64,000 bases of DNA, taken from contig NC_013523.1 of NCBI RefSeq assembly GCF_000024985.1, positions 1,240,001 through 1,304,000 on the forward strand, given 5' to 3'. The notes beneath the pieces are model-generated. The model was given only the letters and a program-made list of their open reading frames with translations, was not told the DNA's origin and did no database searches. The first letter of the stretch is position 1. Each line of letters starts with the position of its first letter. Made by a program: the position numbers and the translations under genes. Origin of the DNA: Sphaerobacter thermophilus DSM 20745. GTDB lineage: Bacteria > Chloroflexota > Chloroflexia > Thermomicrobiales > Thermomicrobiaceae. Shown piece after piece: positions 1 through 64,000 of this stretch.

Positions 1-214
1 CTCCTTGCGGGAGAGCGTCGCGAACCGAGATCGATGCCGCATCGGGCTCGAGCCATCCGCGCATGACGAGCAAGTGGCTGATACCCAGCGTCTGTCGGTC
101 GGTCCGATCGACGACCACGACGCGGTCACCGTCCGGCAGATAGTGCCTTAGGTGCTGGGCGGCAGCCGACCCACCGGGGCCAGCGCCGAGTACGAGAACG
201 GTCCTGGCCTGCAT
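1..214 (-). CDS. NAD(P)/FAD-dependent oxidoreductase, N-terminal part
   Basis: The first 71 residues of a leftward gene lie here; the rest is outside the window. The protein opens with a beta strand and the dinucleotide-binding loop GAGPGGSAAAQ (about residues 10-20), followed by an acidic end of strand two (VVVVDR), which is the Rossmann fold for FAD in pyridine nucleotide-disulphide and sulfide:quinone oxidoreductases. The later GISHLLVMRGW segment resembles the sulfide:quinone / type II NADH dehydrogenase group, but the substrate cannot be told from so short a fragment. The ATG at 214 follows a strong GGAGGGAGGAAGG. It is divergent from the BNR protein gene. Confidence 0.75.
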   Translation of the reverse strand, partial: MQARTVLVLGAGPGGSAAAQHLRHYLPDGDRVVVVDRTDRQTLGISHLLVMRGWLEPDAASISVRDALPQG

Positions 215-312
215 GACCCTTCCTCCCTCCTGCTGCCCAGGGCGTCTCGAGACGACCCCCTACCTGTGGAACCGTACCGCGATTCGCGGGCGCTGGCCAG
301 AGGGGCCATCGC

Positions 313-342
313 TTGACAGGTCGTTGGGTGCCCGCCGAGAAT
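313..342 (+). promoter_or_regulatory. Possible promoter of the Asp-box protein gene
   Basis: A perfect TTGACA (313-318) is followed after 18 bases by GAGAAT (337-342). It lies about 105 bases before the GTG start at 448. The -10 is only a 4/6 match, so the call is tentative. The TTG of this -35 box opens a longer reading frame, but no Shine-Dalgarno precedes it and the added residues look non-coding. Confidence 0.4.
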
Positions 343-447
343 CGGCGCGCGGATGCATTTGGGAAACGAGCGGTGGGCGTTGGTTGCCGCAGGCCGGACT
401 TCCGGTGGAGCGAGGAACACGCCCGCCGATCGGTGAGGAGGGATTCC

Positions 448-3400
448 GTGGATCCGAGGCTGTTCCGGTCGCTGGAGTGGCGCTGCATCGGTCCCCATCG
501 GGGTGGACGCGTGTCGGCCGTCGCGGGTCACCCGACCGAACGGGAGACTTTCTACTTCGGCGCATGTGCCGGCGGCGTCTGGAAGACGACGAGCGGCGGC
601 GCCTACTGGGAAAACATCTCCGACGGATACTTCAAGACGTCTGCTGTCGGCGCAATCGCAGTCGCCACCTCGGACCCGAACGTCATCTACGTGGGCACCG
701 GCGAGTCCAACATCCGCAGCAACGTGTCGCACGGCGATGGTGTCTACAAGTCGACCGACGGCGGCCGAACCTGGCGCAACATGGGGCTGGCCGATACCCG
801 CTACATCAGTGACATCCAGATCCACCCAGCGAACGCGGACATCGTGTTCGTCGGCGCGCTGGGGCACGCCTGGGGCCGCAACGAGGAGCGCGGAGTGTAC
901 CGCTCGCTCGATGGCGGCGTTACCTGGGAGAAGGTGCTCTATAAGAGCGATCGGGCAGGCGTCGCGGATCTCTCCATGGACCCCAGCAACCCGCGCGTCA
1001 TCTTCGCGACCATCTGGCAGGCCCAGCGCTACCCCCACGCACTGATCAGCGGCGGGGAGGACTCCGGGCTCTGGCGGAGCCTGGACGGTGGTGACACCTG
1101 GGAGGACATAACCCGCAATCCCGGTCTCCCCGGTGGGATCTGGGGCCGATGCGGTGTGGCGGTGTCCCCGGCGAAGCCCGGGCGCGTCTGGGCGCTAATC
1201 GAGGCCGAGGATGGTGGGCTCTACCGGTCGGAGGACTACGGGAATACCTGGCAGAAGGTGAACGACGACCGGGAGCTGCGGCGGCGCCCGTGGTACTACA
1301 TGCGGGTCTTTGCCGACCCCTCAGACGCCGACACTGTCTGGGTGCTGAACCTCCAAGCGTGGAAGTCGACCGACGGCGGAAAGACGTTCTTCGCGGTCCC
1401 GACGCCGCATGGCGACAACCACGACCTCTGGATCGACCCGAACGACTCCAACCGCATGATCGAGGGCAACGACGGCGGCGCCTGCGTCACCTTCGACGGC
1501 GGCCGCACCTGGTCCAGCATCCTCAATCAGCCGACGGCTCAGTTCTACCATGTGATCACCGACGACCAGGTGCCATACAACGTCTACGGCTCACAACAGG
1601 ACAACTGGGCGATGCGCGTGCCCAGCATCGGCTTTGAAGGTGCCATCACCTGGGCCAACTACGTCGAGCCGGGTGGCGGCGAGAGCGGCTACATCGCGAT
1701 CAGCCCCAAGCCGCCGCACCGCGTCTTTGGTGGTGGCATCGGAACCGGCGCCGGGCACGGGCGGCTCATCGCCTGGAACCCTGAGACGGGCCAGAAGCGC
1801 AACGTCACGGTGTGGCCGGAGGTGCACGGCTTCGGTGCAGGGGCCGAGTCGCTGAAGTACCGTTTCCAGTGGACTTTCCCGGTCCAGTTCTCGCGCCACG
1901 ATCCCAACGTCCTTTACATCTGCTCCAACCACGTCCACCGCAGCACCGACGAGGGGTCGAGCTGGGAGACCATCAGCCCCGACCTGACCCGTAACGACCC
2001 GGAGAAACTGCGCCCCTCGGGCGGGCCGATCACCGACGACAACAGCGGCGCGGAGATCTACTGCACCATCTTCGCCTTCGCCGAGTCGCCCCACGAGCCG
2101 GGCGTCCTCTGGGCGGGTTCCGACGACGGGCTCATCCACCTCTCACGCGACGGCGGGCAGACCTGGCAGAACGTCACTCCGCCCGACCTGCCGGAGTGGG
2201 CGCTGATCTCGATCATCGAGCCCTCGCCCCACGACCCGGCGACGGTCTACGTCGCGGCGACCCGCTACAAGCTCGACGACTACGCGCCGTACCTGTACAA
2301 GACGAACGACTACGGGGCGACCTGGACCCGGATCACCAACGGGATCCCGGACACCGAGTACACCCGGGTGATCCGCGAGGATCCGGAGCGGCGGGGACTC
2401 CTCTTCTGCGGCACCGAGACGGGCATCTATGTGTCGTTCGACGACGGCATCAACTGGCAACGCTTCGAGACGAACCTGCCGGTGACGCCGATCCACGATC
2501 TCGTCATCAAGGGGAGCGACCTGGTGGTCGCAACGCACGGTCGCTCGTTCTGGATCCTCGATGACATCACGCCGCTGCGACAGGTCGAGCCGGGGATCGA
2601 GGCGGAGCCGGTGCATCTCTTCCAGCCGCGCCCGACGATCCGGTTCCGCGTGTACGGTCGTGCCTTCACACGTGAAGCAGGGACAGTCAACTACAAGATG
2701 GCCGGGCCGGTGACGGTGGCCTACGTGCCCGTTGAGACCCCGATGGGTACGACGGTCGAGTCGTTCCTCGACGCCGGGCAGAACCCGCCCGACGGTGTGA
2801 TCGTGCATTACTGGCTCAAGGAAACACCCGAGGACGAGGTGACCCTGACATTCCTCGACGCCGAGGGCAACGTGATCCGCACCTTCTCCAGCAAGTCGGA
2901 GACACCGCCGCGGGTGCCGGTGAACCCGGGCGCGAACCGGTTCGTCTGGAACCTGCGGGGCGAGAAGGCCACGCCGCTGGACGAGCCGATCAGCCGCGAC
3001 CGCATGGCACAGGTGGCTGAGGAGAACGTCGCTCCCAAGGTGCTGCCCGGCGAGTATCAGGTGCGGCTCCAGGTGGGCGACACGGTGCTGACCCAGTCGT
3101 TCCGGGTCGAGCCTGATCCACGCCTGCCGGTGACCTTCGAGGAGCTGAAGGAGCAGTTCGAGCTCAAGTGCGCGATCCGTGACCGGCTCTCCGAGGTGCA
3201 TGAGGCTGTGAACCAGATCGGTCGCATCCGCAAGCAGGTGGAGGATTGGGAGAGCCGTGCCCGCCGCGTCGGGAAGGAAGAGGCGATCGCTCAGGCCGCG
3301 GCCCAGCTCAAGGACAAGCTGAGCGCCGTGGAGCGGGCCTTGATCCAGGTGGATGCCAACAAGCCGAAGCCGGGTCTGACCCGGTTGAAGGAGAAGCTGA

Positions 3401-3585
3401 CGACCCTGAGCGGCATGATCGACGAGTCCGACGACGCCCCGACTCAGGGTGCGCGCGAGGTTTACGCCCTCCTCGCTGCCCAGGTGGAGGCCGAGCGAGC
3501 CAACCTGGATCGGATCATCCGGGAGGACCTGGCGGCCTTCAACCGGTTGCTGCAGGAGAGCGACATCGCTCCGGTTGTCGCCTGA
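448..3585 (+). CDS. Large Asp-box (BNR/VPS10-type) beta-propeller protein
   Basis: The protein has 1045 residues. About ten Asp-box motifs of the form S-x-D-G-G-x-T-W are spread over the first two thirds (for example KSTDGGRTW, RSLDGGVTW, RSLDGGDTW, LSRDGGQTW), which indicates one or two seven-bladed propellers of the sialidase/sortilin type. The last 200 residues form a beta-sandwich-like part and then a charged helical segment (EQFELKCAIRDRLSEVHEAV onward). Annotation pipelines often call such proteins glycosyl hydrolases, but Asp-boxes are structural and no catalytic set is evident. No signal peptide follows the GTG start. That start is chosen because GAGGAGGG sits just upstream at 435-442; the in-frame extension back to 313 lacks a ribosome site. 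Function is uncertain: binding or hydrolysis of polymers, or a protease-associated role. Confidence 0.85.
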   Translation: MDPRLFRSLEWRCIGPHRGGRVSAVAGHPTERETFYFGACAGGVWKTTSGGAYWENISDGYFKTSAVGAIAVATSDPNVIYVGTGESNIRSNVSHGDGVYKSTDGGRTWRNMGLADTRYISDIQIHPANADIVFVGALGHAWGRNEERGVYRSLDGGVTWEKVLYKSDRAGVADLSMDPSNPRVIFATIWQAQRYPHALISGGEDSGLWRSLDGGDTWEDITRNPGLPGGIWGRCGVAVSPAKPGRVWALIEAEDGGLYRSEDYGNTWQKVNDDRELRRRPWYYMRVFADPSDADTVWVLNLQAWKSTDGGKTFFAVPTPHGDNHDLWIDPNDSNRMIEGNDGGACVTFDGGRTWSSILNQPTAQFYHVITDDQVPYNVYGSQQDNWAMRVPSIGFEGAITWANYVEPGGGESGYIAISPKPPHRVFGGGIGTGAGHGRLIAWNPETGQKRNVTVWPEVHGFGAGAESLKYRFQWTFPVQFSRHDPNVLYICSNHVHRSTDEGSSWETISPDLTRNDPEKLRPSGGPITDDNSGAEIYCTIFAFAESPHEPGVLWAGSDDGLIHLSRDGGQTWQNVTPPDLPEWALISIIEPSPHDPATVYVAATRYKLDDYAPYLYKTNDYGATWTRITNGIPDTEYTRVIREDPERRGLLFCGTETGIYVSFDDGINWQRFETNLPVTPIHDLVIKGSDLVVATHGRSFWILDDITPLRQVEPGIEAEPVHLFQPRPTIRFRVYGRAFTREAGTVNYKMAGPVTVAYVPVETPMGTTVESFLDAGQNPPDGVIVHYWLKETPEDEVTLTFLDAEGNVIRTFSSKSETPPRVPVNPGANRFVWNLRGEKATPLDEPISRDRMAQVAEENVAPKVLPGEYQVRLQVGDTVLTQSFRVEPDPRLPVTFEELKEQFELKCAIRDRLSEVHEAVNQIGRIRKQVEDWESRARRVGKEEAIAQAAAQLKDKLSAVERALIQVDANKPKPGLTRLKEKLTTLSGMIDESDDAPTQGAREVYALLAAQVEAERANLDRIIREDLAAFNRLLQESDIAPVVA

Positions 3586-3601
3586 CGCCAGAACGAAACA
3601 G

Positions 3602-3634
3602 GAGCCGGGGCCGCAGGCCCCGGCTCTTCATTTG
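3602..3634 (+). terminator. Intrinsic terminator after the Asp-box protein gene
   Basis: An 11-bp perfect GC stem (GAGCCGGGGCC / GGCCCCGGCTC, loop GCA) begins 16 bases after the stop codon. It is followed by the short T-rich tail TTCATTT. Confidence 0.8.
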
Positions 3635-3693
3635 CCAGGCAGACGCCACACTCCCAGCCTTCGGATCGTCGGGGTTGCCGTATGCCGCTGCGA

Positions 3694-4218
3694 TCAGAAG
3701 GGCAGCCCCTTGCCGCCGAGGACGCCTTTCAGCGCGCAGATCTCACCGGTGTGGTGGGTGGTGTGCCCCGCAACGATGTTGGCAAGGAAGGTACCGAGCG
3801 GCATGTCCCCCAGACGGCCGAAGGTCACGGTCCGATCGAGGTCTGCTTCGGAGAGTGATGAGAGGAACTCATCGGTGGCTTTGTACACCTGCTCTGCGAA
3901 AGACCGCAGTTTCGGGAAATCAACTCCCCGCACGGATGTTTCCCATTCTTCACCCGTACCGGTGCCGGCCGGGAAGGGCAGGATCTTCGTCTGCTCGGCC
4001 CAGTTCTCCCGCTCGAAGAGCGGCGTCTGCTGGAGGACGAAACGATTGATGAGCCAGTCCTCGGCCTGCACACAGTGGGCGTAGACCGTCGCGATTGAGC
4101 GGATCGTCCACCCTTCGCCGCGGTGGTGGAGCTGCTCGTCGCTGAGGTCGGCTACTGCCTGCTCCAGGAGGCCGTGGGTCCACTCCAGTTGTGCGCGCAG
4201 AATACTGATCCCATCCAC
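3694..4218 (-). CDS. DinB family protein
   Basis: A 174-residue four-helix-bundle protein of the DinB/YfiT type. It opens with LRAQLEWTHGLLEQAVADLS, carries GEGWTIRSIATVYAHC where the first metal-binding histidine is expected, and ends with GHTTHHTGEICALKG, the C-terminal histidine motif of the family. Members bind a divalent metal and are often thiol-dependent S-transferases (bacillithiol or mycothiol) or of unknown role. I chose the GTG at 4218 because AGAGAGGGG sits seven bases upstream; an ATG at 4254 would add 12 residues but has no ribosome site and lies close to the expected transcription start. It has its own promoter and is monocistronic. Confidence 0.8.
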   Translation of the reverse strand: MDGISILRAQLEWTHGLLEQAVADLSDEQLHHRGEGWTIRSIATVYAHCVQAEDWLINRFVLQQTPLFERENWAEQTKILPFPAGTGTGEEWETSVRGVDFPKLRSFAEQVYKATDEFLSSLSEADLDRTVTFGRLGDMPLGTFLANIVAGHTTHHTGEICALKGVLGGKGLPF

Positions 4219-4267
4219 CGAAATACCCCTCTCTTGGGTCGGTATACCGCACATTTGTTCTGCACGT

Positions 4268-4296
4268 ACAGTAACGCTTCGCGTTGCGGCCGTCAA
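4268..4296 (-). promoter_or_regulatory. Promoter of the DinB gene
   Basis: On the minus strand TTGACG (4296-4291) and TACTGT (4273-4268) are separated by exactly 17 bases, about 50 bases before the GTG start. Confidence 0.65.
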
Positions 4297-4390
4297 GAGG
4301 TATGAGAATCGACGTGTCGACAGGTGAGTAGCGGTGGTATTCGGGGGAAGCGGTGGGATGAGCGAGAGTGGAGTCGTATTGTCTCTGGAG

Positions 4391-4420
4391 GCGGCTCGCC
4401 GAGGATCCTCGGCGAGCCGC
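4391..4420 (-). terminator. Perfect 30-base palindrome, probable terminator of the lyase-fold gene
   Basis: The 30 bases are an uninterrupted palindrome with 15-base arms centred on GGATCC. It lies 40 bases past the stop codon of the leftward gene ending at 4460. A second GC hairpin (CCGGCCC / GGGCCGG, 4423-4445) sits beside it. There is no clear T tract, so it could also be a protein-binding palindrome. Confidence 0.5.
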
Positions 4421-4459
4421 ACCGGCCCGGCTTCGTGGGCCGGCAGGCATGGGAGGGCG

Positions 4460-5584
4460 CTAGCGGACAGTCACCGTGATGATGTGCTCGCCGATCTGCC
4501 GGTCGTTCGAGTCAAACGCCCGGGCGATCAGCCGGTGCTGCCCGCGGCCCCAGGAGCGGGTATCAGCCGGAAGGGTCCACCCATCAGAACCGTTCCAGTC
4601 GCTCCCGAGCCAGACCCAGTTGTCGCGCCAGAACCGAACGCCCGCGGTGCCGGAGGGCGCGGAGACCCTGAGGGTCCCGGACCCGGTGATGGTGATGCCA
4701 TCCTTCGGGCTCTCCCAGGTGAGGCGCCCGCTCGGCGCCGGGGTCGGCGTCGGGGTCGGGTTGCCCGGATTCGGGGTCGGAGTCGGGTTACCGGGGTTCG
4801 GGGCCGGTGCGTTGCCCGGCCCCTGCCGCTCGGTCGCGATGACTGCGTCGTCAACGTAGATCGTGGTCGGGGTTGGCGACAGCCGAGACGCGTAGTTCGT
4901 CACGCCCCAGGTGTTGCGGCCGCCGGAGTAACCCGTCCGCACGTTCCGGACGTCGAAGAGCTGGACACCATCCTGCCACACTGTCACGCGGCCGGAGTTG
5001 TCGCTAGCCTCTTCGTAATAGACCTCAAGGTGCACCCACTTGCCAACCGGCAGGTTGGCCACGTTCTGCTGGTACGAGCGCTTGTTGATCCAGTCGCGCA
5101 GGTAGATGTACATCGACCCGTCGGAGCGGTTGCCGACGTACAGGATCCAGAACGGATCGTTGCGGCTCGAGGTGCGCGACTTGAACTGGAAGATGTTCCA
5201 CCAGCCGCCCTGGACGTTGACCCGCTGCGGGAAGAAGTACCGGGCGCTGTAGTACGCACCCTTGTACCGATCTGCCTCCGTCCAGCGGTGGAGACGGGCA
5301 CCGGTATCCGACCCGTTGGCGTTGATGGTCATCTTCGCCGAGCGGGAACCGCTGTAAGCCCGCTCGTTGGTCACGGTGACGTTAGCATTGCCGCTGTTGA
5401 ACATGCCTCCGCCGCCGCCTGCGCTCCAGGCGTTCAGCGTCCCGTCCTCGAAGTCAGTTGACCACACGACGCCGGCCGCCTTCGCGGTGTGCGGCTGGCT
5501 CATCACCACGCTGGTCAGGGCCAGCATGGCGGCGAATGCGATACTCGCGAGCGACACGAACTGTCGCGGCAAGCGATAAGTCAT
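4460..5584 (-). CDS. Secreted polysaccharide-lyase-like jelly-roll protein with Ig-like C-terminus
   Basis: 374 residues. A signal peptide (YRLPRQF, hydrophobic LASIAFAAMLALTSVVM, then HTAKA before AGVVW) leads into a roughly 220-residue beta-jelly-roll domain with SDTGARLHRWTEADRY, GGWWNIFQFKSR and WQDGVQLFDVRNV. These resemble the heparin lyase I / polysaccharide lyase 20-like family. A proline-rich linker made of repeated PNPGNPTPTP follows, then an 80-residue Ig-like domain (RLTWESPKDGITITGSG to ITVTVR). It is probably an exported enzyme or binder acting on an acidic polysaccharide. The ATG at 5584 follows GGGAAGGGAAACG. A paralogue with a membrane anchor lies at 9358-10218. The substrate is not visible from sequence. 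Confidence 0.75.
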   Translation of the reverse strand: MTYRLPRQFVSLASIAFAAMLALTSVVMSQPHTAKAAGVVWSTDFEDGTLNAWSAGGGGGMFNSGNANVTVTNERAYSGSRSAKMTINANGSDTGARLHRWTEADRYKGAYYSARYFFPQRVNVQGGWWNIFQFKSRTSSRNDPFWILYVGNRSDGSMYIYLRDWINKRSYQQNVANLPVGKWVHLEVYYEEASDNSGRVTVWQDGVQLFDVRNVRTGYSGGRNTWGVTNYASRLSPTPTTIYVDDAVIATERQGPGNAPAPNPGNPTPTPNPGNPTPTPTPAPSGRLTWESPKDGITITGSGTLRVSAPSGTAGVRFWRDNWVWLGSDWNGSDGWTLPADTRSWGRGQHRLIARAFDSNDRQIGEHIITVTVR

Positions 5585-6319
5585 CGTTTCCCTTCCCTTG
5601 ACCCGGATACGGTCGTCCACTCGTCACGCAGGGCCGTGTCGTGGACTCGGCTCGCGCTCGGCGTGGCGGTCCCAAAGATCGCCCGGGAGCCGGGAAGGGT
5701 GATGTGTGAGAGACACGAGGAGCTAAGGCCTGAGGCGTTGCCCCAGACTTGAGGTCCCCGCTGATACGCAGGTTACCCGTATCACGCAGCGGCAGGCATG
5801 ACCTGGCTGTAGGACAGGGCGCAACTCAGCGTCACGAGCTGTCCTGTCGGCGCTCAGGTATCACTTGGCTGCCGGAGAGATTCCGGTTGCCGCTCCTGCT
5901 TGGGCCGGGTGTTCCCCGGCGCTGCACGTGTTGGAACCTGGTGGTCACGATGAGCCGGGTGTCCCCTACAACCGGCTACATCAATGCCCTACCTCGAGGC
6001 CGGAGCTACGATGGCCTCCAGGCTTCCCTTCCCCGTTAGTGCGTCCCAATGAGCGCTCCTGCCGGCACGACAACGGCGCATTCGCGCTAGCTGCGTGCCG
6101 GGCACCTCCTTCCGCTCCGTGAGGCTACTCAGAGCGCCGAGCAACAGCGGTTTGCCTCGGAGGGGCAACACCGTTGTCGCCCGCGCTGTGCCGTCCCTCG
6201 GCGTCGAGCTGGGGTCCCCTAACCATCTCGACTACTCGGTACGGCATCCCCTCTATGTCAGCAGCGTCATCGTACTGCGTTGTCCCCCAACAGTTACGAC
6301 TGAGCCGCTGACCAGCCAC
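5585..6319 (-). ncRNA. Long structured leader or RNA gene, class not recognised
   Basis: About 735 bases without a credible coding frame separate a strong leftward promoter (6320-6348) from the next ATG (5584), so the transcript should carry a leader near 720 nt. The minus strand is rich in inverted repeats: CCGCTG+ATACG (5758-5768) with CGTAT+CAGCGG (5778-5792, four-base bulge); AGGACAG / CTGTCCT (5811-5817 / 5839-5845); CTGAGGC / GCCCCAG (5736-5752). Boxes reading GGGGAC or GGGGAAC on the transcript recur at about 5755, 5911, 5961, 6214 and 6282. I compared it by eye with c-di-AMP, c-di-GMP, cobalamin, SAM, TPP and glycine riboswitch cores and saw no match. It could be an untranslated leader or a separate RNA. 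Confidence 0.4.
5758..5792 (-). repeat. Bulged 11-bp hairpin in the long leader
   Basis: CCGCTGATACG (5758-5768) pairs with CGTAT (5778-5782) and CAGCGG (5787-5792), leaving a four-base bulge and a nine-base loop AGGTTACC-like core. It is the strongest local fold in the gene-free stretch. Confidence 0.55.
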
Positions 6320-6348
6320 AAGTTAGCATGACGCTTTTCACTTGTCAA
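6320..6348 (-). promoter_or_regulatory. Strong leftward promoter of the long leader
   Basis: On the minus strand TTGACA (6348-6343) is followed after 17 bases by TAACTT (6325-6320), with TGC just before the -10, making an extended -10. It lies 86 bases past the stop codon of the upstream gene ending at 6435. Confidence 0.7.
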
Positions 6349-6434
6349 CGCAGTGCGCAGCCGCGATTCCAGCCGTTTACTCGCCCATGTCGCCCCTTCG
6401 GAGGAAAGAAGTCGCGCAAATGGGCGCGTGACGG

Positions 6435-9098
6435 CTATTTTCTGACGACACGCGCGAGATAATCACCCAAGCTCAACGCGTCGGCATCTCCGGTAATGCT
6501 CAGGGCACACCTGGCAGCGCCTGGCCAGATCCCGAACCTGACCAGTGGCGCCTTGGTTGACTCGACTTGCTCCACCAGCTCCACCTCGCTTTGCAGCCCT
6601 GCGAAGGTCGCTTCGTCGAGGTACACGCTGCAGCGAATCGCCGCGGGCGAGTCGTCGACGATGTAGCCCAGGTCGCGCAGCAAGGCCACTGCGCTGCTGG
6701 GTGCCTCAGGGGCAACGCCGATGAGCGGCCGCAGCTCCGCCGGTAGTCGCAGCGAGCGACTCTCGAGGAGGCGGTACCTGCCGAACCAAGGGCGGCCTGC
6801 TCCAGGGACGTCCAGGTCGCGGACCAGGACCGCGGCCCGGTCCGTGGTGTCGAACCGGATCTCCAGTCCGTCGCTGTCCTCGCGCAGGTCCGCCCTGAAG
6901 GCGGCCTTCTCGCGCCACCACCGGCTGATCGAGCGCAAGTCGGTGATCCAGACGCTCGGCGTAAGCGCGGTCGCTTCCCGAAGGACGGCTTCGAGCGCTG
7001 ATGCGGAGCGGTCGAACAGCTCGGGGTGGAACATGAGGACGAACAGCTCACCTCGGGAATGGATCTTCCTCAGGATGGCTACCCAGACCTCGGCGACGGC
7101 ATCGGGGGCGAGCCTGAGGCCGTCGTAGAGCTGGAGATCCTCCGGCAGCGAAACCGGGATCTCGAGCAGCCCGTCGTCCAGCCACGGCAGGGCGAGTTTG
7201 CGGTTAGCCGGCTCCGGGCAGTACGAGCCGAGGAGACGCGTCATCACCGGTGTGGCGTCGTCCAATCGGGCGGAAGGGATGACATCCCACCAGAGTGCGC
7301 GGTTGCTGCTGTACCGGAAAGCGCCGTTGGGGAGCGCCGCGTGTTGTTCCGCGCTGAAGCTGAGATAAGGGCAGCGGAAGCCATCGACAGTGAGCCCGGC
7401 CTCCTCGAAGGCCTGAACCGCCTGGCGGTATTGTGCTGCTGCCTCGTCCGGTTCCAGCTTCCGGAAGTCGACGTGGTCGTAACCGTGGACCGCCAGCTCG
7501 GCCCCCAAGTCCTGGATCCTGCGGAAGAACTCGGGCTTGCTGGCTACCACCCGACCGGGAGTGGCGAAGGTGAGCCGGCCGTTGTACCGGCTGAGCAGGC
7601 GGACGCAGTCGAGCAGTCGGCGTTCGGCCCGAGCGGTCCCCAAGCCATACCGTGAGCCGAGTGAAACCGCCCGGATGGCGTAGTAGTGGAGCTGCATCAT
7701 CCGGGGGACGGTGAGCGCGCGGCGGGCTCTGGCGTCGAATCCCGACCCGTCCTCGGAGCGCGGCACCGTTCCGCGCAGCGCGTCTCGGGCGACGCGCTCG
7801 TACGCGTTCAGGAGGGGACGGACGGAGTAGCGCCAGGCCAGGTGCCGCTCCACGCGCTCGCGCCCGCGGGCACCGAGCGCGGCGCGCCGTTCGGGATCGT
7901 CGATCAAGGAAGCGATCGCCGCCGCGAACGCGGCCTCGTCGTTCGGGGGAACGTAGATGGGGACATCCGCACCCGAAGCACGATGCTCGGGCAGGTCGAA
8001 CGCTACGACCGGCTTGGCGAAGGCCATGTAGTTCATCAGTTTGAGCATGGTAGACCGGTCGGTGAACGGGTTGGACGGGTCGGGAACGACGCCGATGTCG
8101 ATGGTGGAAAGGTAGCGGACGAAGTCCTCGTGCGGGACCCAGCCGGTGAACCACACATGGTCGTCGAGACCCAGCTCGCTGGCGAGCCGCATCAGGTCGA
8201 GCCGCGCGTCACCTTCGCCGATGATGACGCAGAATGCCTCGCGCCGACCGAGGGTGTGCACGAGGTGGTGGAGGGCCCGGAGGAGGTAGTCGACACCGTC
8301 TTGCTGCCCGATGACCCCTGCGTAGCCGATGATCGCGCTGGAGCGAGCGCGAAGATCCGGGTCGGCCGCCACCGGTTCCCACTGCTCCGGGTCGGGGCCG
8401 TTCCGGACAACCGTGATGCGATCGGCGGGGATCCTGCTGAGCTCCATCTCGCGCCGCTTGTACGACTCGTTGCTGGCGATAACGTGGTGGGCCAGCCGGC
8501 AGGCAAGGACCTCTGCGAGCGTCTGCGCGCGGTAGAGCCAGGAGCTGCCTGCATCCCCGAACCGGGCGAGATACATCTCCGGGGCCAGGTCATGGTGGTC
8601 GAAGATCACGCGTGCTCCAAACGGACGGTAAACGGCCGCGATCAAGGCGAGGACGTCGGGGGGATTGTGGGCATGGACGATGTCGAACCCGTGACGGAGA
8701 CGGACATAGAGCGAAAGGACCGCTATCGCCGCGAGGGAGTAGGCGTACTCGATGAGGTATCCGATCGTGCCACTCCCCTCGGGTGGCGCGGGATAGCGGT
8801 AGAGGCGCACGTTATTCAGCACGGCGTGGCGCGGGTCGCCCCACTCGCCCGGGCAGATTACCGTGACCTCGTACCCGGCCTCGGTGAGAGCTCGTGCTTC
8901 GTTCTGGACGCGGGGATCGTCCTCGAAGCGGGCATTCTCCAGCAGCATCAGCACGCGCCTGCGGAGTTTCGCTCCCGCGGCGTCGTCCGGTCCGGTCTGG
9001 CTCTTCTGCCGCGTCCGCAGCTTGGTGAGGGCCGCGGCCCCTGCGACCAGCCCGGCGAGGAGCATCATCGTTCGCAGGCGATTCCGACGTCCTACCAC
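6435..9098 (-). CDS. Glycosyltransferase family 4 fused to a polysaccharide-deacetylase-like domain
   Basis: 887 residues with an N-terminal membrane segment (LRTMMLLAGLVAGAAALTKL). Residues about 50-435 are a GT-B glycosyltransferase: VLMLLENARFEDDPRVQNEA, HAHNPPDVLALIA, VIFDHHDLAPE, FTGWVPHEDFVRYLS and the acceptor/donor region MLKLMNYMAFAKPVVAFD. After a linker comes a NodB-like deacetylase half (HGYDHVDF, RCPYLSFS, MFHPELFD). The usual TFDDG motif is not found; TFATPGRV stands in that place, so metal-dependent deacetylation is doubtful. A further region resembles a sugar- or substrate-binding tail. GTG 9098 is preferred because GAGGTG lies five bases upstream; a GTG at 9134 would add 12 residues. 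It is the last gene of the leftward polysaccharide cluster. Confidence 0.8.
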   Translation of the reverse strand: MVGRRNRLRTMMLLAGLVAGAAALTKLRTRQKSQTGPDDAAGAKLRRRVLMLLENARFEDDPRVQNEARALTEAGYEVTVICPGEWGDPRHAVLNNVRLYRYPAPPEGSGTIGYLIEYAYSLAAIAVLSLYVRLRHGFDIVHAHNPPDVLALIAAVYRPFGARVIFDHHDLAPEMYLARFGDAGSSWLYRAQTLAEVLACRLAHHVIASNESYKRREMELSRIPADRITVVRNGPDPEQWEPVAADPDLRARSSAIIGYAGVIGQQDGVDYLLRALHHLVHTLGRREAFCVIIGEGDARLDLMRLASELGLDDHVWFTGWVPHEDFVRYLSTIDIGVVPDPSNPFTDRSTMLKLMNYMAFAKPVVAFDLPEHRASGADVPIYVPPNDEAAFAAAIASLIDDPERRAALGARGRERVERHLAWRYSVRPLLNAYERVARDALRGTVPRSEDGSGFDARARRALTVPRMMQLHYYAIRAVSLGSRYGLGTARAERRLLDCVRLLSRYNGRLTFATPGRVVASKPEFFRRIQDLGAELAVHGYDHVDFRKLEPDEAAAQYRQAVQAFEEAGLTVDGFRCPYLSFSAEQHAALPNGAFRYSSNRALWWDVIPSARLDDATPVMTRLLGSYCPEPANRKLALPWLDDGLLEIPVSLPEDLQLYDGLRLAPDAVAEVWVAILRKIHSRGELFVLMFHPELFDRSASALEAVLREATALTPSVWITDLRSISRWWREKAAFRADLREDSDGLEIRFDTTDRAAVLVRDLDVPGAGRPWFGRYRLLESRSLRLPAELRPLIGVAPEAPSSAVALLRDLGYIVDDSPAAIRCSVYLDEATFAGLQSEVELVEQVESTKAPLVRFGIWPGAARCALSITGDADALSLGDYLARVVRK

Positions 9099-9357
9099 CG
9101 CTCCACCTCTCGTTGTCGAACCGGTCCCGGCCACGTCCCTCGTGCCAGAAATACCGGTGTCGGATCAGAGCCCGCGATCGGCGCGATCCGGGTTCGATGG
9201 CGGTCCGGATGGGTGCCAAGAGCGGGCGTCGACGGCTGGCGTCACATCACGCTGGCGACAACCCCTCTGCCCCGTGCATGGGAGCAGTTGGGGCAGCGCC
9301 GTGGTTCGCGCGGTCGGCGCCCCTGGGTGTACCGGTGTCGGTCCGGAGCCGTCGCCA

Positions 9358-10218
9358 TCAACTGCCAGCGGACGTCCCATGGCCGACCGGTGTGGTGCTC
9401 ATGACGACATCGTCGATGTAGATGACCGTCGGGCTCGGATTGAGGCCGCTGGAGTAGCTGTTGACACCCCACGAGACCCGCCCACTGTCATAGTTCGTCT
9501 GGACGTTCGTGATGTGGAACAAGAGGGTGCCGTCTTGCCAGACCATGATCTCCCCGGTCGGATCCTGCGCCCGTCGCAAGAAGACCTCGAAGTGAACCCA
9601 CTGCCCCACGGGCAGGTCCTTGACGTACTGGTCATACGACACCTCGTGGATCCAGTCGCGGAGGTAGACGTACATCGTGCCGTCTTCGCGGTTCCCGACG
9701 TTGAGGATCCACCACGGGTCGTTCGCGGTTTCATTTCGGGACTTGAACTGGAAGATGTTCCACCAACCTGCCGAGACATCGACATGCTGCGGGAAGTAGT
9801 ACCAGGCGCTGAAATAGGCCGCGTCGTGCTCTGACGGCTCGCACCAGCGCATCAGTCGCGTTGCATTGTCGGTGCCGTTGTCGGTGGCGACCGACAACTC
9901 GACCGAATAGCGGCCGCTATGCGCCACGGCATCGGTCACCCGAGCCTCCCCATTGCCGGTGTTGAACTCCCCACCGCAGCCATCCGCCTCCCAGGATGAG
10001 AGGTCACCGGACTCGAGATCTGCCGCCCAGACGAGTTGCGGTGGCGGGACGGCACTGGGTCCAGGGAGCGGCGTACTGGTGGGTGCTTCCGTAGGCACCG
10101 GGGTGGGCTCGGGCACGGTCGGTCCGCGTACCTGATCAGCAACGAGCACGCCGATCACGCCAGCAGCGACCGCGACGAGCACGATCATGACGATCGAGAG
10201 TAGCCTCCTGATGTCCAT
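9358..10218 (-). CDS. Membrane-anchored polysaccharide-lyase-like jelly-roll protein
   Basis: 286 residues. It starts with one membrane segment (LLSIVMIVLVAVAAGVIGVLVA), then a proline/threonine linker (PEPTPVPTEAPTSTPLPGP), then the same jelly-roll domain as the protein at 4460-5584: ATRLMRWCEPSEHDAAYFSA, GWWNIFQFKSRNET, NVGNREDGTMYVYLRDWI and IYIDDVVM. It lacks the C-terminal Ig-like domain of that paralogue. The anchor should hold it on the outer face of the membrane. Lying between glycosyltransferase and sugar-nucleotide genes, it may trim or bind the exopolysaccharide made by the cluster. The ATG at 10218 follows AAGGCGAT; the in-frame residues upstream are not needed. Confidence 0.75.
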   Translation of the reverse strand: MDIRRLLSIVMIVLVAVAAGVIGVLVADQVRGPTVPEPTPVPTEAPTSTPLPGPSAVPPPQLVWAADLESGDLSSWEADGCGGEFNTGNGEARVTDAVAHSGRYSVELSVATDNGTDNATRLMRWCEPSEHDAAYFSAWYYFPQHVDVSAGWWNIFQFKSRNETANDPWWILNVGNREDGTMYVYLRDWIHEVSYDQYVKDLPVGQWVHFEVFLRRAQDPTGEIMVWQDGTLLFHITNVQTNYDSGRVSWGVNSYSSGLNPSPTVIYIDDVVMSTTPVGHGTSAGS

Positions 10219-10347
10219 ATCGCCTTGCTTCTCTTGCTGTACTCGAGCGCACGCCGGGAGCACTGGCGGGCGGCTCCATCTCCTCCACGGCCGTCCACGA
10301 CAGACACCTGGCCGGGGTGGAGCTGCCCCCGGCCGCAGCTCTGACGA

Positions 10348-11664
10348 CTACCAGGCGATACCTTCGTACCGACTAACAGCAAGCTGGGCGCCACGAACTC
10401 CGCCAGCAAGGTCGATCAGGATCTGATCGTCCCGCAACAACGCGGGAGTCCGCTGCGCCGCCGGCCCCGTGCTGGCGACGACCACGACATCCACTTCCTC
10501 CACCATCTCCTCCAAAGACGGCCGTAGCATCGAGGCGATGTGCGGCAGCTCCTGCTCGAGGTACGAGCGGTTGGCGCCCACCAGGCGCGTGAGATCGACG
10601 ATCTCGTCGTAGACCCGGACCAGATAACCACGGCCGGACAGCGTCTCCACGAACGGCACGACCGGGCTCTCGCGCACGTCGTCGGTGCCAGCCTTGAAGG
10701 TGAGGCCGACAACGCCGACCCGCTTCCGCCCGGTACGCTCTACCATCTCGATTCCCTTTTGGATCTGCTCCTGGTTGCTCTGGAGCGCCCCTCGCAGGAG
10801 CGGGAGGTCGATGTCGTGCTCCTTGGCACGGTACAGCAGGGCGCGCAGATCCTTCGGCAGGCACGAGCCCCCGAACGCGAACCCGGGCTTGAGGTAGGCT
10901 GGCGAGATGTTGAGCTGCCGGTCCTGGCAGAGGATGTCCATTACCTCGCGTCCGTCCACGCCGTGTGCCTTACATACGCGCCCGATCTCGTTAGCGAATG
11001 CCACCTTCGTGGCGTGGAAGGCGTTGCTGGCGTACTTGACCATCTCGGCCGTTTCGATGGTGGTACGCACGCGCTGGGCGTCGATCCCTGCGTAGAGGGC
11101 CTCGGTAATGTCGCCGCTCCGCTCGTCCACCTCGCCGATGACGATCTGGCTGGGATGGTAGTAGTCCTTGATGGCGCTCCCCTCGCGCAGGAACTCGGGG
11201 TTCATCGCGACGCCGAAGCCATCGCCTACATCCCTGCCCGAATACTCCTCAATCAGGGGGATCAAACGCAGGGCGCAGGTCCCCGGCAGCACGGTGCTGC
11301 GCATCACCACGACGTGGTATCCGTGCTTATCGCGGAGCGCGTCGCCGATCTCCCGGCACACGTTTTCGACGTACTTCAGGTTCAGGCTTCCGTTGCCATT
11401 GCTGGGCGTGCCGACGCAGATCAAGCTGACGTCGCTCGCGGCCACCGCATCGCGAGCGCTCGTGGTCGTCACGAGTCTCCCGGCGCGAACGCCCTCCGCG
11501 ACCAGCTCATCCAGGCCGGGCTCGACGATTGGGGATCGGCCCGCTCCGACCGTCTCGACCTTCTGAGGATTGACGTCGACCCCGACAACCTGGTGTCCGT
11601 CGTTCGCCAGGCACGCGGCGGAGACACAGCCGACGTAGCCAAGGCCGAACACACTGATCTTCAT
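10348..11664 (-). CDS. Nucleotide-sugar 6-dehydrogenase, GDP-mannose dehydrogenase (AlgD)-like
   Basis: 438 residues of the UDP-glucose/GDP-mannose dehydrogenase family, which oxidises C6 of a sugar nucleotide twice with NAD+ to give a uronate. The Rossmann motif FGLGYVG, the central MNPEFLREGSAIKDY, and FGGSCLPKD with the catalytic cysteine at residue 268 are all present; Cys268 is also the catalytic residue number in Pseudomonas AlgD. Phrases such as FANEIG, VDGREVMDILCQD, PGFAFGGSCLPKDLRAL and SFKAGTDD-like LTFKAGTDDVRESP are closer to AlgD than to Ugd, so GDP-mannuronate is the likelier product, but the specificity is inferred. The start has a clear AAGGAGGA. Part of the leftward polysaccharide operon. 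Confidence 0.88.
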   Translation of the reverse strand: MKISVFGLGYVGCVSAACLANDGHQVVGVDVNPQKVETVGAGRSPIVEPGLDELVAEGVRAGRLVTTTSARDAVAASDVSLICVGTPSNGNGSLNLKYVENVCREIGDALRDKHGYHVVVMRSTVLPGTCALRLIPLIEEYSGRDVGDGFGVAMNPEFLREGSAIKDYYHPSQIVIGEVDERSGDITEALYAGIDAQRVRTTIETAEMVKYASNAFHATKVAFANEIGRVCKAHGVDGREVMDILCQDRQLNISPAYLKPGFAFGGSCLPKDLRALLYRAKEHDIDLPLLRGALQSNQEQIQKGIEMVERTGRKRVGVVGLTFKAGTDDVRESPVVPFVETLSGRGYLVRVYDEIVDLTRLVGANRSYLEQELPHIASMLRPSLEEMVEEVDVVVVASTGPAAQRTPALLRDDQILIDLAGGVRGAQLAVSRYEGIAW

Positions 11665-11850
11665 GGGGTCCTCCTTCTTAGACGCGTGGTTGAATGACGC
11701 GTGACTGCATCGTCAGGCCGGTACGGTGTCCGGAGGTGCCGGGGCGTCATCGCTCAGCCCACGGTGCCACAGTTCGACGCTCCCCAATGCCCAGCGCAGG
11801 GGATCTTGGTCTGCTAACACGTGCTGGTGTTCCGCCCATGACTCTCCTCA

Positions 11851-13080
11851 CTATTCACCGTGCTCGCGCGTTCCCGGGACGGCGTATTGCTGCCCGGTGC
11901 CGGCTGTCGCTGCGGACGCGGCAAGGGTGAGCGTGTCGCGGCCAGCGCCGGCCGCGAGCCCGGAGAGGATCGCCGCCGTCTGGTCGGTGTTGCGGAGCGA
12001 GAAGCGCTCCTCGGCGATCCGCCGGTTCTTCGCCCCCAGACGTGCCCGCTCCTCCGGCGAGCGGTACAGGTAGTCGATGGCGAGCGCGAGTCCTTCGGGG
12101 TCTTTTTCATCGACGAGGATCTCGTCGAGGATGCGCGGGATCTCGACGTGCCGGGTACTGATGACCGGCTTGCCGAAAGCCATGGCCTCGGCGATGGCCG
12201 TCGGAAAGCCTTCGGCGCCGCCCAGGCTGTCGTGGTGGCTGGGCAGGCAGAAGACGTCGCAAGCCCGGTAGAGGGCTTCGAGCGCCTGTCCACCGAGCGC
12301 GCCGAAGAAGACCACCTGGGACTCCACGCCACGTCGTGCGGCTAACGCTCGGGCGTCGACCACCGGCTCTCCCGGGCCGACATCGCCCACCACCCAGACC
12401 TCGATGTCGTCGCGGCCCAGCCGGCGCACGGCTTCGAAGAGGACATCGTGTCCCTTCTTCTCCACGAAATAGGCCACGATGAGGATGACGAACTTGTCCG
12501 CCGGCCGGTAGCGCTCGGTATCCACCGTGATGCGCACGACGGCGACCCGCCCGGGGTCGACGCCGTAGCGTTCCGCGAGGATCTCTCGGTTGTACTCGGT
12601 CACGGTGATGATCTGGTCGCACGCCGCGAGGGCGCGGCGGAACAATCGAGGGTTCGGGTTCTGATACAGCTCGTAGGCATGGATCGTGACGACCAGCGGG
12701 AGTCCGATGATCCGCTTGCAGAAGTAGCCAACGAAGAGCTTGTGATCGCCAAAGGTGGCGTAGATCACCGAGGCATCAGCCATGGTCCGGGCGAAATACC
12801 AGGCCAGCATGAAGTCGACAATTGCGCCCATGGCGGCCGCTTCGCGCAGCAGGCGTAGGTAGATCCCCGGCGCGCGCACAAAGCTGCGTGGCTGCGCTGC
12901 CAGCACCCCCAGCGGGCGCCAGCGGTGAACGTCCCACTCGGGCTTCGGGTTGTAGAGCCCAGTCGCTTGCTTCGTGGGGTAGAGACTGATCGACATACCC
13001 CGCTTCTCCAGCGACGTGAGCTCTCGATAGACGAAGTGTTCGAGTCCTCGCTTCATCGAGGCGATGACGGCAACGCGCAT
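11851..13080 (-). CDS. Glycosyltransferase family 4
   Basis: 409 residues, GT-B fold. It begins MRVAVIASMKRGLEHFVYRE and contains VIYATFGDHKLFVG, the helix after ITVTEYNREILAERYGVDP, the nucleotide-binding strand FVILIVAYFVEKKGHDVLFE, and the C-terminal EGFPTAIAEAMAFGKPVIST, which holds the EX7E-type donor-binding glutamates. The order and wording resemble colanic-acid-type transferases (WcaL group). It should add a sugar to the lipid-linked repeat unit on the cytoplasmic face. Its start lies seven bases from the upstream stop codon and lacks a clear Shine-Dalgarno, so translational coupling is likely. Sugar specificity cannot be read. Confidence 0.87.
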   Translation of the reverse strand: MRVAVIASMKRGLEHFVYRELTSLEKRGMSISLYPTKQATGLYNPKPEWDVHRWRPLGVLAAQPRSFVRAPGIYLRLLREAAAMGAIVDFMLAWYFARTMADASVIYATFGDHKLFVGYFCKRIIGLPLVVTIHAYELYQNPNPRLFRRALAACDQIITVTEYNREILAERYGVDPGRVAVVRITVDTERYRPADKFVILIVAYFVEKKGHDVLFEAVRRLGRDDIEVWVVGDVGPGEPVVDARALAARRGVESQVVFFGALGGQALEALYRACDVFCLPSHHDSLGGAEGFPTAIAEAMAFGKPVISTRHVEIPRILDEILVDEKDPEGLALAIDYLYRSPEERARLGAKNRRIAEERFSLRNTDQTAAILSGLAAGAGRDTLTLAASAATAGTGQQYAVPGTREHGE

Positions 13081-13086
13081 AGTCGT

Positions 13087-14232
13087 TCAGCGTACGGTGT
13101 CGTACGCTGCCTCCTTCCCCGTGGTGTCCTCGGTGAGTGCCTCGGCGATGAGCAGGTGGTACAGAATCATCGCCAGGTAGCGTGGATACGAGCGCACATC
13201 CCGCAGCACGCCGTAGTCGCGCTGGGAGTGGATGAACCCTCCGTCGGGGCGCTGCAGACTGACGAGATACGCGTAAGCCCGGCGTGCCAGGTCGGTGTAC
13301 TCGTAGATCCCGACGCGCTGGGCCTCGGTAAAAGCGGCGGCAAGCGGCCCGGTGTGGTAGCTGACGCGGCGCTGGACGCTGTTGCAGGCATAGGCCGCGT
13401 GCCCGTCGGGCCGAATACCGGCGCTCAGGAACCGCAGTACCTGGCGGATGATCGGCAAGACGCGATCGTCCCCGGTGAGCGTGTGGTACTGGATCAGGTC
13501 CAGGCACTCGAACGCGTTGTACTGGTAGCACTGGAAGTGCGTGCGCCCTCGAGTGCCTGCGACGCCGTCCACGGAGTAGGGGAGCTCGCCGGTAGAGAGC
13601 TGTGCCCGTTCAAGGAAGGTGACCAACCCAGGTGTTTCATCGAGGTAGCGCCGATCCTCTGTCGTGGCCCACAGCGCGCCGAGCAGGTAGAGGTAAAGCG
13701 TGCTGTTGTTCGGGACCCGCGCGTCCTTCCGGCGCGCGAAGTAGTTGACGGCCACCTCGTCGCCAATGCGCTGGAAGCCGATCTCCCGGTGGAGGTATGA
13801 GTGCCACCGGAGCGCCCCGTCGAGCAGGTGCTGCTTACCCGTCCGACGGTATGTCTCGATGAGCCCGATGCTTGCCCACGTCCCCTCGACGGTCGCCACT
13901 CGCCCGGCCCACTCCGGGTTGGGATAGTCCCAGGCACCATCGGGTCGCTGGCGTGCCAGGATCTGGTCGGCGCAGTCGACGGCCATCTGGGCGTGGGACT
14001 TGTCGCCCGTGCGTTCGTGCAGGACCCAGTTGGCCAGGATCCAGTAGGCCTGCCCTTGCAGGTAGTACAACTGGTCGTTCCAGGGCACGAAGCCCAGATA
14101 CCCCTTGATGAAACGGCCGACGCGGTAGTTGAAGCGGATCCCGGGATCGGGACCGACGAGCGCTCCTCCGTCGCCGTGGTGGGTCACCAGATAGCGATAG
14201 AGCTTGTCGGCGGCTACAGCGTAGTGATCCAC
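13087..14232 (-). CDS. Alpha/alpha-toroid protein, function unknown (glucuronyl C5-epimerase-like fold)
   Basis: 381 residues, soluble, without signal peptide. The sequence is a series of amphipathic helix pairs with recurring W/Y-rich turns (LYYLQGQAYWILANWVLHER, QRPDGAWDYPNPEWAG, VEGTWASIGLIETYRRTG, FQCYQYNAFECLDLI, VSLQRPDGGFIHSQRDYG), the pattern of six-hairpin toroids. Similar helical domains occur in glucuronyl C5-epimerases, GH88/105-type hydrolases and terpene-cyclase-like proteins. With a uronate-forming dehydrogenase next door, an epimerase or a hydrolase/quality-control role on the polysaccharide is possible, but I see no diagnostic catalytic motif. The GTG start at 14232 follows AAGGAGGT and overlaps the upstream gene by 19 bases. 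Confidence 0.6.
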   Translation of the reverse strand: MDHYAVAADKLYRYLVTHHGDGGALVGPDPGIRFNYRVGRFIKGYLGFVPWNDQLYYLQGQAYWILANWVLHERTGDKSHAQMAVDCADQILARQRPDGAWDYPNPEWAGRVATVEGTWASIGLIETYRRTGKQHLLDGALRWHSYLHREIGFQRIGDEVAVNYFARRKDARVPNNSTLYLYLLGALWATTEDRRYLDETPGLVTFLERAQLSTGELPYSVDGVAGTRGRTHFQCYQYNAFECLDLIQYHTLTGDDRVLPIIRQVLRFLSAGIRPDGHAAYACNSVQRRVSYHTGPLAAAFTEAQRVGIYEYTDLARRAYAYLVSLQRPDGGFIHSQRDYGVLRDVRSYPRYLAMILYHLLIAEALTEDTTGKEAAYDTVR

Positions 14233-15344
14233 GGTCTGACCTCCTTCCCGCGGGGCGACCGAGTGGAGGTATCAGCGAGCGCGCGGTCGTAGACGGCGCG
14301 CGTCTGCTTGGCGATGACGTCCGGGTGACACTCGGTCTCCAGCTTTCGGCGCCCGGCCTGCCCCATTCGGTGGCGTAGCTGGGCATCGGTGAGCAGGCGG
14401 ACGACGGCATCGGCCAGGGCGTGCTCGTCGCGTGGGGGGACGAGATAGCCGGTGCGGCCGTCCTCGACGAGAGCGGGGAGGCAGCCGACGTCGGTGGCCA
14501 CGACTGGCTTGCCGGCCATGTAGGCGAGCGGCGCGACACCGCTCTGGGAGGCCTCCACGTACGGAAGGACGACCACGCTCGCCTCGGCGAACAATGCGGC
14601 CCGTTGCTCGTGCGACACGTAACGGTTGTGGACTTCGAAGTGGTCTGGGTTCTGCATCATCTGCCGGTAGCGGGTGAAGTCCTCACCCTCGCCGGCGATG
14701 ACGATCCGTGCGTCCGGGACCCTGGCTGTAATCAGAGGCTCAGCGCGGATCAGGTAGTCCAGCCCCTTGTACGCCCAAATCCGCCCGAAGAAGAGGATGC
14801 GCTTCGTGTCTGCTGACACCGCGTCCTTGATCTCATCGTGACCTACAAGCACCCGCTGGATCACGTCGATGCGCGAACCGGGCACGCCGCACTCCTCCAC
14901 GAGCTGCTGCTTCATGCGCTCGCAATGAGCGATGACGCGGGTCGCACGGCGGAACCCGTAGTCGAAAATCACCTGCGGCGTCTTCTGGGAGGACCGATCC
15001 CCCGGGTGGTGGCGCACGTCGTGGACGGTGAGCACGAGCGGGTAGCGCCGTAGGAGGGGAAGGGCCAGGTTGAACCACAGGTGCCCCTGCTGCAGGTGCA
15101 CCACGTCCGGGCGGAAGTCATGGATCTCACGAAGCAGATGGCGCAACGAGAGGAGCTGCCGGAACGGCTGCCGCATCCGTGGCTTGTCGAAGGGGATGAA
15201 GCGGACGTTCGGGCTCACCAGGGAGAGATGTGGCTCGGAGATCTCGCTCGGTAGGATGAGCTGTACCTCGGCCTCCTGCGCCAACGCACTGGCCAGCCGA
15301 ATGCAGTACTCCGCGGAGATGTAGGAAGCCAAGGTCACTCGCAT
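14214..15344 (-). CDS. Glycosyltransferase family 4
   Basis: 376 residues. It starts MRVTLASYISAEYCIRLASA and shows FRPDVVHLQQGHLWFNLALP, VLTVHDVRHHPGDRS, the strand RILFFGRIWAYKGLDYLI with the donor-binding arginine/lysine, and the C-terminal FAEASVVVLPYVEASQSGVA then GKPVVATDVG, typical of retaining GT4 enzymes. The ATG at 15344 is chosen for its match to family N-termini and for GGAAAGGG upstream; the open frame continues 224 codons further back through antisense sequence of the flippase gene and is not real. The stop overlaps the toroid gene, so the two are co-translated. It probably extends the lipid-linked saccharide. Confidence 0.87.
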   Translation of the reverse strand: MRVTLASYISAEYCIRLASALAQEAEVQLILPSEISEPHLSLVSPNVRFIPFDKPRMRQPFRQLLSLRHLLREIHDFRPDVVHLQQGHLWFNLALPLLRRYPLVLTVHDVRHHPGDRSSQKTPQVIFDYGFRRATRVIAHCERMKQQLVEECGVPGSRIDVIQRVLVGHDEIKDAVSADTKRILFFGRIWAYKGLDYLIRAEPLITARVPDARIVIAGEGEDFTRYRQMMQNPDHFEVHNRYVSHEQRAALFAEASVVVLPYVEASQSGVAPLAYMAGKPVVATDVGCLPALVEDGRTGYLVPPRDEHALADAVVRLLTDAQLRHRMGQAGRRKLETECHPDVIAKQTRAVYDRALADTSTRSPRGKEVRPWITTL

Positions 15345-15394
15345 GCGTGTCGTGCCCTTTCCCAGCGGCGCTGTTTCATGCCGCGGTTCGCGAG

Positions 15395-16849
15395 TCATTC
15401 CGACCACAGGTAGCGATAATGGGTGCGGACGTGCCGCACGCCGCCAGCGGACCACACCGTCAGAACACCGAGAGCAGCCGCGTACACCAGCGCCGCAGTT
15501 GCGATGGTGACCACGATGTTGTGGTGCCCGAAGACGACCAGGAACACCCCCATGCACAGGCTGGCGAGCGCGGGGGTGCGCATGGGCGCGAGCAGGTTGA
15601 CCGAACCGGCGATGCGGGAAACCTGGATGTAGTGCTGCACAACGCCGATACCTCGGGTTGCCACGATCGTGAGCGCGGCGCCGATCAGTCCAAACTGGCT
15701 GATGAGGATCACTCCCACAACCAGATTGGCCATCGTGTTGATAGCCACGATGCTCAGCGTGATCCGCTCTCGGTCCCCGGCGAGCAGTGTCTGCCCAAGG
15801 GCGGTCGTGTAGGCGCGGAGGAAGACTTCCCAGACGACGATGCGGAGCACGATGGCGCCCAGGGCGAAGTCCTGCCCGCCGTAGACCAGCACCAGGATGC
15901 GCTCGGCCAGAAATGACAACCCCACCACGATGGGCAGACCGATCACCAGCAGCAGCTCGGTGACGCGCTCGGACAGCCGCTTCAGACTCTCGAAACCCGC
16001 TTCGTAGCGGCGGCACATCACGGGGAACAGGCTTAGCACCACACTCTGGTAGAGCAGGACAACCGGTGTGAGGAGCTGCGACGACGCGCTGAGCAGCCCG
16101 ACGTCGGATTCGCTCCGGAACGACGACAGCAGGACGATCGTGATCGTGCCCCAGAGGGAGATGAGGACATCGATCGCGAGGAAGGGCGCCGTCTGGCGCA
16201 GGGCACGGTGGATAAAACCGAGATCGATCCGCAACGCCGGCCGGGTGACGCGCGAGACAACAAGTGCCAGCTCGAACGCGGCAATCACTCCCTGGGTGAG
16301 CAGCAGCAGCCCGACGACCGTGTAGATCCCGCCACCCTCTCGCAGCAGGACGAACGCGCCGCCCGCCTTCGCGAGGTTCAGCGGGATGTTGACGTAGGCG
16401 ATGAAGTGCATCTGCTCGACCGCCTGGAAGAGGGCCTCGCAGATCGTGGAAATCGTGTACGGGAGGAGAATGAGCGCCAACAGCAGGATCACCCGCGCGG
16501 TGTCGGCTCCGTAGCCCATGATCCGAACGAAGCCGAGAAGCAGCACGAGCGAGATGAGCGTCGCCCCGGTGACGATCGCGATGCCGTTGACCAGGTACTG
16601 GCCGGTCTTCGATCGATCCTTGGCCGCCTCGCGGATGATAAGAGTCTTCAGCCCGGCAGTGGCAAAGATCTGCGCCGTATAGACGACAGTCAGGGCCAGC
16701 GAGAGCTGACCGAAGCGGAACAGACCTAGGTGCCGCGTGACCAGTGCGTAGAGCACGAAGGTCGACGCTCGGGTGACCACGTCGCTGGCGAGAACGGAGG
16801 CGGCGTTGCGGGCTATCGTGCGCAGGCTGATCGAGAAGGTGTTGGACAT
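15395..16849 (-). CDS. Wzx-type oligosaccharide flippase
   Basis: 484 residues, almost wholly hydrophobic, with 12-14 membrane helices in the MATE/MOP polysaccharide transporter pattern. It starts NAASVLASDVVTRASTFVLY, GRLS-like TRHLGLFRFGQLSLALTVV and contains the repeated central break SLKRLSERVTELLLVIGLP. The family moves undecaprenyl-pyrophosphate-linked repeat units from the inner to the outer face of the membrane. It sits six bases from the ligase/polymerase gene upstream in the operon, giving the usual Wzx-Wzy pair of a Wzy-dependent pathway. A second flippase at 33334-34914 belongs to the other operon. Confidence 0.87.
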   Translation of the reverse strand: MSNTFSISLRTIARNAASVLASDVVTRASTFVLYALVTRHLGLFRFGQLSLALTVVYTAQIFATAGLKTLIIREAAKDRSKTGQYLVNGIAIVTGATLISLVLLLGFVRIMGYGADTARVILLLALILLPYTISTICEALFQAVEQMHFIAYVNIPLNLAKAGGAFVLLREGGGIYTVVGLLLLTQGVIAAFELALVVSRVTRPALRIDLGFIHRALRQTAPFLAIDVLISLWGTITIVLLSSFRSESDVGLLSASSQLLTPVVLLYQSVVLSLFPVMCRRYEAGFESLKRLSERVTELLLVIGLPIVVGLSFLAERILVLVYGGQDFALGAIVLRIVVWEVFLRAYTTALGQTLLAGDRERITLSIVAINTMANLVVGVILISQFGLIGAALTIVATRGIGVVQHYIQVSRIAGSVNLLAPMRTPALASLCMGVFLVVFGHHNIVVTIATAALVYAAALGVLTVWSAGGVRHVRTHYRYLWSE

Positions 16850-16855
16850 CGGCGG

Positions 16856-18421
16856 CTACCCCCCTACCCCAGTAGTGCGGTAGTTGGGGATAAACGCAGG
16901 CAGGCGCACCCAGTGGCTCGCCGACCGCCGAACCAGGTCGGCGCGGCTGAACCTGGTCAGGGCGATGAGGAGCCCAGCGATCAGGAACAGGGAGTCAAGT
17001 TGTGCCCAGCTCTTGTAGACATCGACGAACATGTGCACCGCTTCCCCCAGCAGGGATCCGAACACGGCCACGGCGAACGGCGCGAGGTCGGGACCGAGCG
17101 TGTTTGCGCAGTGCCATGCGCGGCGCACCGCGGCGAACACGATCCAGAGGAAGGCCAGCAGGCCCACCGGGCCGATCTCGGCCCAGATGGTCAGGTAGTA
17201 GTTGTGGATGCTGTAGATGAAGTGCGTTGAGAATTCAGGTCCGACATACGCCGGCAGCACGGCCGTGAAGTTGTTCAGTCCCACGCCGAGCGGATGGTCG
17301 CCGATTACACGGAACGCGATCTGCATCAGCGGGATGCGCGCTTCCGCTGCGCCATGGTCTTCTCCAAACAGGCGCGCGACCAGTGTCGGCCCAAAGATGA
17401 CGGCTGCCACCGTCCCGACCGCGGCCATCGCGACGATGGTCGAGGCCGCGAACCATCGGCGGTGCAACCCGATCGCGACGAGCACCATCAGCGCGATGCC
17501 TGCCGATAAGAAGCTGCCCCGCGAGAGCGTCAGGATGAGGGCGATCGTGCCCAATGGGAAGGCAGCACCGCCGAGCCAGCGCAGGCGTCTTGGCAGGCGA
17601 CAGATCGTGAGCGCGAGCGCCGGTGCGACGAGGAAGGCGAGGTACGAGCCCGCGGCGTTGGGTGAGCCGAGGGTGCCGGCGGCGCGGGTGAACCCCCCGG
17701 CGTAGACGCTGGTGGTGGTTACCCGGGTCGAGATACCCGCGACCTCGAAGGTGACCCCCGTCGCGGCGACCCCGATCATGATGATGCTCTCGAGCGCGAG
17801 CGCGACCATCATTGCAGCGATGATGACGTAGACATCCCGGCGCGTCTCCACGGTGCTCGCGACGTACAGGAACAGCGCCACGATCTGGACGAGCCAGAAG
17901 GTCTCGAACAGGGCCGCGGTGACGTCCGGCGCGAAGAGGATCGACACCACGTTCAGGAGGAAATACAGGAAGACCGGGAGCGCCTGGCGGAGCACCAGGC
18001 GCGGAGCGCGCGCAACGCCGGTGAGCGCGGCTCCAATCCAGAGTGCGTACAACCCTCCCAGCGCAGCGGTCCCCAGCGAGATGTTCCACCCGCCGATCCC
18101 GCCCAGCATGCCGATCTCTTCCCGGTAACCCAGGTAGATGTCGGGGCCGATCGGGATCGTCACGATCGTGAGAATGAGGAGGATGTAGCGCACGCGTCCC
18201 ACAACCGCTGCGACGAAGGGAGCCAGGAGCGCGGCGAGCAGCAGCGGGGCGAACCGGCTGTTCGACCCGGTCACGACGATCGCGGCGCCGCCGAGCGCGA
18301 GCCCGACGGCGGCCGCGAGGACTAACTGCGCAGGCCAGGACGTGACCAGACGGCCGATACCGCCCTGGCTCACTTCGGTGATCCACCTCGGTTGGACGAG
18401 GTTCCAACTCGCCACGCTCAT
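16856..18421 (-). CDS. O-antigen ligase / Wzy-like polymerase family protein
   Basis: 521 residues with 11-12 membrane helices. The Wzy_C/WaaL hallmark is the large outer loop followed by RIPLMQIAFRVIGDHPLGVGLNNF and HFIYSIHNYYLTIWAEIGPVG; the H-N-x-(Y/L) element in HNYYL is diagnostic. A second marker is LTLSRGSFLSAGIA. Such proteins either polymerise repeat units (Wzy) or attach the polymer to an acceptor (WaaL), on the outer face. Next to a flippase and a Wzc-like protein, polymerase is the likelier role, but these cannot be told apart by sequence here. Confidence 0.82.
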   Translation of the reverse strand: MSVASWNLVQPRWITEVSQGGIGRLVTSWPAQLVLAAAVGLALGGAAIVVTGSNSRFAPLLLAALLAPFVAAVVGRVRYILLILTIVTIPIGPDIYLGYREEIGMLGGIGGWNISLGTAALGGLYALWIGAALTGVARAPRLVLRQALPVFLYFLLNVVSILFAPDVTAALFETFWLVQIVALFLYVASTVETRRDVYVIIAAMMVALALESIIMIGVAATGVTFEVAGISTRVTTTSVYAGGFTRAAGTLGSPNAAGSYLAFLVAPALALTICRLPRRLRWLGGAAFPLGTIALILTLSRGSFLSAGIALMVLVAIGLHRRWFAASTIVAMAAVGTVAAVIFGPTLVARLFGEDHGAAEARIPLMQIAFRVIGDHPLGVGLNNFTAVLPAYVGPEFSTHFIYSIHNYYLTIWAEIGPVGLLAFLWIVFAAVRRAWHCANTLGPDLAPFAVAVFGSLLGEAVHMFVDVYKSWAQLDSLFLIAGLLIALTRFSRADLVRRSASHWVRLPAFIPNYRTTGVGG

Positions 18422-18496
18422 GCTCCTCAGCCGACCGCCGCACCCGCCAGGGCGCGAGGTGGCACGTGCTTAGCCGGACGGGCAACCGCGTCGCTG

Positions 18497-19654
18497 TCAG
18501 TCAGCGGTCCGCGCGAGCCCCGGTGCGGGTTGCTCCCGCTCCAGGACGTCGCGGATCGCGCTTGCGACATAGTCGATCGCGTCGTTCGACATCTCCGGGT
18601 ACATGGGGAGCGATAGGATCTGTTCGGCGACGGCCTCCGTGACCGGGAAGGCGCCGCGCTCGTAGCCGAGATTCCTGCAGGCCGGCTGCAGGTGGATCGG
18701 GATCGGATAGTGGATACCTGTCGCGATGCCGCGCTCGGCCAGTGCGGCGCGCATGGCGTCCCGCTGGGGAACCCGGATCACGTAGAGGTGCCAGACCGGC
18801 TCTGCGTACGATGGCACCGAGGGGATGACGACGCTCTCCGGTAAGACCTCCGAGTAGCGTTCGGCATGGCGGCGCCGCGCGGCGTTCCACTCGTCGAGGT
18901 GGCGGAGCTTGATCCGCATGACCGCCGCTTGCAGCGTGTCCAGCCGGCGATTGAAGCCAGACTGCAAGTGGTGGTACTTCTCGCGCTGGCCGTAGTTGCC
19001 GAGGAGTCGAACCGCGTCGGCTACCTGGGCGTCTGCCGTGACGACCATACCGCCGTCGCCATAAGCGCCGAGGTTTTTTGCCGGGTAGAAGCTGAAGGCT
19101 GCGGCGTGGCCGAAGGTGCCGACCCGCCGGTCTTTGTAGCGAGCGCCGTGCGCCTGGCAGGCATCCTCGATCACGATCAGGCCGTAGCGCCGGGCGATTT
19201 CCATGATCGGGTCCATGTCGGCCGGTTGGCCGTACAGGTGGACCGGCATGATGGCCTTGGTGCGCGGCGTGATGGCCTTTTCCAGTAGCTCCGGATCCAT
19301 GTTGTAGGTGCTCGGATCCACGTCCACGAGCACCGGCGTCGCCCCCGTGTAGGCGATCGCAAACACCGTTGCGACGAACGTGTTGGCCTGGGTGATGACC
19401 TCGTCCCCTGGGCCGATATTGAAGGCCCTCAGCGCGAGCTCCAGCGCCGATGTGCCCGAGTCGACACCAACGGCGTGTTCGATTTCGCAGTAGTCGGCGA
19501 ACTCGCGTTCGAACGCCGCTACGTCGGCGCCAAGGATGAAGTCGGCGCCGCGCAGCACGCGCGCGATGGCCTCATCGACCTCGGGCGCGATGCTGTCGTA
19601 CTGGGCGGCCAGGTCAACGAAGGGGATGCGACGCTGATTCTGCTGGATAGACAT
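18497..19654 (-). CDS. DegT/DnrJ/EryC1/StrS family sugar aminotransferase
   Basis: 385 residues, a PLP fold-type I enzyme that transaminates a keto-sugar nucleotide. It begins IPFVDLAAQYDSIAPEVDEA; GVDSGTSALELALRA binds the cofactor phosphate, VIEDACQAHGA carries the PLP-nitrogen aspartate (about 164), and SFYPAKNLGAYGDGGMVV holds the Schiff-base lysine at 193. The end has GIHYPIPIHLQPA and the usual LSLPMYPEMSN. The start codon is preceded by GGAGGAG and lies inside the end of the upstream dehydrogenase gene (41-base overlap). Together they look like the WbpB-WbpE type step: oxidise C3 of a sugar nucleotide, then aminate it. Confidence 0.9.
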   Translation of the reverse strand: MSIQQNQRRIPFVDLAAQYDSIAPEVDEAIARVLRGADFILGADVAAFEREFADYCEIEHAVGVDSGTSALELALRAFNIGPGDEVITQANTFVATVFAIAYTGATPVLVDVDPSTYNMDPELLEKAITPRTKAIMPVHLYGQPADMDPIMEIARRYGLIVIEDACQAHGARYKDRRVGTFGHAAAFSFYPAKNLGAYGDGGMVVTADAQVADAVRLLGNYGQREKYHHLQSGFNRRLDTLQAAVMRIKLRHLDEWNAARRRHAERYSEVLPESVVIPSVPSYAEPVWHLYVIRVPQRDAMRAALAERGIATGIHYPIPIHLQPACRNLGYERGAFPVTEAVAEQILSLPMYPEMSNDAIDYVASAIRDVLEREQPAPGLARTAD

Positions 19655-20693
19655 AGAGCGACTCCTCCGTACTCACGAGTTCGACCGGCGTGCCACGCAT
19701 GGCCATCGACTTGTCCACTGCCTCAAGAACACGCACCACATCGCGCCCGGCGTCGCCGTCCGTGAGTGGCCGACGTCCGTGGATGACGCAGTCGGCGAAG
19801 TGGCTGGCGAGTGTCTTGAGCGGCTCCCGGGGTTGGATGCTCGGGCTAATGATGTCGCCGTCGCGCACCACCAGCTGGTCCCCGCTGTAGCCCTCCCCGT
19901 TCTGCATCAAGGGGGCTACGCCCTTCTCAAAGACACGCACTTGTTCCATGGTTTGAAGGTCGTTGAAGACAATCCGCTTGTCGCTTCCAACGACAACGAC
20001 TTCGCGAACCTTGTGGGGATCGGCCCAGCTCACATGGATCTGGCCCAGCACGTTGTCGGGATACCCGAGGACGATGAACCCGACGTCCTCGCGACCGTTG
20101 CGCAGCGCTCGCGAGCCGACCGCGCTGACCCAAAGCGGGGCGGTGCCCATGAAGTAGTTGAAGATGGAGATGTCGTGCGGGGCGAGGTCCCAGAGCGCAT
20201 TGACATCTCTCCGGATTGGCCCGAGGTTGGTGCGACGTGCGTACAGGTAGTAGATCCGACCCAGCTCTCGCCGGTCGATGTACTCTTTGACGCGCTGCAC
20301 GCCCGCGTTGTAGAGGAACGTATGCCCTACCATGAGGGTCAGCTTGCGGGCCGCGGCGGCCGCGATCAGGTCCCCGGCGTCCTCGCCCGTCGTCGCGATC
20401 GGCTTCTCCACCAGGACGTGTTTCCCTGCACGGAGACACTCGCGCGCCACGCGGTGGTGGGAAGTGGCCTCGGTGCAGACCACGACGGCGTCGACGCCCG
20501 GTGTGGCCAGGGCTTCCGCGACATCCGTCGTCACGGCGACGCCTGGGTACCGTTGGGCGATCTCGCGCACCCGCTCGGGCCGTTGGTCGCAGGCCACGAC
20601 GACTCGCGTCTCGGGGATCTCGTTGAAAACTCGGACGTAGTTGACGCCCCAGTAGCCGCAGCCGAGGACCGCGATGCCTACCTGTTCAACCAT
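19614..20693 (-). CDS. Gfo/Idh/MocA family sugar-nucleotide oxidoreductase
   Basis: 359 residues. The N-terminal Rossmann domain has IAVLGCGYWGVNYVRVF; the cofactor-side EKP motif is in HVLVEKPIATTGEDAG; the C-terminal beta-sheet domain has WDLAPHDISIFNYFMG where the catalytic histidine of the family lies. It resembles UDP-N-acetylglucosamine(-uronate) 3-dehydrogenases (WlbA/WbpB), which feed a 3-keto sugar to a DegT aminotransferase. That partner overlaps its 3' end, which supports the pairing. The ATG follows GGAGGACGGAGGG. The exact sugar is inferred from context. Confidence 0.88.
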   Translation of the reverse strand: MVEQVGIAVLGCGYWGVNYVRVFNEIPETRVVVACDQRPERVREIAQRYPGVAVTTDVAEALATPGVDAVVVCTEATSHHRVARECLRAGKHVLVEKPIATTGEDAGDLIAAAAARKLTLMVGHTFLYNAGVQRVKEYIDRRELGRIYYLYARRTNLGPIRRDVNALWDLAPHDISIFNYFMGTAPLWVSAVGSRALRNGREDVGFIVLGYPDNVLGQIHVSWADPHKVREVVVVGSDKRIVFNDLQTMEQVRVFEKGVAPLMQNGEGYSGDQLVVRDGDIISPSIQPREPLKTLASHFADCVIHGRRPLTDGDAGRDVVRVLEAVDKSMAMRGTPVELVSTEESLYVYPAESASHPLR

Positions 20694-20725
20694 GTCCCTC
20701 CGTCCTCCCGTAGCTCGTGCGTCGA

Positions 20726-21520
20726 CTATCCAGCTCCGGTGCCCCGGAGCACCGCCGGAACCGTCCGGGCGAGGATCTTGAGGTCCAGCGCTGTGGACTG
20801 GTTCCGTACGTACTCAAGGTCGAGCGCGATCATCTCGTCGAAGGTGAGCGCGCAGCGGCCGGTGACCTGCCACAAGCCGGTGATGCCAGGCAGGGCTGCC
20901 AGGCGCTCGAAGTGCCACGGCTCGTAGTGCTCGACCTCATAGGTGGGTACCGGCCGTGGCCCGACGAGGCTCATGTCGCCCTTGAGCACGTTGACGAGTT
21001 GCGGCAGTTCGTCGAGGCTGGTTGCCCTCAGGAAGCGCCCGACCCGGGTAACCCGCGGGTCGCCGGTGAGCTTGAAGCCGCCCTTGCCGGGACCACGCCG
21101 CACCTGCCCGTTCGCGTAGGCAGCGATGTGTGCCCGGTGGAGCGATTCGTCCGCGTTGTGCACCATCGAGCGGAACTTGTAGAAGCGAAACGGTCGGATC
21201 TCCCATGCCCCGGTGGATCCGCGACGGCGCAGGCGCGCGCCGACCCGCTCGTGGGCGAAGATCACCGGTCCCGGAGAGTCCAGCTTGATCGCTAACGCGA
21301 TCACCACGAGCACCGGCGACAACAGCACCAAGGCGGCACAGGACAGGACGATGTCGATGCAGCGCTTGGTGGCGTAATAGCGCAGTCGCCGTTGATCGAT
21401 TTGCGTGACAACCACCCGTGGGATCTCCACCGCCTGCTTCGCCTGCTTCATGACTGTGTCCTTCCCCAGGTTCAGCGCGGTGGTCTGGGAGTGCGGCGAG
21501 TGATCCTGAGCGTGTGCCAT
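20726..21520 (-). CDS. Undecaprenyl-phosphate sugar-1-phosphate transferase (bacterial sugar transferase)
   Basis: 264 residues. One hydrophobic hairpin ([20 protein letters not shown]) leads into the WbaP/PglC catalytic domain: [71 protein letters not shown] and [12 protein letters not shown]. These are the signature blocks of enzymes that load the first sugar phosphate onto undecaprenyl phosphate. It lacks the extra N-terminal membrane domain of the longer WbaP proteins and so resembles the monotopic PglC-type core. The ATG at 21520 has GGGGAAG seven bases ahead and nearly touches the stop of the Wzc-like gene; a GTG six bases earlier is possible. Confidence 0.92.
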
Positions 21521-21522
21521 AG

Positions 21523-23157
21523 TCACTCTTCCCCACGCAGTGACGACTCAGAAGCTTCTTCCGCTACCCGCTGGCGCCGTCGCGCGGACCGCCCGTTCGG
21601 GATAGCGACCGGTGCTAGTTGCTCGTGCACGACTGAGCGAGCGCTCGTGCCCACTTCGTAGCTCTCCGCCGGCTCGTCGTCGTCGGCGTCCGCCTGGTTG
21701 GCGACGACCCCGACCACGCGTGCCTGGAGCGTTTCGAGCTTGCGGATAGCGGCGATCACGGCCCCCTCGCGGGCGCGCCCGCGCTGGACCACCAGGATGA
21801 CGCCGTCGACGATTCCGGCCAGGATCGCGGCATCGGCCACCTGTTCGAGTGGTGGCGCGTCGAGGAGGATCAGATCCGCCGTCCCGCGAAGCTCGGTCAG
21901 GAGCTGACCCATCCGCTCAGAGCCGAGCAGTTCGGGCGGATAGGCCGGCTCGGGGCCGCTGGTCAGCACCTGGATTCGCGGGATCCTCGTAGTCTGGAGT
22001 GCGTCGGCCACCGGCGCCTCGTCGCGCAGCACGCTGGTTAATCCACAGTCGTTCGGCAGTCCGAAGAACTGGTGCTGTCTCGGCGATCGCAGGTCGGCAT
22101 CGATGATGACAACGCGACGGTTCGCCCCGGCGAGCACGAAGGCGAGGTTCGCCGTCACCGTGGATCGTCCCTCGCCGCGCTGCGAGCTGGTGATCACGAT
22201 CGCCTTCAGCGGTTGACGGGCGCCCTGGTAAAGCAGATTCGTTCGCAGCCAGCGGAACGCCTCGAGCAAACGGGCGTTCGCCGAGACGAGCAGGATGCGG
22301 GCACGTCGCCCGGAACGCGGGATGACAGCGAGGATCGGGACCCGTGCTGTGCGCCGGATGGCCCCCGTGGTATAGAGGCGATCGTCCAAATTCTCGACGA
22401 GGAAGGCGAGCCCGACGGCGCCGACGAGGCCGACACCCAGTCCCAGAGCCAGGTTCAGCAACTGGTTGGGCGAGCTCGGGCTCTCGGGGGGTACGGCTGG
22501 GTCTGCCAGCACGATCTTGTCGCTACGCGTGGCCTCGGTGACCCGAGCGCGGTCGTACTGCGCCTGCAGCGAGTTGTACTCCTGCTGCCGCATGTCGAGT
22601 TCAATCCGGGCAGCAGCGACTTCGGTCGGGTCCGCCTGCGGGTCCGCCGCCAGCGACTCGTACCGGAGTCGGGCTTCGAGCAGCGCCTGCTGGGCCTCCG
22701 CGAAGTCCTCTCCCAGGGCCTGGCGCGTTTCGGGATTCTCCTGCTGGGCAGCCTCCACATGGGCCGCCAGTGCCGTCGCGGCAGCGTTGGCGATCGCGGC
22801 AGCCATGGCGGGGTCGCGGTGAGCGGCGCTAATATTCAGGAGTTCCGAGTTGGCCGGAGCGGTCCCGGAAATCTCCGGCAGGGAACTAAGCTTCAGCTCC
22901 TCCGCCACCTGCTCGCGCACGGAGTGGCTGGTTACCAGCGTCAGGTAGGTGTTGAGCAACCGGTCCGTATAGGTCGGGTCCCGGATTACGTAGTCAATCG
23001 AGCCCGACGTCACGGAGACCCGAGCCGTCGCGGTCGCGACGTAGACAGGCGTAACCAGCCGATTCGCGGTGACCGCGACACCCAATGCTGTCAGAACCGT
23101 GAGGAGAACGATCCACCTCCGGCGCCACAGGATGGCCGCGTAGGCGCGTAGTTCCAT
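21523..23157 (-). CDS. Wzc-like chain-length determinant / tyrosine-kinase-type ATPase with altered P-loop
   Basis: 544 residues. A Wzz domain (membrane helix WIVLLTVLTALGVAVTANRL, outer coiled-coil region about 140-210, second helix about 232-255 with PSSPNQLLNLALGL) is joined to a CpsD/CapB-type ATPase domain. Walker A' (VVIIDADLRSP, Asp353/Asp355) and Walker B (LILLDAPP, Asp433) are intact. The P-loop reads SSQRGEGRST: the otherwise invariant lysine is Arg331, from a clear CGA codon. The C-terminus has only one tyrosine (Tyr500) rather than a tyrosine cluster. It normally controls polymer length and export; this copy may be a weak or inactive kinase. The ATG at 23157 fits family starts; the frame runs upstream without ribosome sites. 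It is the first gene of the leftward operon. Confidence 0.88.
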   Translation of the reverse strand: MELRAYAAILWRRRWIVLLTVLTALGVAVTANRLVTPVYVATATARVSVTSGSIDYVIRDPTYTDRLLNTYLTLVTSHSVREQVAEELKLSSLPEISGTAPANSELLNISAAHRDPAMAAAIANAAATALAAHVEAAQQENPETRQALGEDFAEAQQALLEARLRYESLAADPQADPTEVAAARIELDMRQQEYNSLQAQYDRARVTEATRSDKIVLADPAVPPESPSSPNQLLNLALGLGVGLVGAVGLAFLVENLDDRLYTTGAIRRTARVPILAVIPRSGRRARILLVSANARLLEAFRWLRTNLLYQGARQPLKAIVITSSQRGEGRSTVTANLAFVLAGANRRVVIIDADLRSPRQHQFFGLPNDCGLTSVLRDEAPVADALQTTRIPRIQVLTSGPEPAYPPELLGSERMGQLLTELRGTADLILLDAPPLEQVADAAILAGIVDGVILVVQRGRAREGAVIAAIRKLETLQARVVGVVANQADADDDEPAESYEVGTSARSVVHEQLAPVAIPNGRSARRRQRVAEEASESSLRGEE

Positions 23158-23517
23158 TCCACCACTCTCGTCTAGGGAGGCAGCCACGCGACACCGCGTC
23201 GGTCTCCTCCGAGGTTTGGGCTGCTCCCAGACTGTCCCTGTCGCGCCCGTTCGGTCCACCGAGCCACCCCGCGCCGTGAGCGCCGGTGTGGGTGACGTCG
23301 CCGCTGCGGCGGAGTGCAGCGTGAGTCCGCTCCGAATAGACCCTTGGGCGGGGGACAGTGACCCGCGCAGCTCCGGTCCTGCGCTGCGCGCTGATCGGGC
23401 CGGCGTCGTGAACTCTCCACCGACCGACTAAGGCCCGACCATCGACCGGAGTTTTCGTGTGTCAGTATGGCGGTGTCTAATTAACATGGGGCCTTGAACT
23501 GTCCGCGTAGTCGATAA

Positions 23518-23531
23518 CAGTAATGTTACTG
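23518..23531. promoter_or_regulatory. Inverted repeat, possible operator for the polysaccharide operon
   Basis: CAGTAA and TTACTG flank a two-base spacer in an otherwise GC-rich sequence, about 360 bases upstream of the Wzc-like gene. It has the size of a small repressor half-site pair. No regulator is identified. Confidence 0.35.
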
Positions 23532-23552
23532 ACTATCTCTGGGGGCGAGCCT

Positions 23553-23583
23553 GGGGGAGACGCGTTTGGGCGCGTCGACCCCC
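23553..23583 (-). terminator. Probable terminator hairpin of the FemAB unit
   Basis: GGGGG-a-GACGCG and CGCGTC-ga-CCCCC form an 11-bp stem with one small internal loop and a six-base loop, 57 bases past the stop codon at 23640. No T tract follows. Confidence 0.45.
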
Positions 23584-23639
23584 GCGGCGGGCCAGACAGT
23601 GGACGTCACGTGCGCGGCCCCGGGTGGCAACCGGCCCAG

Positions 23640-24773
23640 CTAGGCGTAGCGGTAGACGAGGGCCCCTGCACGCGCCACGAGCGGGAGCGGCAAGCGCCGC
23701 CACGCAGGCTTCGTTAGCCGCCGCAGTGTGCTGGCACGCGAGCGGGTACTGGGGATGTTCTGAGGCTCCGGCGGGTGACTCTCTCGGTAGCGATACATCG
23801 GCCGTGGCTGTCCACCCCACTTGCGCTTGTACCGTGCCAGACCGCTCTCTGGGTGGGCGTCGCCGAGGTCGACGCGACGATATCCCGCCTCCCACGCGGA
23901 CTGGACGATATGCCACTGGATCAGGTCCTGGCAGTGGAGCTGCCCCGCAATCGGGCTCCGGGCGATGTACTCTCCAAGAACGGTCTGGGAATTGAGGAGG
24001 AGGATCTCTCCCCCGATGAGTTCCGTGGCCTCTCCCGTCCGCCGCTCCACCACGAGGAGCTGGAGGAGTCCCGCCGGGCGCAGGTGGTGCCACGCCGCAT
24101 CAAACAGGCGAAAGGGGAGCGGCGGGGATTCTTTCTCCCGCATCGTAGCCACATACAGGCGATACCATGCGGTGAGATCGTCGAAGCGCTCGGCTTCCCG
24201 GAGCCGCAAGCCATATTCTCGTGCCTTCTTTACCCCGCGTTTGATCACACCATGCTTGGCTGAAGGTCCGAAACGGAGAGGCTCTGTGCGCTCCGGAAGG
24301 TCGATCACATAGGTCGGACTACCCTCGACCCTGGTGAGGACAGTGCCTCCTGGGTCAATGTCCGGCACCATCGAGTGGAGTACTAGCTGGCGAGCGGGCG
24401 GTTCCTGTGCCAACTTGATCGCAGTCTGAATCAGGGCATTCGTGGCTGCAGCACTGGTAGTGAGCGGACCGGCCACGGCCGTGCAGGGGAGCGACCAGAG
24501 CTGACGGCCGCGGATCAACCCGCGTCGGTAGACCAACGGCAGCACCCCGTGCAGCCTCCCCTGGTCGTCTTCGCAGGCGAGATGAGCAGGAGGGTAGCCG
24601 AACGTGTCGGCGAGAGTTGCGATCCAGGCGGGGTGATGGAACGCCAGCCCGTCCGGATGCGTTGTCACGAACGCCGCCCAGCGGGGGTCCGCCGTGGGGT
24701 CGACCAAGTCGACGCGTAGCCGGCCGGGATCGTGTTGGGTCTGCGGGATCGATGCGGTTGCCATGGTTGCCAT
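23640..24773 (-). CDS. FemAB/GNAT-like (Acetyltransf_6) transferase, paralogue 1
   Basis: 377 residues, soluble, one of four tandem paralogues that share layout and many motifs. N-half: VDPTADPRWAAFVTTHPDGL, FHHPAWIATLADTFGYPPAH, LACEDDQGRLHGVLPLVYRR, LWSLPCTAVAGPLTTS. C-half: DLIQWHIVQSAWEAGYRRVD, LGDAHPESGLARYKRKWGGQ, PRPMYRY. This double-GNAT layout with a final YKxKWG belongs to the FemAB-like / peptidoglycan interpeptide-bridge and exosortase-associated acyltransferase group, which moves an aminoacyl or acyl group onto an amine. Acceptor and donor are unknown. Two ATGs nine bases apart can start it (24773 or 24764); GGGA stands better for the second. Confidence 0.8.
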   Translation of the reverse strand: MATMATASIPQTQHDPGRLRVDLVDPTADPRWAAFVTTHPDGLAFHHPAWIATLADTFGYPPAHLACEDDQGRLHGVLPLVYRRGLIRGRQLWSLPCTAVAGPLTTSAAATNALIQTAIKLAQEPPARQLVLHSMVPDIDPGGTVLTRVEGSPTYVIDLPERTEPLRFGPSAKHGVIKRGVKKAREYGLRLREAERFDDLTAWYRLYVATMREKESPPLPFRLFDAAWHHLRPAGLLQLLVVERRTGEATELIGGEILLLNSQTVLGEYIARSPIAGQLHCQDLIQWHIVQSAWEAGYRRVDLGDAHPESGLARYKRKWGGQPRPMYRYRESHPPEPQNIPSTRSRASTLRRLTKPAWRRLPLPLVARAGALVYRYA

Positions 24774-24814
24774 TCCCAGGTCGTCTCGAGTCGCGTGCCG
24801 CCATCGGATGACGC

Positions 24815-25942
24815 TCACAGATAGTGGGTCACCATGGACCCGATCCACTCGGTCGCGGCCAGTGGGACGTGCTGCCAGCCTGCCTGGCCAAGCCGGGTCA
24901 ATCGCCGCTGGAGCGAGGCGGGACTGGTGAGCCGGGCGTGCTGTCGGCCCGCTGGGTAGAAGTACCGGTAGACGGGATGCGGCTGCCCGCCCCACTTCCG
25001 CTTGTAGCGCACCAAACCCTCCTGACCGGTCGGCACATTTCCCAGGTCGAAGGCGCGGCAACCAGCCTCCCACGCGATGTGAAGCGACTCCCAGTACAAG
25101 AGATCGTGGAGGTGAAGCGTGCTCGTCCGGTCACGCTGACCGATGCCTTCGCCAACCGCCGTCTCCGACACCATGAGGGTGATGGCTCCGCCGACCAGCT
25201 CGGACGAGCCTCCCGACTGCTGCTCGATCAGAATGAGTCGCAGGAACCCCTTGGGGTGCAGGTGATGCCAGGCAGCGTCGAAGAAACGGAACGGGTTGGG
25301 GGGCGACATCTTTCGGCGCATGCCCGCGAGGTAGAGCCGATACCATGCACGCAGGTCATCGATGCTCTTACCCTCCCGCGCCCGGAGGCTGTATTCTTTG
25401 GCTTTCTTGACACCGCGCCGGATATCGCTCTGATACCCAGGAGCGCCGATCCGCAACGGGTCGGTGCGGTTTGGCAGGGGTATCATGTACGTCGGGTACC
25501 ACTCGCAACGCTGCAACGATGGAACGCGCTGATCGAGATCCGGACACAGCGTCTTGAAGTGGAGGTGCTGCCCCACCTCGTACTCGGTGAACTCCACGGC
25601 AGCCTGCACCAGGGCGGTGGCCGCCGCATCGCTGGTTGCCAGCGGTCCGGCCAGCGGCGTGTGCGGGAGGGACCAAAGCGCCTTCCCGCGCAGCCATCCA
25701 TGGCGGTACACGAGCGGGAGAAAACCGCACAGGATTCCCTGGTCGTCCTCGCACGCCAACGCGACCGCCCGGTACCCGAACGTGTCGACCAGCGTTTGGA
25801 ACCACGCAGGATGGTGGAAGGGAAGGCCGTCCGGGTGGGACTCAACGAACGAGGCCACCCGCGGGTCGGCTGTGTGGTCAACCAGCGTTACTCGCAAGTG
25901 TTCCCGTGACAGGGGCGTTTCCAGGAGACTTTCGGTGCGCAT
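24815..25942 (-). CDS. FemAB/GNAT-like (Acetyltransf_6) transferase, paralogue 2
   Basis: 375 residues. It has the same blocks as its neighbours: VDHTADPRVASFVESHPDGL, FHHPAWFQTLVDTFGYRAVA, LACEDDQGILCGFLPLVYRH, then RRGVKKAKEYSLRAREGKSI, MSPPNPFRFFDAAWHHLHPK and GLVRYKRKWGGQPHPVYRYF. It is closest to paralogue 1, including the shared GVKKA(R/K)EYSLR-type middle part. The ATG at 25942 follows GAAGGA with nine bases of spacing. The gap to paralogue 1 is 41 bases, in keeping with one operon. The last 40 residues (basic, LTRLGQAGWQHVPLAATEWI) may form a membrane-contacting helix. The chemistry is inferred from the family only. Confidence 0.8.
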   Translation of the reverse strand: MRTESLLETPLSREHLRVTLVDHTADPRVASFVESHPDGLPFHHPAWFQTLVDTFGYRAVALACEDDQGILCGFLPLVYRHGWLRGKALWSLPHTPLAGPLATSDAAATALVQAAVEFTEYEVGQHLHFKTLCPDLDQRVPSLQRCEWYPTYMIPLPNRTDPLRIGAPGYQSDIRRGVKKAKEYSLRAREGKSIDDLRAWYRLYLAGMRRKMSPPNPFRFFDAAWHHLHPKGFLRLILIEQQSGGSSELVGGAITLMVSETAVGEGIGQRDRTSTLHLHDLLYWESLHIAWEAGCRAFDLGNVPTGQEGLVRYKRKWGGQPHPVYRYFYPAGRQHARLTSPASLQRRLTRLGQAGWQHVPLAATEWIGSMVTHYL

Positions 25943-25971
25943 GATGTCTTGTCCTTCACCACTCTCACGCA

Positions 25972-27081
25972 CTACAGATACCGGTGGATCCAGCGACCGA
26001 GCGGCCTCGTCGCTGCCGGCGGCAGGCGGCGCCAGCACGCAGCCGCAAGCCTGGCCTGCCCCCGAGTGCGCGAGCGCGGACTAGACAGGCGGGTGCCCCA
26101 GTCGGTGGGGGGGTGGAAGTAGCGGAAGAGCGGGCATGCGCGCGCGCCCCACACCTCCTTGAACTGTTGGAGTCCTGTCTGGTCGGGCGCGGCACTGCCC
26201 AGGTCGTAGCGTCGATAACCGGCCTCCCATGCCTGTTTGATGGCCTGGCCTAGGATCAGGTCGCTCGGGTGGTACTGCCGGGCGTCCACCCGGTCGGCAG
26301 CGAACTGATCGGTGACCGTAGTGCTCCCGTGGAGCAAGACGGCTCCGCCGAGGAGTTCTGTGCGTCCGCCCGCTGACCGCTCCGCCAGGAGCAGGCGGAG
26401 CAGTCCCTGCGACCGCATGTGGGTCCAGGCAGCCTCGAAAAGGGAGAGTGGGAGTGGTGGGTGGCCGAGGCGGCGGAGCGTTTGGACGTAGAGGTCGTAC
26501 CACGCGTGGACGTCGGTAACACCTTCGGCGTCGCGAACCCGAACCCCGGCGCGGACCGCCTTGGCTATTCCCCGACGCCGGGACTTGGAAAAGCGAAGGG
26601 CTTCCGACCGATCTGGCAGGTCGATGACGTAGTTCGGGTACCAGTCGACGCGTAGGAACGGCACATCGTTGACTGCGAGATCCGGCAGTTCGGAATGGAT
26701 CTGCAGGCGTTGCCCGGCTGTATCGCCGGCAAGTTCGGCCGCGGTGCGGACCAGCGCCCCTACGGCGGCCCGGCTCCGAGCCAGCGGGCCGGCGATGGGT
26801 GTGTATGGTAGAGACCAGAGCTGTCGGCCACGGAGCAGCCCGCGGCGGTAGAAGAGCGGCAGGACTCCGTGTAGCGCGCCATGCTCGTCCTCGCAGGCCA
26901 GATGAACGGGGGCGAAGTCGAATGTGTCGGCCAGCGTGGCGAGCCACGCAGGATGATGGAATGCCAGCCCGTTCGGGTGTGATGCCACGAACGCAGCCCA
27001 CCGGGGATCGGTAGTCGGATCTACCTGCCGCACGCGAAGCGCCGGCGTGCTGACAGGCCTGTGCTCGATTACGGGCTGCAT
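25972..27081 (-). CDS. FemAB/GNAT-like (Acetyltransf_6) transferase, paralogue 3
   Basis: 369 residues. It keeps VDPTTDPRWAAFVASHPNGL, FHHPAWLATLADTFDFAPVH, LACEDEHGALHGVLPLFYRR, GRQLWSLPYTPIAGPLARS, DLILGQAIKQAWEAGYRRYD and a final VWGARACPLFRYF. The terminal YKxKWG of paralogues 1 and 2 is changed to FKEVWG, and the middle is shorter (RRGIAKAVRAGVRVRDAEGV), which suggests a different acceptor. The ATG at 27081 has an excellent AAAGGAG. It is spaced 29 bases from paralogue 2. Confidence 0.8.
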   Translation of the reverse strand: MQPVIEHRPVSTPALRVRQVDPTTDPRWAAFVASHPNGLAFHHPAWLATLADTFDFAPVHLACEDEHGALHGVLPLFYRRGLLRGRQLWSLPYTPIAGPLARSRAAVGALVRTAAELAGDTAGQRLQIHSELPDLAVNDVPFLRVDWYPNYVIDLPDRSEALRFSKSRRRGIAKAVRAGVRVRDAEGVTDVHAWYDLYVQTLRRLGHPPLPLSLFEAAWTHMRSQGLLRLLLAERSAGGRTELLGGAVLLHGSTTVTDQFAADRVDARQYHPSDLILGQAIKQAWEAGYRRYDLGSAAPDQTGLQQFKEVWGARACPLFRYFHPPTDWGTRLSSPRSRTRGQARLAAACWRRLPPAATRPLGRWIHRYL

Positions 27082-27211
27082 CGACAATCTCCTTTCCCAA
27101 CCCCGGTGTGACCCTGCTAGCGTGTCTCCCGATTGAGTGTGCACGCCCGATGGACCGTACTGGTGTAGGATCGGGGAATCCCGGCCACCGGGGCCGCACA
27201 CGCCGCCTTTC

Positions 27212-28396
27212 TCACAGGTATTGGTAGATCCCCTCGCCGAGATGCTGTGTGACTGTGAGCGGCAGCATCCGCCACGTCGCTTGCGCTGCTGCCCGCATCC
27301 GGCCGCGCGACGCCACGACGTCCATGACGACGTCTTTGGGAGCGGGGTAGAAGTAGCGGTAAAGCGGCCGCGGCTCCGCACCCCACTTCAGTTTGAACCG
27401 CGCCAGGCCGTCGTCTCCCGGCTCCACTTCGCCCAGGTCGAACCGATGGTGTCCTTGCTCCCATGCCGTGTGGATGGCAGTCCACTGGATCAGGTCGTTG
27501 GGGCGTAGCGAGAGCGCGTCCTGACGGTATCCGGTGAAGGCGAACATCGTCGTGCGCGCACAGGGGAAATAGACACATCCGCCCAGCATCTTCGTACCGT
27601 CCGGGGTGGGCAGCTCGGCTAACAGGACCGACATCAGCCCCAGGGGTCTGAGCCGCTCCCAGGCAACACTGAAAAAGCGGAACGAGCGCGGCGGCACGCC
27701 CAGCCGACGCATGGTCAAGAGGTAGAGGTGGTACCATTCGCGCAGCTCATCCAGCGTGTGGACCTCCCGCGTGACCACCCCGTTCTTGAGCGCCTTCTTG
27801 ACTGCCCGTTTGATCCGCTCGCGATGGCGGGACGAGAGGAAAGGGGGTGGCTCCGGCGGGCTAGGCAGGTCCACGACGTATGTCGGATCCCACTGGACAG
27901 GCGCCAACCCTTCGCCGTCCGCGCACAGGTCGGGCGCGTCTGCCTTGATCATGAGCCCTTGATTGCCGCCACTCCTGGCGCGCTCCACTGTGGCGCGGAG
28001 GAGCGCGGCAGTCGCGGTCGGGCTGGTCGTGAGCGGACCGCACACGGGGGTGTGCGGCAGGGACACCAGGCGGCGTCCGCTGATCAGTCCACGCTGCGAG
28101 AAGAGCGGTAAGACTCCCAGCAGGTTCCCGCTCGCATCTTCGCAGGCGAGGTGGGCCGGTTGGTAGCCATAGGTCTCTTCGATCACCTGTGACCAGGCTG
28201 GATGGTGATACACATGCCCATCAGGATGGGCGGTCACGAAGTCCGCCCACCGGCGGTCCGTCTCCGGGTCGATCTCCACGACGCGGAGGGGTTCTGTCAG
28301 GTCGGTGTCTTCACCGACACCAGGCGTGTCTGAACCGGCCGACCGCGCCGGACCGATCAACCCGACATCATCCCTCGCCAGGTGGTTACTCGGCAC
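27212..28396 (-). CDS. FemAB/GNAT-like (Acetyltransf_6) transferase, paralogue 4
   Basis: 394 residues, the most divergent of the four. It has an N-terminal extension of about 35 residues, then EIDPETDRRWADFVTAHPDG, YHHPAWSQVIEETYGYQPAH, LACEDASGNLLGVLPLFSQR, LVSLPHTPVCGPLTTSPTAT, RIKRAVKKALKNGVVTREVH and DGLARFKLKWGAEPRPLYRY. GTG 28396 is chosen because GGAGGA lies five bases upstream; it overlaps the end of the decarboxylase gene by 11 bases, so the two are coupled. That overlap ties the transferase family directly to the lipid-type enzyme. A role in acylating an amine made by the upstream enzymes is a reasonable guess, not shown. Confidence 0.8.
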   Translation of the reverse strand: MPSNHLARDDVGLIGPARSAGSDTPGVGEDTDLTEPLRVVEIDPETDRRWADFVTAHPDGHVYHHPAWSQVIEETYGYQPAHLACEDASGNLLGVLPLFSQRGLISGRRLVSLPHTPVCGPLTTSPTATAALLRATVERARSGGNQGLMIKADAPDLCADGEGLAPVQWDPTYVVDLPSPPEPPPFLSSRHRERIKRAVKKALKNGVVTREVHTLDELREWYHLYLLTMRRLGVPPRSFRFFSVAWERLRPLGLMSVLLAELPTPDGTKMLGGCVYFPCARTTMFAFTGYRQDALSLRPNDLIQWTAIHTAWEQGHHRFDLGEVEPGDDGLARFKLKWGAEPRPLYRYFYPAPKDVVMDVVASRGRMRAAAQATWRMLPLTVTQHLGEGIYQYL

Positions 28397-29249
28397 GGGA
28401 TTCCTCCAATACTCCACTGGGCGAGACTTCGATCCCTCGAAGTCCCCTCCCGTCGATGATGCCGAGGATCGACTCCCCGGCCGTGACGTGCTCGCCAGGA
28501 CGGACGGTCACGCGCAGTCCCTCGACTGCGGGCAGCACTAGATCCACCTGTGAACCGAGGCGGATCACGCCGATGCGCTGGCCCAATGAGACCTCCTGGC
28601 CTTCGTTCACGAACGACGCGATCTGGCGGACGAGACGCGAAGCGATCTGCACCACTGCGACCTGGAGGTCGCCGTTCTCGATGACAGTGGTGACGCGCTC
28701 GTTGGCGAAGATCATGTGCGGGTCCCGCAGCGAGCCGAACAATCCGGGGAAGCGTCGGAGCGACGCGATTCGGCCCGCGATCGGGGCCCGATTCACGTGC
28801 ACGTCCAGGAAGCTCATCCCGATGCCGATCACGATGGCACTCTGAATCTGCAGCGGGGTTCCAGTCAGTTCGCGCAGGGTGTAGTTCCGGCCGTGCTTGG
28901 TGGCCACCGGTAGTTCGCCGTTGGATGAGTGGTGGACGTAGAGCACGGTGCCATCGGCCGGACTGACGATGGCGTCGTCGCGGTCGGGAGCAACGCGCTC
29001 CGGATCGCGGTAGAAGCGATAGGCGAGCACCGCAAAGGCCCCCGCGAGCGTCGACGCACCGGTCAGGACGGCGCGAACACGACCGCTGAGCGCGAGGGCT
29101 TTGCCGAGCATGGTCACCAGGGTAGCCGACGCGGTCGCCAGTGCCGTGACCGCCGCCGCGGTGCGGCGTAGACCGAGCTGCCACTTCCAGGCCAATGCGA
29201 GTGCGGTACCGAGGGCCGCCAGGCCCCCGGCGACGACGTAAGAAAACAT
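28386..29249 (-). CDS. Phosphatidylserine-decarboxylase-like protein
   Basis: 287 residues. Two hydrophobic N-terminal segments (VVAGGLAALGTALALAW and a second near residues 57-77) precede the decarboxylase core: YRFYRDPERVAPDRDD, IVSPADGTVLYVHH, SFLDVHVNRAPIAGRI, HMIFANERVTTVIENG, GVIRLGSQVDLVLPAVEGL. The Gly-Ser in RLGSQVDL is where this pyruvoyl family cuts itself. Known members decarboxylate phosphatidylserine or archaetidylserine, giving an amine head group at the membrane. In this operon, between an ATP-grasp ligase and four acyl/aminoacyl-transferase-like proteins, it could make an amine acceptor other than ordinary phosphatidylethanolamine; that is inference. The ATG is four bases from the upstream stop. 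Confidence 0.85.
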   Translation of the reverse strand: MFSYVVAGGLAALGTALALAWKWQLGLRRTAAAVTALATASATLVTMLGKALALSGRVRAVLTGASTLAGAFAVLAYRFYRDPERVAPDRDDAIVSPADGTVLYVHHSSNGELPVATKHGRNYTLRELTGTPLQIQSAIVIGIGMSFLDVHVNRAPIAGRIASLRRFPGLFGSLRDPHMIFANERVTTVIENGDLQVAVVQIASRLVRQIASFVNEGQEVSLGQRIGVIRLGSQVDLVLPAVEGLRVTVRPGEHVTAGESILGIIDGRGLRGIEVSPSGVLEESRAE

Positions 29250-29252
29250 GTC

Positions 29253-30548
29253 TTAGAACCCCCGTTTGATCGCTTCGTACGGGATCAGTGCGAGTTCGAA
29301 GATCCCGGGAAGGGGATCCTCGCGCGCGAAGACCGACTCGATGTGGATGCCGCGCAGCGAGCGCAGGTAGGAGCGCAAGGACAGGGTCCCAGCCTTGATC
29401 TCGACGGCGCCGGTCGGCAGGTCCGTCACCAGGCGGATCCAACGGATACCCGGCTGGGCACGGCAGGGCTCGACCGGCAGGCCAACCTGGTCGGCGTACA
29501 GGAGGTACGGGAAGTCCACCCCCGCCCGTTGCCCGAGGGTGTGGTAGCCCCAGGCACGCGCGTTGATGTCAAGGAGCTTGTACCGCCCGTCGCGCGGATC
29601 GAGCTTGTACTCCATCTCCACGAGGCCGTAGAAATTGACGTGGCGCAGGAAGCGCTCGGACAACTCTTCGAGCAGAGGGATATCGACGGTCTCAGCCAGG
29701 GTGCTCGCCCGCCCGAACTCCGGCGGGTGCTGGCGCCGCCGCTGGGCGACCATGCTGCCGATCGCCTGCCCGTCCTTGTAGAAGGCGCAGTAGGCGAACT
29801 GGTGGCGCCCGTCGCCGGGTATCACTTCCTGCACCATCGCTTCGCCGGGCTCGACCAACGCCGCGGCGCGCTGGAACTTTTCCCGCAACTCCTCGCGGTT
29901 GTCCGCTCGCCAGGCTTTCGCCTTCGTCGCGTAGATGAAGTGCTCCTTGATGGCAGGCTTGATTGCGACCGGGAATTCGAGATCCAGCTCGTCGAGCTCA
30001 CCGACATCTCGGGGACACCAGGTGCGCGGTGCCGGGATGCCGAGTTGACCGGCCATGTCGTAAGTCCGGCGCTTGTCCCAGATCCACTGGACGCTGTCCC
30101 AACCAGGGCTCGGCACGCGAAACTGGGTGGCGAGTGTGTCGCGGTAGCGGGCAAAGGCCGCCACGTTCTCATCTCGGGTTGGGTACAGGATCCATCCGTC
30201 CAGTCCAAGTCGCCGCCCGACGTCGAGGACCGTGTCGACTGCGCGCTGCTCATCGAGGAGGTCGGGGACGCGGACGTGGTGCGTGGTGTACCGGGAGACC
30301 CGGCTGACCGAGATCTCGTCGTCGATAACGCACACCGGGATGCCGCGCCGTCCGAGGCTCCGGACGATGCCGAGCCCAGGGAAGTTCCCGCCGACGACGA
30401 CGGCACCGACCGTCTCCGTACCCGGGTAGGCACCGAACTGGGTCCAGCGTGGCTCGGTGCGGGCCGGGCTGTCCGCGTCCTGTCGATCGACGGTGCTCGC
30501 AGCACCCCGTTCCGACGCTGTGTGCTCCCGAATGGTGCGTTCGGTCAC
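29253..30548 (-). CDS. ATP-grasp ligase, carboxylate-amine type
   Basis: 431 residues. After a low-complexity N-terminus of about 45 residues come the pre-ATP-grasp Rossmann part (VGAVVVGGNFPGLGIVRSLG, VCVIDDEISVSRVSRYTTHH), the ATP-grasp lysines and glycine-rich region (WDKRRTYDMAGQLGIPAPRT, PVAIKPAIKEHFIYATKAKA) and the metal-binding end (YGLVEMEYKLDPRDGRYKLL, DINARAWGYH). This matches stand-alone ATP-grasp proteins that join a carboxylate to an amine or activate it as acyl phosphate. The GTG start at 30548 follows GGAAGGG. It is followed within four bases by the decarboxylase gene. Substrates are unknown. Confidence 0.85.
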   Translation of the reverse strand: MTERTIREHTASERGAASTVDRQDADSPARTEPRWTQFGAYPGTETVGAVVVGGNFPGLGIVRSLGRRGIPVCVIDDEISVSRVSRYTTHHVRVPDLLDEQRAVDTVLDVGRRLGLDGWILYPTRDENVAAFARYRDTLATQFRVPSPGWDSVQWIWDKRRTYDMAGQLGIPAPRTWCPRDVGELDELDLEFPVAIKPAIKEHFIYATKAKAWRADNREELREKFQRAAALVEPGEAMVQEVIPGDGRHQFAYCAFYKDGQAIGSMVAQRRRQHPPEFGRASTLAETVDIPLLEELSERFLRHVNFYGLVEMEYKLDPRDGRYKLLDINARAWGYHTLGQRAGVDFPYLLYADQVGLPVEPCRAQPGIRWIRLVTDLPTGAVEIKAGTLSLRSYLRSLRGIHIESVFAREDPLPGIFELALIPYEAIKRGF

Positions 30549-30607
30549 GGCCTGTTCGCCCTTCCAACCTGTTCCTCGCGGCGGTGTCGTGCGATGTGCG
30601 AGCCGGG

Positions 30608-31300
30608 TTAGCGGTGGTCGCTGGCTGCCACCTGCGACTCGGACGCAGCTCGGGTAAAGTCACGGCGATCCCCGAGCAGCGCATCGTGCTCGCGGCTGTA
30701 GTACGTGGCGAGAGACTCGTCCTGCGGTCTCGGGGTGATGCGGTCAGCGAGCGGCATCGTTTGCTGGAAAAGCGTCCACCCGTACTCCAACGCACGGGCG
30801 TACACGTCTTGGACTTCGTCAAACTCGGGGTAGATGGAGTACTCCACCTGGGCGATGATTGGCCCGTCGTCGATCCCCGGTGTGATCTCGTGGATGGTGA
30901 CGCCGTGCTTCTGCTCGCCGTTCTTCAGCGCCCAGTTGATTGGCGACACGCCCCGGTAGCGGGGGAGGGGGCCGTTGTGGAGATTCCAAATCCGCTCACA
31001 CTTGGCGATGAACCACGGGCGGATGATGTGCCCGTAGAAAACCGACATTGCCAGGTCGACGCGCCAGGAGGCGTCGTGCACCCCTTCGATGTCCCGGTAG
31101 TGCCCGGAGGAGACGACAGGGACACCGTGCTCGTGTGCCCAGGCCGTCAACGAATCGGTCCAGATCGGCTCGGGAACCACCGGAACGACCTGTGTCAGGT
31201 GGTAGTCAGGGCTTCGATGAAACCAGTCGGCGATCCGGATGGCCAGGGTTCCTTTCCCGAGCACGATGACGGTGCGCGGTCGACTGGGCTGCAGGCTCAT
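30608..31300 (-). CDS. Formyltransferase-fold protein (Fmt/sugar N-formyltransferase-like)
   Basis: 230 residues, the N10-formyltetrahydrofolate-dependent formyltransferase domain without the C-terminal RNA-binding domain of Fmt. Asn106 and His108 in IWNLHNGPLPRYRG, and Asp144 in GIDDGPII, match the catalytic residues N106/H108/D144 of E. coli methionyl-tRNA formyltransferase. A true fmt is present at 62507-63451, so this one most likely formylates a small amine, such as an amino sugar. Sugar N-formyltransferases occur in polysaccharide loci and often have such short forms. The ATG at 31300 follows GTGAGGA. It is the first gene of the leftward FemAB unit. Confidence 0.8.
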   Translation of the reverse strand: MSLQPSRPRTVIVLGKGTLAIRIADWFHRSPDYHLTQVVPVVPEPIWTDSLTAWAHEHGVPVVSSGHYRDIEGVHDASWRVDLAMSVFYGHIIRPWFIAKCERIWNLHNGPLPRYRGVSPINWALKNGEQKHGVTIHEITPGIDDGPIIAQVEYSIYPEFDEVQDVYARALEYGWTLFQQTMPLADRITPRPQDESLATYYSREHDALLGDRRDFTRAASESQVAASDHR

Positions 31301-32215
31301 GGGTGTGGTCCTCACCTTCGGCGCTGGTGACGATCGAGAGGGCATTACCGTTGCCAACACCCGTTTGCGCCGCGATGCCGGCGGCGTGGGTGCTGTCCGT
31401 CTACTACCCAGTGAGCCTAGTTGGGCCAGATGAACTCTCGCTTACCGGACATTGCCAACAACCTAACAATTCTTGGATCCCTGGCAAGAACGTGGACACT
31501 GCCGCGTCCATACAGGGGATAAGGAGCGCCCAGGGGCGTGAATTGGACGCCATTGGACACTGTCCGGAGGCGTCGAGAGTGATTGCGTGGACTCCACGTG
31601 GGTAAACCACGCCGGCGTGGTCGCTCCTCTGGGCACTGGGGAGTCGGTTGCAGGGTGAGTGTCGTCCCGTTCCTGGTGTTCACTCCGACCCCCGAACCGG
31701 CCGGCCTTTCCAACCGGATGATGATGGATGTCGCCTCGGATCGCAGGTTCGGGTCGGTGTTCGGTACTGGCGGGCGAACGGCTGCGCTCCACTGAGTTCA
31801 CCGTGTGGGGATGTTCACAGGGGCGTCCGCTCCAAGCCCCGGAATAGCCACCCGCCTCGAGGGCGCTGCGGAGCCCGGCGATGCACTGACGTTGGGACCG
31901 GTCGTCAGGTGCAGGGTTGGGCGTGCGCTGCGGCCCGTGCGTCCCTTCTAGGCGGGCACGGTGGCGGCGCCCGCAGTCACCAAGAGTGGTACCAGCAAGT
32001 CAGAGAGGATTGCCTGCACCCGGTGTGCCACGGATACTGACAGAGTGGTCAGCTATTCCCGTGGTCAGTCGCTGGTGCGGAAGCAGATGCGGACTGTTCC
32101 GAAACGGAACAGACGCCGCCCCTGTCGATATGGTCGGTGGCCGATCGACTATCCAAAGAGGTTGTTATCTTCAGCGGCTCCGGTGATGCCGGAGCCTAGC
32201 GAGACGGAGCCGAGG
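31301..32215. other. Gene-free region between divergent units
   Basis: 915 bases with no reading frame that looks coding: the frames present are short, arginine-rich and on both strands. Three related elements reading GGACATTGCC, GGACACTGCC and GGACACTGTCC lie at 31447-31456, 31494-31503 and 31555-31565; the last is nearly palindromic. Two GTGGTCAG copies lie around 32046-32068. It should hold the promoters of the leftward FemAB unit and of the rightward VOC gene, but I cannot fix them. Confidence 0.5.
32176..32196 (+). promoter_or_regulatory. Hairpin in the 5' untranslated region of the VOC gene
   Basis: GGCTCCGG and CCGGAGCC pair perfectly around a five-base loop, ending 19 bases before the ATG at 32216. 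It may protect the mRNA or limit ribosome access. Confidence 0.35.
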
Positions 32216-32695
32216 ATGGCGCAGACGATCACTCCGTGCCTGTGGTTCAACGGTCAGGCCGAGGAGGCCACAAACTTCTACCTGTCGGTCTTCCCCAACT
32301 CGGAGGTGCTCAACGTCACCCGCTACACCGAGGTGGGACCGGGCGAGCCGGGGTCCGTCGTCACGATCTCCTTCCGGCTCAACGGCCAGGAGTACCTTGC
32401 CCTGAATGGTGGGCCGGAGTTCAAGTTCAACGAGGCCGTGTCCTTCATCATCGACTGTGCAACGCAGGAAGAGGTCGACCACTACTGGGAGAAGCTGACC
32501 GCTGATGGCGGCGAGCCTGGTCCCTGCGGGTGGCTGAAGGACAAGTTCGGGGTTTCCTGGCAGGTCGTCCCATCGATCCTGGACGAGTACCTCCGGGATG
32601 AGGATCGCGAGCGGGCGAACCGCGTCATGGAGACGATGCTCAAGATGTCTAAGCTCGACATCGCCGAGCTCCAGCGCGCATACGAGGGACGTTAG
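32216..32695 (+). CDS. VOC-superfamily (PhnB/3-demethylubiquinone-9-methyltransferase-like) protein
   Basis: 159 residues. MAQTITPCLWFNGQAEEATN, FYLSVFPNSEVLNVTRYTEV, FRLNGQEYLALNGGPEFKFN, AVSFIIDCATQEEVDHYWEK, LTADGGEPGPCGWLKDKFGV, SWQVVPSILDEYLRDEDRER: these are the standard blocks of the PhnB-like glyoxalase/dioxygenase fold family. The family name is misleading; no methyltransferase activity is implied and the cellular role is unknown. The ATG at 32216 follows GGAG...GAGG. Open frame upstream is not supported by a ribosome site. Confidence 0.88.
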   Translation: MAQTITPCLWFNGQAEEATNFYLSVFPNSEVLNVTRYTEVGPGEPGSVVTISFRLNGQEYLALNGGPEFKFNEAVSFIIDCATQEEVDHYWEKLTADGGEPGPCGWLKDKFGVSWQVVPSILDEYLRDEDRERANRVMETMLKMSKLDIAELQRAYEGR

Positions 32696-32705
32696 GCCAG
32701 GGACT

Positions 32706-32729
32706 GTGCGGCGGGCGACTCCGCCGCAC
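32706..32729 (+). terminator. Hairpin after the VOC gene
   Basis: GTGCGGCGG and CCGCCGCAC pair perfectly (9 bp, loop of six) 11 bases past the stop codon. No T tract follows. Confidence 0.5.
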
Positions 32730-32863
32730 GGCTCGCTCAACGCGCCCGCCGAGAGCTAGTGCCTCGCTGGGTTCCACCGCAGACGGCGTGACAGCGCGCT
32801 GCGGGATCGTACGCCGACGCCCGAAGCGTGGCGCCATGCCGGGCGCTGGGAAGACAACAAGAC

Positions 32864-32883
32864 GGCGACCCAGATGGGTCGCC
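32864..32883 (-). terminator. Terminator of the left tRNA-Asp gene
   Basis: On the minus strand GGCGACCC and GGGTCGCC form a stem (loop ATCT) 18 bases past the tRNA, followed by GTCTTGTTGTCTT. Confidence 0.7.
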
Positions 32884-32901
32884 ATCTGTGAACTCTTGCA
32901 G

Positions 32902-32975
32902 CGGGAGCGACGGGATTCGAACCCGCGATCTCAGCCTTGACAGGGCTGCATGTTAGGCCACTACACCACGCCCCC
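32902..32975 (-). tRNA. tRNA-Asp (GTC)
   Basis: 74 nt. Acceptor arm GGGGGCG / CGCTCCC, D arm TGTAGTGGCCTAACA, anticodon loop CTGTCAA in the stem CAGCC/GGCTG, T arm GCGGGTTCGAATCCCGT, discriminator G. The CCA end is not encoded. A near-identical second copy lies 174 bases upstream. Confidence 0.95.
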
Positions 32976-33112
32976 ACGCTATCGGTCCATACTTTACCAT
33001 GTTTTTCGCCGTCGTGCCCGCGCCGGCTGGTTCCTCCGTGGCCATGCGCGAGACTACGATGCCGCATACGATCCGTATGGCACCAGAACCGGACTCTGCG
33101 GCAAACAACACA

Positions 33113-33130
33113 GCGACCCGCGTGGGTCGC
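33113..33130 (-). terminator. Terminator of the right tRNA-Asp gene
   Basis: GCGACCC and GGGTCGC form a 7-bp stem; the minus strand then reads TGTGTTGTTTGCC. It lies between the two tRNA genes and closely resembles the terminator of the other copy. Confidence 0.6.
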
Positions 33131-33149
33131 CGTGTGAGATGCTGTCTGG

Positions 33150-33223
33150 CGGAAGCGACGGGATTCGAACCCGCGATCTCAGCCTTGACAGGGCTGCATG
33201 TTAGGCCACTACACCACGCCTCC
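33150..33223 (-). tRNA. tRNA-Asp (GTC), second copy
   Basis: 74 nt, identical to the other copy except in the acceptor arm, where GGAGGCG pairs with CGCTTCC: the third pair is A-U instead of G-C. The paired change shows that both copies are kept functional. It has its own promoter. Confidence 0.95.
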
Positions 33224-33239
33224 AGGCCAACCGGCCGGT

Positions 33240-33268
33240 ATGGTACCACGGTCCTCCCGAGGTGTCAA
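33240..33268 (-). promoter_or_regulatory. Promoter of the right tRNA-Asp gene
   Basis: On the minus strand TTGACA (33268-33263) and TACCAT (33245-33240) are 17 bases apart, with the tRNA 5' end 17 bases past the -10. Confidence 0.75.
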
Positions 33269-33333
33269 GAGAAATCGGCGTCCTGGCGCGGGAACCGGGG
33301 AAATGCGCGACCTGGTACGTGGTTGCCGCGGAC

Positions 33334-34914
33334 TCACGATGCAACGGTACGAGCCCGCCCCAGCAGGGCGAGGACGATGTTCGCCTCCTGCCTTCCCACA
33401 GCCCCGGAGACGACCAGCGCAGCCGCGTAGGAGAGACTCGCGGCGATCGTTGCCGGGATCGCACCGGCGCGCCAGGTGAGAAGCAACACGGCGCCCATTG
33501 CGCACGACGCCAGCGCCGGCCGCACGGCGATGCCGGCCCAGTTGAAATACCCGATGTAGCGCCGCACCGCCACCGCGAGCGTGGCGAAGATGACGACCTC
33601 GGTGGCGACCGTCACCGCCGCGGCGGCGTAGATCCCAAAGCGCGGCACCAGCAGGAGGTTGGCGCCAAGATTGAACACCACGGCGGCGGCGAAGGCTCCG
33701 GTTATCGTCCGCTGACGGTCCACCGCGATCAAGACGTACTGGGTTACGCCATTGACATAACTCAATGGCAGGAACCAGATGAGGACTCGCAGCGCGCTCG
33801 CGGAGTCGGGGAGGAACTCAGCGCCGCCGAGGATGCCGATCAGGAGCGGCGCCAGCGCGACCGTGCCGAGCGTCATTGGCCAGGCGATGATCAGCATGAA
33901 CTTGGTCGCGAGCCGGTAGCTGTCGATGAGGCGCGTCTGATCGGACGCCGCGTATCGCGACAGGATGGGGAAGACCGCCAGGGTGAAGTAGGTCGGGACC
34001 AGGAGAACCGTGTTGATGAACTTGTAAGCGGCGTCGTAGACGCCGAGTGCGTGGTCACCGCGCGCAGCCTGGATGATGAACACGTCGGCCCGGAAGAAGA
34101 GGTTCACCAGGAGCGAGTTCAAGAGGAGCGGCCAGGAGACGGTGATCAGCCAGCGCGCCTCGCTCCGGGTGAGTCGCCACACGGGCCGGACTCCGACGTG
34201 TCGCAGGGCAACGTGGTAGGCGAGGGTGGACACGGTGGTCGTCACCAACGCGACGAGTGCCAGTCCGACGACACCGAACCCCGCCACCAACGCGGCCAGG
34301 CCCAGGCAAACACGGAAAAGATTGGTGGCGACATTGAGCGCAGCGGGCAGCTCCATCCGCTCGTGGGCGTTGAAGATCGAGTTGATCGCCTCCGTGTAGC
34401 TGCCGGGGACGAGCGACAGGGTGAGCAGGCCGATCGCAATGGCGCTCGCGCGAGAGAGATCGAACAGGTGCGTGCCGCCGACGGCATACGCGGCGATTGG
34501 CGGGACCAGCGCGGCAAGCACGACGATGCGAAGCAGGGTGCTGGCACCCAGCAAGTAGCCCGCGCGATCGGGTGAACGCGCCGCCTCGCGCGTGACAAGG
34601 ACGCTGAGGCCGAAGTCTGAAATCGTCTTCAGGTAGAGCCAGGTCACGACGGCCACCGCGTACTGCCCATTGGCAGTGGCACCGAGGAGCCTGAGCACGA
34701 AGGCGGCGAAGATCAGATCGGCTGCCCGGTTGGCGAGCTGCCCGGCGATCGGGGCGGCGCTGTTCTTGGCCAGTCGCTGGATAGTGTTAGCGGAGATGCG
34801 GTCCACGCCGGGGATGCCGAACCGGGCGAGCGCGAAAAGGAGGGTCGCAAAGAGGGCGGCACCCGCCAGGAGCACCGCCGAGGTGTAAGGCCAGGTTACG
34901 AGCGCGTCGGTCAT
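33334..34914 (-). CDS. Wzx-type oligosaccharide flippase
   Basis: 526 residues with about 14 membrane helices; an extra N-terminal helix (TSAVLLAGAALFATLLFALA) precedes the family start NSAAPIAGQLANRAADLIFA. Further blocks are GQYAVAVVTWLYLKTISDFG, SWPLLLNSLLVNLFFRADVF and YDAAYKFINTVLLVPTYFTL. It should flip lipid-linked saccharides for the third leftward operon, of which it is the last gene. It is only distantly similar to the flippase at 15395-16849, so the two operons probably make different polymers or act at different steps. The start lies 23 bases from the stop of the 59-aa membrane peptide. Confidence 0.87.
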   Translation of the reverse strand: MTDALVTWPYTSAVLLAGAALFATLLFALARFGIPGVDRISANTIQRLAKNSAAPIAGQLANRAADLIFAAFVLRLLGATANGQYAVAVVTWLYLKTISDFGLSVLVTREAARSPDRAGYLLGASTLLRIVVLAALVPPIAAYAVGGTHLFDLSRASAIAIGLLTLSLVPGSYTEAINSIFNAHERMELPAALNVATNLFRVCLGLAALVAGFGVVGLALVALVTTTVSTLAYHVALRHVGVRPVWRLTRSEARWLITVSWPLLLNSLLVNLFFRADVFIIQAARGDHALGVYDAAYKFINTVLLVPTYFTLAVFPILSRYAASDQTRLIDSYRLATKFMLIIAWPMTLGTVALAPLLIGILGGAEFLPDSASALRVLIWFLPLSYVNGVTQYVLIAVDRQRTITGAFAAAVVFNLGANLLLVPRFGIYAAAAVTVATEVVIFATLAVAVRRYIGYFNWAGIAVRPALASCAMGAVLLLTWRAGAIPATIAASLSYAAALVVSGAVGRQEANIVLALLGRARTVAS

Positions 34915-34937
34915 CGTTCGGCGTGCATCTCCCGTCG

Positions 34938-35117
34938 CTACTGGCCGGACGACACACGGTAGGCGATGGCCAGCCCGACGGTCACCATCATGCAGCCGAG
35001 CAGGAGGTAGAAGACGAGCGCGATCAGGAGGATCGACCGCTGCGCATTCCTGCTCGGGGGACGGGGCTCATCTTGGACCGCCTCATCGCCCGGCGGCTCG
35101 GGCGCTTGATCACTCAT
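34938..35117 (-). CDS. Small single-pass membrane protein (59 residues), unknown function
   Basis: A short gene that fits exactly between its neighbours: its ATGA overlaps the stop of the GT4 gene (35114-35117) and it ends 23 bases before the flippase start. The N-terminal 27 residues are acidic and proline-rich (MSDQAPEPPGDEAVQDEPRP), followed by one membrane helix (SILLIALVFYLLLGCMMVTV) and a short tail (AYRVSSGQ). The coupling argues that it is translated. It may be a partner of the flippase or a glycosyltransferase; I recognise no family. Confidence 0.65.
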   Translation of the reverse strand: MSDQAPEPPGDEAVQDEPRPPSRNAQRSILLIALVFYLLLGCMMVTVGLAIAYRVSSGQ

Positions 35118-36247
35118 CGTTCCGCCATCACTCGTCGATACAGCGCTAGGTGTGCGTCCGCGGCGGCCTCCCAGGTGAACTGTGCGGCACGCGCCCGCCC
35201 ACGTTGCACAAGGTCTTCACGCAGCGCCGTATCCTCTAGCACGCGGCACATTTGCTCCGCCAGCTTGTCTGCGTCCCCTGCCGGTACCAGCAGGGCGGCG
35301 TCGCCCGCGACCTCGGCAAGGGCTCCATGATCGCTGGTGATCACCGCCGCCCCGCTCGCCATCGCCTCAACCACGGGAAGGCCAAACCCCTCGTACCACG
35401 AAGGATAGACCAGCGCCGTGCTCCCGGCGTAGAGTCCCGGGAGCAGCCGGTCGTCGATCCGAGACAGCAGGCGGACCGGGAGTCTTCGCGCTGCGGCGTC
35501 GATCTCAGCGACGATCGGGTCGGCCAGCCACCCATGCCGCCCGACGATGAGCAGGGAAGCCTCGGGAAAGGCCGCGTACACCTGGGCGAACGCCTCGAGG
35601 AGCGTGCGATGGTTCTTGCGTGGCTCGATCGTGCCGACCGTCAGGAAATACGGGCGCCGCACTTCGAGCTTGGCATGGACCCGTCGGATCTCCTCCTGCG
35701 ATGGGGGATGGAAGCGGGGATCGACCCCATTGGGGATGACGGTGATGCGCTCCCGCGGTGCGCTGTAGTGCTCGACCAGGTCGGAGGCGGTCGTCTCGGA
35801 GACGGCGACGATCCCCGCAGCGCGCTCGAGTGCGCGGGGCACGGCCTGCATCAGGTAACGGCGCAGGGCAGGGTGCGCGTACTCGGGCGTGACGATGTAG
35901 CTCAGATCGTGGATCGTGACGACTGCCGGTGCGCTAGTTGGCGGGATGACGAAGTCGGGACCGTGAACGACGTCGACTGACCCGATCAGGTGCTCGAGCC
36001 GGAACGGGGCGTGCAACCGGTGCCAGGCGCCCGTCAGCACACGCTCGGGCAGGGGCACACGCCGAAGCTGCACACGATCGTTAGCCAACGAGGGTGGATC
36101 TTCCGGCTCGGCATCCCGCGTATGCCAGAGGACAAGCTCTTCGCCATCACTGAGGCGCCCCGCGAGGGCGCTGACCAGGCTCCGCGTATAGCGTCCGATT
36201 CCCGCTCCCTGCCTGATGGCGGGGGTGTAGTCGATCGCGATCCTCAT
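35114..36247 (-). CDS. Glycosyltransferase family 4
   Basis: 377 residues. MRIAIDYTPAIRQGAGIGRY, VVHGPDFVIPPTSAPAVVTI, HDLSYIVTPEYAHPALRRYL, AVSETTASDLVEHYSAPRER, ITVIPNGVDPRFHPPS, PYFLTVGTIEPRKNHRTLLE and YPSWYEGFGLPVVEAMASGA are the classic GT4 blocks, close to mannosyltransferases of the WbaZ/MtfB kind. The EX7E donor motif is EGFGLPVVE. The ATG has GAGG five bases upstream. It is coupled by ATGA to the 59-aa membrane protein and starts seven bases after the upstream gene. Mannosyl transfer is plausible but not certain. Confidence 0.9.
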   Translation of the reverse strand: MRIAIDYTPAIRQGAGIGRYTRSLVSALAGRLSDGEELVLWHTRDAEPEDPPSLANDRVQLRRVPLPERVLTGAWHRLHAPFRLEHLIGSVDVVHGPDFVIPPTSAPAVVTIHDLSYIVTPEYAHPALRRYLMQAVPRALERAAGIVAVSETTASDLVEHYSAPRERITVIPNGVDPRFHPPSQEEIRRVHAKLEVRRPYFLTVGTIEPRKNHRTLLEAFAQVYAAFPEASLLIVGRHGWLADPIVAEIDAAARRLPVRLLSRIDDRLLPGLYAGSTALVYPSWYEGFGLPVVEAMASGAAVITSDHGALAEVAGDAALLVPAGDADKLAEQMCRVLEDTALREDLVQRGRARAAQFTWEAAADAHLALYRRVMAER

Positions 36248-36254
36248 ACCTGCC

Positions 36255-37352
36255 TCACCGCCACCGCCAGCGGGTGATGAGATAGAGAACCGCCCCGACG
36301 GCGATGACGCTCCAATACGCCACGACCCGGTCGAGGAGCGCCACCGACGCGGCGGTCTGGTGGAACACCCCGAACAGGGTCAACGCACCCACGATACCCA
36401 ACTCTACGAATCCCAGACCAGCGGGTGTGACCGGGACGACGGTCAGCAGGCTGGCGAGCAGCGCCACGAACAGGGCGGCAGCGAGCGAGATGCCCGCGCC
36501 GACAGACATGCTGACGAAATACAGGCGCACGCCTTCCAGCAGCCAGATGATCGCGGTGAGACCCAATACCGTCGGGACGCTGCCAAAGGAGCCGATCACA
36601 CCTTCCTCGACACGGACGTAGTGGTGCCGGATGCGGGTGGGCACCAGCCTGCGGAGCAAATGTCGGAATCGCATGATGATGAGGAGTCCGGTGACGACGA
36701 CCACAGCCAACCCGGAGGCGAAGAGCATCCATGACGTGATGTTGCGCGGCAGGCGGCTCCCAAACACGATGAAGCCGGATCCGACGAGCAACGCCGCCAG
36801 TGTCGCCAGATCGACCAGCCGCTCCGCGAAGATGGTCCCGAGCGTGCCACTGAACGACGTGCGTGCTCGCTGCTTGAGCAAGAAGCCGCGGTAAGCATCC
36901 CCGAGCTTGGCCGGCACGATGCAGTTGGCGAACCAGGAGAGGACGAAGATCGCGCTGAGGCCGGGTAGCCCCGGCAGCGATTGGCCGTCCGGTGGGCGAA
37001 TATCCGCGCTCTCCAGCAGGGAACGCCATCGTGCCGCGCGGAAGCCGAAGGCGCCGTAGTACGACGCGAAGGCAAGCCCGAGGTAGAGCGGGTTCGCGTG
37101 TCGCATCTCGCTCAGGACCGCACGAAGGTTGAGGTCGAAGCGAGTGAGCATGAAGGCGACAATGGCGGCGGCGAGTCCAAACGAGACGAGCGTCTGTGGG
37201 CGGAGCACCCGCCGGAGGAGCGAGACATCGCTCCAGCCGTTGTCGTCGGTTGGTGCGCCGTCCCCGGGGGTGGCGCCGTTTAGGTCGGCGGCCGTTATAG
37301 GGGCGGGTGCGTGCTCCTGGTGTGTCTCATCGAGTCTTGGTGATGTCCTCAC
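36255..37352 (-). CDS. Lysylphosphatidylglycerol-synthase-like membrane protein (UPF0104 / AglD-like)
   Basis: 365 residues with a polar N-terminus of about 50 residues and eight or so membrane helices. FRAARWRSLLESADIRPP, ADAYRGFL-like LGDAYRGFLLKQRARTSFSG, TLGTIFAERLVDLATLAALL and VPVTPAGLGFVELGIVGALT mark the LPG_synthase_TM family. The catalytic domain of MprF is absent, so lysyl transfer is not expected; such proteins act as lipid flippases or as AglD-type helpers in glycosylation. The GTG at 37352 overlaps the stop of the upstream ligase gene by four bases (GTGA). Confidence 0.82.
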   Translation of the reverse strand: MRTSPRLDETHQEHAPAPITAADLNGATPGDGAPTDDNGWSDVSLLRRVLRPQTLVSFGLAAAIVAFMLTRFDLNLRAVLSEMRHANPLYLGLAFASYYGAFGFRAARWRSLLESADIRPPDGQSLPGLPGLSAIFVLSWFANCIVPAKLGDAYRGFLLKQRARTSFSGTLGTIFAERLVDLATLAALLVGSGFIVFGSRLPRNITSWMLFASGLAVVVVTGLLIIMRFRHLLRRLVPTRIRHHYVRVEEGVIGSFGSVPTVLGLTAIIWLLEGVRLYFVSMSVGAGISLAAALFVALLASLLTVVPVTPAGLGFVELGIVGALTLFGVFHQTAASVALLDRVVAYWSVIAVGAVLYLITRWRWR

Positions 37353-38867
37353 GCGCTGTTCGTTCCCTCTCGCGCCCGCGTGACGCCCCTCCACGGTGGA
37401 TTGTAGAGGGCGAGCACCGCGAGCGCCCAGATTGCAGCGAGCTGGATGCCAAGGCTCAAGACATGCAGGTTCTCCACGACATTGTGCACCATCAGGGCCA
37501 CCGTCACGCCGACCGCGCCCAGGCCGACCGCTCGGCTCAGGGCGTCCTGTGTTGTCCGGGCCGCCCGTAGCGCTACCGCCAGGGCGGTTCCGATCAGCCA
37601 GAGATAGGCGGCGAGGCCGAGCGTGCCGGTCTCCGCGGCGGTGTGGATGTAGTAGTTGTGCGCGTGTCCCGCGGAGTTGGGGAAGCCGGGATGAATCTGG
37701 AACTCGCGGAATCGGGCGTTGTAGTTCCCGACACCGACGCCGAGGAGTGGCTCGGCCTGGAACATGGCGATCCCTGTCTGCCAGTGGGCCATGCGTTCCA
37801 CGGAGGCAAAGTTCTCCGCCGTGACGATCACCTGGCGCGAATCGAAGAGCCGGACCTGGCTAACAAGTTGCTCGTAACGCGCTTGCACCGCCTCAGGCGC
37901 GTACCGCATGCCACCCGCGAACAGCGCAACGGCCACGGCGCCGGCGATCGCTACGCGGGCGATCGGCAGCCCCCTTGCTGAGACGAGCAGCATGGCGAGC
38001 AGTCCTGCCGCGGTGCCGAGCCACGCACCGCGGGAGAAGCTGAGCACGATACCGACCAGGCCGGCCAGCGTACACCCCGCCATCCAGAGGGAGAATCCGG
38101 ACCACCGAATCAGGGAGGCACGCTCGGCTCGGCTCGCGAGCATCCCGTGCAACCGGGACTGTCGGTAGGTGTGGAACTGCTGGACGACCTGACCGATACC
38201 CCACCCGGCGAGCACCAGGAGCATGGGCACGCTCAGTTCAAGGTAGGCCGCATAGGTGTTGGGCTTACCGAAACTGCCGTAGGCGCGGGAGAGCCCACTT
38301 CCGGCGGCGAAGCTCTCAGGCCCCAGCTCAAGGAGCGACTGGATCACACCCGACGTCGCCTGCCAGAGCACCCCAGCACCGATGGCGATCGGGATGGCCA
38401 GCGCGGCCCGTCGTGATCGCACCACGTGCAGGACCAGCAGGAAGGTGAAGAGCGGTGTCGACCAGCGGTAGATCTCGGCGATGGCGGGGCGAAGGTACTG
38501 GGCGTCATGCATCGACGCCACCATCACCAGCAGGTACGCGCTGTACGGCACCAAGATGCTCGACCATCGGATGGTCTCACGCCGGGTAACCAGGTGGATG
38601 GCGAGCGCACCCATGGCCGCGCCCAGCGCGACCTTCGTGGCGGTCCATTCGACGCCGCCCGCACTGATCGCCCCGGTTGCCTGCACCGGGACCGATGCGA
38701 CGAGGAAGACCGCCGCGGCGGCGGGAACTAGCAGGTAGAAGAGCCCTGCCGCGACCGCAGGGATTGCCAGCAAGTCGAACGGTCGGGGCAGTACCAGGAT
38801 GGCCAGGACTGCCGTGACGGCGAGCACCCAGCCAATCAGCGTCGGGGCCGGCAGACCGGGGAGCGGT

Positions 38868-38887
<20 letters not shown>
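37349..38887 (-). CDS. O-antigen ligase / polymerase family protein
   Basis: 512 residues with 11-12 membrane helices. The Wzy_C marks are SFGKPNTYAAYLELSVPMLL, LSFSRGAWLGTAAGLLAMLL, HWQTGIAMFQAEPLLGVGVG, NYNARFREFQIHPGFPNSAG and HAHNYYIHTAAETGTLGLAA, including the H-N-x-x-(L/I) outer-loop element. It shares this set with the proteins at 16856 and 39839. The GTG start lies within the end of the epimerase-like gene (20-base overlap) and follows AGGACC. It could polymerise the repeat unit or join it to a carrier. Confidence 0.82.
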
Positions 38888-39827
<940 letters not shown>

Positions 39828-39838
39828 GCGATGCCTCC

Positions 39839-41236
39839 TTAGCCGGTATCACCGCCGGTTCGACCGACCTCAAGGTCGATGATCGCAGTCACGAGCCAGA
39901 AGGCAAGCGCCAGACCAGGAAGGAAGTAGCCGTTGTCAACCAGCCCGTGGGTAGCGCCGGCAACGAGTGCGCCCAGAGCACCAAGTCCGAGCCGGCTCTG
40001 CTGGCCGACGATGCGGTGAACTCGGCGGACGAGCACCACGGCGTAGGCTGCGGCTACGCCAAGGCCCATTATACCGAGCCGAAGCCAGAGGTCGAGGACA
40101 ATATTGTGAGGGTGCGAGGTGAACCGCTCCGGCCAGGCTTCGGGCGACACGTATCGCGGGGCGTACTGGTAGAGGAACTGGTCCAGCCCGACTCCCGTGA
40201 TGGGATGGTCTCGGATCATCGCCAGCGACGACTGCCAGATCGCGAGCCGGAGCGAGCCACTCCCACCTGAGAAGAGGCTTAGCAGCCGCTCGCCCGCTAC
40301 CAGAACCAGCGCACCACCCAGGACCACGGCGCCAAGGACCAGCGCTCCGGCCATCCGCCGGCGTCCCGCCAACCAGGCGACGACAAGCAGGCCGGCCCCG
40401 GCACCCAGGTAGGCACCGCGGGAAAAGGTGAGCAACAGGCCCGCCGCACAGAGCGCCGCTAATGCCAGCCCGCGGAGGTCCAAGCGCGACCTGAACGCGA
40501 TCCCGAGCGCAACTGCGAATGGGACAACCCGCTCCAGATAAAGCCCCAGGGCATTGGGATGCGGGTAGGTGCCGCTGATGCGCACGACGCCCTCGACCGC
40601 CAGTCCACTCCCCCCTAGCCCGGCTACGACGGCATACATGGCAGCCAGAGCGGCCGCACCGGCATACAGCCAGGCGGTGAGCCAACGGTCGGACCGGTCG
40701 GTGAGGTACCAGCGCAGGAGGAAGGCGAACACGACCGGCTCCAGGATGACCCAGCGGTACTCGCGCAGGCTCTCGGCACGGTGGCTCGGGTCAGCGACGG
40801 TGAAGAGCGACAGGGTGCCGACTACCAGCAGCGCGATCGCCACCGGACCGAAGCCGGTCAAGGCGAGGGTACGTGCGCGTCCCATCGCGTACCGGACGGC
40901 GGGAATACCGCTACGGAGTAGAGCGAAACCGGCACGCAGGGCAATGCCTCCGAGCGCCGCCACAAGCAGGACCTCGGCGGGATTGAACCGCAGTGCGCCG
41001 AACGGAACGGGAACATCGATCAGCGCGAGGGCCGCCGCGATGCTGGCGAGCACGCCAGGCGGATGGATCGCCGCGACGCCTACAGCCACTGACAACAACG
41101 CGGCGACGACCGGCATCGGTGGCTTGGCATACAGCCCGGCCACGGCCAACGCGGCCACAGCACTCGCGCCCCAGGAGGGAACCGGGTACCTTCTCTCGGC
41201 CGCCTGGCCCAACTCCGACGCCCGGGTGGCCTTCAT
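39839..41236 (-). CDS. O-antigen ligase / polymerase family protein
   Basis: 465 residues with about 11 membrane helices. LTFSRGAYLGAGAGLLVVAW, SLAMIRDHPITGVGLDQFLY and RFTSHPHNIVLDLWLRLGIM give the Wzy_C/WaaL pattern. The ATG at 41236 follows GGAGGCCGCCG and overlaps the upstream stop by ATGA. It is the second ligase/polymerase of this operon and the third in the window. One of the two may polymerise and the other ligate to a lipid or protein. Confidence 0.82.
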   Translation of the reverse strand: MKATRASELGQAAERRYPVPSWGASAVAALAVAGLYAKPPMPVVAALLSVAVGVAAIHPPGVLASIAAALALIDVPVPFGALRFNPAEVLLVAALGGIALRAGFALLRSGIPAVRYAMGRARTLALTGFGPVAIALLVVGTLSLFTVADPSHRAESLREYRWVILEPVVFAFLLRWYLTDRSDRWLTAWLYAGAAALAAMYAVVAGLGGSGLAVEGVVRISGTYPHPNALGLYLERVVPFAVALGIAFRSRLDLRGLALAALCAAGLLLTFSRGAYLGAGAGLLVVAWLAGRRRMAGALVLGAVVLGGALVLVAGERLLSLFSGGSGSLRLAIWQSSLAMIRDHPITGVGLDQFLYQYAPRYVSPEAWPERFTSHPHNIVLDLWLRLGIMGLGVAAAYAVVLVRRVHRIVGQQSRLGLGALGALVAGATHGLVDNGYFLPGLALAFWLVTAIIDLEVGRTGGDTG

Positions 41237-41961
41237 CGGCGGCCTCCACTTGGGGATTCGGCCCGTGCCGCGGGTGCCCAGCCGAGCCGGTGGACCGCCT
41301 CCCAAGCAAGTCCTCGCAGCGCCACGACGAGAAGCAACAGCACCCCGCCGTAGAAGAGCGCGAAGGCCCAGGGAAAGGGCGTCTGCGCCTCGACGATGAT
41401 AGCGGAGATGGCGAGCTGTCCCTGGGAGCCGTTGGTGATGGTCAGGTCGTGCTCGCCGTGGGCGAGCCCGCTGACGACGACGATGTCGCGGTCCGCGGCC
41501 TTGCTGGCCCGCAGGCGCACGAAGCTGCCAAGTTCGTCACGCTCCAGATCCGGCACCGGTTCGCCGTCCACGGTGATGTAGGCGCGGCTTGATTCGGGAC
41601 CGACGCGCGCGGTCAGGAGCACCTGTGTGCCGTGGATGCGGAGGCGGGCGGCGGCACCGGGCTGGTCGGTCACGACGCTGGTGACATCGCCCAGTGGCTG
41701 GGTGTACCAGTCGCCCACCAGTTCGACAGGGGCGTCGACGACACGGTGCTCCCCCGGGGCGAGGATCCCGGCGCTCGCCGCGCGCTCGGGCCCGGGCACG
41801 CGGATGGAAGGCAGTGTTGCTTCGAGGTGGATGCCCCACAGGAGCGCAAGGAGCAGCACGGGCACGGCCGTGGCAAGCCGCCTGGCGGTGAGGCCCGGAC
41901 GGGGACTCCGCGGTGGGAAGCCGCGCGTCGGTTGAATGTCCTCGGCGTGATCGATCATCAT
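41233..41961 (-). CDS. Membrane-tethered protein with a beta-rich domain shared with its neighbour
   Basis: 242 residues: one N-terminal helix (LATAVPVLLLALLWGIHLEA), an outside domain of about 150 residues, and one C-terminal helix (PFPWAFALFYGGVLLLLVVA). The outside domain (TDQPGAAARLRIHGTQVLLT, AYITVDGEPVPDLERDELGS, VVSGLAHGEHDLTITNGSQG) matches in order the C-terminal domain of the glycoside hydrolase encoded next to it (SDQPGAAIELRFSGSEVTLL, LYVEVDGRPASGAGIQRDSA, VSGLGSDRPQAEHRVRLTLG). I infer a carbohydrate-binding-like beta-sandwich. It overlaps both neighbours by ATGA. The function is unknown. Confidence 0.7.
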   Translation of the reverse strand: MMIDHAEDIQPTRGFPPRSPRPGLTARRLATAVPVLLLALLWGIHLEATLPSIRVPGPERAASAGILAPGEHRVVDAPVELVGDWYTQPLGDVTSVVTDQPGAAARLRIHGTQVLLTARVGPESSRAYITVDGEPVPDLERDELGSFVRLRASKAADRDIVVVSGLAHGEHDLTITNGSQGQLAISAIIVEAQTPFPWAFALFYGGVLLLLVVALRGLAWEAVHRLGWAPAARAESPSGGRR

Positions 41962-43667
41962 GGGCGTCGTCTCATCAAAATGCCGGCGGCGGCGACTCCC
42001 GCGAGCCCCGCGAGCGCGTACGCGCCGAACTGAGTATAGGTCCGGCGGTACGCGACGGCGACGCCGTCGATTGCCAGCTCCGAGGCGGAGCCGAGGGTGA
42101 GCCGTACCCGGTGCTCAGCCTGGGGCCGATCGCTGCCGAGGCCGGAGACAATGGGGATCTCGCGCGTGCCTACCGGGAGGGAACTCAGGTCGATGTAGGC
42201 GCGGCCGGCGCTGTCGCGCTGGATGCCTGCCCCCGAGGCCGGACGTCCGTCGACCTCCACGTACAGGCGCCCACGCGGCGCAACGGGCGGGAGCAGCAGT
42301 GTCACCTCCGAACCGGAGAAGCGAAGCTCGATCGCGGCGCCGGGCTGATCCGACCGGATGTACTGTCCGCCCATGGCCCGTTGGTCGCTGACCCGCGGCC
42401 AGGTACCGAAGGCGACGATCGGCGCCTCCATCTCCCCGTAGATCCCGGGCAGGGCGAGCTGCCGGGCGGTCGCATCGCGCTGGACCGTGAGGTACGCCCG
42501 GCGCGGTGTGAACTCGACATCGACGATACGGAAGTAGTACAGCGGGTCACTCGGCGGGATGTTCCCGATCTGGCGGAAGTACCAGATGCTGACTGTCCCG
42601 ACCCACGGGAGGTTCTCGCGCATCCACGCGATCCCCTCGGGGGTCCACGCCGCCTGCTGGTCTTCGGTTACTCGTCGCCAGACGAGCTGGTCCGCATCCA
42701 TCGTGTCCGGTGCCGCGTTCCACCCGTATTCGTTGAGCCAAACTGCCTTGTGCTCGTCACCAAACTCAACCATGACTTCCCGCAGGAGCTCAATCCGGCG
42801 GACGTTGATCCGGTCGGGATGCGGCTCGGCTGTCGGAGGCTGGTCCAGGCCGTAAGCGGAGGCGGACATGATATCGAAGTAGGCGCCCGCGCCGAGGCGG
42901 TAGAGTTCCCGCCAGTAGTCCAGTTCTGGCATCGCGCGGTCGGAATGCTCGGTCGTCATCGCCATCGGCGCGCTGAGGATCACGACATTGGGATCTACCG
43001 CCTTCGCACGCCGGTACGCCGCTTCAAGGAGCCGTGCGTAGCCGGCAGGATCGACCCGGCCGCCCCACTCGACCGCGAGATTCGGCTCGTTCCAAATTTG
43101 GATGAACTGGACCCGGCCACGGTAGCGCTGGACGAAGGTCGCGACAAAGTTGGCGAAGTCCTCCGGGTCCGTCGGCGGGGTATTCGGCGTCGTGTCGGGT
43201 GGACGTGCCCAGGCGGGCGTATGGTCGAGCCGGGCGATAATTCGGACGCCGTAACGCTCGGCGAGGGCAACGATCTCGTCGTACTTCTTCCAGGCGTCCT
43301 GTTGCCACTTTTCGTCCCAGTGGCTGCCACGGGCAGGCTCGATCTCGCTCCAAAGGAATCCCTGCTTGATCCACCCGATGCCCGCCGCCGCGATCATCTC
43401 CATCGTCTTCTCGCGCTTCCACGGCTCGACATCGTCGGCGAGGAAGGTGTTGACCCCGTAGGGATTGACCTGCGCGAAGGTGATCGTCTGGATCGGCGTG
43501 GGTCGCTCCCGGACCGGTGCCCAGGGCGCGCGGACGTAGATGTTCCACGCCTCTAGACCGAGGCTGGCGATGAGGAGGAATAGCGCGGCAATCGTGCCGG
43601 CGCAGGACCGGCGCGTGGTTCGAACGCCCGCCCGGATGTCTTGCTGTGGGGCTACTGTGTGGCTCAT
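41958..43667 (-). CDS. Membrane-anchored clan GH-A glycoside hydrolase
   Basis: 569 residues. An N-terminal signal anchor (CAGTIAALFLLIASLGLEA) precedes a TIM barrel (about 65-400): INYGVN-like NPYGVNTFLADDVEPWKREK, IARLDHTPAWARPPD, FIQIWNEPNLAVEWGG with acid/base Glu194, and VWLNEYGWNA with nucleophile Glu313. The layout is that of GH39-like and related xylosidase/arabinosidase families. Next comes a beta-rich domain shared with the protein encoded downstream, and a C-terminal helix (YALAGLAGVAAAGILMRRRP). It probably processes the polymer outside the cell. ATG 43667 is chosen from the signal anchor and GGGACGCGAGG upstream. It is the first gene of the third leftward operon, behind the promoter at 43770. 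Confidence 0.82.
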   Translation of the reverse strand: MSHTVAPQQDIRAGVRTTRRSCAGTIAALFLLIASLGLEAWNIYVRAPWAPVRERPTPIQTITFAQVNPYGVNTFLADDVEPWKREKTMEMIAAAGIGWIKQGFLWSEIEPARGSHWDEKWQQDAWKKYDEIVALAERYGVRIIARLDHTPAWARPPDTTPNTPPTDPEDFANFVATFVQRYRGRVQFIQIWNEPNLAVEWGGRVDPAGYARLLEAAYRRAKAVDPNVVILSAPMAMTTEHSDRAMPELDYWRELYRLGAGAYFDIMSASAYGLDQPPTAEPHPDRINVRRIELLREVMVEFGDEHKAVWLNEYGWNAAPDTMDADQLVWRRVTEDQQAAWTPEGIAWMRENLPWVGTVSIWYFRQIGNIPPSDPLYYFRIVDVEFTPRRAYLTVQRDATARQLALPGIYGEMEAPIVAFGTWPRVSDQRAMGGQYIRSDQPGAAIELRFSGSEVTLLLPPVAPRGRLYVEVDGRPASGAGIQRDSAGRAYIDLSSLPVGTREIPIVSGLGSDRPQAEHRVRLTLGSASELAIDGVAVAYRRTYTQFGAYALAGLAGVAAAGILMRRRP

Positions 43668-43769
43668 GTGCCTCGCGTCCCAGGTCGCCGAGCACGCGCG
43701 GGCTGACCACGCATTCCCTGGCACCGGGCCGCCCCGGCACGGCTCGGAGTGGCGGCAGACGCGCGCCCG

Positions 43770-43778
43770 ATTATAGCA
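43770..43778 (-). promoter_or_regulatory. Extended -10 promoter of the third polysaccharide operon
   Basis: The minus strand reads TGCTATAAT, a perfect -10 with the TGn extension, about 105 bases before the hydrolase start. No good -35 is seen, as is usual for extended -10 promoters. Confidence 0.6.
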
Positions 43779-43821
43779 GTCGCCCCCTTGCGAGGACGGC
43801 GCCGGGCCGCTGGACGGCGGG

Positions 43822-43827
43822 TACAAT
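43822..43827 (+). promoter_or_regulatory. Possible -10 of mtnP
   Basis: TACAAT lies 37 bases before the mtnP ATG. No -35 is convincing. Confidence 0.35.
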
Positions 43828-43863
43828 GGCCGTGCAAGCGGGATCGGAACGGAGGAGGGTGCC

Positions 43864-44751
43864 ATGGCGGACGAGCCGCGCGCAGTAGTCGGGGTGATCG
43901 GCGGGAGTGGGCTCTACAAGATGCCGTATCTCACCGACGTGGAGGAGGTAGAGATCAACACGCCCTTTGGACCGCCGAGCGCTCCGCTGGCGATTGGGAC
44001 ACTGGCGGGGGTACGCGTCGCCTTCCTGCCGCGCCACGGACGGCATCATGAGTACCACCCGTCGCGGGTTCCGGCGCGGGCCAACTTCTGGGCGCTGAAG
44101 GCGGTCGGGGTTCGTCGCGTTATCTCCGTGAGCGCGGTGGGCAGCCTGCGCGAAGATATCCACCCGCTCGACCTGGTCGTACCGGATCAGGTCGTCGATC
44201 GGACCGTTGATCGTCCCCGGACCTTCTTCGATACGGCCCCTGTGGTTCACGTCGAGCTGGCCGACCCATTCTGCCCGGAGGTGCGCGCGGCGCTCATCAC
44301 GGCCGCAAACTCGGTGGCGCCCCGCGTCCACTCAAGCGGTACCTACCTCTGCATCGAAGGACCGCAGTTCTCGACCCGCGCGGAGTCGGAGCTCCACCGG
44401 CGTTGGGGAATGGATCTGGTCGGCATGACGGCGATGCCGGAGGTGCGCCTGGCGCGCGAGGCGGAGTTGTGCTTTGGGATCCTGGCGCTGGTGACCGATT
44501 ACGACGTGTGGCACGAGAGCGCTGAGGACGTCAGCGTGGCGCAGGTGATCCAGAACCTGCACCAGAACGTCGAGACGGCTCAAGCGGTCTTGCGCGCCGT
44601 GATCCCCTCGCTTGCAAAGGAACCCGCGTGCACGTGCGGTACGGCGCTAAGAAACGCCATCGCGACGGCACCGGAAGCCGTCCTTCCGGCCACGCGGGAA
44701 CGCCTCTCGCTCCTCCTCGGCCGGTACCTCCCCCTGGAGCCGACCGGTTGA
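43864..44751 (+). CDS. mtnP: S-methyl-5'-thioadenosine phosphorylase
   Basis: 295 residues. The enzyme splits methylthioadenosine with phosphate into adenine and methylthioribose-1-phosphate in methionine salvage. VVGVIGGSGLYKMPYLTDVE binds phosphate, LPRHGRHHEYHPSRVPARAN is the family box, YLCIEGPQFSTRAESELHRR contacts the nucleoside, and GMDLVGMTAMPEVRLAREAE and VTDYDVWHESAEDVSVAQVI complete the set (Met and Asp for adenine recognition). The ATG follows GGAGGAGGG. It lies divergent from the polysaccharide operon and just ahead of the SEDS/PBP pair. No other salvage gene is nearby. Confidence 0.94.
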   Translation: MADEPRAVVGVIGGSGLYKMPYLTDVEEVEINTPFGPPSAPLAIGTLAGVRVAFLPRHGRHHEYHPSRVPARANFWALKAVGVRRVISVSAVGSLREDIHPLDLVVPDQVVDRTVDRPRTFFDTAPVVHVELADPFCPEVRAALITAANSVAPRVHSSGTYLCIEGPQFSTRAESELHRRWGMDLVGMTAMPEVRLAREAELCFGILALVTDYDVWHESAEDVSVAQVIQNLHQNVETAQAVLRAVIPSLAKEPACTCGTALRNAIATAPEAVLPATRERLSLLLGRYLPLEPTG

Positions 44752-44774
44752 CCGGGTGTCCCAGCGTGTAAGAT
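44748..44774 (+). promoter_or_regulatory. Possible promoter of the SEDS/PBP pair
   Basis: TTGACC (44748-44753) and TAAGAT (44769-44774) lie at the end of mtnP with a short 15-base spacer, 73 bases before the GTG start. Confidence 0.35.
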
Positions 44775-44846
44775 TCCGGGCTGCAGCCACCCCGAGGCAG
44801 TGGCCGGGTGGCGCGTCGGTCGGTCTGACGGGAAGGGTTCTGCCGC

Positions 44847-46157
44847 GTGCTGGCGGCATTGCGCCGGTTCCGCTTCACCGAGTTCCAGTTGCTCGTCGTG
44901 CCGTCGTTGATGGCCATCGTCGGGCTGCTCACCATCTTCCTGGCACGCACCGGCACCGTCGAGTGGACCTGGCGAGACATCTGGGTCAGCCTCGCCTATG
45001 TGGCCATGCTGATCGGTATCAGCGCCTGGCTCAGCATCTCCGGGTTCAAAGGGGACCAGGTGCTCTTCCCAATCGTGGCGATGCTCGCCGGGCTCGGATT
45101 GCTCATGACCCAGCGCCTGCAGCCGGTTCTAGAGGCCAAGGGCGCCGCCTGGGCCCGCTTGCCCGAGCGTCAGCTGATCTACCTGGCGATGGGGCTGGTG
45201 CTGTTCTGGGGCATGATGACCTTCGTGCGCCAGCTCGACTGGCTGAGGCGGTACAAGTACACCTGGGCCTTCGCCGGCGTGCTGCTGATGGCGATCACCT
45301 TCGTCTTCGGCCAGGAAGTGAACGGAGCCCGGCAATGGCTCGACCTGGGGATCGTCACGATCCAACCGGATGAGATCGTCAAGCTCATCCTCGTCGTGTT
45401 CCTGGCCGCCTATCTGGACGACCACCGCGCGGCGATCAACAGTGTCTGGCGCCTGGGACCGCTGAACCTGCCGCCGATTCCGTACCTGCTCCCGATGGTG
45501 TTGATGTGGCTCATCGCCGTGGGGACGGTGGTGCTCCAGAACAACCTCGGGAGCGCTCTTCTCTTCTTCGGGATCTTCCTCGTCATGCTCTACGTCGCTA
45601 CCGGGCGGACCCTCTACGTCGTCGTTGGAGCCGCGTCGTTTGCGGCTGCCGTCTACATCGCATACCAGCTCTTCGGCCGTATCGCCGATCGGGTGCAGAA
45701 CTGGATCAACCCGTGGGTGGATCCCTGGGGCAGGGGACTTCAACCGATCCAGTCGGACTACGCGATGGCCGCCGGGGGGCTGTTCGGGACTGGTCTCGGA
45801 AATGGATATCCCCAATTCATCCCCGTGGTCGAGACGGACTACATTTTCGCGGTGATCGGGGAGGAAATGGGGCTGCTTGGGACGATCGGCGTTCTCTGTC
45901 TGTACCTGTTGCTGATCGGCCGTGGTTTCCTGATCGCGCTGCGGGCTGAGGACGGGTTTGCTCGGTTGCTCGCGACCGGGCTGACCACGATCGTGGCGTT
46001 GCAGACGCTCATCATTGTCGGCGGTGTTGTCCGGCTGATCCCCCTTACGGGGGTGACCTTGCCGTTCATCAGCGCCGGTGGTAGCTCGCTCCTGGCCAAC
46101 TTCATCATCGTCGCCTTGCTGCTGCGAACCAGCGACCCGGAGTGGAGGCGAGGATGA
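44847..46157 (+). CDS. SEDS-family peptidoglycan glycosyltransferase (FtsW/RodA)
   Basis: 436 residues with ten or so membrane helices. It polymerises lipid II into glycan strands. NGARQWLDLGIVTIQPDEIV, KLILVVFLAAYLDDH, VVLQNNLGSALLFFGIFLVM, GLFGTGLGNGYPQFIPVVET, DYIFAVIGEEMGLLGTIGVL and LPFISAGGSSLLANF are the SEDS blocks. The E-V-N-G-A-R-Q-W part and the D in the following loop match the catalytic site. The gene ends with ATGA over the start of the transpeptidase, so the pair is co-translated as a SEDS-bPBP unit. Whether it serves elongation (RodA) or division (FtsW) cannot be settled; no mre or fts gene is next to it. GTG start after GGGAAGGG. Confidence 0.92.
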   Translation: MLAALRRFRFTEFQLLVVPSLMAIVGLLTIFLARTGTVEWTWRDIWVSLAYVAMLIGISAWLSISGFKGDQVLFPIVAMLAGLGLLMTQRLQPVLEAKGAAWARLPERQLIYLAMGLVLFWGMMTFVRQLDWLRRYKYTWAFAGVLLMAITFVFGQEVNGARQWLDLGIVTIQPDEIVKLILVVFLAAYLDDHRAAINSVWRLGPLNLPPIPYLLPMVLMWLIAVGTVVLQNNLGSALLFFGIFLVMLYVATGRTLYVVVGAASFAAAVYIAYQLFGRIADRVQNWINPWVDPWGRGLQPIQSDYAMAAGGLFGTGLGNGYPQFIPVVETDYIFAVIGEEMGLLGTIGVLCLYLLLIGRGFLIALRAEDGFARLLATGLTTIVALQTLIIVGGVVRLIPLTGVTLPFISAGGSSLLANFIIVALLLRTSDPEWRRG

Positions 46158-47815
46158 GACTCTTCGTCCGTGCGGTCGCGCTCGTCGCCGCGGCGCTGGT
46201 GGTAGCCTACGGTCTCTTTGCCCTCGGTCAGGAAGACCAGGTCGCGTGGCTCGGAGTGGTCGCGGTCACCTTCTTCCTCCTGGTGGTGGCGCTCTGGCCT
46301 TCGTTCCCGGCGGGTGGGGGCAACAACTTCGAGCGCTCGTTGACACGGACCGCGTCGGTATTGTTCGCCGTCTTCGTCCTGGTCAGCGTCCAGTTGGTGC
46401 GCCTCCAGGTGGTCGATGCCGACGAGATCAGTTCACGGACCGCGCCGACGGAAGAGGGCACGGTTATGGACCCGCGACAGGCGATCGTCTCGGCCAAGGT
46501 CGCGCGCGGCCGTATCCTCGCGGCAGGGGGAGAGCCGATCGCGGACACAGTGATCAACCCGGATGGTACGTGGCGGCGAGAATACGGTGATCCAGCGGCC
46601 ACCTACCTGGCGGGGTTCTACTCGCCGCTCGCGTACGGGTTGAGCGGACTTGAGCAGACCTACAATGCCTACTTGCGCGGTGAGGAGGGCGGCAACCCCT
46701 TCACCGAGTGGCTGGACGGAATCCTGCACCGCGAGCGCCGCGGCTATGACCTCGAGCTGTCGATCGACCTCGACCTACAGCGCCTCGCCCACGAGATGCT
46801 GGGCGATCAGGCCGGTGCCGTCGTGCTGATGGAGGCCAAGACGGGCGCCGTGCTCGCGATGGCGGGCTCGCCAACGTATGACCCGGCACGGCTGTACACC
46901 AACGCGGGTCCGGATTCCGAGGCCCAGATCGCGGCGGCTGAGGCGTACTGGGCGGAACTGACGCAGCCCGGTAGCTCCGCGCTTCTAACGCGCCCCACGC
47001 AGGGCCTCTATGCACCCGGCTCGGTCTTTAAGACGGTCACTGCGGCGGCGGCGATCGAAACCGGCGTGGCGGCTCCGGACACCGTCTATCGCGACGAAGG
47101 TGCGCTCACCGTCGACGGGCGCGTGATCCCAGAAGAAAACCGGCCCGACCCGAACCGGGTGAGCTACACACTTGACGAGGCCTACGGCTGGTCGCTCAAC
47201 GTTGTGTACGCCCAGGTCGGGCTTCAGCTTGGAGCCGAACGGCTGATGCAGTACGCGACGCGGTTCGGATTCGAGCAAGAGATCCCGTTTGACCTGCCGG
47301 TGGCGGTGAGCCGGATCTCGCAAGAAGAGGGTTTCCTCAACAACCGCGCGGCGCTGGCGGACACCGCGTTCGGACAGGGACAGCTTTTCGTCACCCCGCT
47401 GCAGATGGCGCTTGTCGCCGACGCGGTGGCGAACGGTGGCGAGATGATGCGCCCGTACCTCGTCCAGCGCGTCAGCACGTACGACGGGAAGACGCTTCAG
47501 ACCCGTTCTCCCGAAGTCTGGAAGCGTGCGATCTCCGAGGAAACCGCCGCCGTCCTGCGGGACATGATGGTGCACGCGGTGGAGAACGGCTGGGCAAGTG
47601 ACGCCGCTATACCGGGCTACCTCGTCGGCGGCAAGACGGGGACCGCCGAGGCAGGCGACGGGCCGCCGCATGGCTGGTTCATCGGCTTCGCGGGCGTGGA
47701 GGAGCCGGAGTACGTCGTCGCGGTCGTCGTCGAGCGCGGCGGTGGTGGCAACACGACGGCACTGCCGATCGGCCGCGAAATGCTCCGCGCGGCCCTCCAG
47801 CGGTCCGGCGAGTAG
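46154..47815 (+). CDS. Class B penicillin-binding protein (peptidoglycan transpeptidase)
   Basis: 553 residues. The transpeptidase motifs are complete: S290-V-F-K293 in LYAPGSVFKTVTAAAAIE, S347-L-N in YGWSLNVVYAQVG, and K494-T-G in VGGKTGTAEAG. The pedestal domain is short (RGRILAAGGEPIADTVINPD), as in PbpA/PBP2-like proteins of Gram-positives. Three N-terminal hydrophobic segments (about 5-25, 31-49 and 66-84) replace the usual single anchor. The ATG at 46154 has GGAGGCGAGG and overlaps the SEDS stop; it cross-links strands made by that partner. The motifs and length look functional. Confidence 0.92.
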   Translation: MRLFVRAVALVAAALVVAYGLFALGQEDQVAWLGVVAVTFFLLVVALWPSFPAGGGNNFERSLTRTASVLFAVFVLVSVQLVRLQVVDADEISSRTAPTEEGTVMDPRQAIVSAKVARGRILAAGGEPIADTVINPDGTWRREYGDPAATYLAGFYSPLAYGLSGLEQTYNAYLRGEEGGNPFTEWLDGILHRERRGYDLELSIDLDLQRLAHEMLGDQAGAVVLMEAKTGAVLAMAGSPTYDPARLYTNAGPDSEAQIAAAEAYWAELTQPGSSALLTRPTQGLYAPGSVFKTVTAAAAIETGVAAPDTVYRDEGALTVDGRVIPEENRPDPNRVSYTLDEAYGWSLNVVYAQVGLQLGAERLMQYATRFGFEQEIPFDLPVAVSRISQEEGFLNNRAALADTAFGQGQLFVTPLQMALVADAVANGGEMMRPYLVQRVSTYDGKTLQTRSPEVWKRAISEETAAVLRDMMVHAVENGWASDAAIPGYLVGGKTGTAEAGDGPPHGWFIGFAGVEEPEYVVAVVVERGGGGNTTALPIGREMLRAALQRSGE

Positions 47816-47876
47816 GCGCCCGATTGATGCCTCCAGGTTAGCCGGGAAACGCCGAATATTCGCTCGCCGCGGGCCA

Positions 47877-47905
47877 ATCGGGGCCACCGTCACGGCCCCG
47901 ATTTT
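47877..47905 (+). terminator. Intrinsic terminator after the SEDS/PBP pair
   Basis: ATCGGGGCC and GGCCCCGAT form a perfect 9-bp stem (loop of eight) followed by TTTT, 61 bases after the stop codon. Confidence 0.85.
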
Positions 47906-47933
47906 GGTATGCAGACAATGATCCTGGTATAAT
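47904..47933 (+). promoter_or_regulatory. Promoter of the zincin-like protease gene
   Basis: TTGGTA (47904-47909) and a perfect TATAAT (47928-47933) with a TGG extension, spacer 18, lie 31 bases before the GTG start and directly after the terminator. Confidence 0.7.
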
Positions 47934-47964
47934 TGACGGGTGCGGCAGGCTTGGGAGGTCGGGA

Positions 47965-48333
47965 GTGATTATCAGCCGATCGGTGTTTGAACGTCTCGTC
48001 GTTCAGGCGCTCGATGACCTTCCGGAAGAGTTCCTGGCCGCCCTGGACAACGTCGACGTCGTGATCGAGCGCGAGCCAACCCGAGAGCAGCGACTAGCGG
48101 CCGGTGTCGGCGGCGGAACCCTGTTCGGACTCTACGAAGGCGTGCCCCAGACAGAGCGTGAGGGGTACGGGTTCGTTCTTCCGGACAAGATTACGATCTT
48201 CAAGGGACCCATCATGCGCTACGCCCGCACGCACGCCGAGATACGGGAGATCGTGCGGGACACTGTGATCCACGAGCTTGCCCACCACTTTGGCATCTCC
48301 GATGAGCGGCTTCGCGAGTTGGGCCGCTACTGA
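47965..48333 (+). CDS. Zincin-like metallopeptidase family protein (PF06262 type)
   Basis: 122 residues. HELAHHFGISDERL is the HExxHxxGxxD zinc site of a small family of predicted metallopeptidases, preceded by the conserved PDKITIFKGPIMRYAR and an N-terminal LDDLPEEFLAALDNVDVVIE. Substrate and role are unknown; no signal peptide is present. The GTG at 47965 follows GGGAGGTCGGGA. The next gene starts 18 bases after its stop, so they may be co-transcribed. Confidence 0.88.
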   Translation: MIISRSVFERLVVQALDDLPEEFLAALDNVDVVIEREPTREQRLAAGVGGGTLFGLYEGVPQTEREGYGFVLPDKITIFKGPIMRYARTHAEIREIVRDTVIHELAHHFGISDERLRELGRY

Positions 48334-48351
48334 GGAGGAGACGGAGCCCAC

Positions 48352-52335
<3,984 letters not shown>

Positions 52336-52443
52336 AGTGAGAGCCTACCTCTGCCATTGAGCAGGGCGGCGCACACAGACACATCACCGAGGCGCCGGCG
52401 CTCCCCGTCCTCATGCGCTGGTGTGCACTCCACGGAACGCATA

Positions 52444-52477
52444 CTGGGCGGGACTTCTGCACGCGAGTCCCGCCCAG
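52444..52477. terminator. Bidirectional terminator hairpin between plsX and hup
   Basis: CTGGGCGGGACT and AGTCCCGCCCAG form a perfect 12-bp stem with a ten-base loop, between the convergent ends of plsX and the HU gene. Tails are not T-rich. Confidence 0.6.
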
Positions 52478-52498
52478 GTTCGCTATCGGCTTGCTGAA

Positions 52499-52792
52499 CT
52501 AGTCGGCAGCCGCGGCCTCGCCGCTCACCGCACGCTTCAACTGCGTCCCCGGCTTGAAGCTCGGGCTGCGGCGCGACGGGATGGTGATCCGCTCGCCGGT
52601 CTGCGGGTTGCGGCCTTCGCGCGCACCCCGCTCGCTGATCCGGAAGGTGCCAAAGCCGGTGATGGCGACTTCATCACCCGACGCCAGCGCCTCGCGAATC
52701 GCATCGAAGGTGGCGTTGACGACCGTGCTGACGTGACTCTCCGGCTGCTGAACCTTCCGTGCCACCGCCTTGACGAGGTCGCTCTTCCTCAT
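52499..52792 (-). CDS. HU-family DNA-binding protein
   Basis: 97 residues: MRKSDLVKAVARKVQQPESH, GDEVAITGFGTFRISERGAR, EGRNPQTGERITIPSRRSPS, FKPGTQLKRAV. The proline-tipped arm (RNPQTG) and the following basic IPSRRSPSFKPG are the HU/IHF signature. It bends and compacts DNA. The last residues (SGEAAAAD) are a short acidic tail. It has its own promoter (52849-52876) with an extended -10. An IHF subunit is unlikely outside proteobacteria. Confidence 0.95.
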   Translation of the reverse strand: MRKSDLVKAVARKVQQPESHVSTVVNATFDAIREALASGDEVAITGFGTFRISERGAREGRNPQTGERITIPSRRSPSFKPGTQLKRAVSGEAAAAD

Positions 52793-52848
52793 GAGTCGAT
52801 CCCTCCCATCGTCGGCCGCGAAGGCCGTTGTGACGAAACGTCGCGTCC

Positions 52849-52876
52849 ACTATAGCACATCTCGATGCTAGATCAA
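52849..52876 (-). promoter_or_regulatory. Promoter of the HU gene
   Basis: The minus strand has TTGATC (52876-52871), a 16-base spacer ending in TGC, and TATAGT (52854-52849), about 57 bases before the ATG. It overlaps the end of the rRNA methyltransferase gene. Confidence 0.7.
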
Positions 52877-53754
52877 GCTTTGTGGCGCGTATGTACGCTT
52901 ATCGTCTCACCTTCACCGCGCAATTCACGTGCCCGGCGCTGTCGCGCGGCCTCGAAAAGGATCACGGTTCCCGCCATCGCGGCGTTGAGCGATTCCAGAC
53001 CGCCTGCCAGCGGGATGCGCGCCGTCCCGGTCGCAAACTCCCGTGCGGCCGGGGAAAGCCCCTCAGCTTCGCTGCCGATAATCACGCAGGCCGGGGCGGT
53101 CCAATCGATGGCGTCGTAGACAGTTTCCGCGTCGCCGGTGGCGGCGATCCGGGTGGCGATCCCGGCGATGTGGGGGGCCGGCGCCCGCCAGTCCAGGTAG
53201 GCGATCGGGAGGCGGAAATGCGCTCCCATCCCGGCGCGGACCACCTTCGGCGCGAACGGGTCGGTTGTGCCCGCGGTCACGTACACGCCGTGCGCGCCGG
53301 CCCCGAGTGCCGCGCGTAGCAGCGTCCCCAGGTTTCCCGGATCGCGGATGCCGTCGGCGATCAGAAACAGCGGCGCGGTGGCTCCGGCGCCAATGTCGCC
53401 ACGCTCGCCGAGTTCCGGGAAGGGGACGATGCCGACAACGCCCTGTGGCGTCTCGGTGTCAGCGATCGACCGGAGCAGGGCACTGGTCACCGGGATTACC
53501 CGCGCGCCGCGTGCGTGGGCCGCCGTCGCCAGCTCCGTTAGCGCGGAGTGCTCCTTCTCTGCGTCGATGAAGAGGACCGACGGGACAGCGCCCGCATCGA
53601 GGGCGTCAGTGAGGAGGCGCACGCCCTCAACAAGAAAAGCCCGCTCAGTGTAGCGGGCCTTCCGTCTCTGAAGCGATCGGGCGAGCTTCACCCATCGGTT
53701 CTGGCTGCTGGTGACCGTCGGTCCAAAGTCACCCATGGCCTCCGCGGCTCTCAC
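52873..53754 (-). CDS. TrmH/SpoU-family RNA 2'-O-methyltransferase
   Basis: 293 residues. An N-terminal substrate-binding domain ([36 protein letters not shown]) precedes the knotted SPOUT domain with its three motifs: [33 protein letters not shown], and [20 protein letters not shown]. It methylates ribose in 23S rRNA or tRNA; RlmB-like 23S modification is likely but not proven. GTG 53754 overlaps the L20 stop and would couple the two; an ATG at 53736 is also possible. Being after infC-rpmI-rplT, it is probably part of that operon, as in many Gram-positives. Confidence 0.88.
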
Positions 53755-54104
53755 AGCGCCTGCTTGGCCACCTCGACCAGCCGCCCGAATGCAACGCTGT
53801 CGCGCACCGCCAGGTCGGCGAGCATCTTCCGGTCAACCTCAACGCCGGCCTTGTTGAGCCCCTCGATGAAGCGGCCATAGGGCAGGCCGTGCTGGCGCGC
53901 ACCGGCGTTGATCCGCACGATCCACAGCCGGCGCATGTCGCGCTTGCGGTTGCGGCGGTCGCGGTACTGGTTAGTCAGCGACCGAATGACCGCCTCATTC
54001 GCAGTCCTGAAACGGCGGCTACGCGAGCCGCGGAAGCCTTTGGCCTGCTTCAGAATCTTCTTGTGACTACGGCGCCCAACGGTGCCGCGCTTGACGCGAA
54101 CCAT
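53751..54104 (-). CDS. rplT: 50S ribosomal protein L20
   Basis: 117 residues, basic: [93 protein letters not shown]. It binds 23S rRNA early in assembly and in many bacteria represses its own operon through the mRNA. The size and order after L35 are standard. Confidence 0.98.
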
Positions 54105-54136
54105 CTCGTGTCCACTCCCTCGTCAGACGCGCCGGA

Positions 54137-54337
54137 CTAGGAGCCGTACGGGAGCAGCCGGCGGAGCTGCTTGCGGCTCGCTGGGGCGACCTCGACCATC
54201 TTGTCGAATGCTCGCAGCCGGCGCTTGGCCTTCTTGCGGCGGAGGTGGCTGCGCTCGCCATGCATGCGCATGATCTTGCCACCCGCGGAGATCTTGAAGC
54301 GGCGCTTGGCACCGCTGTGGGTCTTCATCTTCGGCAT
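54137..54337 (-). CDS. rpmI: 50S ribosomal protein L35
   Basis: 66 residues: MPKMKTHSGAKRRFKISAGG, KIMRMHGERSHLRRKKAKRR, with the usual C-terminus ending KQLRRLLPYGS. The ATG at 54337 is the family start; the open frame runs further back into infC-side sequence without meaning. It lies between infC and rplT, 32 bases from each. Confidence 0.97.
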   Translation of the reverse strand: MPKMKTHSGAKRRFKISAGGKIMRMHGERSHLRRKKAKRRLRAFDKMVEVAPASRKQLRRLLPYGS

Positions 54338-54368
54338 CGCTGTGTCCTTCTCGCTCCCGTGGCGCAGC

Positions 54369-54947
54369 CTACTGCTCCGCGCCTGATCTCTCGTTCGCCT
54401 CGGGCCGCTCAGCCTCGCCACGCTCCGGGGCGGGGGCTTTCGGGCTCAGCATCATCACCATGGTCCGGCCTTCCATGTGCGGTGGTTGATCGACCACCGC
54501 GACCGGAGCCAACTGCTCCGCCAGTCGATTGAGCAGACCCTCGCCGATGTCCTGGTGCGCGATCTCGCGCCCGCGGAAGAGGACGGTGATCTTTACCTTG
54601 TCCCCTGACTGCAGGAACCGGTAGGCTTGCCGGCCCTTCGTGTTGAGGTCGTGGTCGTCGATCTTGGGCCGTAGCCGAACCTCTTTGACCACAACCGCTC
54701 GTTGCTTCTTGCGCGACTCCCGCTCGCGCCGGCTCTCTTCGTACCGGAACTTGCCGTAGTCCATGAGCCGGCAGACGGGCGGCGACGCATTCGGCTGAAC
54801 CTCGACCAAGTCGAGGCCGCGCTCCCGCGCCATCTCGAGCGCGTCGCGTGTCCGCATGACACCGATATGCGTGCCGTCCTCGTCGATGAGGCGAACCTCC
54901 GGCACGCGGATCCGCTCGTTGGTTCGTACCGGTCTGGTAGTGCTGAT
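54369..54947 (-). CDS. infC: Translation initiation factor IF-3, apparently with an ATC start codon
   Basis: 192 residues from the ATC at 54947. RTNERIRVPEVRLIDEDGTH, GLDLVEVQPNASPPVCRLMD, YGKFRYEESRRERESRKKQR, VVVKEVRLRPKIDDHDLNTK and DKVKITVLFRGREIAHQDIG are IF-3. The only good Shine-Dalgarno, GGGAGG (54953-54958), lies five bases before ATC AGC ACT; the in-frame ATG codons further up (54983 and 55007) would place about 12 or 20 extra residues and read through the leader hairpin. E. coli infC starts with AUU, and IF-3 represses its own translation by rejecting that codon; an ATC start here should work in the same way. The C-terminus has an acidic tail (PERGEAERPEANERSGAEQ). Confidence 0.93.
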   Translation of the reverse strand: MSTTRPVRTNERIRVPEVRLIDEDGTHIGVMRTRDALEMARERGLDLVEVQPNASPPVCRLMDYGKFRYEESRRERESRKKQRAVVVKEVRLRPKIDDHDLNTKGRQAYRFLQSGDKVKITVLFRGREIAHQDIGEGLLNRLAEQLAPVAVVDQPPHMEGRTMVMMLSPKAPAPERGEAERPEANERSGAEQ

Positions 54948-54952
54948 GGATG

Positions 54953-54958
54953 CCTCCC
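54953..54958 (-). promoter_or_regulatory. Shine-Dalgarno that sets the infC start
   Basis: The minus strand reads GGGAGG, then five bases, then ATC. No ATG, GTG or TTG is available at this distance, so the site itself is the argument for the rare start codon. Confidence 0.7.
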
Positions 54959-54973
54959 GTTGAACAATACAGA

Positions 54974-55005
54974 GCCGCAGCATCGACGACCGCGCGTGCT
55001 GCGGC
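54974..55005 (-). promoter_or_regulatory. Leader hairpin of the infC-rpmI-rplT operon
   Basis: GCCGCAGCA and TGCTGCGGC form a perfect 9-bp stem (14-base loop) between the promoter and the infC ribosome site. It could be a leader element bound by L20 or merely position the ribosome site. It does not match a known L20 leader in detail that I can recall. Confidence 0.5.
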
Positions 55006-55027
55006 AATCAGGCGAACCTCGTTCGAA

Positions 55028-55057
55028 ATCTTAGCATAGCCGCGGCAAGGCGGTCAA
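55028..55057 (-). promoter_or_regulatory. Promoter of the infC-rpmI-rplT operon
   Basis: The minus strand has TTGACC (55057-55052), an 18-base spacer ending in TGC, and TAAGAT (55033-55028). Confidence 0.75.
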
Positions 55058-57420
55058 TTTGGCCGACTCGCCAGATTCGGGTCGTCAGGGCGCTCGAAGA
55101 TGACGACATCGCCCTGCTCGAAGACCCGTGGCCAGCCAAGCTGCTCGAACGCCGCGAGGCGTTCCGCAGGATAGGGCGGGCCGACCGTGCACCCAGGCTC
55201 ATAGCCCTCGCGCTCGTGCGTGCCCACGTAGATATAGCGTACACGGTATCGTTCCAGCAAGTCGCGGGCCATCGGGCTCGCGGGGTCGCTGTAGATGGCG
55301 TTCACGTGCTCCTGGCGCTGCCCGATGTCGGCGAGTTCTGCCGGGCGACCGCTGCGCCACTGGTACTCGTGAAAGTGCCAGCCGATCACGGTTGGGATCC
55401 CCGTGGCCATCGACACCCGATCATGGGGCAAACCGGCCGCCACGCCGTAGGAGCAGCCGGGCGCCTCGAGCACCACGTCGCCGGGCCGCGCATTTTCTGC
55501 CAGCCACTGGATCGCCGCTCCCTCGGCCGGAGCCGTGTTGGCTATGTAGGCGAGGGCGTCTAAGCCTCGCCACTCGCGGAAACCATCCGTCCAGCGGTAC
55601 GCGGACAGCGGCGGGTAGAGTGCGGCGCCGAGCATGACAAGCGCCAGAACTCCGCCCGCAGCCCAGGTGGGCGCGCGGCCCAAGACGCTCCGCAAGTGAG
55701 GCAACGCCAGGACGATCGCCGAAGCGCCGGCGACAGCCAGGATCGCCCAGACCTGGAAGTACACCTTGAAGACGGTGTTCATCCGGTCACCAAAGGCATC
55801 TTGCAGGAACGCGACCTCGGGAACCAGAACCAGTGCCCAGCCGAATGCGAGGAGCGCCCCCGTCGCGCGCAGCGCCGGTTCGGCTGGCGCTCGCCGCAGC
55901 AGCAACAGCAGGAGCGCCAGTGGGAGGCCGATGACCCAGAGGGCCGCGAACTTCGCCACGGACCCGATCCCGACGGCGATGGGCACGGCCGCCGCGAGCA
56001 GTCCTCCCGCCGGGCGCCGCCAACGTGGGCTGAGGAACCAGAGGGCAGAGAGGAGGAGCGCGGTGATCCCCAGGAACAGGCCGTAGATCGTGAGGAGCGA
56101 CGTCGCCGCGCTGCGTGGCCAGATCACGATACCGATGGTGCGGACGAGCCGACCGACGACAGGGAGGTCGGCGATCCAGGAAGGGATGCCATCCGCACTG
56201 GTCCCGACGGCAGGCGTGTAGTCGAGCGCGAATGGCAACGCGGTGAGCAGGGCTGCGCCGACGAGGACGCCGAGCGCCGCGATGACGCGTCGGAGCTGGC
56301 AGCGACCCGCCCCCAGGAGCAGCCCGCCGCCGGTGAGCGCCAGGGCGGTCGGAAGATCCCAGGAATTGATCGCATAGAGCGTCCCTGCGACGATCCCGCT
56401 CGCTGCCAACGGGGAGAGGAGTGGTCGCAGACCTCCACGGGATCGTCCACTCGCCCCCTGGAAAAACAGCCCTACCGCCAGCCCGATCGTGGCGATGAAC
56501 AGTGGGTAGGCCAGGACGTGCGGGTGGAGATCCCCTAAGACGAACGAGAAAGCGGGGAACTCGTTGATTGTCGGTCGCGGCCCACTGGACCCCGGGACGC
56601 CGTGGTCTACGATCACGCGCGACGCCTGCCAGCCGACCCCGGTCCACCAGCCGGCCTCGAGCGTCGCCGATGGGTCGCGCAGGAAGCGGAGCGGCGCCAC
56701 CAGGTTACCGATGCCGACGAGGAGGAACGCACCGAGGACTCCACCCAGCCCTGCACTGCCGCGTCCGTTTGTAGGCTTGCCGGCGTAGGCAGCGCGGACG
56801 ATGTTGGTCGCGGTACCCGCAGCCGCGACCGTGGCGTAGGCGAAGGTGGTCGCGAGGCTGAGGCTGAAGGCGACGCCCGGGGTGGTTCCGGAGATGCGGG
56901 CGAGGGCGGCCATCAAGACATATCCCAGGTAGTAGTAGTTGATCGGCTCCCCGGCGAACCACGGATCAGGCGGCGGCATTTCGGTCGCGCGGATGGCGCT
57001 CGCCAGCATCGCCATGTCCATCGGCTTTTCGGTATAGGCGGCGTCGGGGTTGAACCCGCGGAAGACGACATAACCCAGGAAGAGTGCCAGCGCAACGGTG
57101 GGCCAGAGCAGCGCCGTTGCCACGTTGCGCCGGAGGTAGGGGAGTATCTCGCCGCGACGGATTTCCCACACCCAGAGGACGACGCCGATGACAAGAGGGA
57201 ACGCGACCAGGAGCGTGTCGGTGAAGCGGGTGATTCCTGTGGCCGCCAGCCACCACGGTCCAGCAACGGCGAAGAGGAGTCCCAGCGGCCCCGCGAGGCT
57301 CAGCCCGCGGTCGGGGAGGCCGGGCGTCGCCCGGAAGACGGCCGGGTAGAGCAGCGCACTCAGCGTGAGCACGACGCCGTACCAGACGAGCGCCTGCGTC
57401 AACGAGCCGGCAACGCTCAT
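55054..57420 (-). CDS. DUF2298 (Chlor_Arch_YYY) membrane protein
   Basis: 788 residues with about 18 membrane helices. The family tag, three consecutive tyrosines, is in FAGEPINYYYLGYVLMAALA after EKPMDMAMLASAIRATEMPP. FSFVLGDLHPHVLAYPLFIA and DRMNTVFKVYFQVWAILAVA are two further family boxes, and a C-terminal soluble domain ends with VRYIYVGTHEREGYEPG. The family is found mainly in Chloroflexi and Archaea, and is regarded as glycosyltransferase-like (GT-C); the role is not known. ATG 57420 overlaps the upstream stop by ATGA and follows GGGGGACACG. Confidence 0.88.
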   Translation of the reverse strand: MSVAGSLTQALVWYGVVLTLSALLYPAVFRATPGLPDRGLSLAGPLGLLFAVAGPWWLAATGITRFTDTLLVAFPLVIGVVLWVWEIRRGEILPYLRRNVATALLWPTVALALFLGYVVFRGFNPDAAYTEKPMDMAMLASAIRATEMPPPDPWFAGEPINYYYLGYVLMAALARISGTTPGVAFSLSLATTFAYATVAAAGTATNIVRAAYAGKPTNGRGSAGLGGVLGAFLLVGIGNLVAPLRFLRDPSATLEAGWWTGVGWQASRVIVDHGVPGSSGPRPTINEFPAFSFVLGDLHPHVLAYPLFIATIGLAVGLFFQGASGRSRGGLRPLLSPLAASGIVAGTLYAINSWDLPTALALTGGGLLLGAGRCQLRRVIAALGVLVGAALLTALPFALDYTPAVGTSADGIPSWIADLPVVGRLVRTIGIVIWPRSAATSLLTIYGLFLGITALLLSALWFLSPRWRRPAGGLLAAAVPIAVGIGSVAKFAALWVIGLPLALLLLLLRRAPAEPALRATGALLAFGWALVLVPEVAFLQDAFGDRMNTVFKVYFQVWAILAVAGASAIVLALPHLRSVLGRAPTWAAGGVLALVMLGAALYPPLSAYRWTDGFREWRGLDALAYIANTAPAEGAAIQWLAENARPGDVVLEAPGCSYGVAAGLPHDRVSMATGIPTVIGWHFHEYQWRSGRPAELADIGQRQEHVNAIYSDPASPMARDLLERYRVRYIYVGTHEREGYEPGCTVGPPYPAERLAAFEQLGWPRVFEQGDVVIFERPDDPNLASRPN

Positions 57421-60400
57421 CGTGTCCCCCGGGTTGCCAGCGGCGCGAGGCTGGGGAACGGGAGCACCTCGTAGATGCGAGTGTTCCCCGACTCGAACGC
57501 GAGCCGCAGGTCGGTGCCGAGCATCTGGTCGAAGGCTGCCAGTCCCTCGGGCGGGGCGTACGGCTCGGCCGGCTGCGTTGCCCCGGCGAAGGGTGCCTGG
57601 ATCACCGTAAAGCGCTCCACGTCGCCGACGACGATGTAGCGCACGCCGTAGCGGCGCAGGAGCGTGCGCTTCTCCCCGACATCCGTGCTGGCGTAGATGC
57701 GCCGCACATCAAGCAGGCGCTCGTCGATCTCCGGCCAGGGGCGCTGCTGGCGCTGGTGGCGGTCCCAGCCGAGCACGTCGGGCAACCCGGTCGCGGCTGA
57801 GATGCGGCTCCCGTTGCCGCGGTACGGTCCGATGCTGGCCTCCAGAATGACGGGGAGGCCGTCGGCGTGCTCGCGGAGCCATTGGATCGCGTCGTAGTCT
57901 CCGCTGAAGTCGATGGGCTGCCCCGCCGCGTTCGCGATCCACGAGCCTCGCATCCAGGCCAAACCGTCCAGCGTCGGCGCGGTGGGACTGCCCGGCATTC
58001 GCTCGGCAAGCCGGGTGCGGGTGGCGAACAAGGGATACGCGAGGCCAGCCAGGATGAGGACCACCGCACCTGCGAGCGCCGCGCGGGCCACCAGGGACGG
58101 CACGGTGTGTTCTACCCCACGACGCTGATGGCCGCGAGCATGCGGACGGGCCACGAGGCCGATCGGGGCTGAGCCGATGTCCGAACGTGCGACTCGGATC
58201 AGCCACGCCAACGCGACCGTCGCGCCCAGCGCGTAGAGGGCCCAGCTCTGGAAGTAGAATTTGAAGACGGTGTTCATTCGGGCCCAATCCGAGCCGCTCA
58301 GGTCGTCGACGACGTAGACGAGGTCCACCCCCAGCCCGATGCCGACGGCAGCCGCCAACGCGAGCGCAGCCATCGCTGCACCCGGCCGCTCACGCAGGCG
58401 GAACCAGAGCGCCGCGGCGACGGCGAGCGCGGGAATGAGCGCCGCGGCGGTCGGCCGCACGGGTGCCAGAGCGCCCACCGGGACGCCAAGGAGCGGCAGG
58501 ACGAGCCGGGCCGCCGGGATGCCTCCGCCAAGCACCATAGGGACGCCGAATCCCATCATCGCCGCGCCGAAGACGGTGATCGCGATCCCACCCAGCGAGA
58601 GCCATCCAACCGGTCCGAGCAACAGGACCACGACCGTGTACCCACCAAGTGCGGTGACGACGGCAGCCAGGGCGGCGACCGTATCACTCTGGCTACTGTC
58701 CCGTGCCTTCTCCCGCGTCGTGAGCTGCCGGGCAGCGAACGTCCCGCCTGCCGCCGCGAGGATCCCGAGGAAGGGCCCGAAGTGGACCAGGTACTGGAGC
58801 GGTGGTGTGCCCTCCGTCGTGCGGGCAACCCCGCCTACCAGGACGACAAAGCGGCTGAAGAACGGCTCGAACAACCAGCGGGCAATAGCGACGAGGGCAA
58901 CGGTGTGGAGCACGGCAAGCACGACCGAGCGTCCGGGAGATCGCTTGCTCCGGAGCGCGGCGGTTGCCAGCACGGCTCCCGTGAACAGGACGGTCAGCGG
59001 GAGGTCCCAGGAGTTGATGACCGCAATCGAGCCGCCGGTCAGGGCGACGGCACCGCTCCAAAGCCACGGCCAGGCTCCGCCGCGGGTGTCCGGCGGGCGG
59101 AGTAGCCAGGCGTAGAGCAGCGCGAGGAGCAGCAGCGTCACCGGCAGCGCCAGCAGATGGGGGTGCACGTCGGCCCAGAGTAGGCTGAAGTACGGGAATT
59201 CCGTGATGGCGTAGTCGACGACTCGGCTGCTTTGCCAGTAGTCGACGCTGAGCGAACCGGTCGTCAGAATCTGACCGAGCGCGTCGAGGTTTCCTATGCC
59301 GACGGCCAAGAGCGTGCCCACAACGCCGCAGCCTACAATCGTGCGTGGACGTTCGAGGCGCAGCACGCGGCTGCAGAGCGCTGCTGACAGGCTGAAGGCT
59401 CCGGCGGTGACCAAACCCGCCAGCGTGGCGGCTGCGAGCTGGAAGCCGATCTCTGGAGGCACGCCGGTCAGCTTCCACAGTAGGGCCACCAGGTAGAAGC
59501 CGTAGTAGTAGTAATTCATCACACCGCCCGCGAACCACGGGACGTATGGCGGTAAGGTAGCGCTCCGCCCGATGGCGCTGATGTAGGCCATTTCCATCGG
59601 CTTTTCGCCGCCCCAGTACGTGTGCCAGAGGTCGGGGTTGAGGGAGCGGAGCAGCAGGAAGAACCCGAACCCGATGAGGAAGGCGACTTCGCTCGCCACG
59701 ATCACTGGCCAGCGGGCGCGCACCTCATGCATGAGTGCCGGCAGGTGCGCGCGGAGCCCACTCCAGGCTGCGAAGGCGGTGATGGCAACGGCGGCAATGA
59801 TCCAGGGCAGCGTGAAGCGGCTCACGCCCAGGCTTGCGCCGATCCAGACGATGTAGCCGACAGCGATCAGACCCACGGTCCGTGTGACACCCCATCCCTG
59901 GTCCGGGAAGGCGCGGAGCAGGAGCAGCGTCACTGGCAGTGTCGCGAGCGCCAGCACCGCGAGCGCGACGAGCCAGACGACGGTGGCGGCCGCGCCGTTC
60001 CGCGTCAGCCTGGCGGACCACCCAAGGTCATCCGCGGCCAGGCGCTGCCCGGGCGGCATGCCGTCCAGGAGGTAATTGTCCGGTCGCTCGCGGGTCGGCG
60101 ACCACGGCTGCGCCAGAGCCCAGGCGAAGCGCTGGCGCAACTCGTCGGCAGAGAGCCGCTCGACCTTCTTATAGATGCGTACCTCTGGGTGGTCGTAGAC
60201 GCGGAAGCTTTCGTCGGCCGAGTCGTCTACGATCGTGACGGGTCCCAGTCGCGGATAGTTGGTGCCGTGGTAGACGAGCTGGAAGCCGAGCTGGCCGCTC
60301 TCGAGCAGGTGGTAGTACTGCGTATAGACCGGGTAGCGCCAGGGCAGGCGCGGTATCGACGAGGATAGCCGGTCGCTGGAGAGCACGATGTAGTCGGCCT

Positions 60401-61862
60401 CTGCCAGTTGTCCGGTAAGGTAGGCGAAGGCCGATTCGTTGTCCCGGTCGGCATAGAGGTCGAGCGTCAGTGTCCGGTACGTGTCCGCGGGCCGCCCGCC
60501 GATGGGGATTGGTAGAGCGTCGTCCCAGTACTCGGCGGTGAGGGTCGCGCCGGGTGGGATGTTGCGGTAGATCCACTCTGATGCCGCGATCCGGGGGTGC
60601 GTCTGCGTGTAGATCTGCACGAATGCCAGCGCCCAGGCGACGGTCCCCAGTGCGACGAGGCCGACCAGGCTCCAAGCAAGCACCCGGCGCCATCGGTGGA
60701 TGGCCTGGCGGCCGGCCAGGTCCGTGAGCCACGCGGCGGCGAGGATGACCAATGCCGGGACGATCGGGGCCATGTAGCGCAGGAACTTCGCGTCGGCGAT
60801 CCCCACCAGCGCGAAGTAGGAGAGGACCCAGGTCACGAGGATGACATCACCCGGGGTGCGGCGACGCAGCGTGCGCCGAATGCCGGCGACCGTTCCGCCG
60901 ATGGCGGCAAGCCCGAGCGGCGGACCGAGCCCCCAGCGGACCAGATTGTCGATCTGGTACACGCCGCGGGTCGTGCCGACAAATTGCCGGGTGAAGGGCA
61001 CGTCGAACCGGCCGCTGACGATCTCCCACTGGGTCACCGCGTCCTCGACGAAGGGGACCGGCCGCCACAGTGCGTACGGCTCAAATACGGCGAAGACGAG
61101 CAGCGCCGCGACCGCTGCAGCGCCGAGCAGGGGCATTGCCGAGCGCCCGACGAACCGCCAGCGGCCATGTAGGTTGGGTGCCAGGGCCGCGACGAGCACC
61201 GGCATCACGAGCGTGACGACGCTGACCTTTGTCGCCAACCCCGCGCCCACCGCGGCACCGGCCAAGACAGCCCAGCGCATCCCTCGGGTCTCCCACAGGC
61301 GCAGCGCCGCAAACAGTGTCCCGACTGAGAAGAAGGTGATCCAGGTGTCGGTCGTGAAGAAGTGGGCCAGTTGGATCAGGATGACGCTGGCGGCGAGCAG
61401 GAGTCCGGTGAGCACGGCGGCGGCTCGCCCGTAGACCCGAAGTGCGAACGCCATGGCGAGGAGCACGGTGGCGGTGTCGAGCAGCGCCGTCAGGGGGCGG
61501 CCCAGGTCCGCCACGTTCTGGTAGGCGTGGTAGTCAACCCCGGTCAGGTGACCGACAAACCACCCGACGATCGCCACGATGTAAAGGGGCAGGCTGCCGT
61601 AGGCGAACGACTGGGGCCTGCCGTCGGCGTCGTCGGCACGAGGGTTGAGCGGGCTCCGGGCCGGATCAAAGATCGACGACAGCTCACCAACCGCCGGGGC
61701 GTTGATGCGGTCACTCACCACGATGGCGATGAAGCGCTCGTCAGGGTGAAGGTACCAGCCATCATCCCAATTGTGACCGAAGAGTCGGAGGCCCAGGGCG
61801 AGGGCGAGGATCGCGCCAACGACGATATACCAACCGGCGCGGGGTACGAGTACATTCCTCAT
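57417..61862 (-). CDS. PMT-type glycosyltransferase fused to DUF2298 (YYY) membrane protein
   Basis: 1481 residues. The first 600 residues are a GT-C enzyme of the GT39/PMT_2 kind: GLRLFGHNWDDGWYLHPDER carries the acidic loop residues, and PLTALLDTATVLLAMAFALR, HFFTTDTWITFFSVGTLFAA and VLSYFALVGIADAKFLRYMA follow. From about 630 on lies a whole DUF2298 protein: EKPMEMAYISAIGRSATLPP, VMNYYYYGFYLVALLWKLTG, LWADVHPHLLALPVTLLLLA, ARMNTVFKFYFQSWALYALG, ending VRYIVVGDVERFTV. Coupled with the shorter YYY protein, it may glycosylate lipids or proteins from polyprenyl-phosphate sugars. The ATG lies only about ten bases after the -10, so the mRNA is nearly leaderless. Confidence 0.87.
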   Translation of the reverse strand: MRNVLVPRAGWYIVVGAILALALGLRLFGHNWDDGWYLHPDERFIAIVVSDRINAPAVGELSSIFDPARSPLNPRADDADGRPQSFAYGSLPLYIVAIVGWFVGHLTGVDYHAYQNVADLGRPLTALLDTATVLLAMAFALRVYGRAAAVLTGLLLAASVILIQLAHFFTTDTWITFFSVGTLFAALRLWETRGMRWAVLAGAAVGAGLATKVSVVTLVMPVLVAALAPNLHGRWRFVGRSAMPLLGAAAVAALLVFAVFEPYALWRPVPFVEDAVTQWEIVSGRFDVPFTRQFVGTTRGVYQIDNLVRWGLGPPLGLAAIGGTVAGIRRTLRRRTPGDVILVTWVLSYFALVGIADAKFLRYMAPIVPALVILAAAWLTDLAGRQAIHRWRRVLAWSLVGLVALGTVAWALAFVQIYTQTHPRIAASEWIYRNIPPGATLTAEYWDDALPIPIGGRPADTYRTLTLDLYADRDNESAFAYLTGQLAEADYIVLSSDRLSSSIPRLPWRYPVYTQYYHLLESGQLGFQLVYHGTNYPRLGPVTIVDDSADESFRVYDHPEVRIYKKVERLSADELRQRFAWALAQPWSPTRERPDNYLLDGMPPGQRLAADDLGWSARLTRNGAAATVVWLVALAVLALATLPVTLLLLRAFPDQGWGVTRTVGLIAVGYIVWIGASLGVSRFTLPWIIAAVAITAFAAWSGLRAHLPALMHEVRARWPVIVASEVAFLIGFGFFLLLRSLNPDLWHTYWGGEKPMEMAYISAIGRSATLPPYVPWFAGGVMNYYYYGFYLVALLWKLTGVPPEIGFQLAAATLAGLVTAGAFSLSAALCSRVLRLERPRTIVGCGVVGTLLAVGIGNLDALGQILTTGSLSVDYWQSSRVVDYAITEFPYFSLLWADVHPHLLALPVTLLLLALLYAWLLRPPDTRGGAWPWLWSGAVALTGGSIAVINSWDLPLTVLFTGAVLATAALRSKRSPGRSVVLAVLHTVALVAIARWLFEPFFSRFVVLVGGVARTTEGTPPLQYLVHFGPFLGILAAAGGTFAARQLTTREKARDSSQSDTVAALAAVVTALGGYTVVVLLLGPVGWLSLGGIAITVFGAAMMGFGVPMVLGGGIPAARLVLPLLGVPVGALAPVRPTAAALIPALAVAAALWFRLRERPGAAMAALALAAAVGIGLGVDLVYVVDDLSGSDWARMNTVFKFYFQSWALYALGATVALAWLIRVARSDIGSAPIGLVARPHARGHQRRGVEHTVPSLVARAALAGAVVLILAGLAYPLFATRTRLAERMPGSPTAPTLDGLAWMRGSWIANAAGQPIDFSGDYDAIQWLREHADGLPVILEASIGPYRGNGSRISAATGLPDVLGWDRHQRQQRPWPEIDERLLDVRRIYASTDVGEKRTLLRRYGVRYIVVGDVERFTVIQAPFAGATQPAEPYAPPEGLAAFDQMLGTDLRLAFESGNTRIYEVLPFPSLAPLATRGTR

Positions 61863-61871
61863 CGCTGCGAA

Positions 61872-61900
61872 ATCATAACAGCGGGGCCATACCAGGACAA
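61872..61900 (-). promoter_or_regulatory. Promoter of the PMT-YYY gene, near-leaderless
   Basis: The minus strand has TTGTCC (61900-61895), 17 bases, and TATGAT (61877-61872). The ATG (61862) starts ten bases past the -10, so transcription should begin at or just before it. Confidence 0.65.
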
Positions 61901-61908
61901 TCGGACCG

Positions 61909-61938
61909 TTGACCCTCTGTCTGGGCGACGCCTATACT
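61909..61938 (+). promoter_or_regulatory. Promoter of the small GTPase gene
   Basis: TTGACC (61909-61914) and TATACT (61933-61938) with an 18-base spacer, about 60 bases before the ATG and divergent from the PMT-YYY promoter. Confidence 0.7.
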
Positions 61939-61996
61939 CGGGCGACGGGTTGTGGGTGGCGGCACAACCCTTGTCCTCGACGATGGGAACGCATCC

Positions 61997-62500
61997 ATGC
62001 GCACCCTCAAGGTGATCGTCGGCGGTGAAGGTAACGTCGGGAAGACCTCGCTGATCCGCAAGTATGCCAAGGGAAAGTTCAGCGAGGCCCGCAACATCAC
62101 GCTGGGCATCGATATCACCACGCAGGAGTTCAGCGTCGACGGCGAGACGATCCGCCTGGCGATCTGGGACATCGAGGGCCAGGCAGGCAACCGGCCGAAC
62201 TTTTACATCGGAGCCCAGGCCGGAATGCTGGTCTACGACGTGACCGAGCCCGCGTCGCTCCAGGCGTTGACCGAGTGGCATGCCCGCTGCGTCCGGTATG
62301 CCCCGGACGCGCCTTTGATCATCGTCGGCAACAAGATCGACCTCGGGCTCGTCTTCCCGCCGACGTGGGGCCGAGTGCTGGCGCGGCATCTCGGCTCGCC
62401 ACACGGCTTCCTCTCCGCCAAGACGGGGGAGAACGTGACGCAGGCGTTCAGCCTCCTGGCCGAAGCGGCATACCGGCACGCACGTGCCTCACATCGATAG
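61997..62500 (+). CDS. Rab/Ras-like small GTPase
   Basis: 167 residues. All five G boxes are in eukaryotic-style order: G1 GGEGNVGKTS (9-18), switch I threonine 36 in NITLGIDITTQEF, G3 WDIEGQ (57-62) with the catalytic glutamine, G4 NKID (112-115) and G5 SAK (140-142). The block ITLGIDITTQEFSVDGETIR mirrors Rab TIGVDF...VDG. There is no C-terminal prenylation motif. Bacterial members act with Roadblock/LC7 proteins in polarity or unknown switches; no such partner is visible here. The ATG at 61997 is preceded by GGGAACG; the six-base gap to fmt suggests co-transcription with it. Confidence 0.9.
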   Translation: MRTLKVIVGGEGNVGKTSLIRKYAKGKFSEARNITLGIDITTQEFSVDGETIRLAIWDIEGQAGNRPNFYIGAQAGMLVYDVTEPASLQALTEWHARCVRYAPDAPLIIVGNKIDLGLVFPPTWGRVLARHLGSPHGFLSAKTGENVTQAFSLLAEAAYRHARASHR

Positions 62501-62506
62501 GCTGCC

Positions 62507-63451
62507 ATGGCCATCTCTGTTGTATTCCTTGGCTCCCCCGCATTCGCGGTTCCCTCGCTCCGCGCGCTCGCCTTGGACGCGCGGTTCACTATCCCGCTCG
62601 TAGTTACCCAGCCGGATCGCCCGGCAGGTCGCGGCCGCCGGCCACGACCACCAGCGGTGAAGGACGCGGCTATAGAGTTGGGCCTGCCGGTCTTCCAGCC
62701 TGAGACGCTGCGAGACCCGGCCGCAGTGGAGCGCCTCGCGGCCGCCGTACCGGACGTGTTGGTCGTTGTCGCCTACGGAGAGATCCTCCGCCAATCCGTC
62801 CTCGATCTCGCGCCCCTCGGGTGCCTCAACGTGCACCCGTCGCTGCTGCCGCGCTATCGCGGTTCGTCGCCGGTGCAGGCGGCTATCTTGAATGGCGACA
62901 CCGAGACGGGGATCTCGATCATCAAGCTTGTTCGCCGCATGGACGCGGGCCCGATTGTCGCCCAGCGCCGGGTACCGCTCGATGGGACGGAGACGGCCGG
63001 CACCCTGTCAGAGCGCCTTGCCAACCTGGCCGCGGAGATGCTGCCGGATGTGGTCGCCGCTTGGGTCGCCGGGGAGCTTGAAGCCGAGCCGCAGGACGAC
63101 GCGGCCGCGACCTACACCCGGGAGTTGACCACAGCCGACGCGCGGATCGATTGGGGCAAAGACGCCGCGGAAATCGAGCGGCTGGTGCGGGCGATGCAGC
63201 CATGGCCGAAGGCGTGGAGCATCCTCGAAGGTCGGCGGCTGGCGGTGCTTGCCTGCGACATATCCCACAAGCCCAGCACAGAACCCCCCGGCACCATCAA
63301 TGTGTCAGCCCGTCCTCCCCGTGTCGCCACCGGGACCACCGACCTCGTTCTCCTGCGGGTTCAGCCGGAGGGAAAGCGCGAGATGGCGGCCGAGGATTGG
63401 GCCCGCGGCGCGCGTCTCCCCCATGGTGCGCGGTTTGCGCCGGTGGAGTAG
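62507..63451 (+). CDS. fmt: Methionyl-tRNA formyltransferase
   Basis: 314 residues. It formylates Met-tRNA(fMet) with N10-formyltetrahydrofolate. VVFLGSPAFAVPSLRALALD, LNVHPSLLPRYRGSSPVQAA (Asn108, His110 in the count here) and KLVRRMDAGPIVAQRRVPLD (Asp146) form the active site. The C-terminal OB-type domain (RLVRAMQPWPKAWSILEGRR-like) is present, so it is the true Fmt, unlike the short enzyme at 30608-31300. No def (peptide deformylase) gene precedes it. Confidence 0.95.
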   Translation: MAISVVFLGSPAFAVPSLRALALDARFTIPLVVTQPDRPAGRGRRPRPPAVKDAAIELGLPVFQPETLRDPAAVERLAAAVPDVLVVVAYGEILRQSVLDLAPLGCLNVHPSLLPRYRGSSPVQAAILNGDTETGISIIKLVRRMDAGPIVAQRRVPLDGTETAGTLSERLANLAAEMLPDVVAAWVAGELEAEPQDDAAATYTRELTTADARIDWGKDAAEIERLVRAMQPWPKAWSILEGRRLAVLACDISHKPSTEPPGTINVSARPPRVATGTTDLVLLRVQPEGKREMAAEDWARGARLPHGARFAPVE

Positions 63452-63484
63452 GAGAGTTGCCCACAGGTAGGAGAGTGAGAACGG

Positions 63485-64000
63485 ATGGCCGACTCGGTTC
63501 CCACCGAGTTGATTGAAGAGTACCGCCAGCGCCAGCGGGAGCTGGCCCACGCCGTCATTGAACGCTCGCTCACGAAGGCGCCGACCGTCATCGCCGCGGT
63601 TGACGTTCACCTCCGCGGCTCGTGGGGCGTCGCCGCCGCCGTCGCCTACACCTATCCCTCGCTCGAGGAGATCGACCACCATGTCGCCACCGGGCGGCTC
63701 ACCTTCCCGTACATTCCGGGTCTACTCTCGTACCGCGAGGCACCGCTGTGCCTTAAAGCGATCCGCGGTCTAGCCCAGGAGCCGGATCTGATCCTGGCGG
63801 ACGGGCAAGGACGGGCGCACCCCCGCCGTGCCGGTATCGCCTGCCACCTCGGCGTTGAACTGGGCCTACCGACCATCGGCGTGGCGAAGTCAATCCTCGT
63901 CGGCCGCCATGATCCACTCGGGGAGGAACGGGGAAGCGTTGCGCCCCTCGTGGCCGACGACGAGGTCGTCGGCATGGCCGTCCGCACCCGCACCGGCGTC
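63485..64000 (+). CDS. nfi: Endonuclease V, N-terminal part
   Basis: At least 172 residues; the gene runs out of the window. VIAAVDVHLRGSWGVAAAVA gives Asp40, FPYIPGLLSYREAP gives Glu85, and LILADGQGRAHPRRAGIACH gives Asp106: the three metal ligands of endonuclease V, with the wedge-forming YIPGLLS. It nicks near deoxyinosine in deaminated DNA. The ATG follows GGAGAGTGAG. It lies 33 bases past fmt. Confidence 0.9.
   Translation, partial: MADSVPTELIEEYRQRQRELAHAVIERSLTKAPTVIAAVDVHLRGSWGVAAAVAYTYPSLEEIDHHVATGRLTFPYIPGLLSYREAPLCLKAIRGLAQEPDLILADGQGRAHPRRAGIACHLGVELGLPTIGVAKSILVGRHDPLGEERGSVAPLVADDEVVGMAVRTRTGV

Follow-up and report, generated by a model that had tools for sequence, protein, structure and literature searches.

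Three adjoining genes of Sphaerobacter thermophilus DSM 20745, which encode an ATP-grasp ligase (GRASP), a phosphatidylserine decarboxylase (PSD)-like pyruvoyl enzyme, and a FemAB-like transferase, may form a decoration module of the Wzx/Wzy exopolysaccharide pathway that surrounds them, acting by ligation, decarboxylation, and aminoacylation; we give this reading a probability of about 0.5. More tentatively, and at somewhat less than even odds, we suggest that a PSD-family pyruvoyl enzyme has here taken on the decarboxylation of an amino acid ligated to a lipid-linked glycan and that, with GRASP and tRNA-dependent FemABs, it builds the amine side chains of an exopolysaccharide. An earlier note on this DNA had named no described pathway of such a make-up, and the literature that we searched for FemAB with PSD and ATP-grasp likewise yielded no description of such a module.

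How are the genes laid out? In the window—the whole stretch of 64,000 nucleotides that was analyzed—the trio lies among seven leftward genes, which occur as previously read in the order FT-GRASP-PSD-F4-F3-F2-F1 (FT, a formyltransferase-like gene; F1 to F4, FemAB-like paralogues; Table 1). Their start codons were set from the ribosome sites and from the orthologues in a Sphaerobacter relative (G041). The intergenic gaps are 59 bases for FT/GRASP, 3 for GRASP/PSD, −11 for PSD/F4, 130 for F4/F3, 29 for F3/F2, and 41 for F2/F1. The 11-base overlap, also noticed earlier, is exact: the GTG start of F4 falls at 28396 and is preceded by GGAGGAAT. Compared with the sister species, all seven genes are free of frameshifts and have dN/dS values of 0.08 to 0.19, indicating purifying selection; thus, none of them is a chance open reading frame.

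Table 1. Genes of the trio, its FemAB paralogues, and the surrounding exopolysaccharide cluster (positions in the window)
Gene	Positions	Strand	Evidence and remarks
FT, sugar N-formyltransferase-like	30608-31300	-	PF00551; placed with the amino-sugar genes, not the trio
GRASP, ATP-grasp carboxylate-amine ligase (CPSase-like)	29253-30548	-	PF15632 just over cut-off; trio gene 1
PSD-like pyruvoyl decarboxylase	28386-29249	-	PF02666, E 7.8e-43; trio gene 2
F4, FemAB-like double-GNAT transferase	27212-28396	-	TIGR03019 126 bits, under its cut-off; trio gene 3
F3, FemAB-like paralogue	25972-27081	-	Profile matches, alignment, tree
F2, FemAB-like paralogue	24815-25942	-	Profile matches, alignment, tree; missing from G073
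F1, FemAB-like paralogue	23640-24773	-	Profile matches, alignment, tree
Wzz/Wzc chain-length regulator with tyrosine autokinase domain	21523-23259	-	TIGR01007 over cut-off
Undecaprenyl-phosphate sugar-phosphate transferase	20726-21526	-	TIGR03025 272 bits
OXR, Gfo/Idh oxidoreductase, UDP-GlcNAc 3-dehydrogenase-like	19614-20693	-	NF040723 181 bits, cut-off 450
DegT sugar aminotransferase	18497-19654	-	TIGR03588 and relatives, under equivalog cut-offs
Wzy/O-antigen ligase family polymerase	16856-18421	-	PF04932
Wzx flippase	15395-16849	-	PF01943

Which of these genes stay together in other genomes? The seven had been taken for one unit, but our gene-order comparison of Chloroflexota genomes found that only GRASP-PSD-FemAB recurs together outside the genus. 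Both G041 and a distant Chloroflexota lineage (G156) have the trio tightly spaced and in identical order, and in G156 the F4 orthologue adjoins PSD. GRASP orthologues are 92% identical in G041, 77% in a third Sphaerobacter genome (G073), and 64% in G156; identity to G156 is 61% for PSD and 43% for FemAB. The PSD subfamily and the trio were found in 3 genomes among the several hundred Chloroflexota genomes searched, and no second trio was found among 177 genomes of the class of G156. Because the trio is this rare, only a few independent events, and possibly a single transfer, stand behind its co-conservation. G073 keeps FT-GRASP and three FemABs without PSD; therefore, the other genes can do without decarboxylation. 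That genome, and the occurrence of homologues of each family separately in other genomes, would also suit a cluster that merely gathers foreign genes, with GRASP, PSD, and the FemABs modifying different molecules. We consider such a chance gathering quite unlikely, given the order and tight spacing common to two distant lineages and the translational overlap of PSD with F4 in S. thermophilus.

The genes are not free-standing, as the seven-gene view would have it, but form one end of a larger Wzx/Wzy exopolysaccharide cluster, in which the sugar-phosphate transferase, flippase, polymerase, and chain-length regulator all adjoin. This cluster encloses the genes in S. thermophilus, G041, and G073, and the surface context proposed earlier is borne out by the neighboring Wzc, sugar-phosphate transferase, Wzx, Wzy, and glycosyltransferases. 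Judged from their sequences, OXR and DegT fit a 3-amino sugar pathway, and FT belongs with these amino-sugar genes, its conserved partner being DegT, rather than with the trio. FT matches Formyl_trans_N (PF00551) at 76 bits and carries the Asn-x-His and Asp residues (in NLHN and GIDDGPII); its nearest solved relative is the ArnA formyltransferase, and a relative at 68 to 69% in a member of another family (G024) lies directly beside a DegT aminotransferase and a sugar transferase. The same surroundings speak against a trio product that is a small metabolite bearing an amine, or a peptide anchored to lipid, instead of a polysaccharide substituent. Natural-product pathways such as that of BD-12 do contain FemX-like tRNA-dependent enzymes (PMC12945691), but no genes for transport, regulation, or other biosynthesis typical of such pathways lie next to the trio, its neighbors being Wzc, Wzx, Wzy, and glycosyltransferases, and we regard such a product as very unlikely.

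The FemAB proteins are paralogues of FemX fold, as first proposed, according to both profile comparison and a structural model. By the evidence of their sequences, F1 to F4 arose by tandem duplication. The FemAB profile matches Staphylococcus aureus FemX at E 9.5e-42, and the AlphaFold model of F4 (pLDDT 83) superposes on FemX with a Z score of 28 and an rmsd of 2.7 over 299 residues. Its Z scores are 26.6 with FemA, 25.5 with Sba18/Sbb17, 21.8 with MprF, and 15.8 with CoA-dependent tandem GNATs. F4 thus best matches aminoacyl-tRNA-dependent enzymes, and it is this ranking of folds that points to aminoacyl-tRNA as the putative donor. The equivalent of the catalytic Lys305 of FemX is kept in F1 to F4; in F4 it is K335, which is invariant in 20 homologues. 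Both the role of Lys305 in FemX and the action of FemX-like enzymes on streptothrisamine have been described (PMC12945691). Differences in the terminal YKxKWG block had been thought to signal different acceptors, a suggestion that we could not support: F1 and F2 share RYKRKWG, with RFKLKWG in F4 and QFKEVWG in F3. The terminal blocks do not separate all four FemABs and therefore say little about acceptors. Two upstream tRNA-Asp genes were considered as a dedicated tRNA supply for the FemABs; they are near-identical, were not found in the G073 or G156 loci, and are taken as housekeeping. The FemABs score 110 to 126 bits against TIGR03019 (cut-off 260), a model that suggests an exosortase/PEP-CTERM link; that link was set aside, since no exosortase was found in the S. 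thermophilus genome (PF09721, E 0.001).

The ligase has an ATP-grasp core with ligase relatives among its profile matches (2pn1, CarB, and Ddl); its structure predicted from two sequences reached a pLDDT of 37. Members of its family also lie within OXR-DegT-sugar-transferase clusters of genome G084 and Bradyrhizobium, and more distant homologues adjoin unrelated genes.

Does the PSD-like enzyme serve lipid synthesis? It is the sole PSD match in the S. thermophilus genome, is full-length, and keeps D99, H151 (DVH151V), and LGS233 (LGS233Q), that is, all canonical catalytic residues and the pyruvoyl-forming GS motif. These features would suit an ordinary enzyme that decarboxylates phosphatidylserine or a diol-lipid phosphoserine, lies in the cluster by chance, draws on a nonhomologous or unrecognized synthase, and yields an ethanolamine phospholipid. 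The enzyme nevertheless scores under the curated cut-off of every such PSD model scanned (at best 152.8 bits against an equivalog cut-off of 183; 161.7 bits for the G156 orthologue), and an insert of ~20 amino acids is common to S. thermophilus, G041, and G156 only. Its N-terminus scores weakly as transmembrane, so membrane anchoring is unsure. Genome profile searches found no phosphatidylserine (PS) synthase (PssA) of either the CDP-alcohol or the PLD type in S. thermophilus, whose CDP-alcohol transferases all resemble either pgsA or PIPS and whose PLD-type matches are confined to frames of >1100 amino acids; none of the CDP-alcohol type was found in G041 or G156. By contrast, PssA (92 to 118 bits) lies within 2 kb of PSD in all nine of the other PSD-bearing genomes tested (3 v 9 genomes; Fisher P about 0.005, relatedness ignored). 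CDP-alcohol transferases with similarly low scores occur in two close relatives, G073 and G007, both of which are without PSD. A scan of genome contigs with PSD matched only a Sphaerobacter sp. HOG56 record and, more distantly, an alphaproteobacterial PSD with a CDP-alcohol transferase motif at its locus; the plasmid relatives examined (Ruegeria and Aliiroseovarius) adjoin pssA. With PssA not found, the classical phosphatidylethanolamine pathway is disfavored; ordinary phosphatidylethanolamine, the product by which the earlier note would have been overturned, is made unlikely by the absence of a recognizable PS synthase of these types. A phosphoserine lipid supplied by an unrecognized synthase, such as a base-exchange enzyme of the Lipocone/PTDSS type (PMC12419801), would still be a conceivable substrate. 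Considering also that the subfamily is conserved beside GRASP and FemAB and not beside lipid genes, we hold a lipid decarboxylase of the ordinary kind to be unlikely.

How might the trio work as an exopolysaccharide decoration module? We infer its substrates, donor, and polysaccharide target, together with the order of its steps, which follows the chemistry and the gene order. OXR and DegT would supply an amino sugar, part of which the formyltransferase would cap at the nucleotide-sugar stage. GRASP would link an amino acid to a sugar unit by an amide that leaves the alpha-amine and alpha-carboxylate free (e.g., an amino sugar acylated by the side-chain carboxylate of aspartate, or a uronic acid coupled to the side-chain amine of lysine). 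The PSD-like enzyme would decarboxylate this bound amino acid, rather than phosphatidylserine, to a primary amine such as a beta-alanyl group, and the FemABs would add amino acids from aminoacyl-tRNA to extend or cap it, through as many as four reactions that follow one another or are alternatives. Of the pathway first proposed, the amine and carboxylate chemistry and the surface setting are supported, but a single joint seven-gene pathway gives way to the trio as conserved core.

Could the same chemistry build murein instead? D-aspartate ligases attach aspartate through its beta-carboxylate. GRASP might accordingly place the beta-carboxylate of aspartate on the ornithine side chain, PSD convert the residue to beta-alanine, and the FemABs modify the bridge; side-chain-linked aspartate is a plausible substrate for a pyruvoyl decarboxylase. 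S. thermophilus murein is indeed of type A3beta, with ornithine and beta-alanine cross-links (PMC3035262). However, cell walls with ornithine and beta-alanine have also been reported from Dictyobacter, of another Chloroflexota lineage (PMC12453558), in spite of the rarity of the PSD subfamily in the phylum; G073 is without PSD; and the neighbors of the genes are those of a polysaccharide cluster rather than mur genes. A role in the murein bridge therefore seems decidedly improbable.

If the exopolysaccharide reading holds, polysaccharide chemistry would be a second role for a lipid-enzyme family; a single route to surface sugars that bear amines would combine ATP-grasp, pyruvoyl, and FemAB reactions; the occurrence of orphan PSD genes where PS synthase is lacking would be explained; and a PSD gene by itself should not count as evidence of phosphatidylethanolamine.

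How does the module compare with known systems? The decarboxylase resembles phosphatidylserine and archaetidylserine decarboxylases (PRK05305, TIGR00164) in its pyruvoyl family and its Asp, His, and GS residues; unlike them, it has the insert and an N-terminal extension of its own and is encoded in a genome where no PS synthase was found. A PSD-family enzyme serves surface attachment in haloarchaeal archaeosortase anchor synthesis (PssA/PssD; PMC7157517), although PS synthase and sortase are present there and neither was found in S. thermophilus. For the FemAB-like Caulobacter holdfast protein HfsK, indirect evidence points to modification of a polysaccharide (PMC5362036); like it and the XrtA-associated FemAB proteins of TIGR03019, the proteins described here are FemAB-like and encoded with, or acting on, exopolysaccharide, but they come four in tandem, are coupled to GRASP and PSD, and score below the 260-bit cut-off. 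With FemX of Weissella viridescens and FemX and FemA of S. aureus they share the double-GNAT fold (Z 27 to 28 over ~300 residues) and the Lys305 equivalent, at 18 to 20% identity to the FemABX peptidyltransferases and in an exopolysaccharide rather than a murein setting. Finally, although the streptothricin-type enzymes Orf11 and Sbb17/Sba18 belong to an antibiotic pathway with a small soluble acceptor, they have the same fold and move an aminoacyl group from tRNA to an amino-sugar-containing intermediate.

Does the seven-gene row of S. thermophilus act as one unit, and where does it belong? The genome comprises 3,993,764 bases in two replicons, and the window sits on the larger one, at 1,240,001-1,304,000. 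All seven genes lie on the reverse strand in the order that the earlier note had given, and the overlap that it put at 11 bases between the phosphatidylserine-decarboxylase-like gene (PSD) and the FemAB-like paralogue F4 is exactly that length. Each gene shows a dN/dS of 0.08 to 0.19 and zero frameshifts between S. thermophilus and its sister genome, Sphaerobacter sp. HOG56. On the 3' side, the row is followed by a Wzc-type regulator with a tyrosine autokinase domain, a sugar-phosphate transferase, a Gfo/Idh oxidoreductase (OXR) closest to UDP-GlcNAc 3-dehydrogenase, and the sugar aminotransferase DegT; further on in the same stretch are Wzy, Wzx, glycosyltransferases, and a UDP-sugar dehydrogenase. 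Given these Wzc, Wzx, Wzy, and glycosyltransferase surroundings, the seven genes are members of an exopolysaccharide cluster. The arrangement is identical in the sister genome and recurs in a third Sphaerobacter genome (G073), but without PSD and the paralogue F2. Just upstream of the row is a pair of almost identical tRNA-Asp genes, accompanied by one match resembling a promoter and one resembling a terminator; the pair is kept in the sister genome.

Positions of the genes and gene rows discussed, with strand where reported
Feature	Sequence	Positions
Formyltransferase (FT)	S. thermophilus window	30608-31300 (-)
ATP-grasp ligase (GRASP)	S. thermophilus window	29253-30548 (-)
Phosphatidylserine-decarboxylase-like (PSD)	S. 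thermophilus window	28386-29249 (-)
FemAB-like paralogue F4	S. thermophilus window	27212-28396 (-)
FemAB-like paralogue F3	S. thermophilus window	25972-27081 (-)
FemAB-like paralogue F2	S. thermophilus window	24815-25942 (-)
FemAB-like paralogue F1	S. thermophilus window	23640-24773 (-)
Two tRNA-Asp genes	S. thermophilus window	32901-32975 and 33147-33223 (-)
Lysyl-oxidase-family protein and similar-looking second protein	L098 (G156)	9839-10696 (-), 12416-13171 (+)
VanZ family gene	L098 (G156)	15492-16106 (-)
Row with two GRASP homologues	L060 (G084)	9143-15582
Row with GRASP homologue	L105 (Priestia megaterium plasmid)	5995-10192

Which of these genes travel together? S. thermophilus and its sister are the only ones of 120 genomes of the class in which GRASP adjoins PSD. 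When 400 genomes of the phylum were searched, a single further PSD of the same subfamily emerged, 61% identical, in a member of another class (G156). There, GRASP (64%) again precedes PSD, and a FemAB closest to F4 (43%) follows, in the same order and with the same tight spacing; among the 177 genomes of that class, none besides G156 has the trio. This recurrence of the three genes in the same order identifies GRASP-PSD-FemAB as the conserved core and makes it unlikely that they are neighbors by chance. FT has a conserved partner outside the trio, DegT: a relative of FT (68 to 69%) in G024 directly adjoins DegT and a sugar-phosphate transferase, with an oxidoreductase about 8 kb off. The earlier interpretation, a seven-gene pathway building and acylating an amine-bearing surface lipid or sugar, pointed in the right direction and chose the wrong unit; the object of interest is the trio around an orphan PSD.

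Relatives of these genes also occur in other settings. One row in genome G084, within an OXR-DegT exopolysaccharide cluster, consists of two tandem GRASP homologues, a glycosyltransferase-polysaccharide deacetylase fusion, and a FemAB. On a Priestia megaterium plasmid, a GRASP homologue stands in a row with a PIG-L deacetylase, a GT4, and a phosphotransferase, near spore coat and exosporium genes. Inside the trio's cluster in G156, a VanZ family gene adjoins a formyltransferase.

PSD is the sole decarboxylase of its kind in the S. thermophilus genome, and its catalytic residues are intact. The genome has two CDP-alcohol transferases, one pgsA-like and one PIPS-like, and its PLD-family matches are confined to frames of more than 1,100 aa. 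By TIGR00473, no real phosphatidylserine synthase (PssA) is present in S. thermophilus, its sister, or G156 (best matches 26 to 32 bits), whereas each of the nine other genomes with a PSD that were tested (G009, G029, G033, G051, G063, G093, G195, G290, and G311) carries one scoring 92 to 118 bits at most 2 kb from PSD (absence in three versus presence in nine, Fisher P ~ 0.005, relatedness ignored). The missing PssA makes ordinary phosphatidylethanolamine synthesis a less likely explanation of PSD, one that would call for another kind of synthase such as a base-exchange enzyme. An insert of about 20 residues is common to the PSD subfamily and absent from 28 other PSDs of the class. Separately, the class contains a conserved, probably inactive PSD-like family, f11 (L016, L019, L022, L027, L029, L033, and relatives), whose members have another residue instead of the pyruvoyl serine (FGGQ) and an altered catalytic His motif (DVPICR).

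In a tree of 22 sequences, F1 to F4 group with all three copies from G073 and the one from G156 (support 97/95). F4 and the copy G073_a make up one branch, and F3, F2, and F1 another, which includes G073 orthologues of F3 and F1; by this phylogeny, the presence of those orthologues indicates that these duplications are older than the split of the genus. The predicted model of F4 (pLDDT 83) matches FemX (Z 28), FemA (26.6), and MprF (21.8), and it scores 25.5 against tRNA-dependent synthases acting on streptothrisamine versus 15.8 against CoA-dependent tandem GNATs. The Lys that aligns with FemX Lys305, the only reactive residue close to the FemX substrate (PMC12945691), does not vary among 20 homologues. 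From the fold ranking, we infer that the FemABs would use aminoacyl-tRNA as donor.

How might the trio work? A pyruvoyl decarboxylase requires a free alpha-amine beside a carboxylate, and an amide formed by the ATP-grasp enzyme via an amino-acid side chain would leave both available for PSD. Decarboxylation of the side-chain-linked amino acid would then yield a primary amine, the usual FemABX acceptor; in G073, which lacks PSD, the FemABs would aminoacylate an amino acid still carrying its carboxylate. A secreted lysyl-oxidase-family protein (PF01186) adjoins the trio in G156, with a similar-looking second protein nearby. This single case would suit an amine-bearing product, and the protein may oxidize amines exported by the trio pathway. 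An attractive alternative is that the trio acts on the murein bridge, which in S. thermophilus contains beta-alanine (PMC3035262). It is disfavored because Dictyobacter, another member of the phylum, is likewise reported to have an ornithine/beta-alanine wall, and across the phylum this PSD subfamily is too rare to be the general route. The preferred acceptor of the decoration would instead be a lipid-linked polysaccharide unit, as suggested by the gene neighborhood and by precedent: by indirect evidence, the FemAB-like HfsK modifies a polysaccharide (PMC5362036), and in G084 and Bradyrhizobium, GRASP homologues lie within amino-sugar exopolysaccharide clusters.
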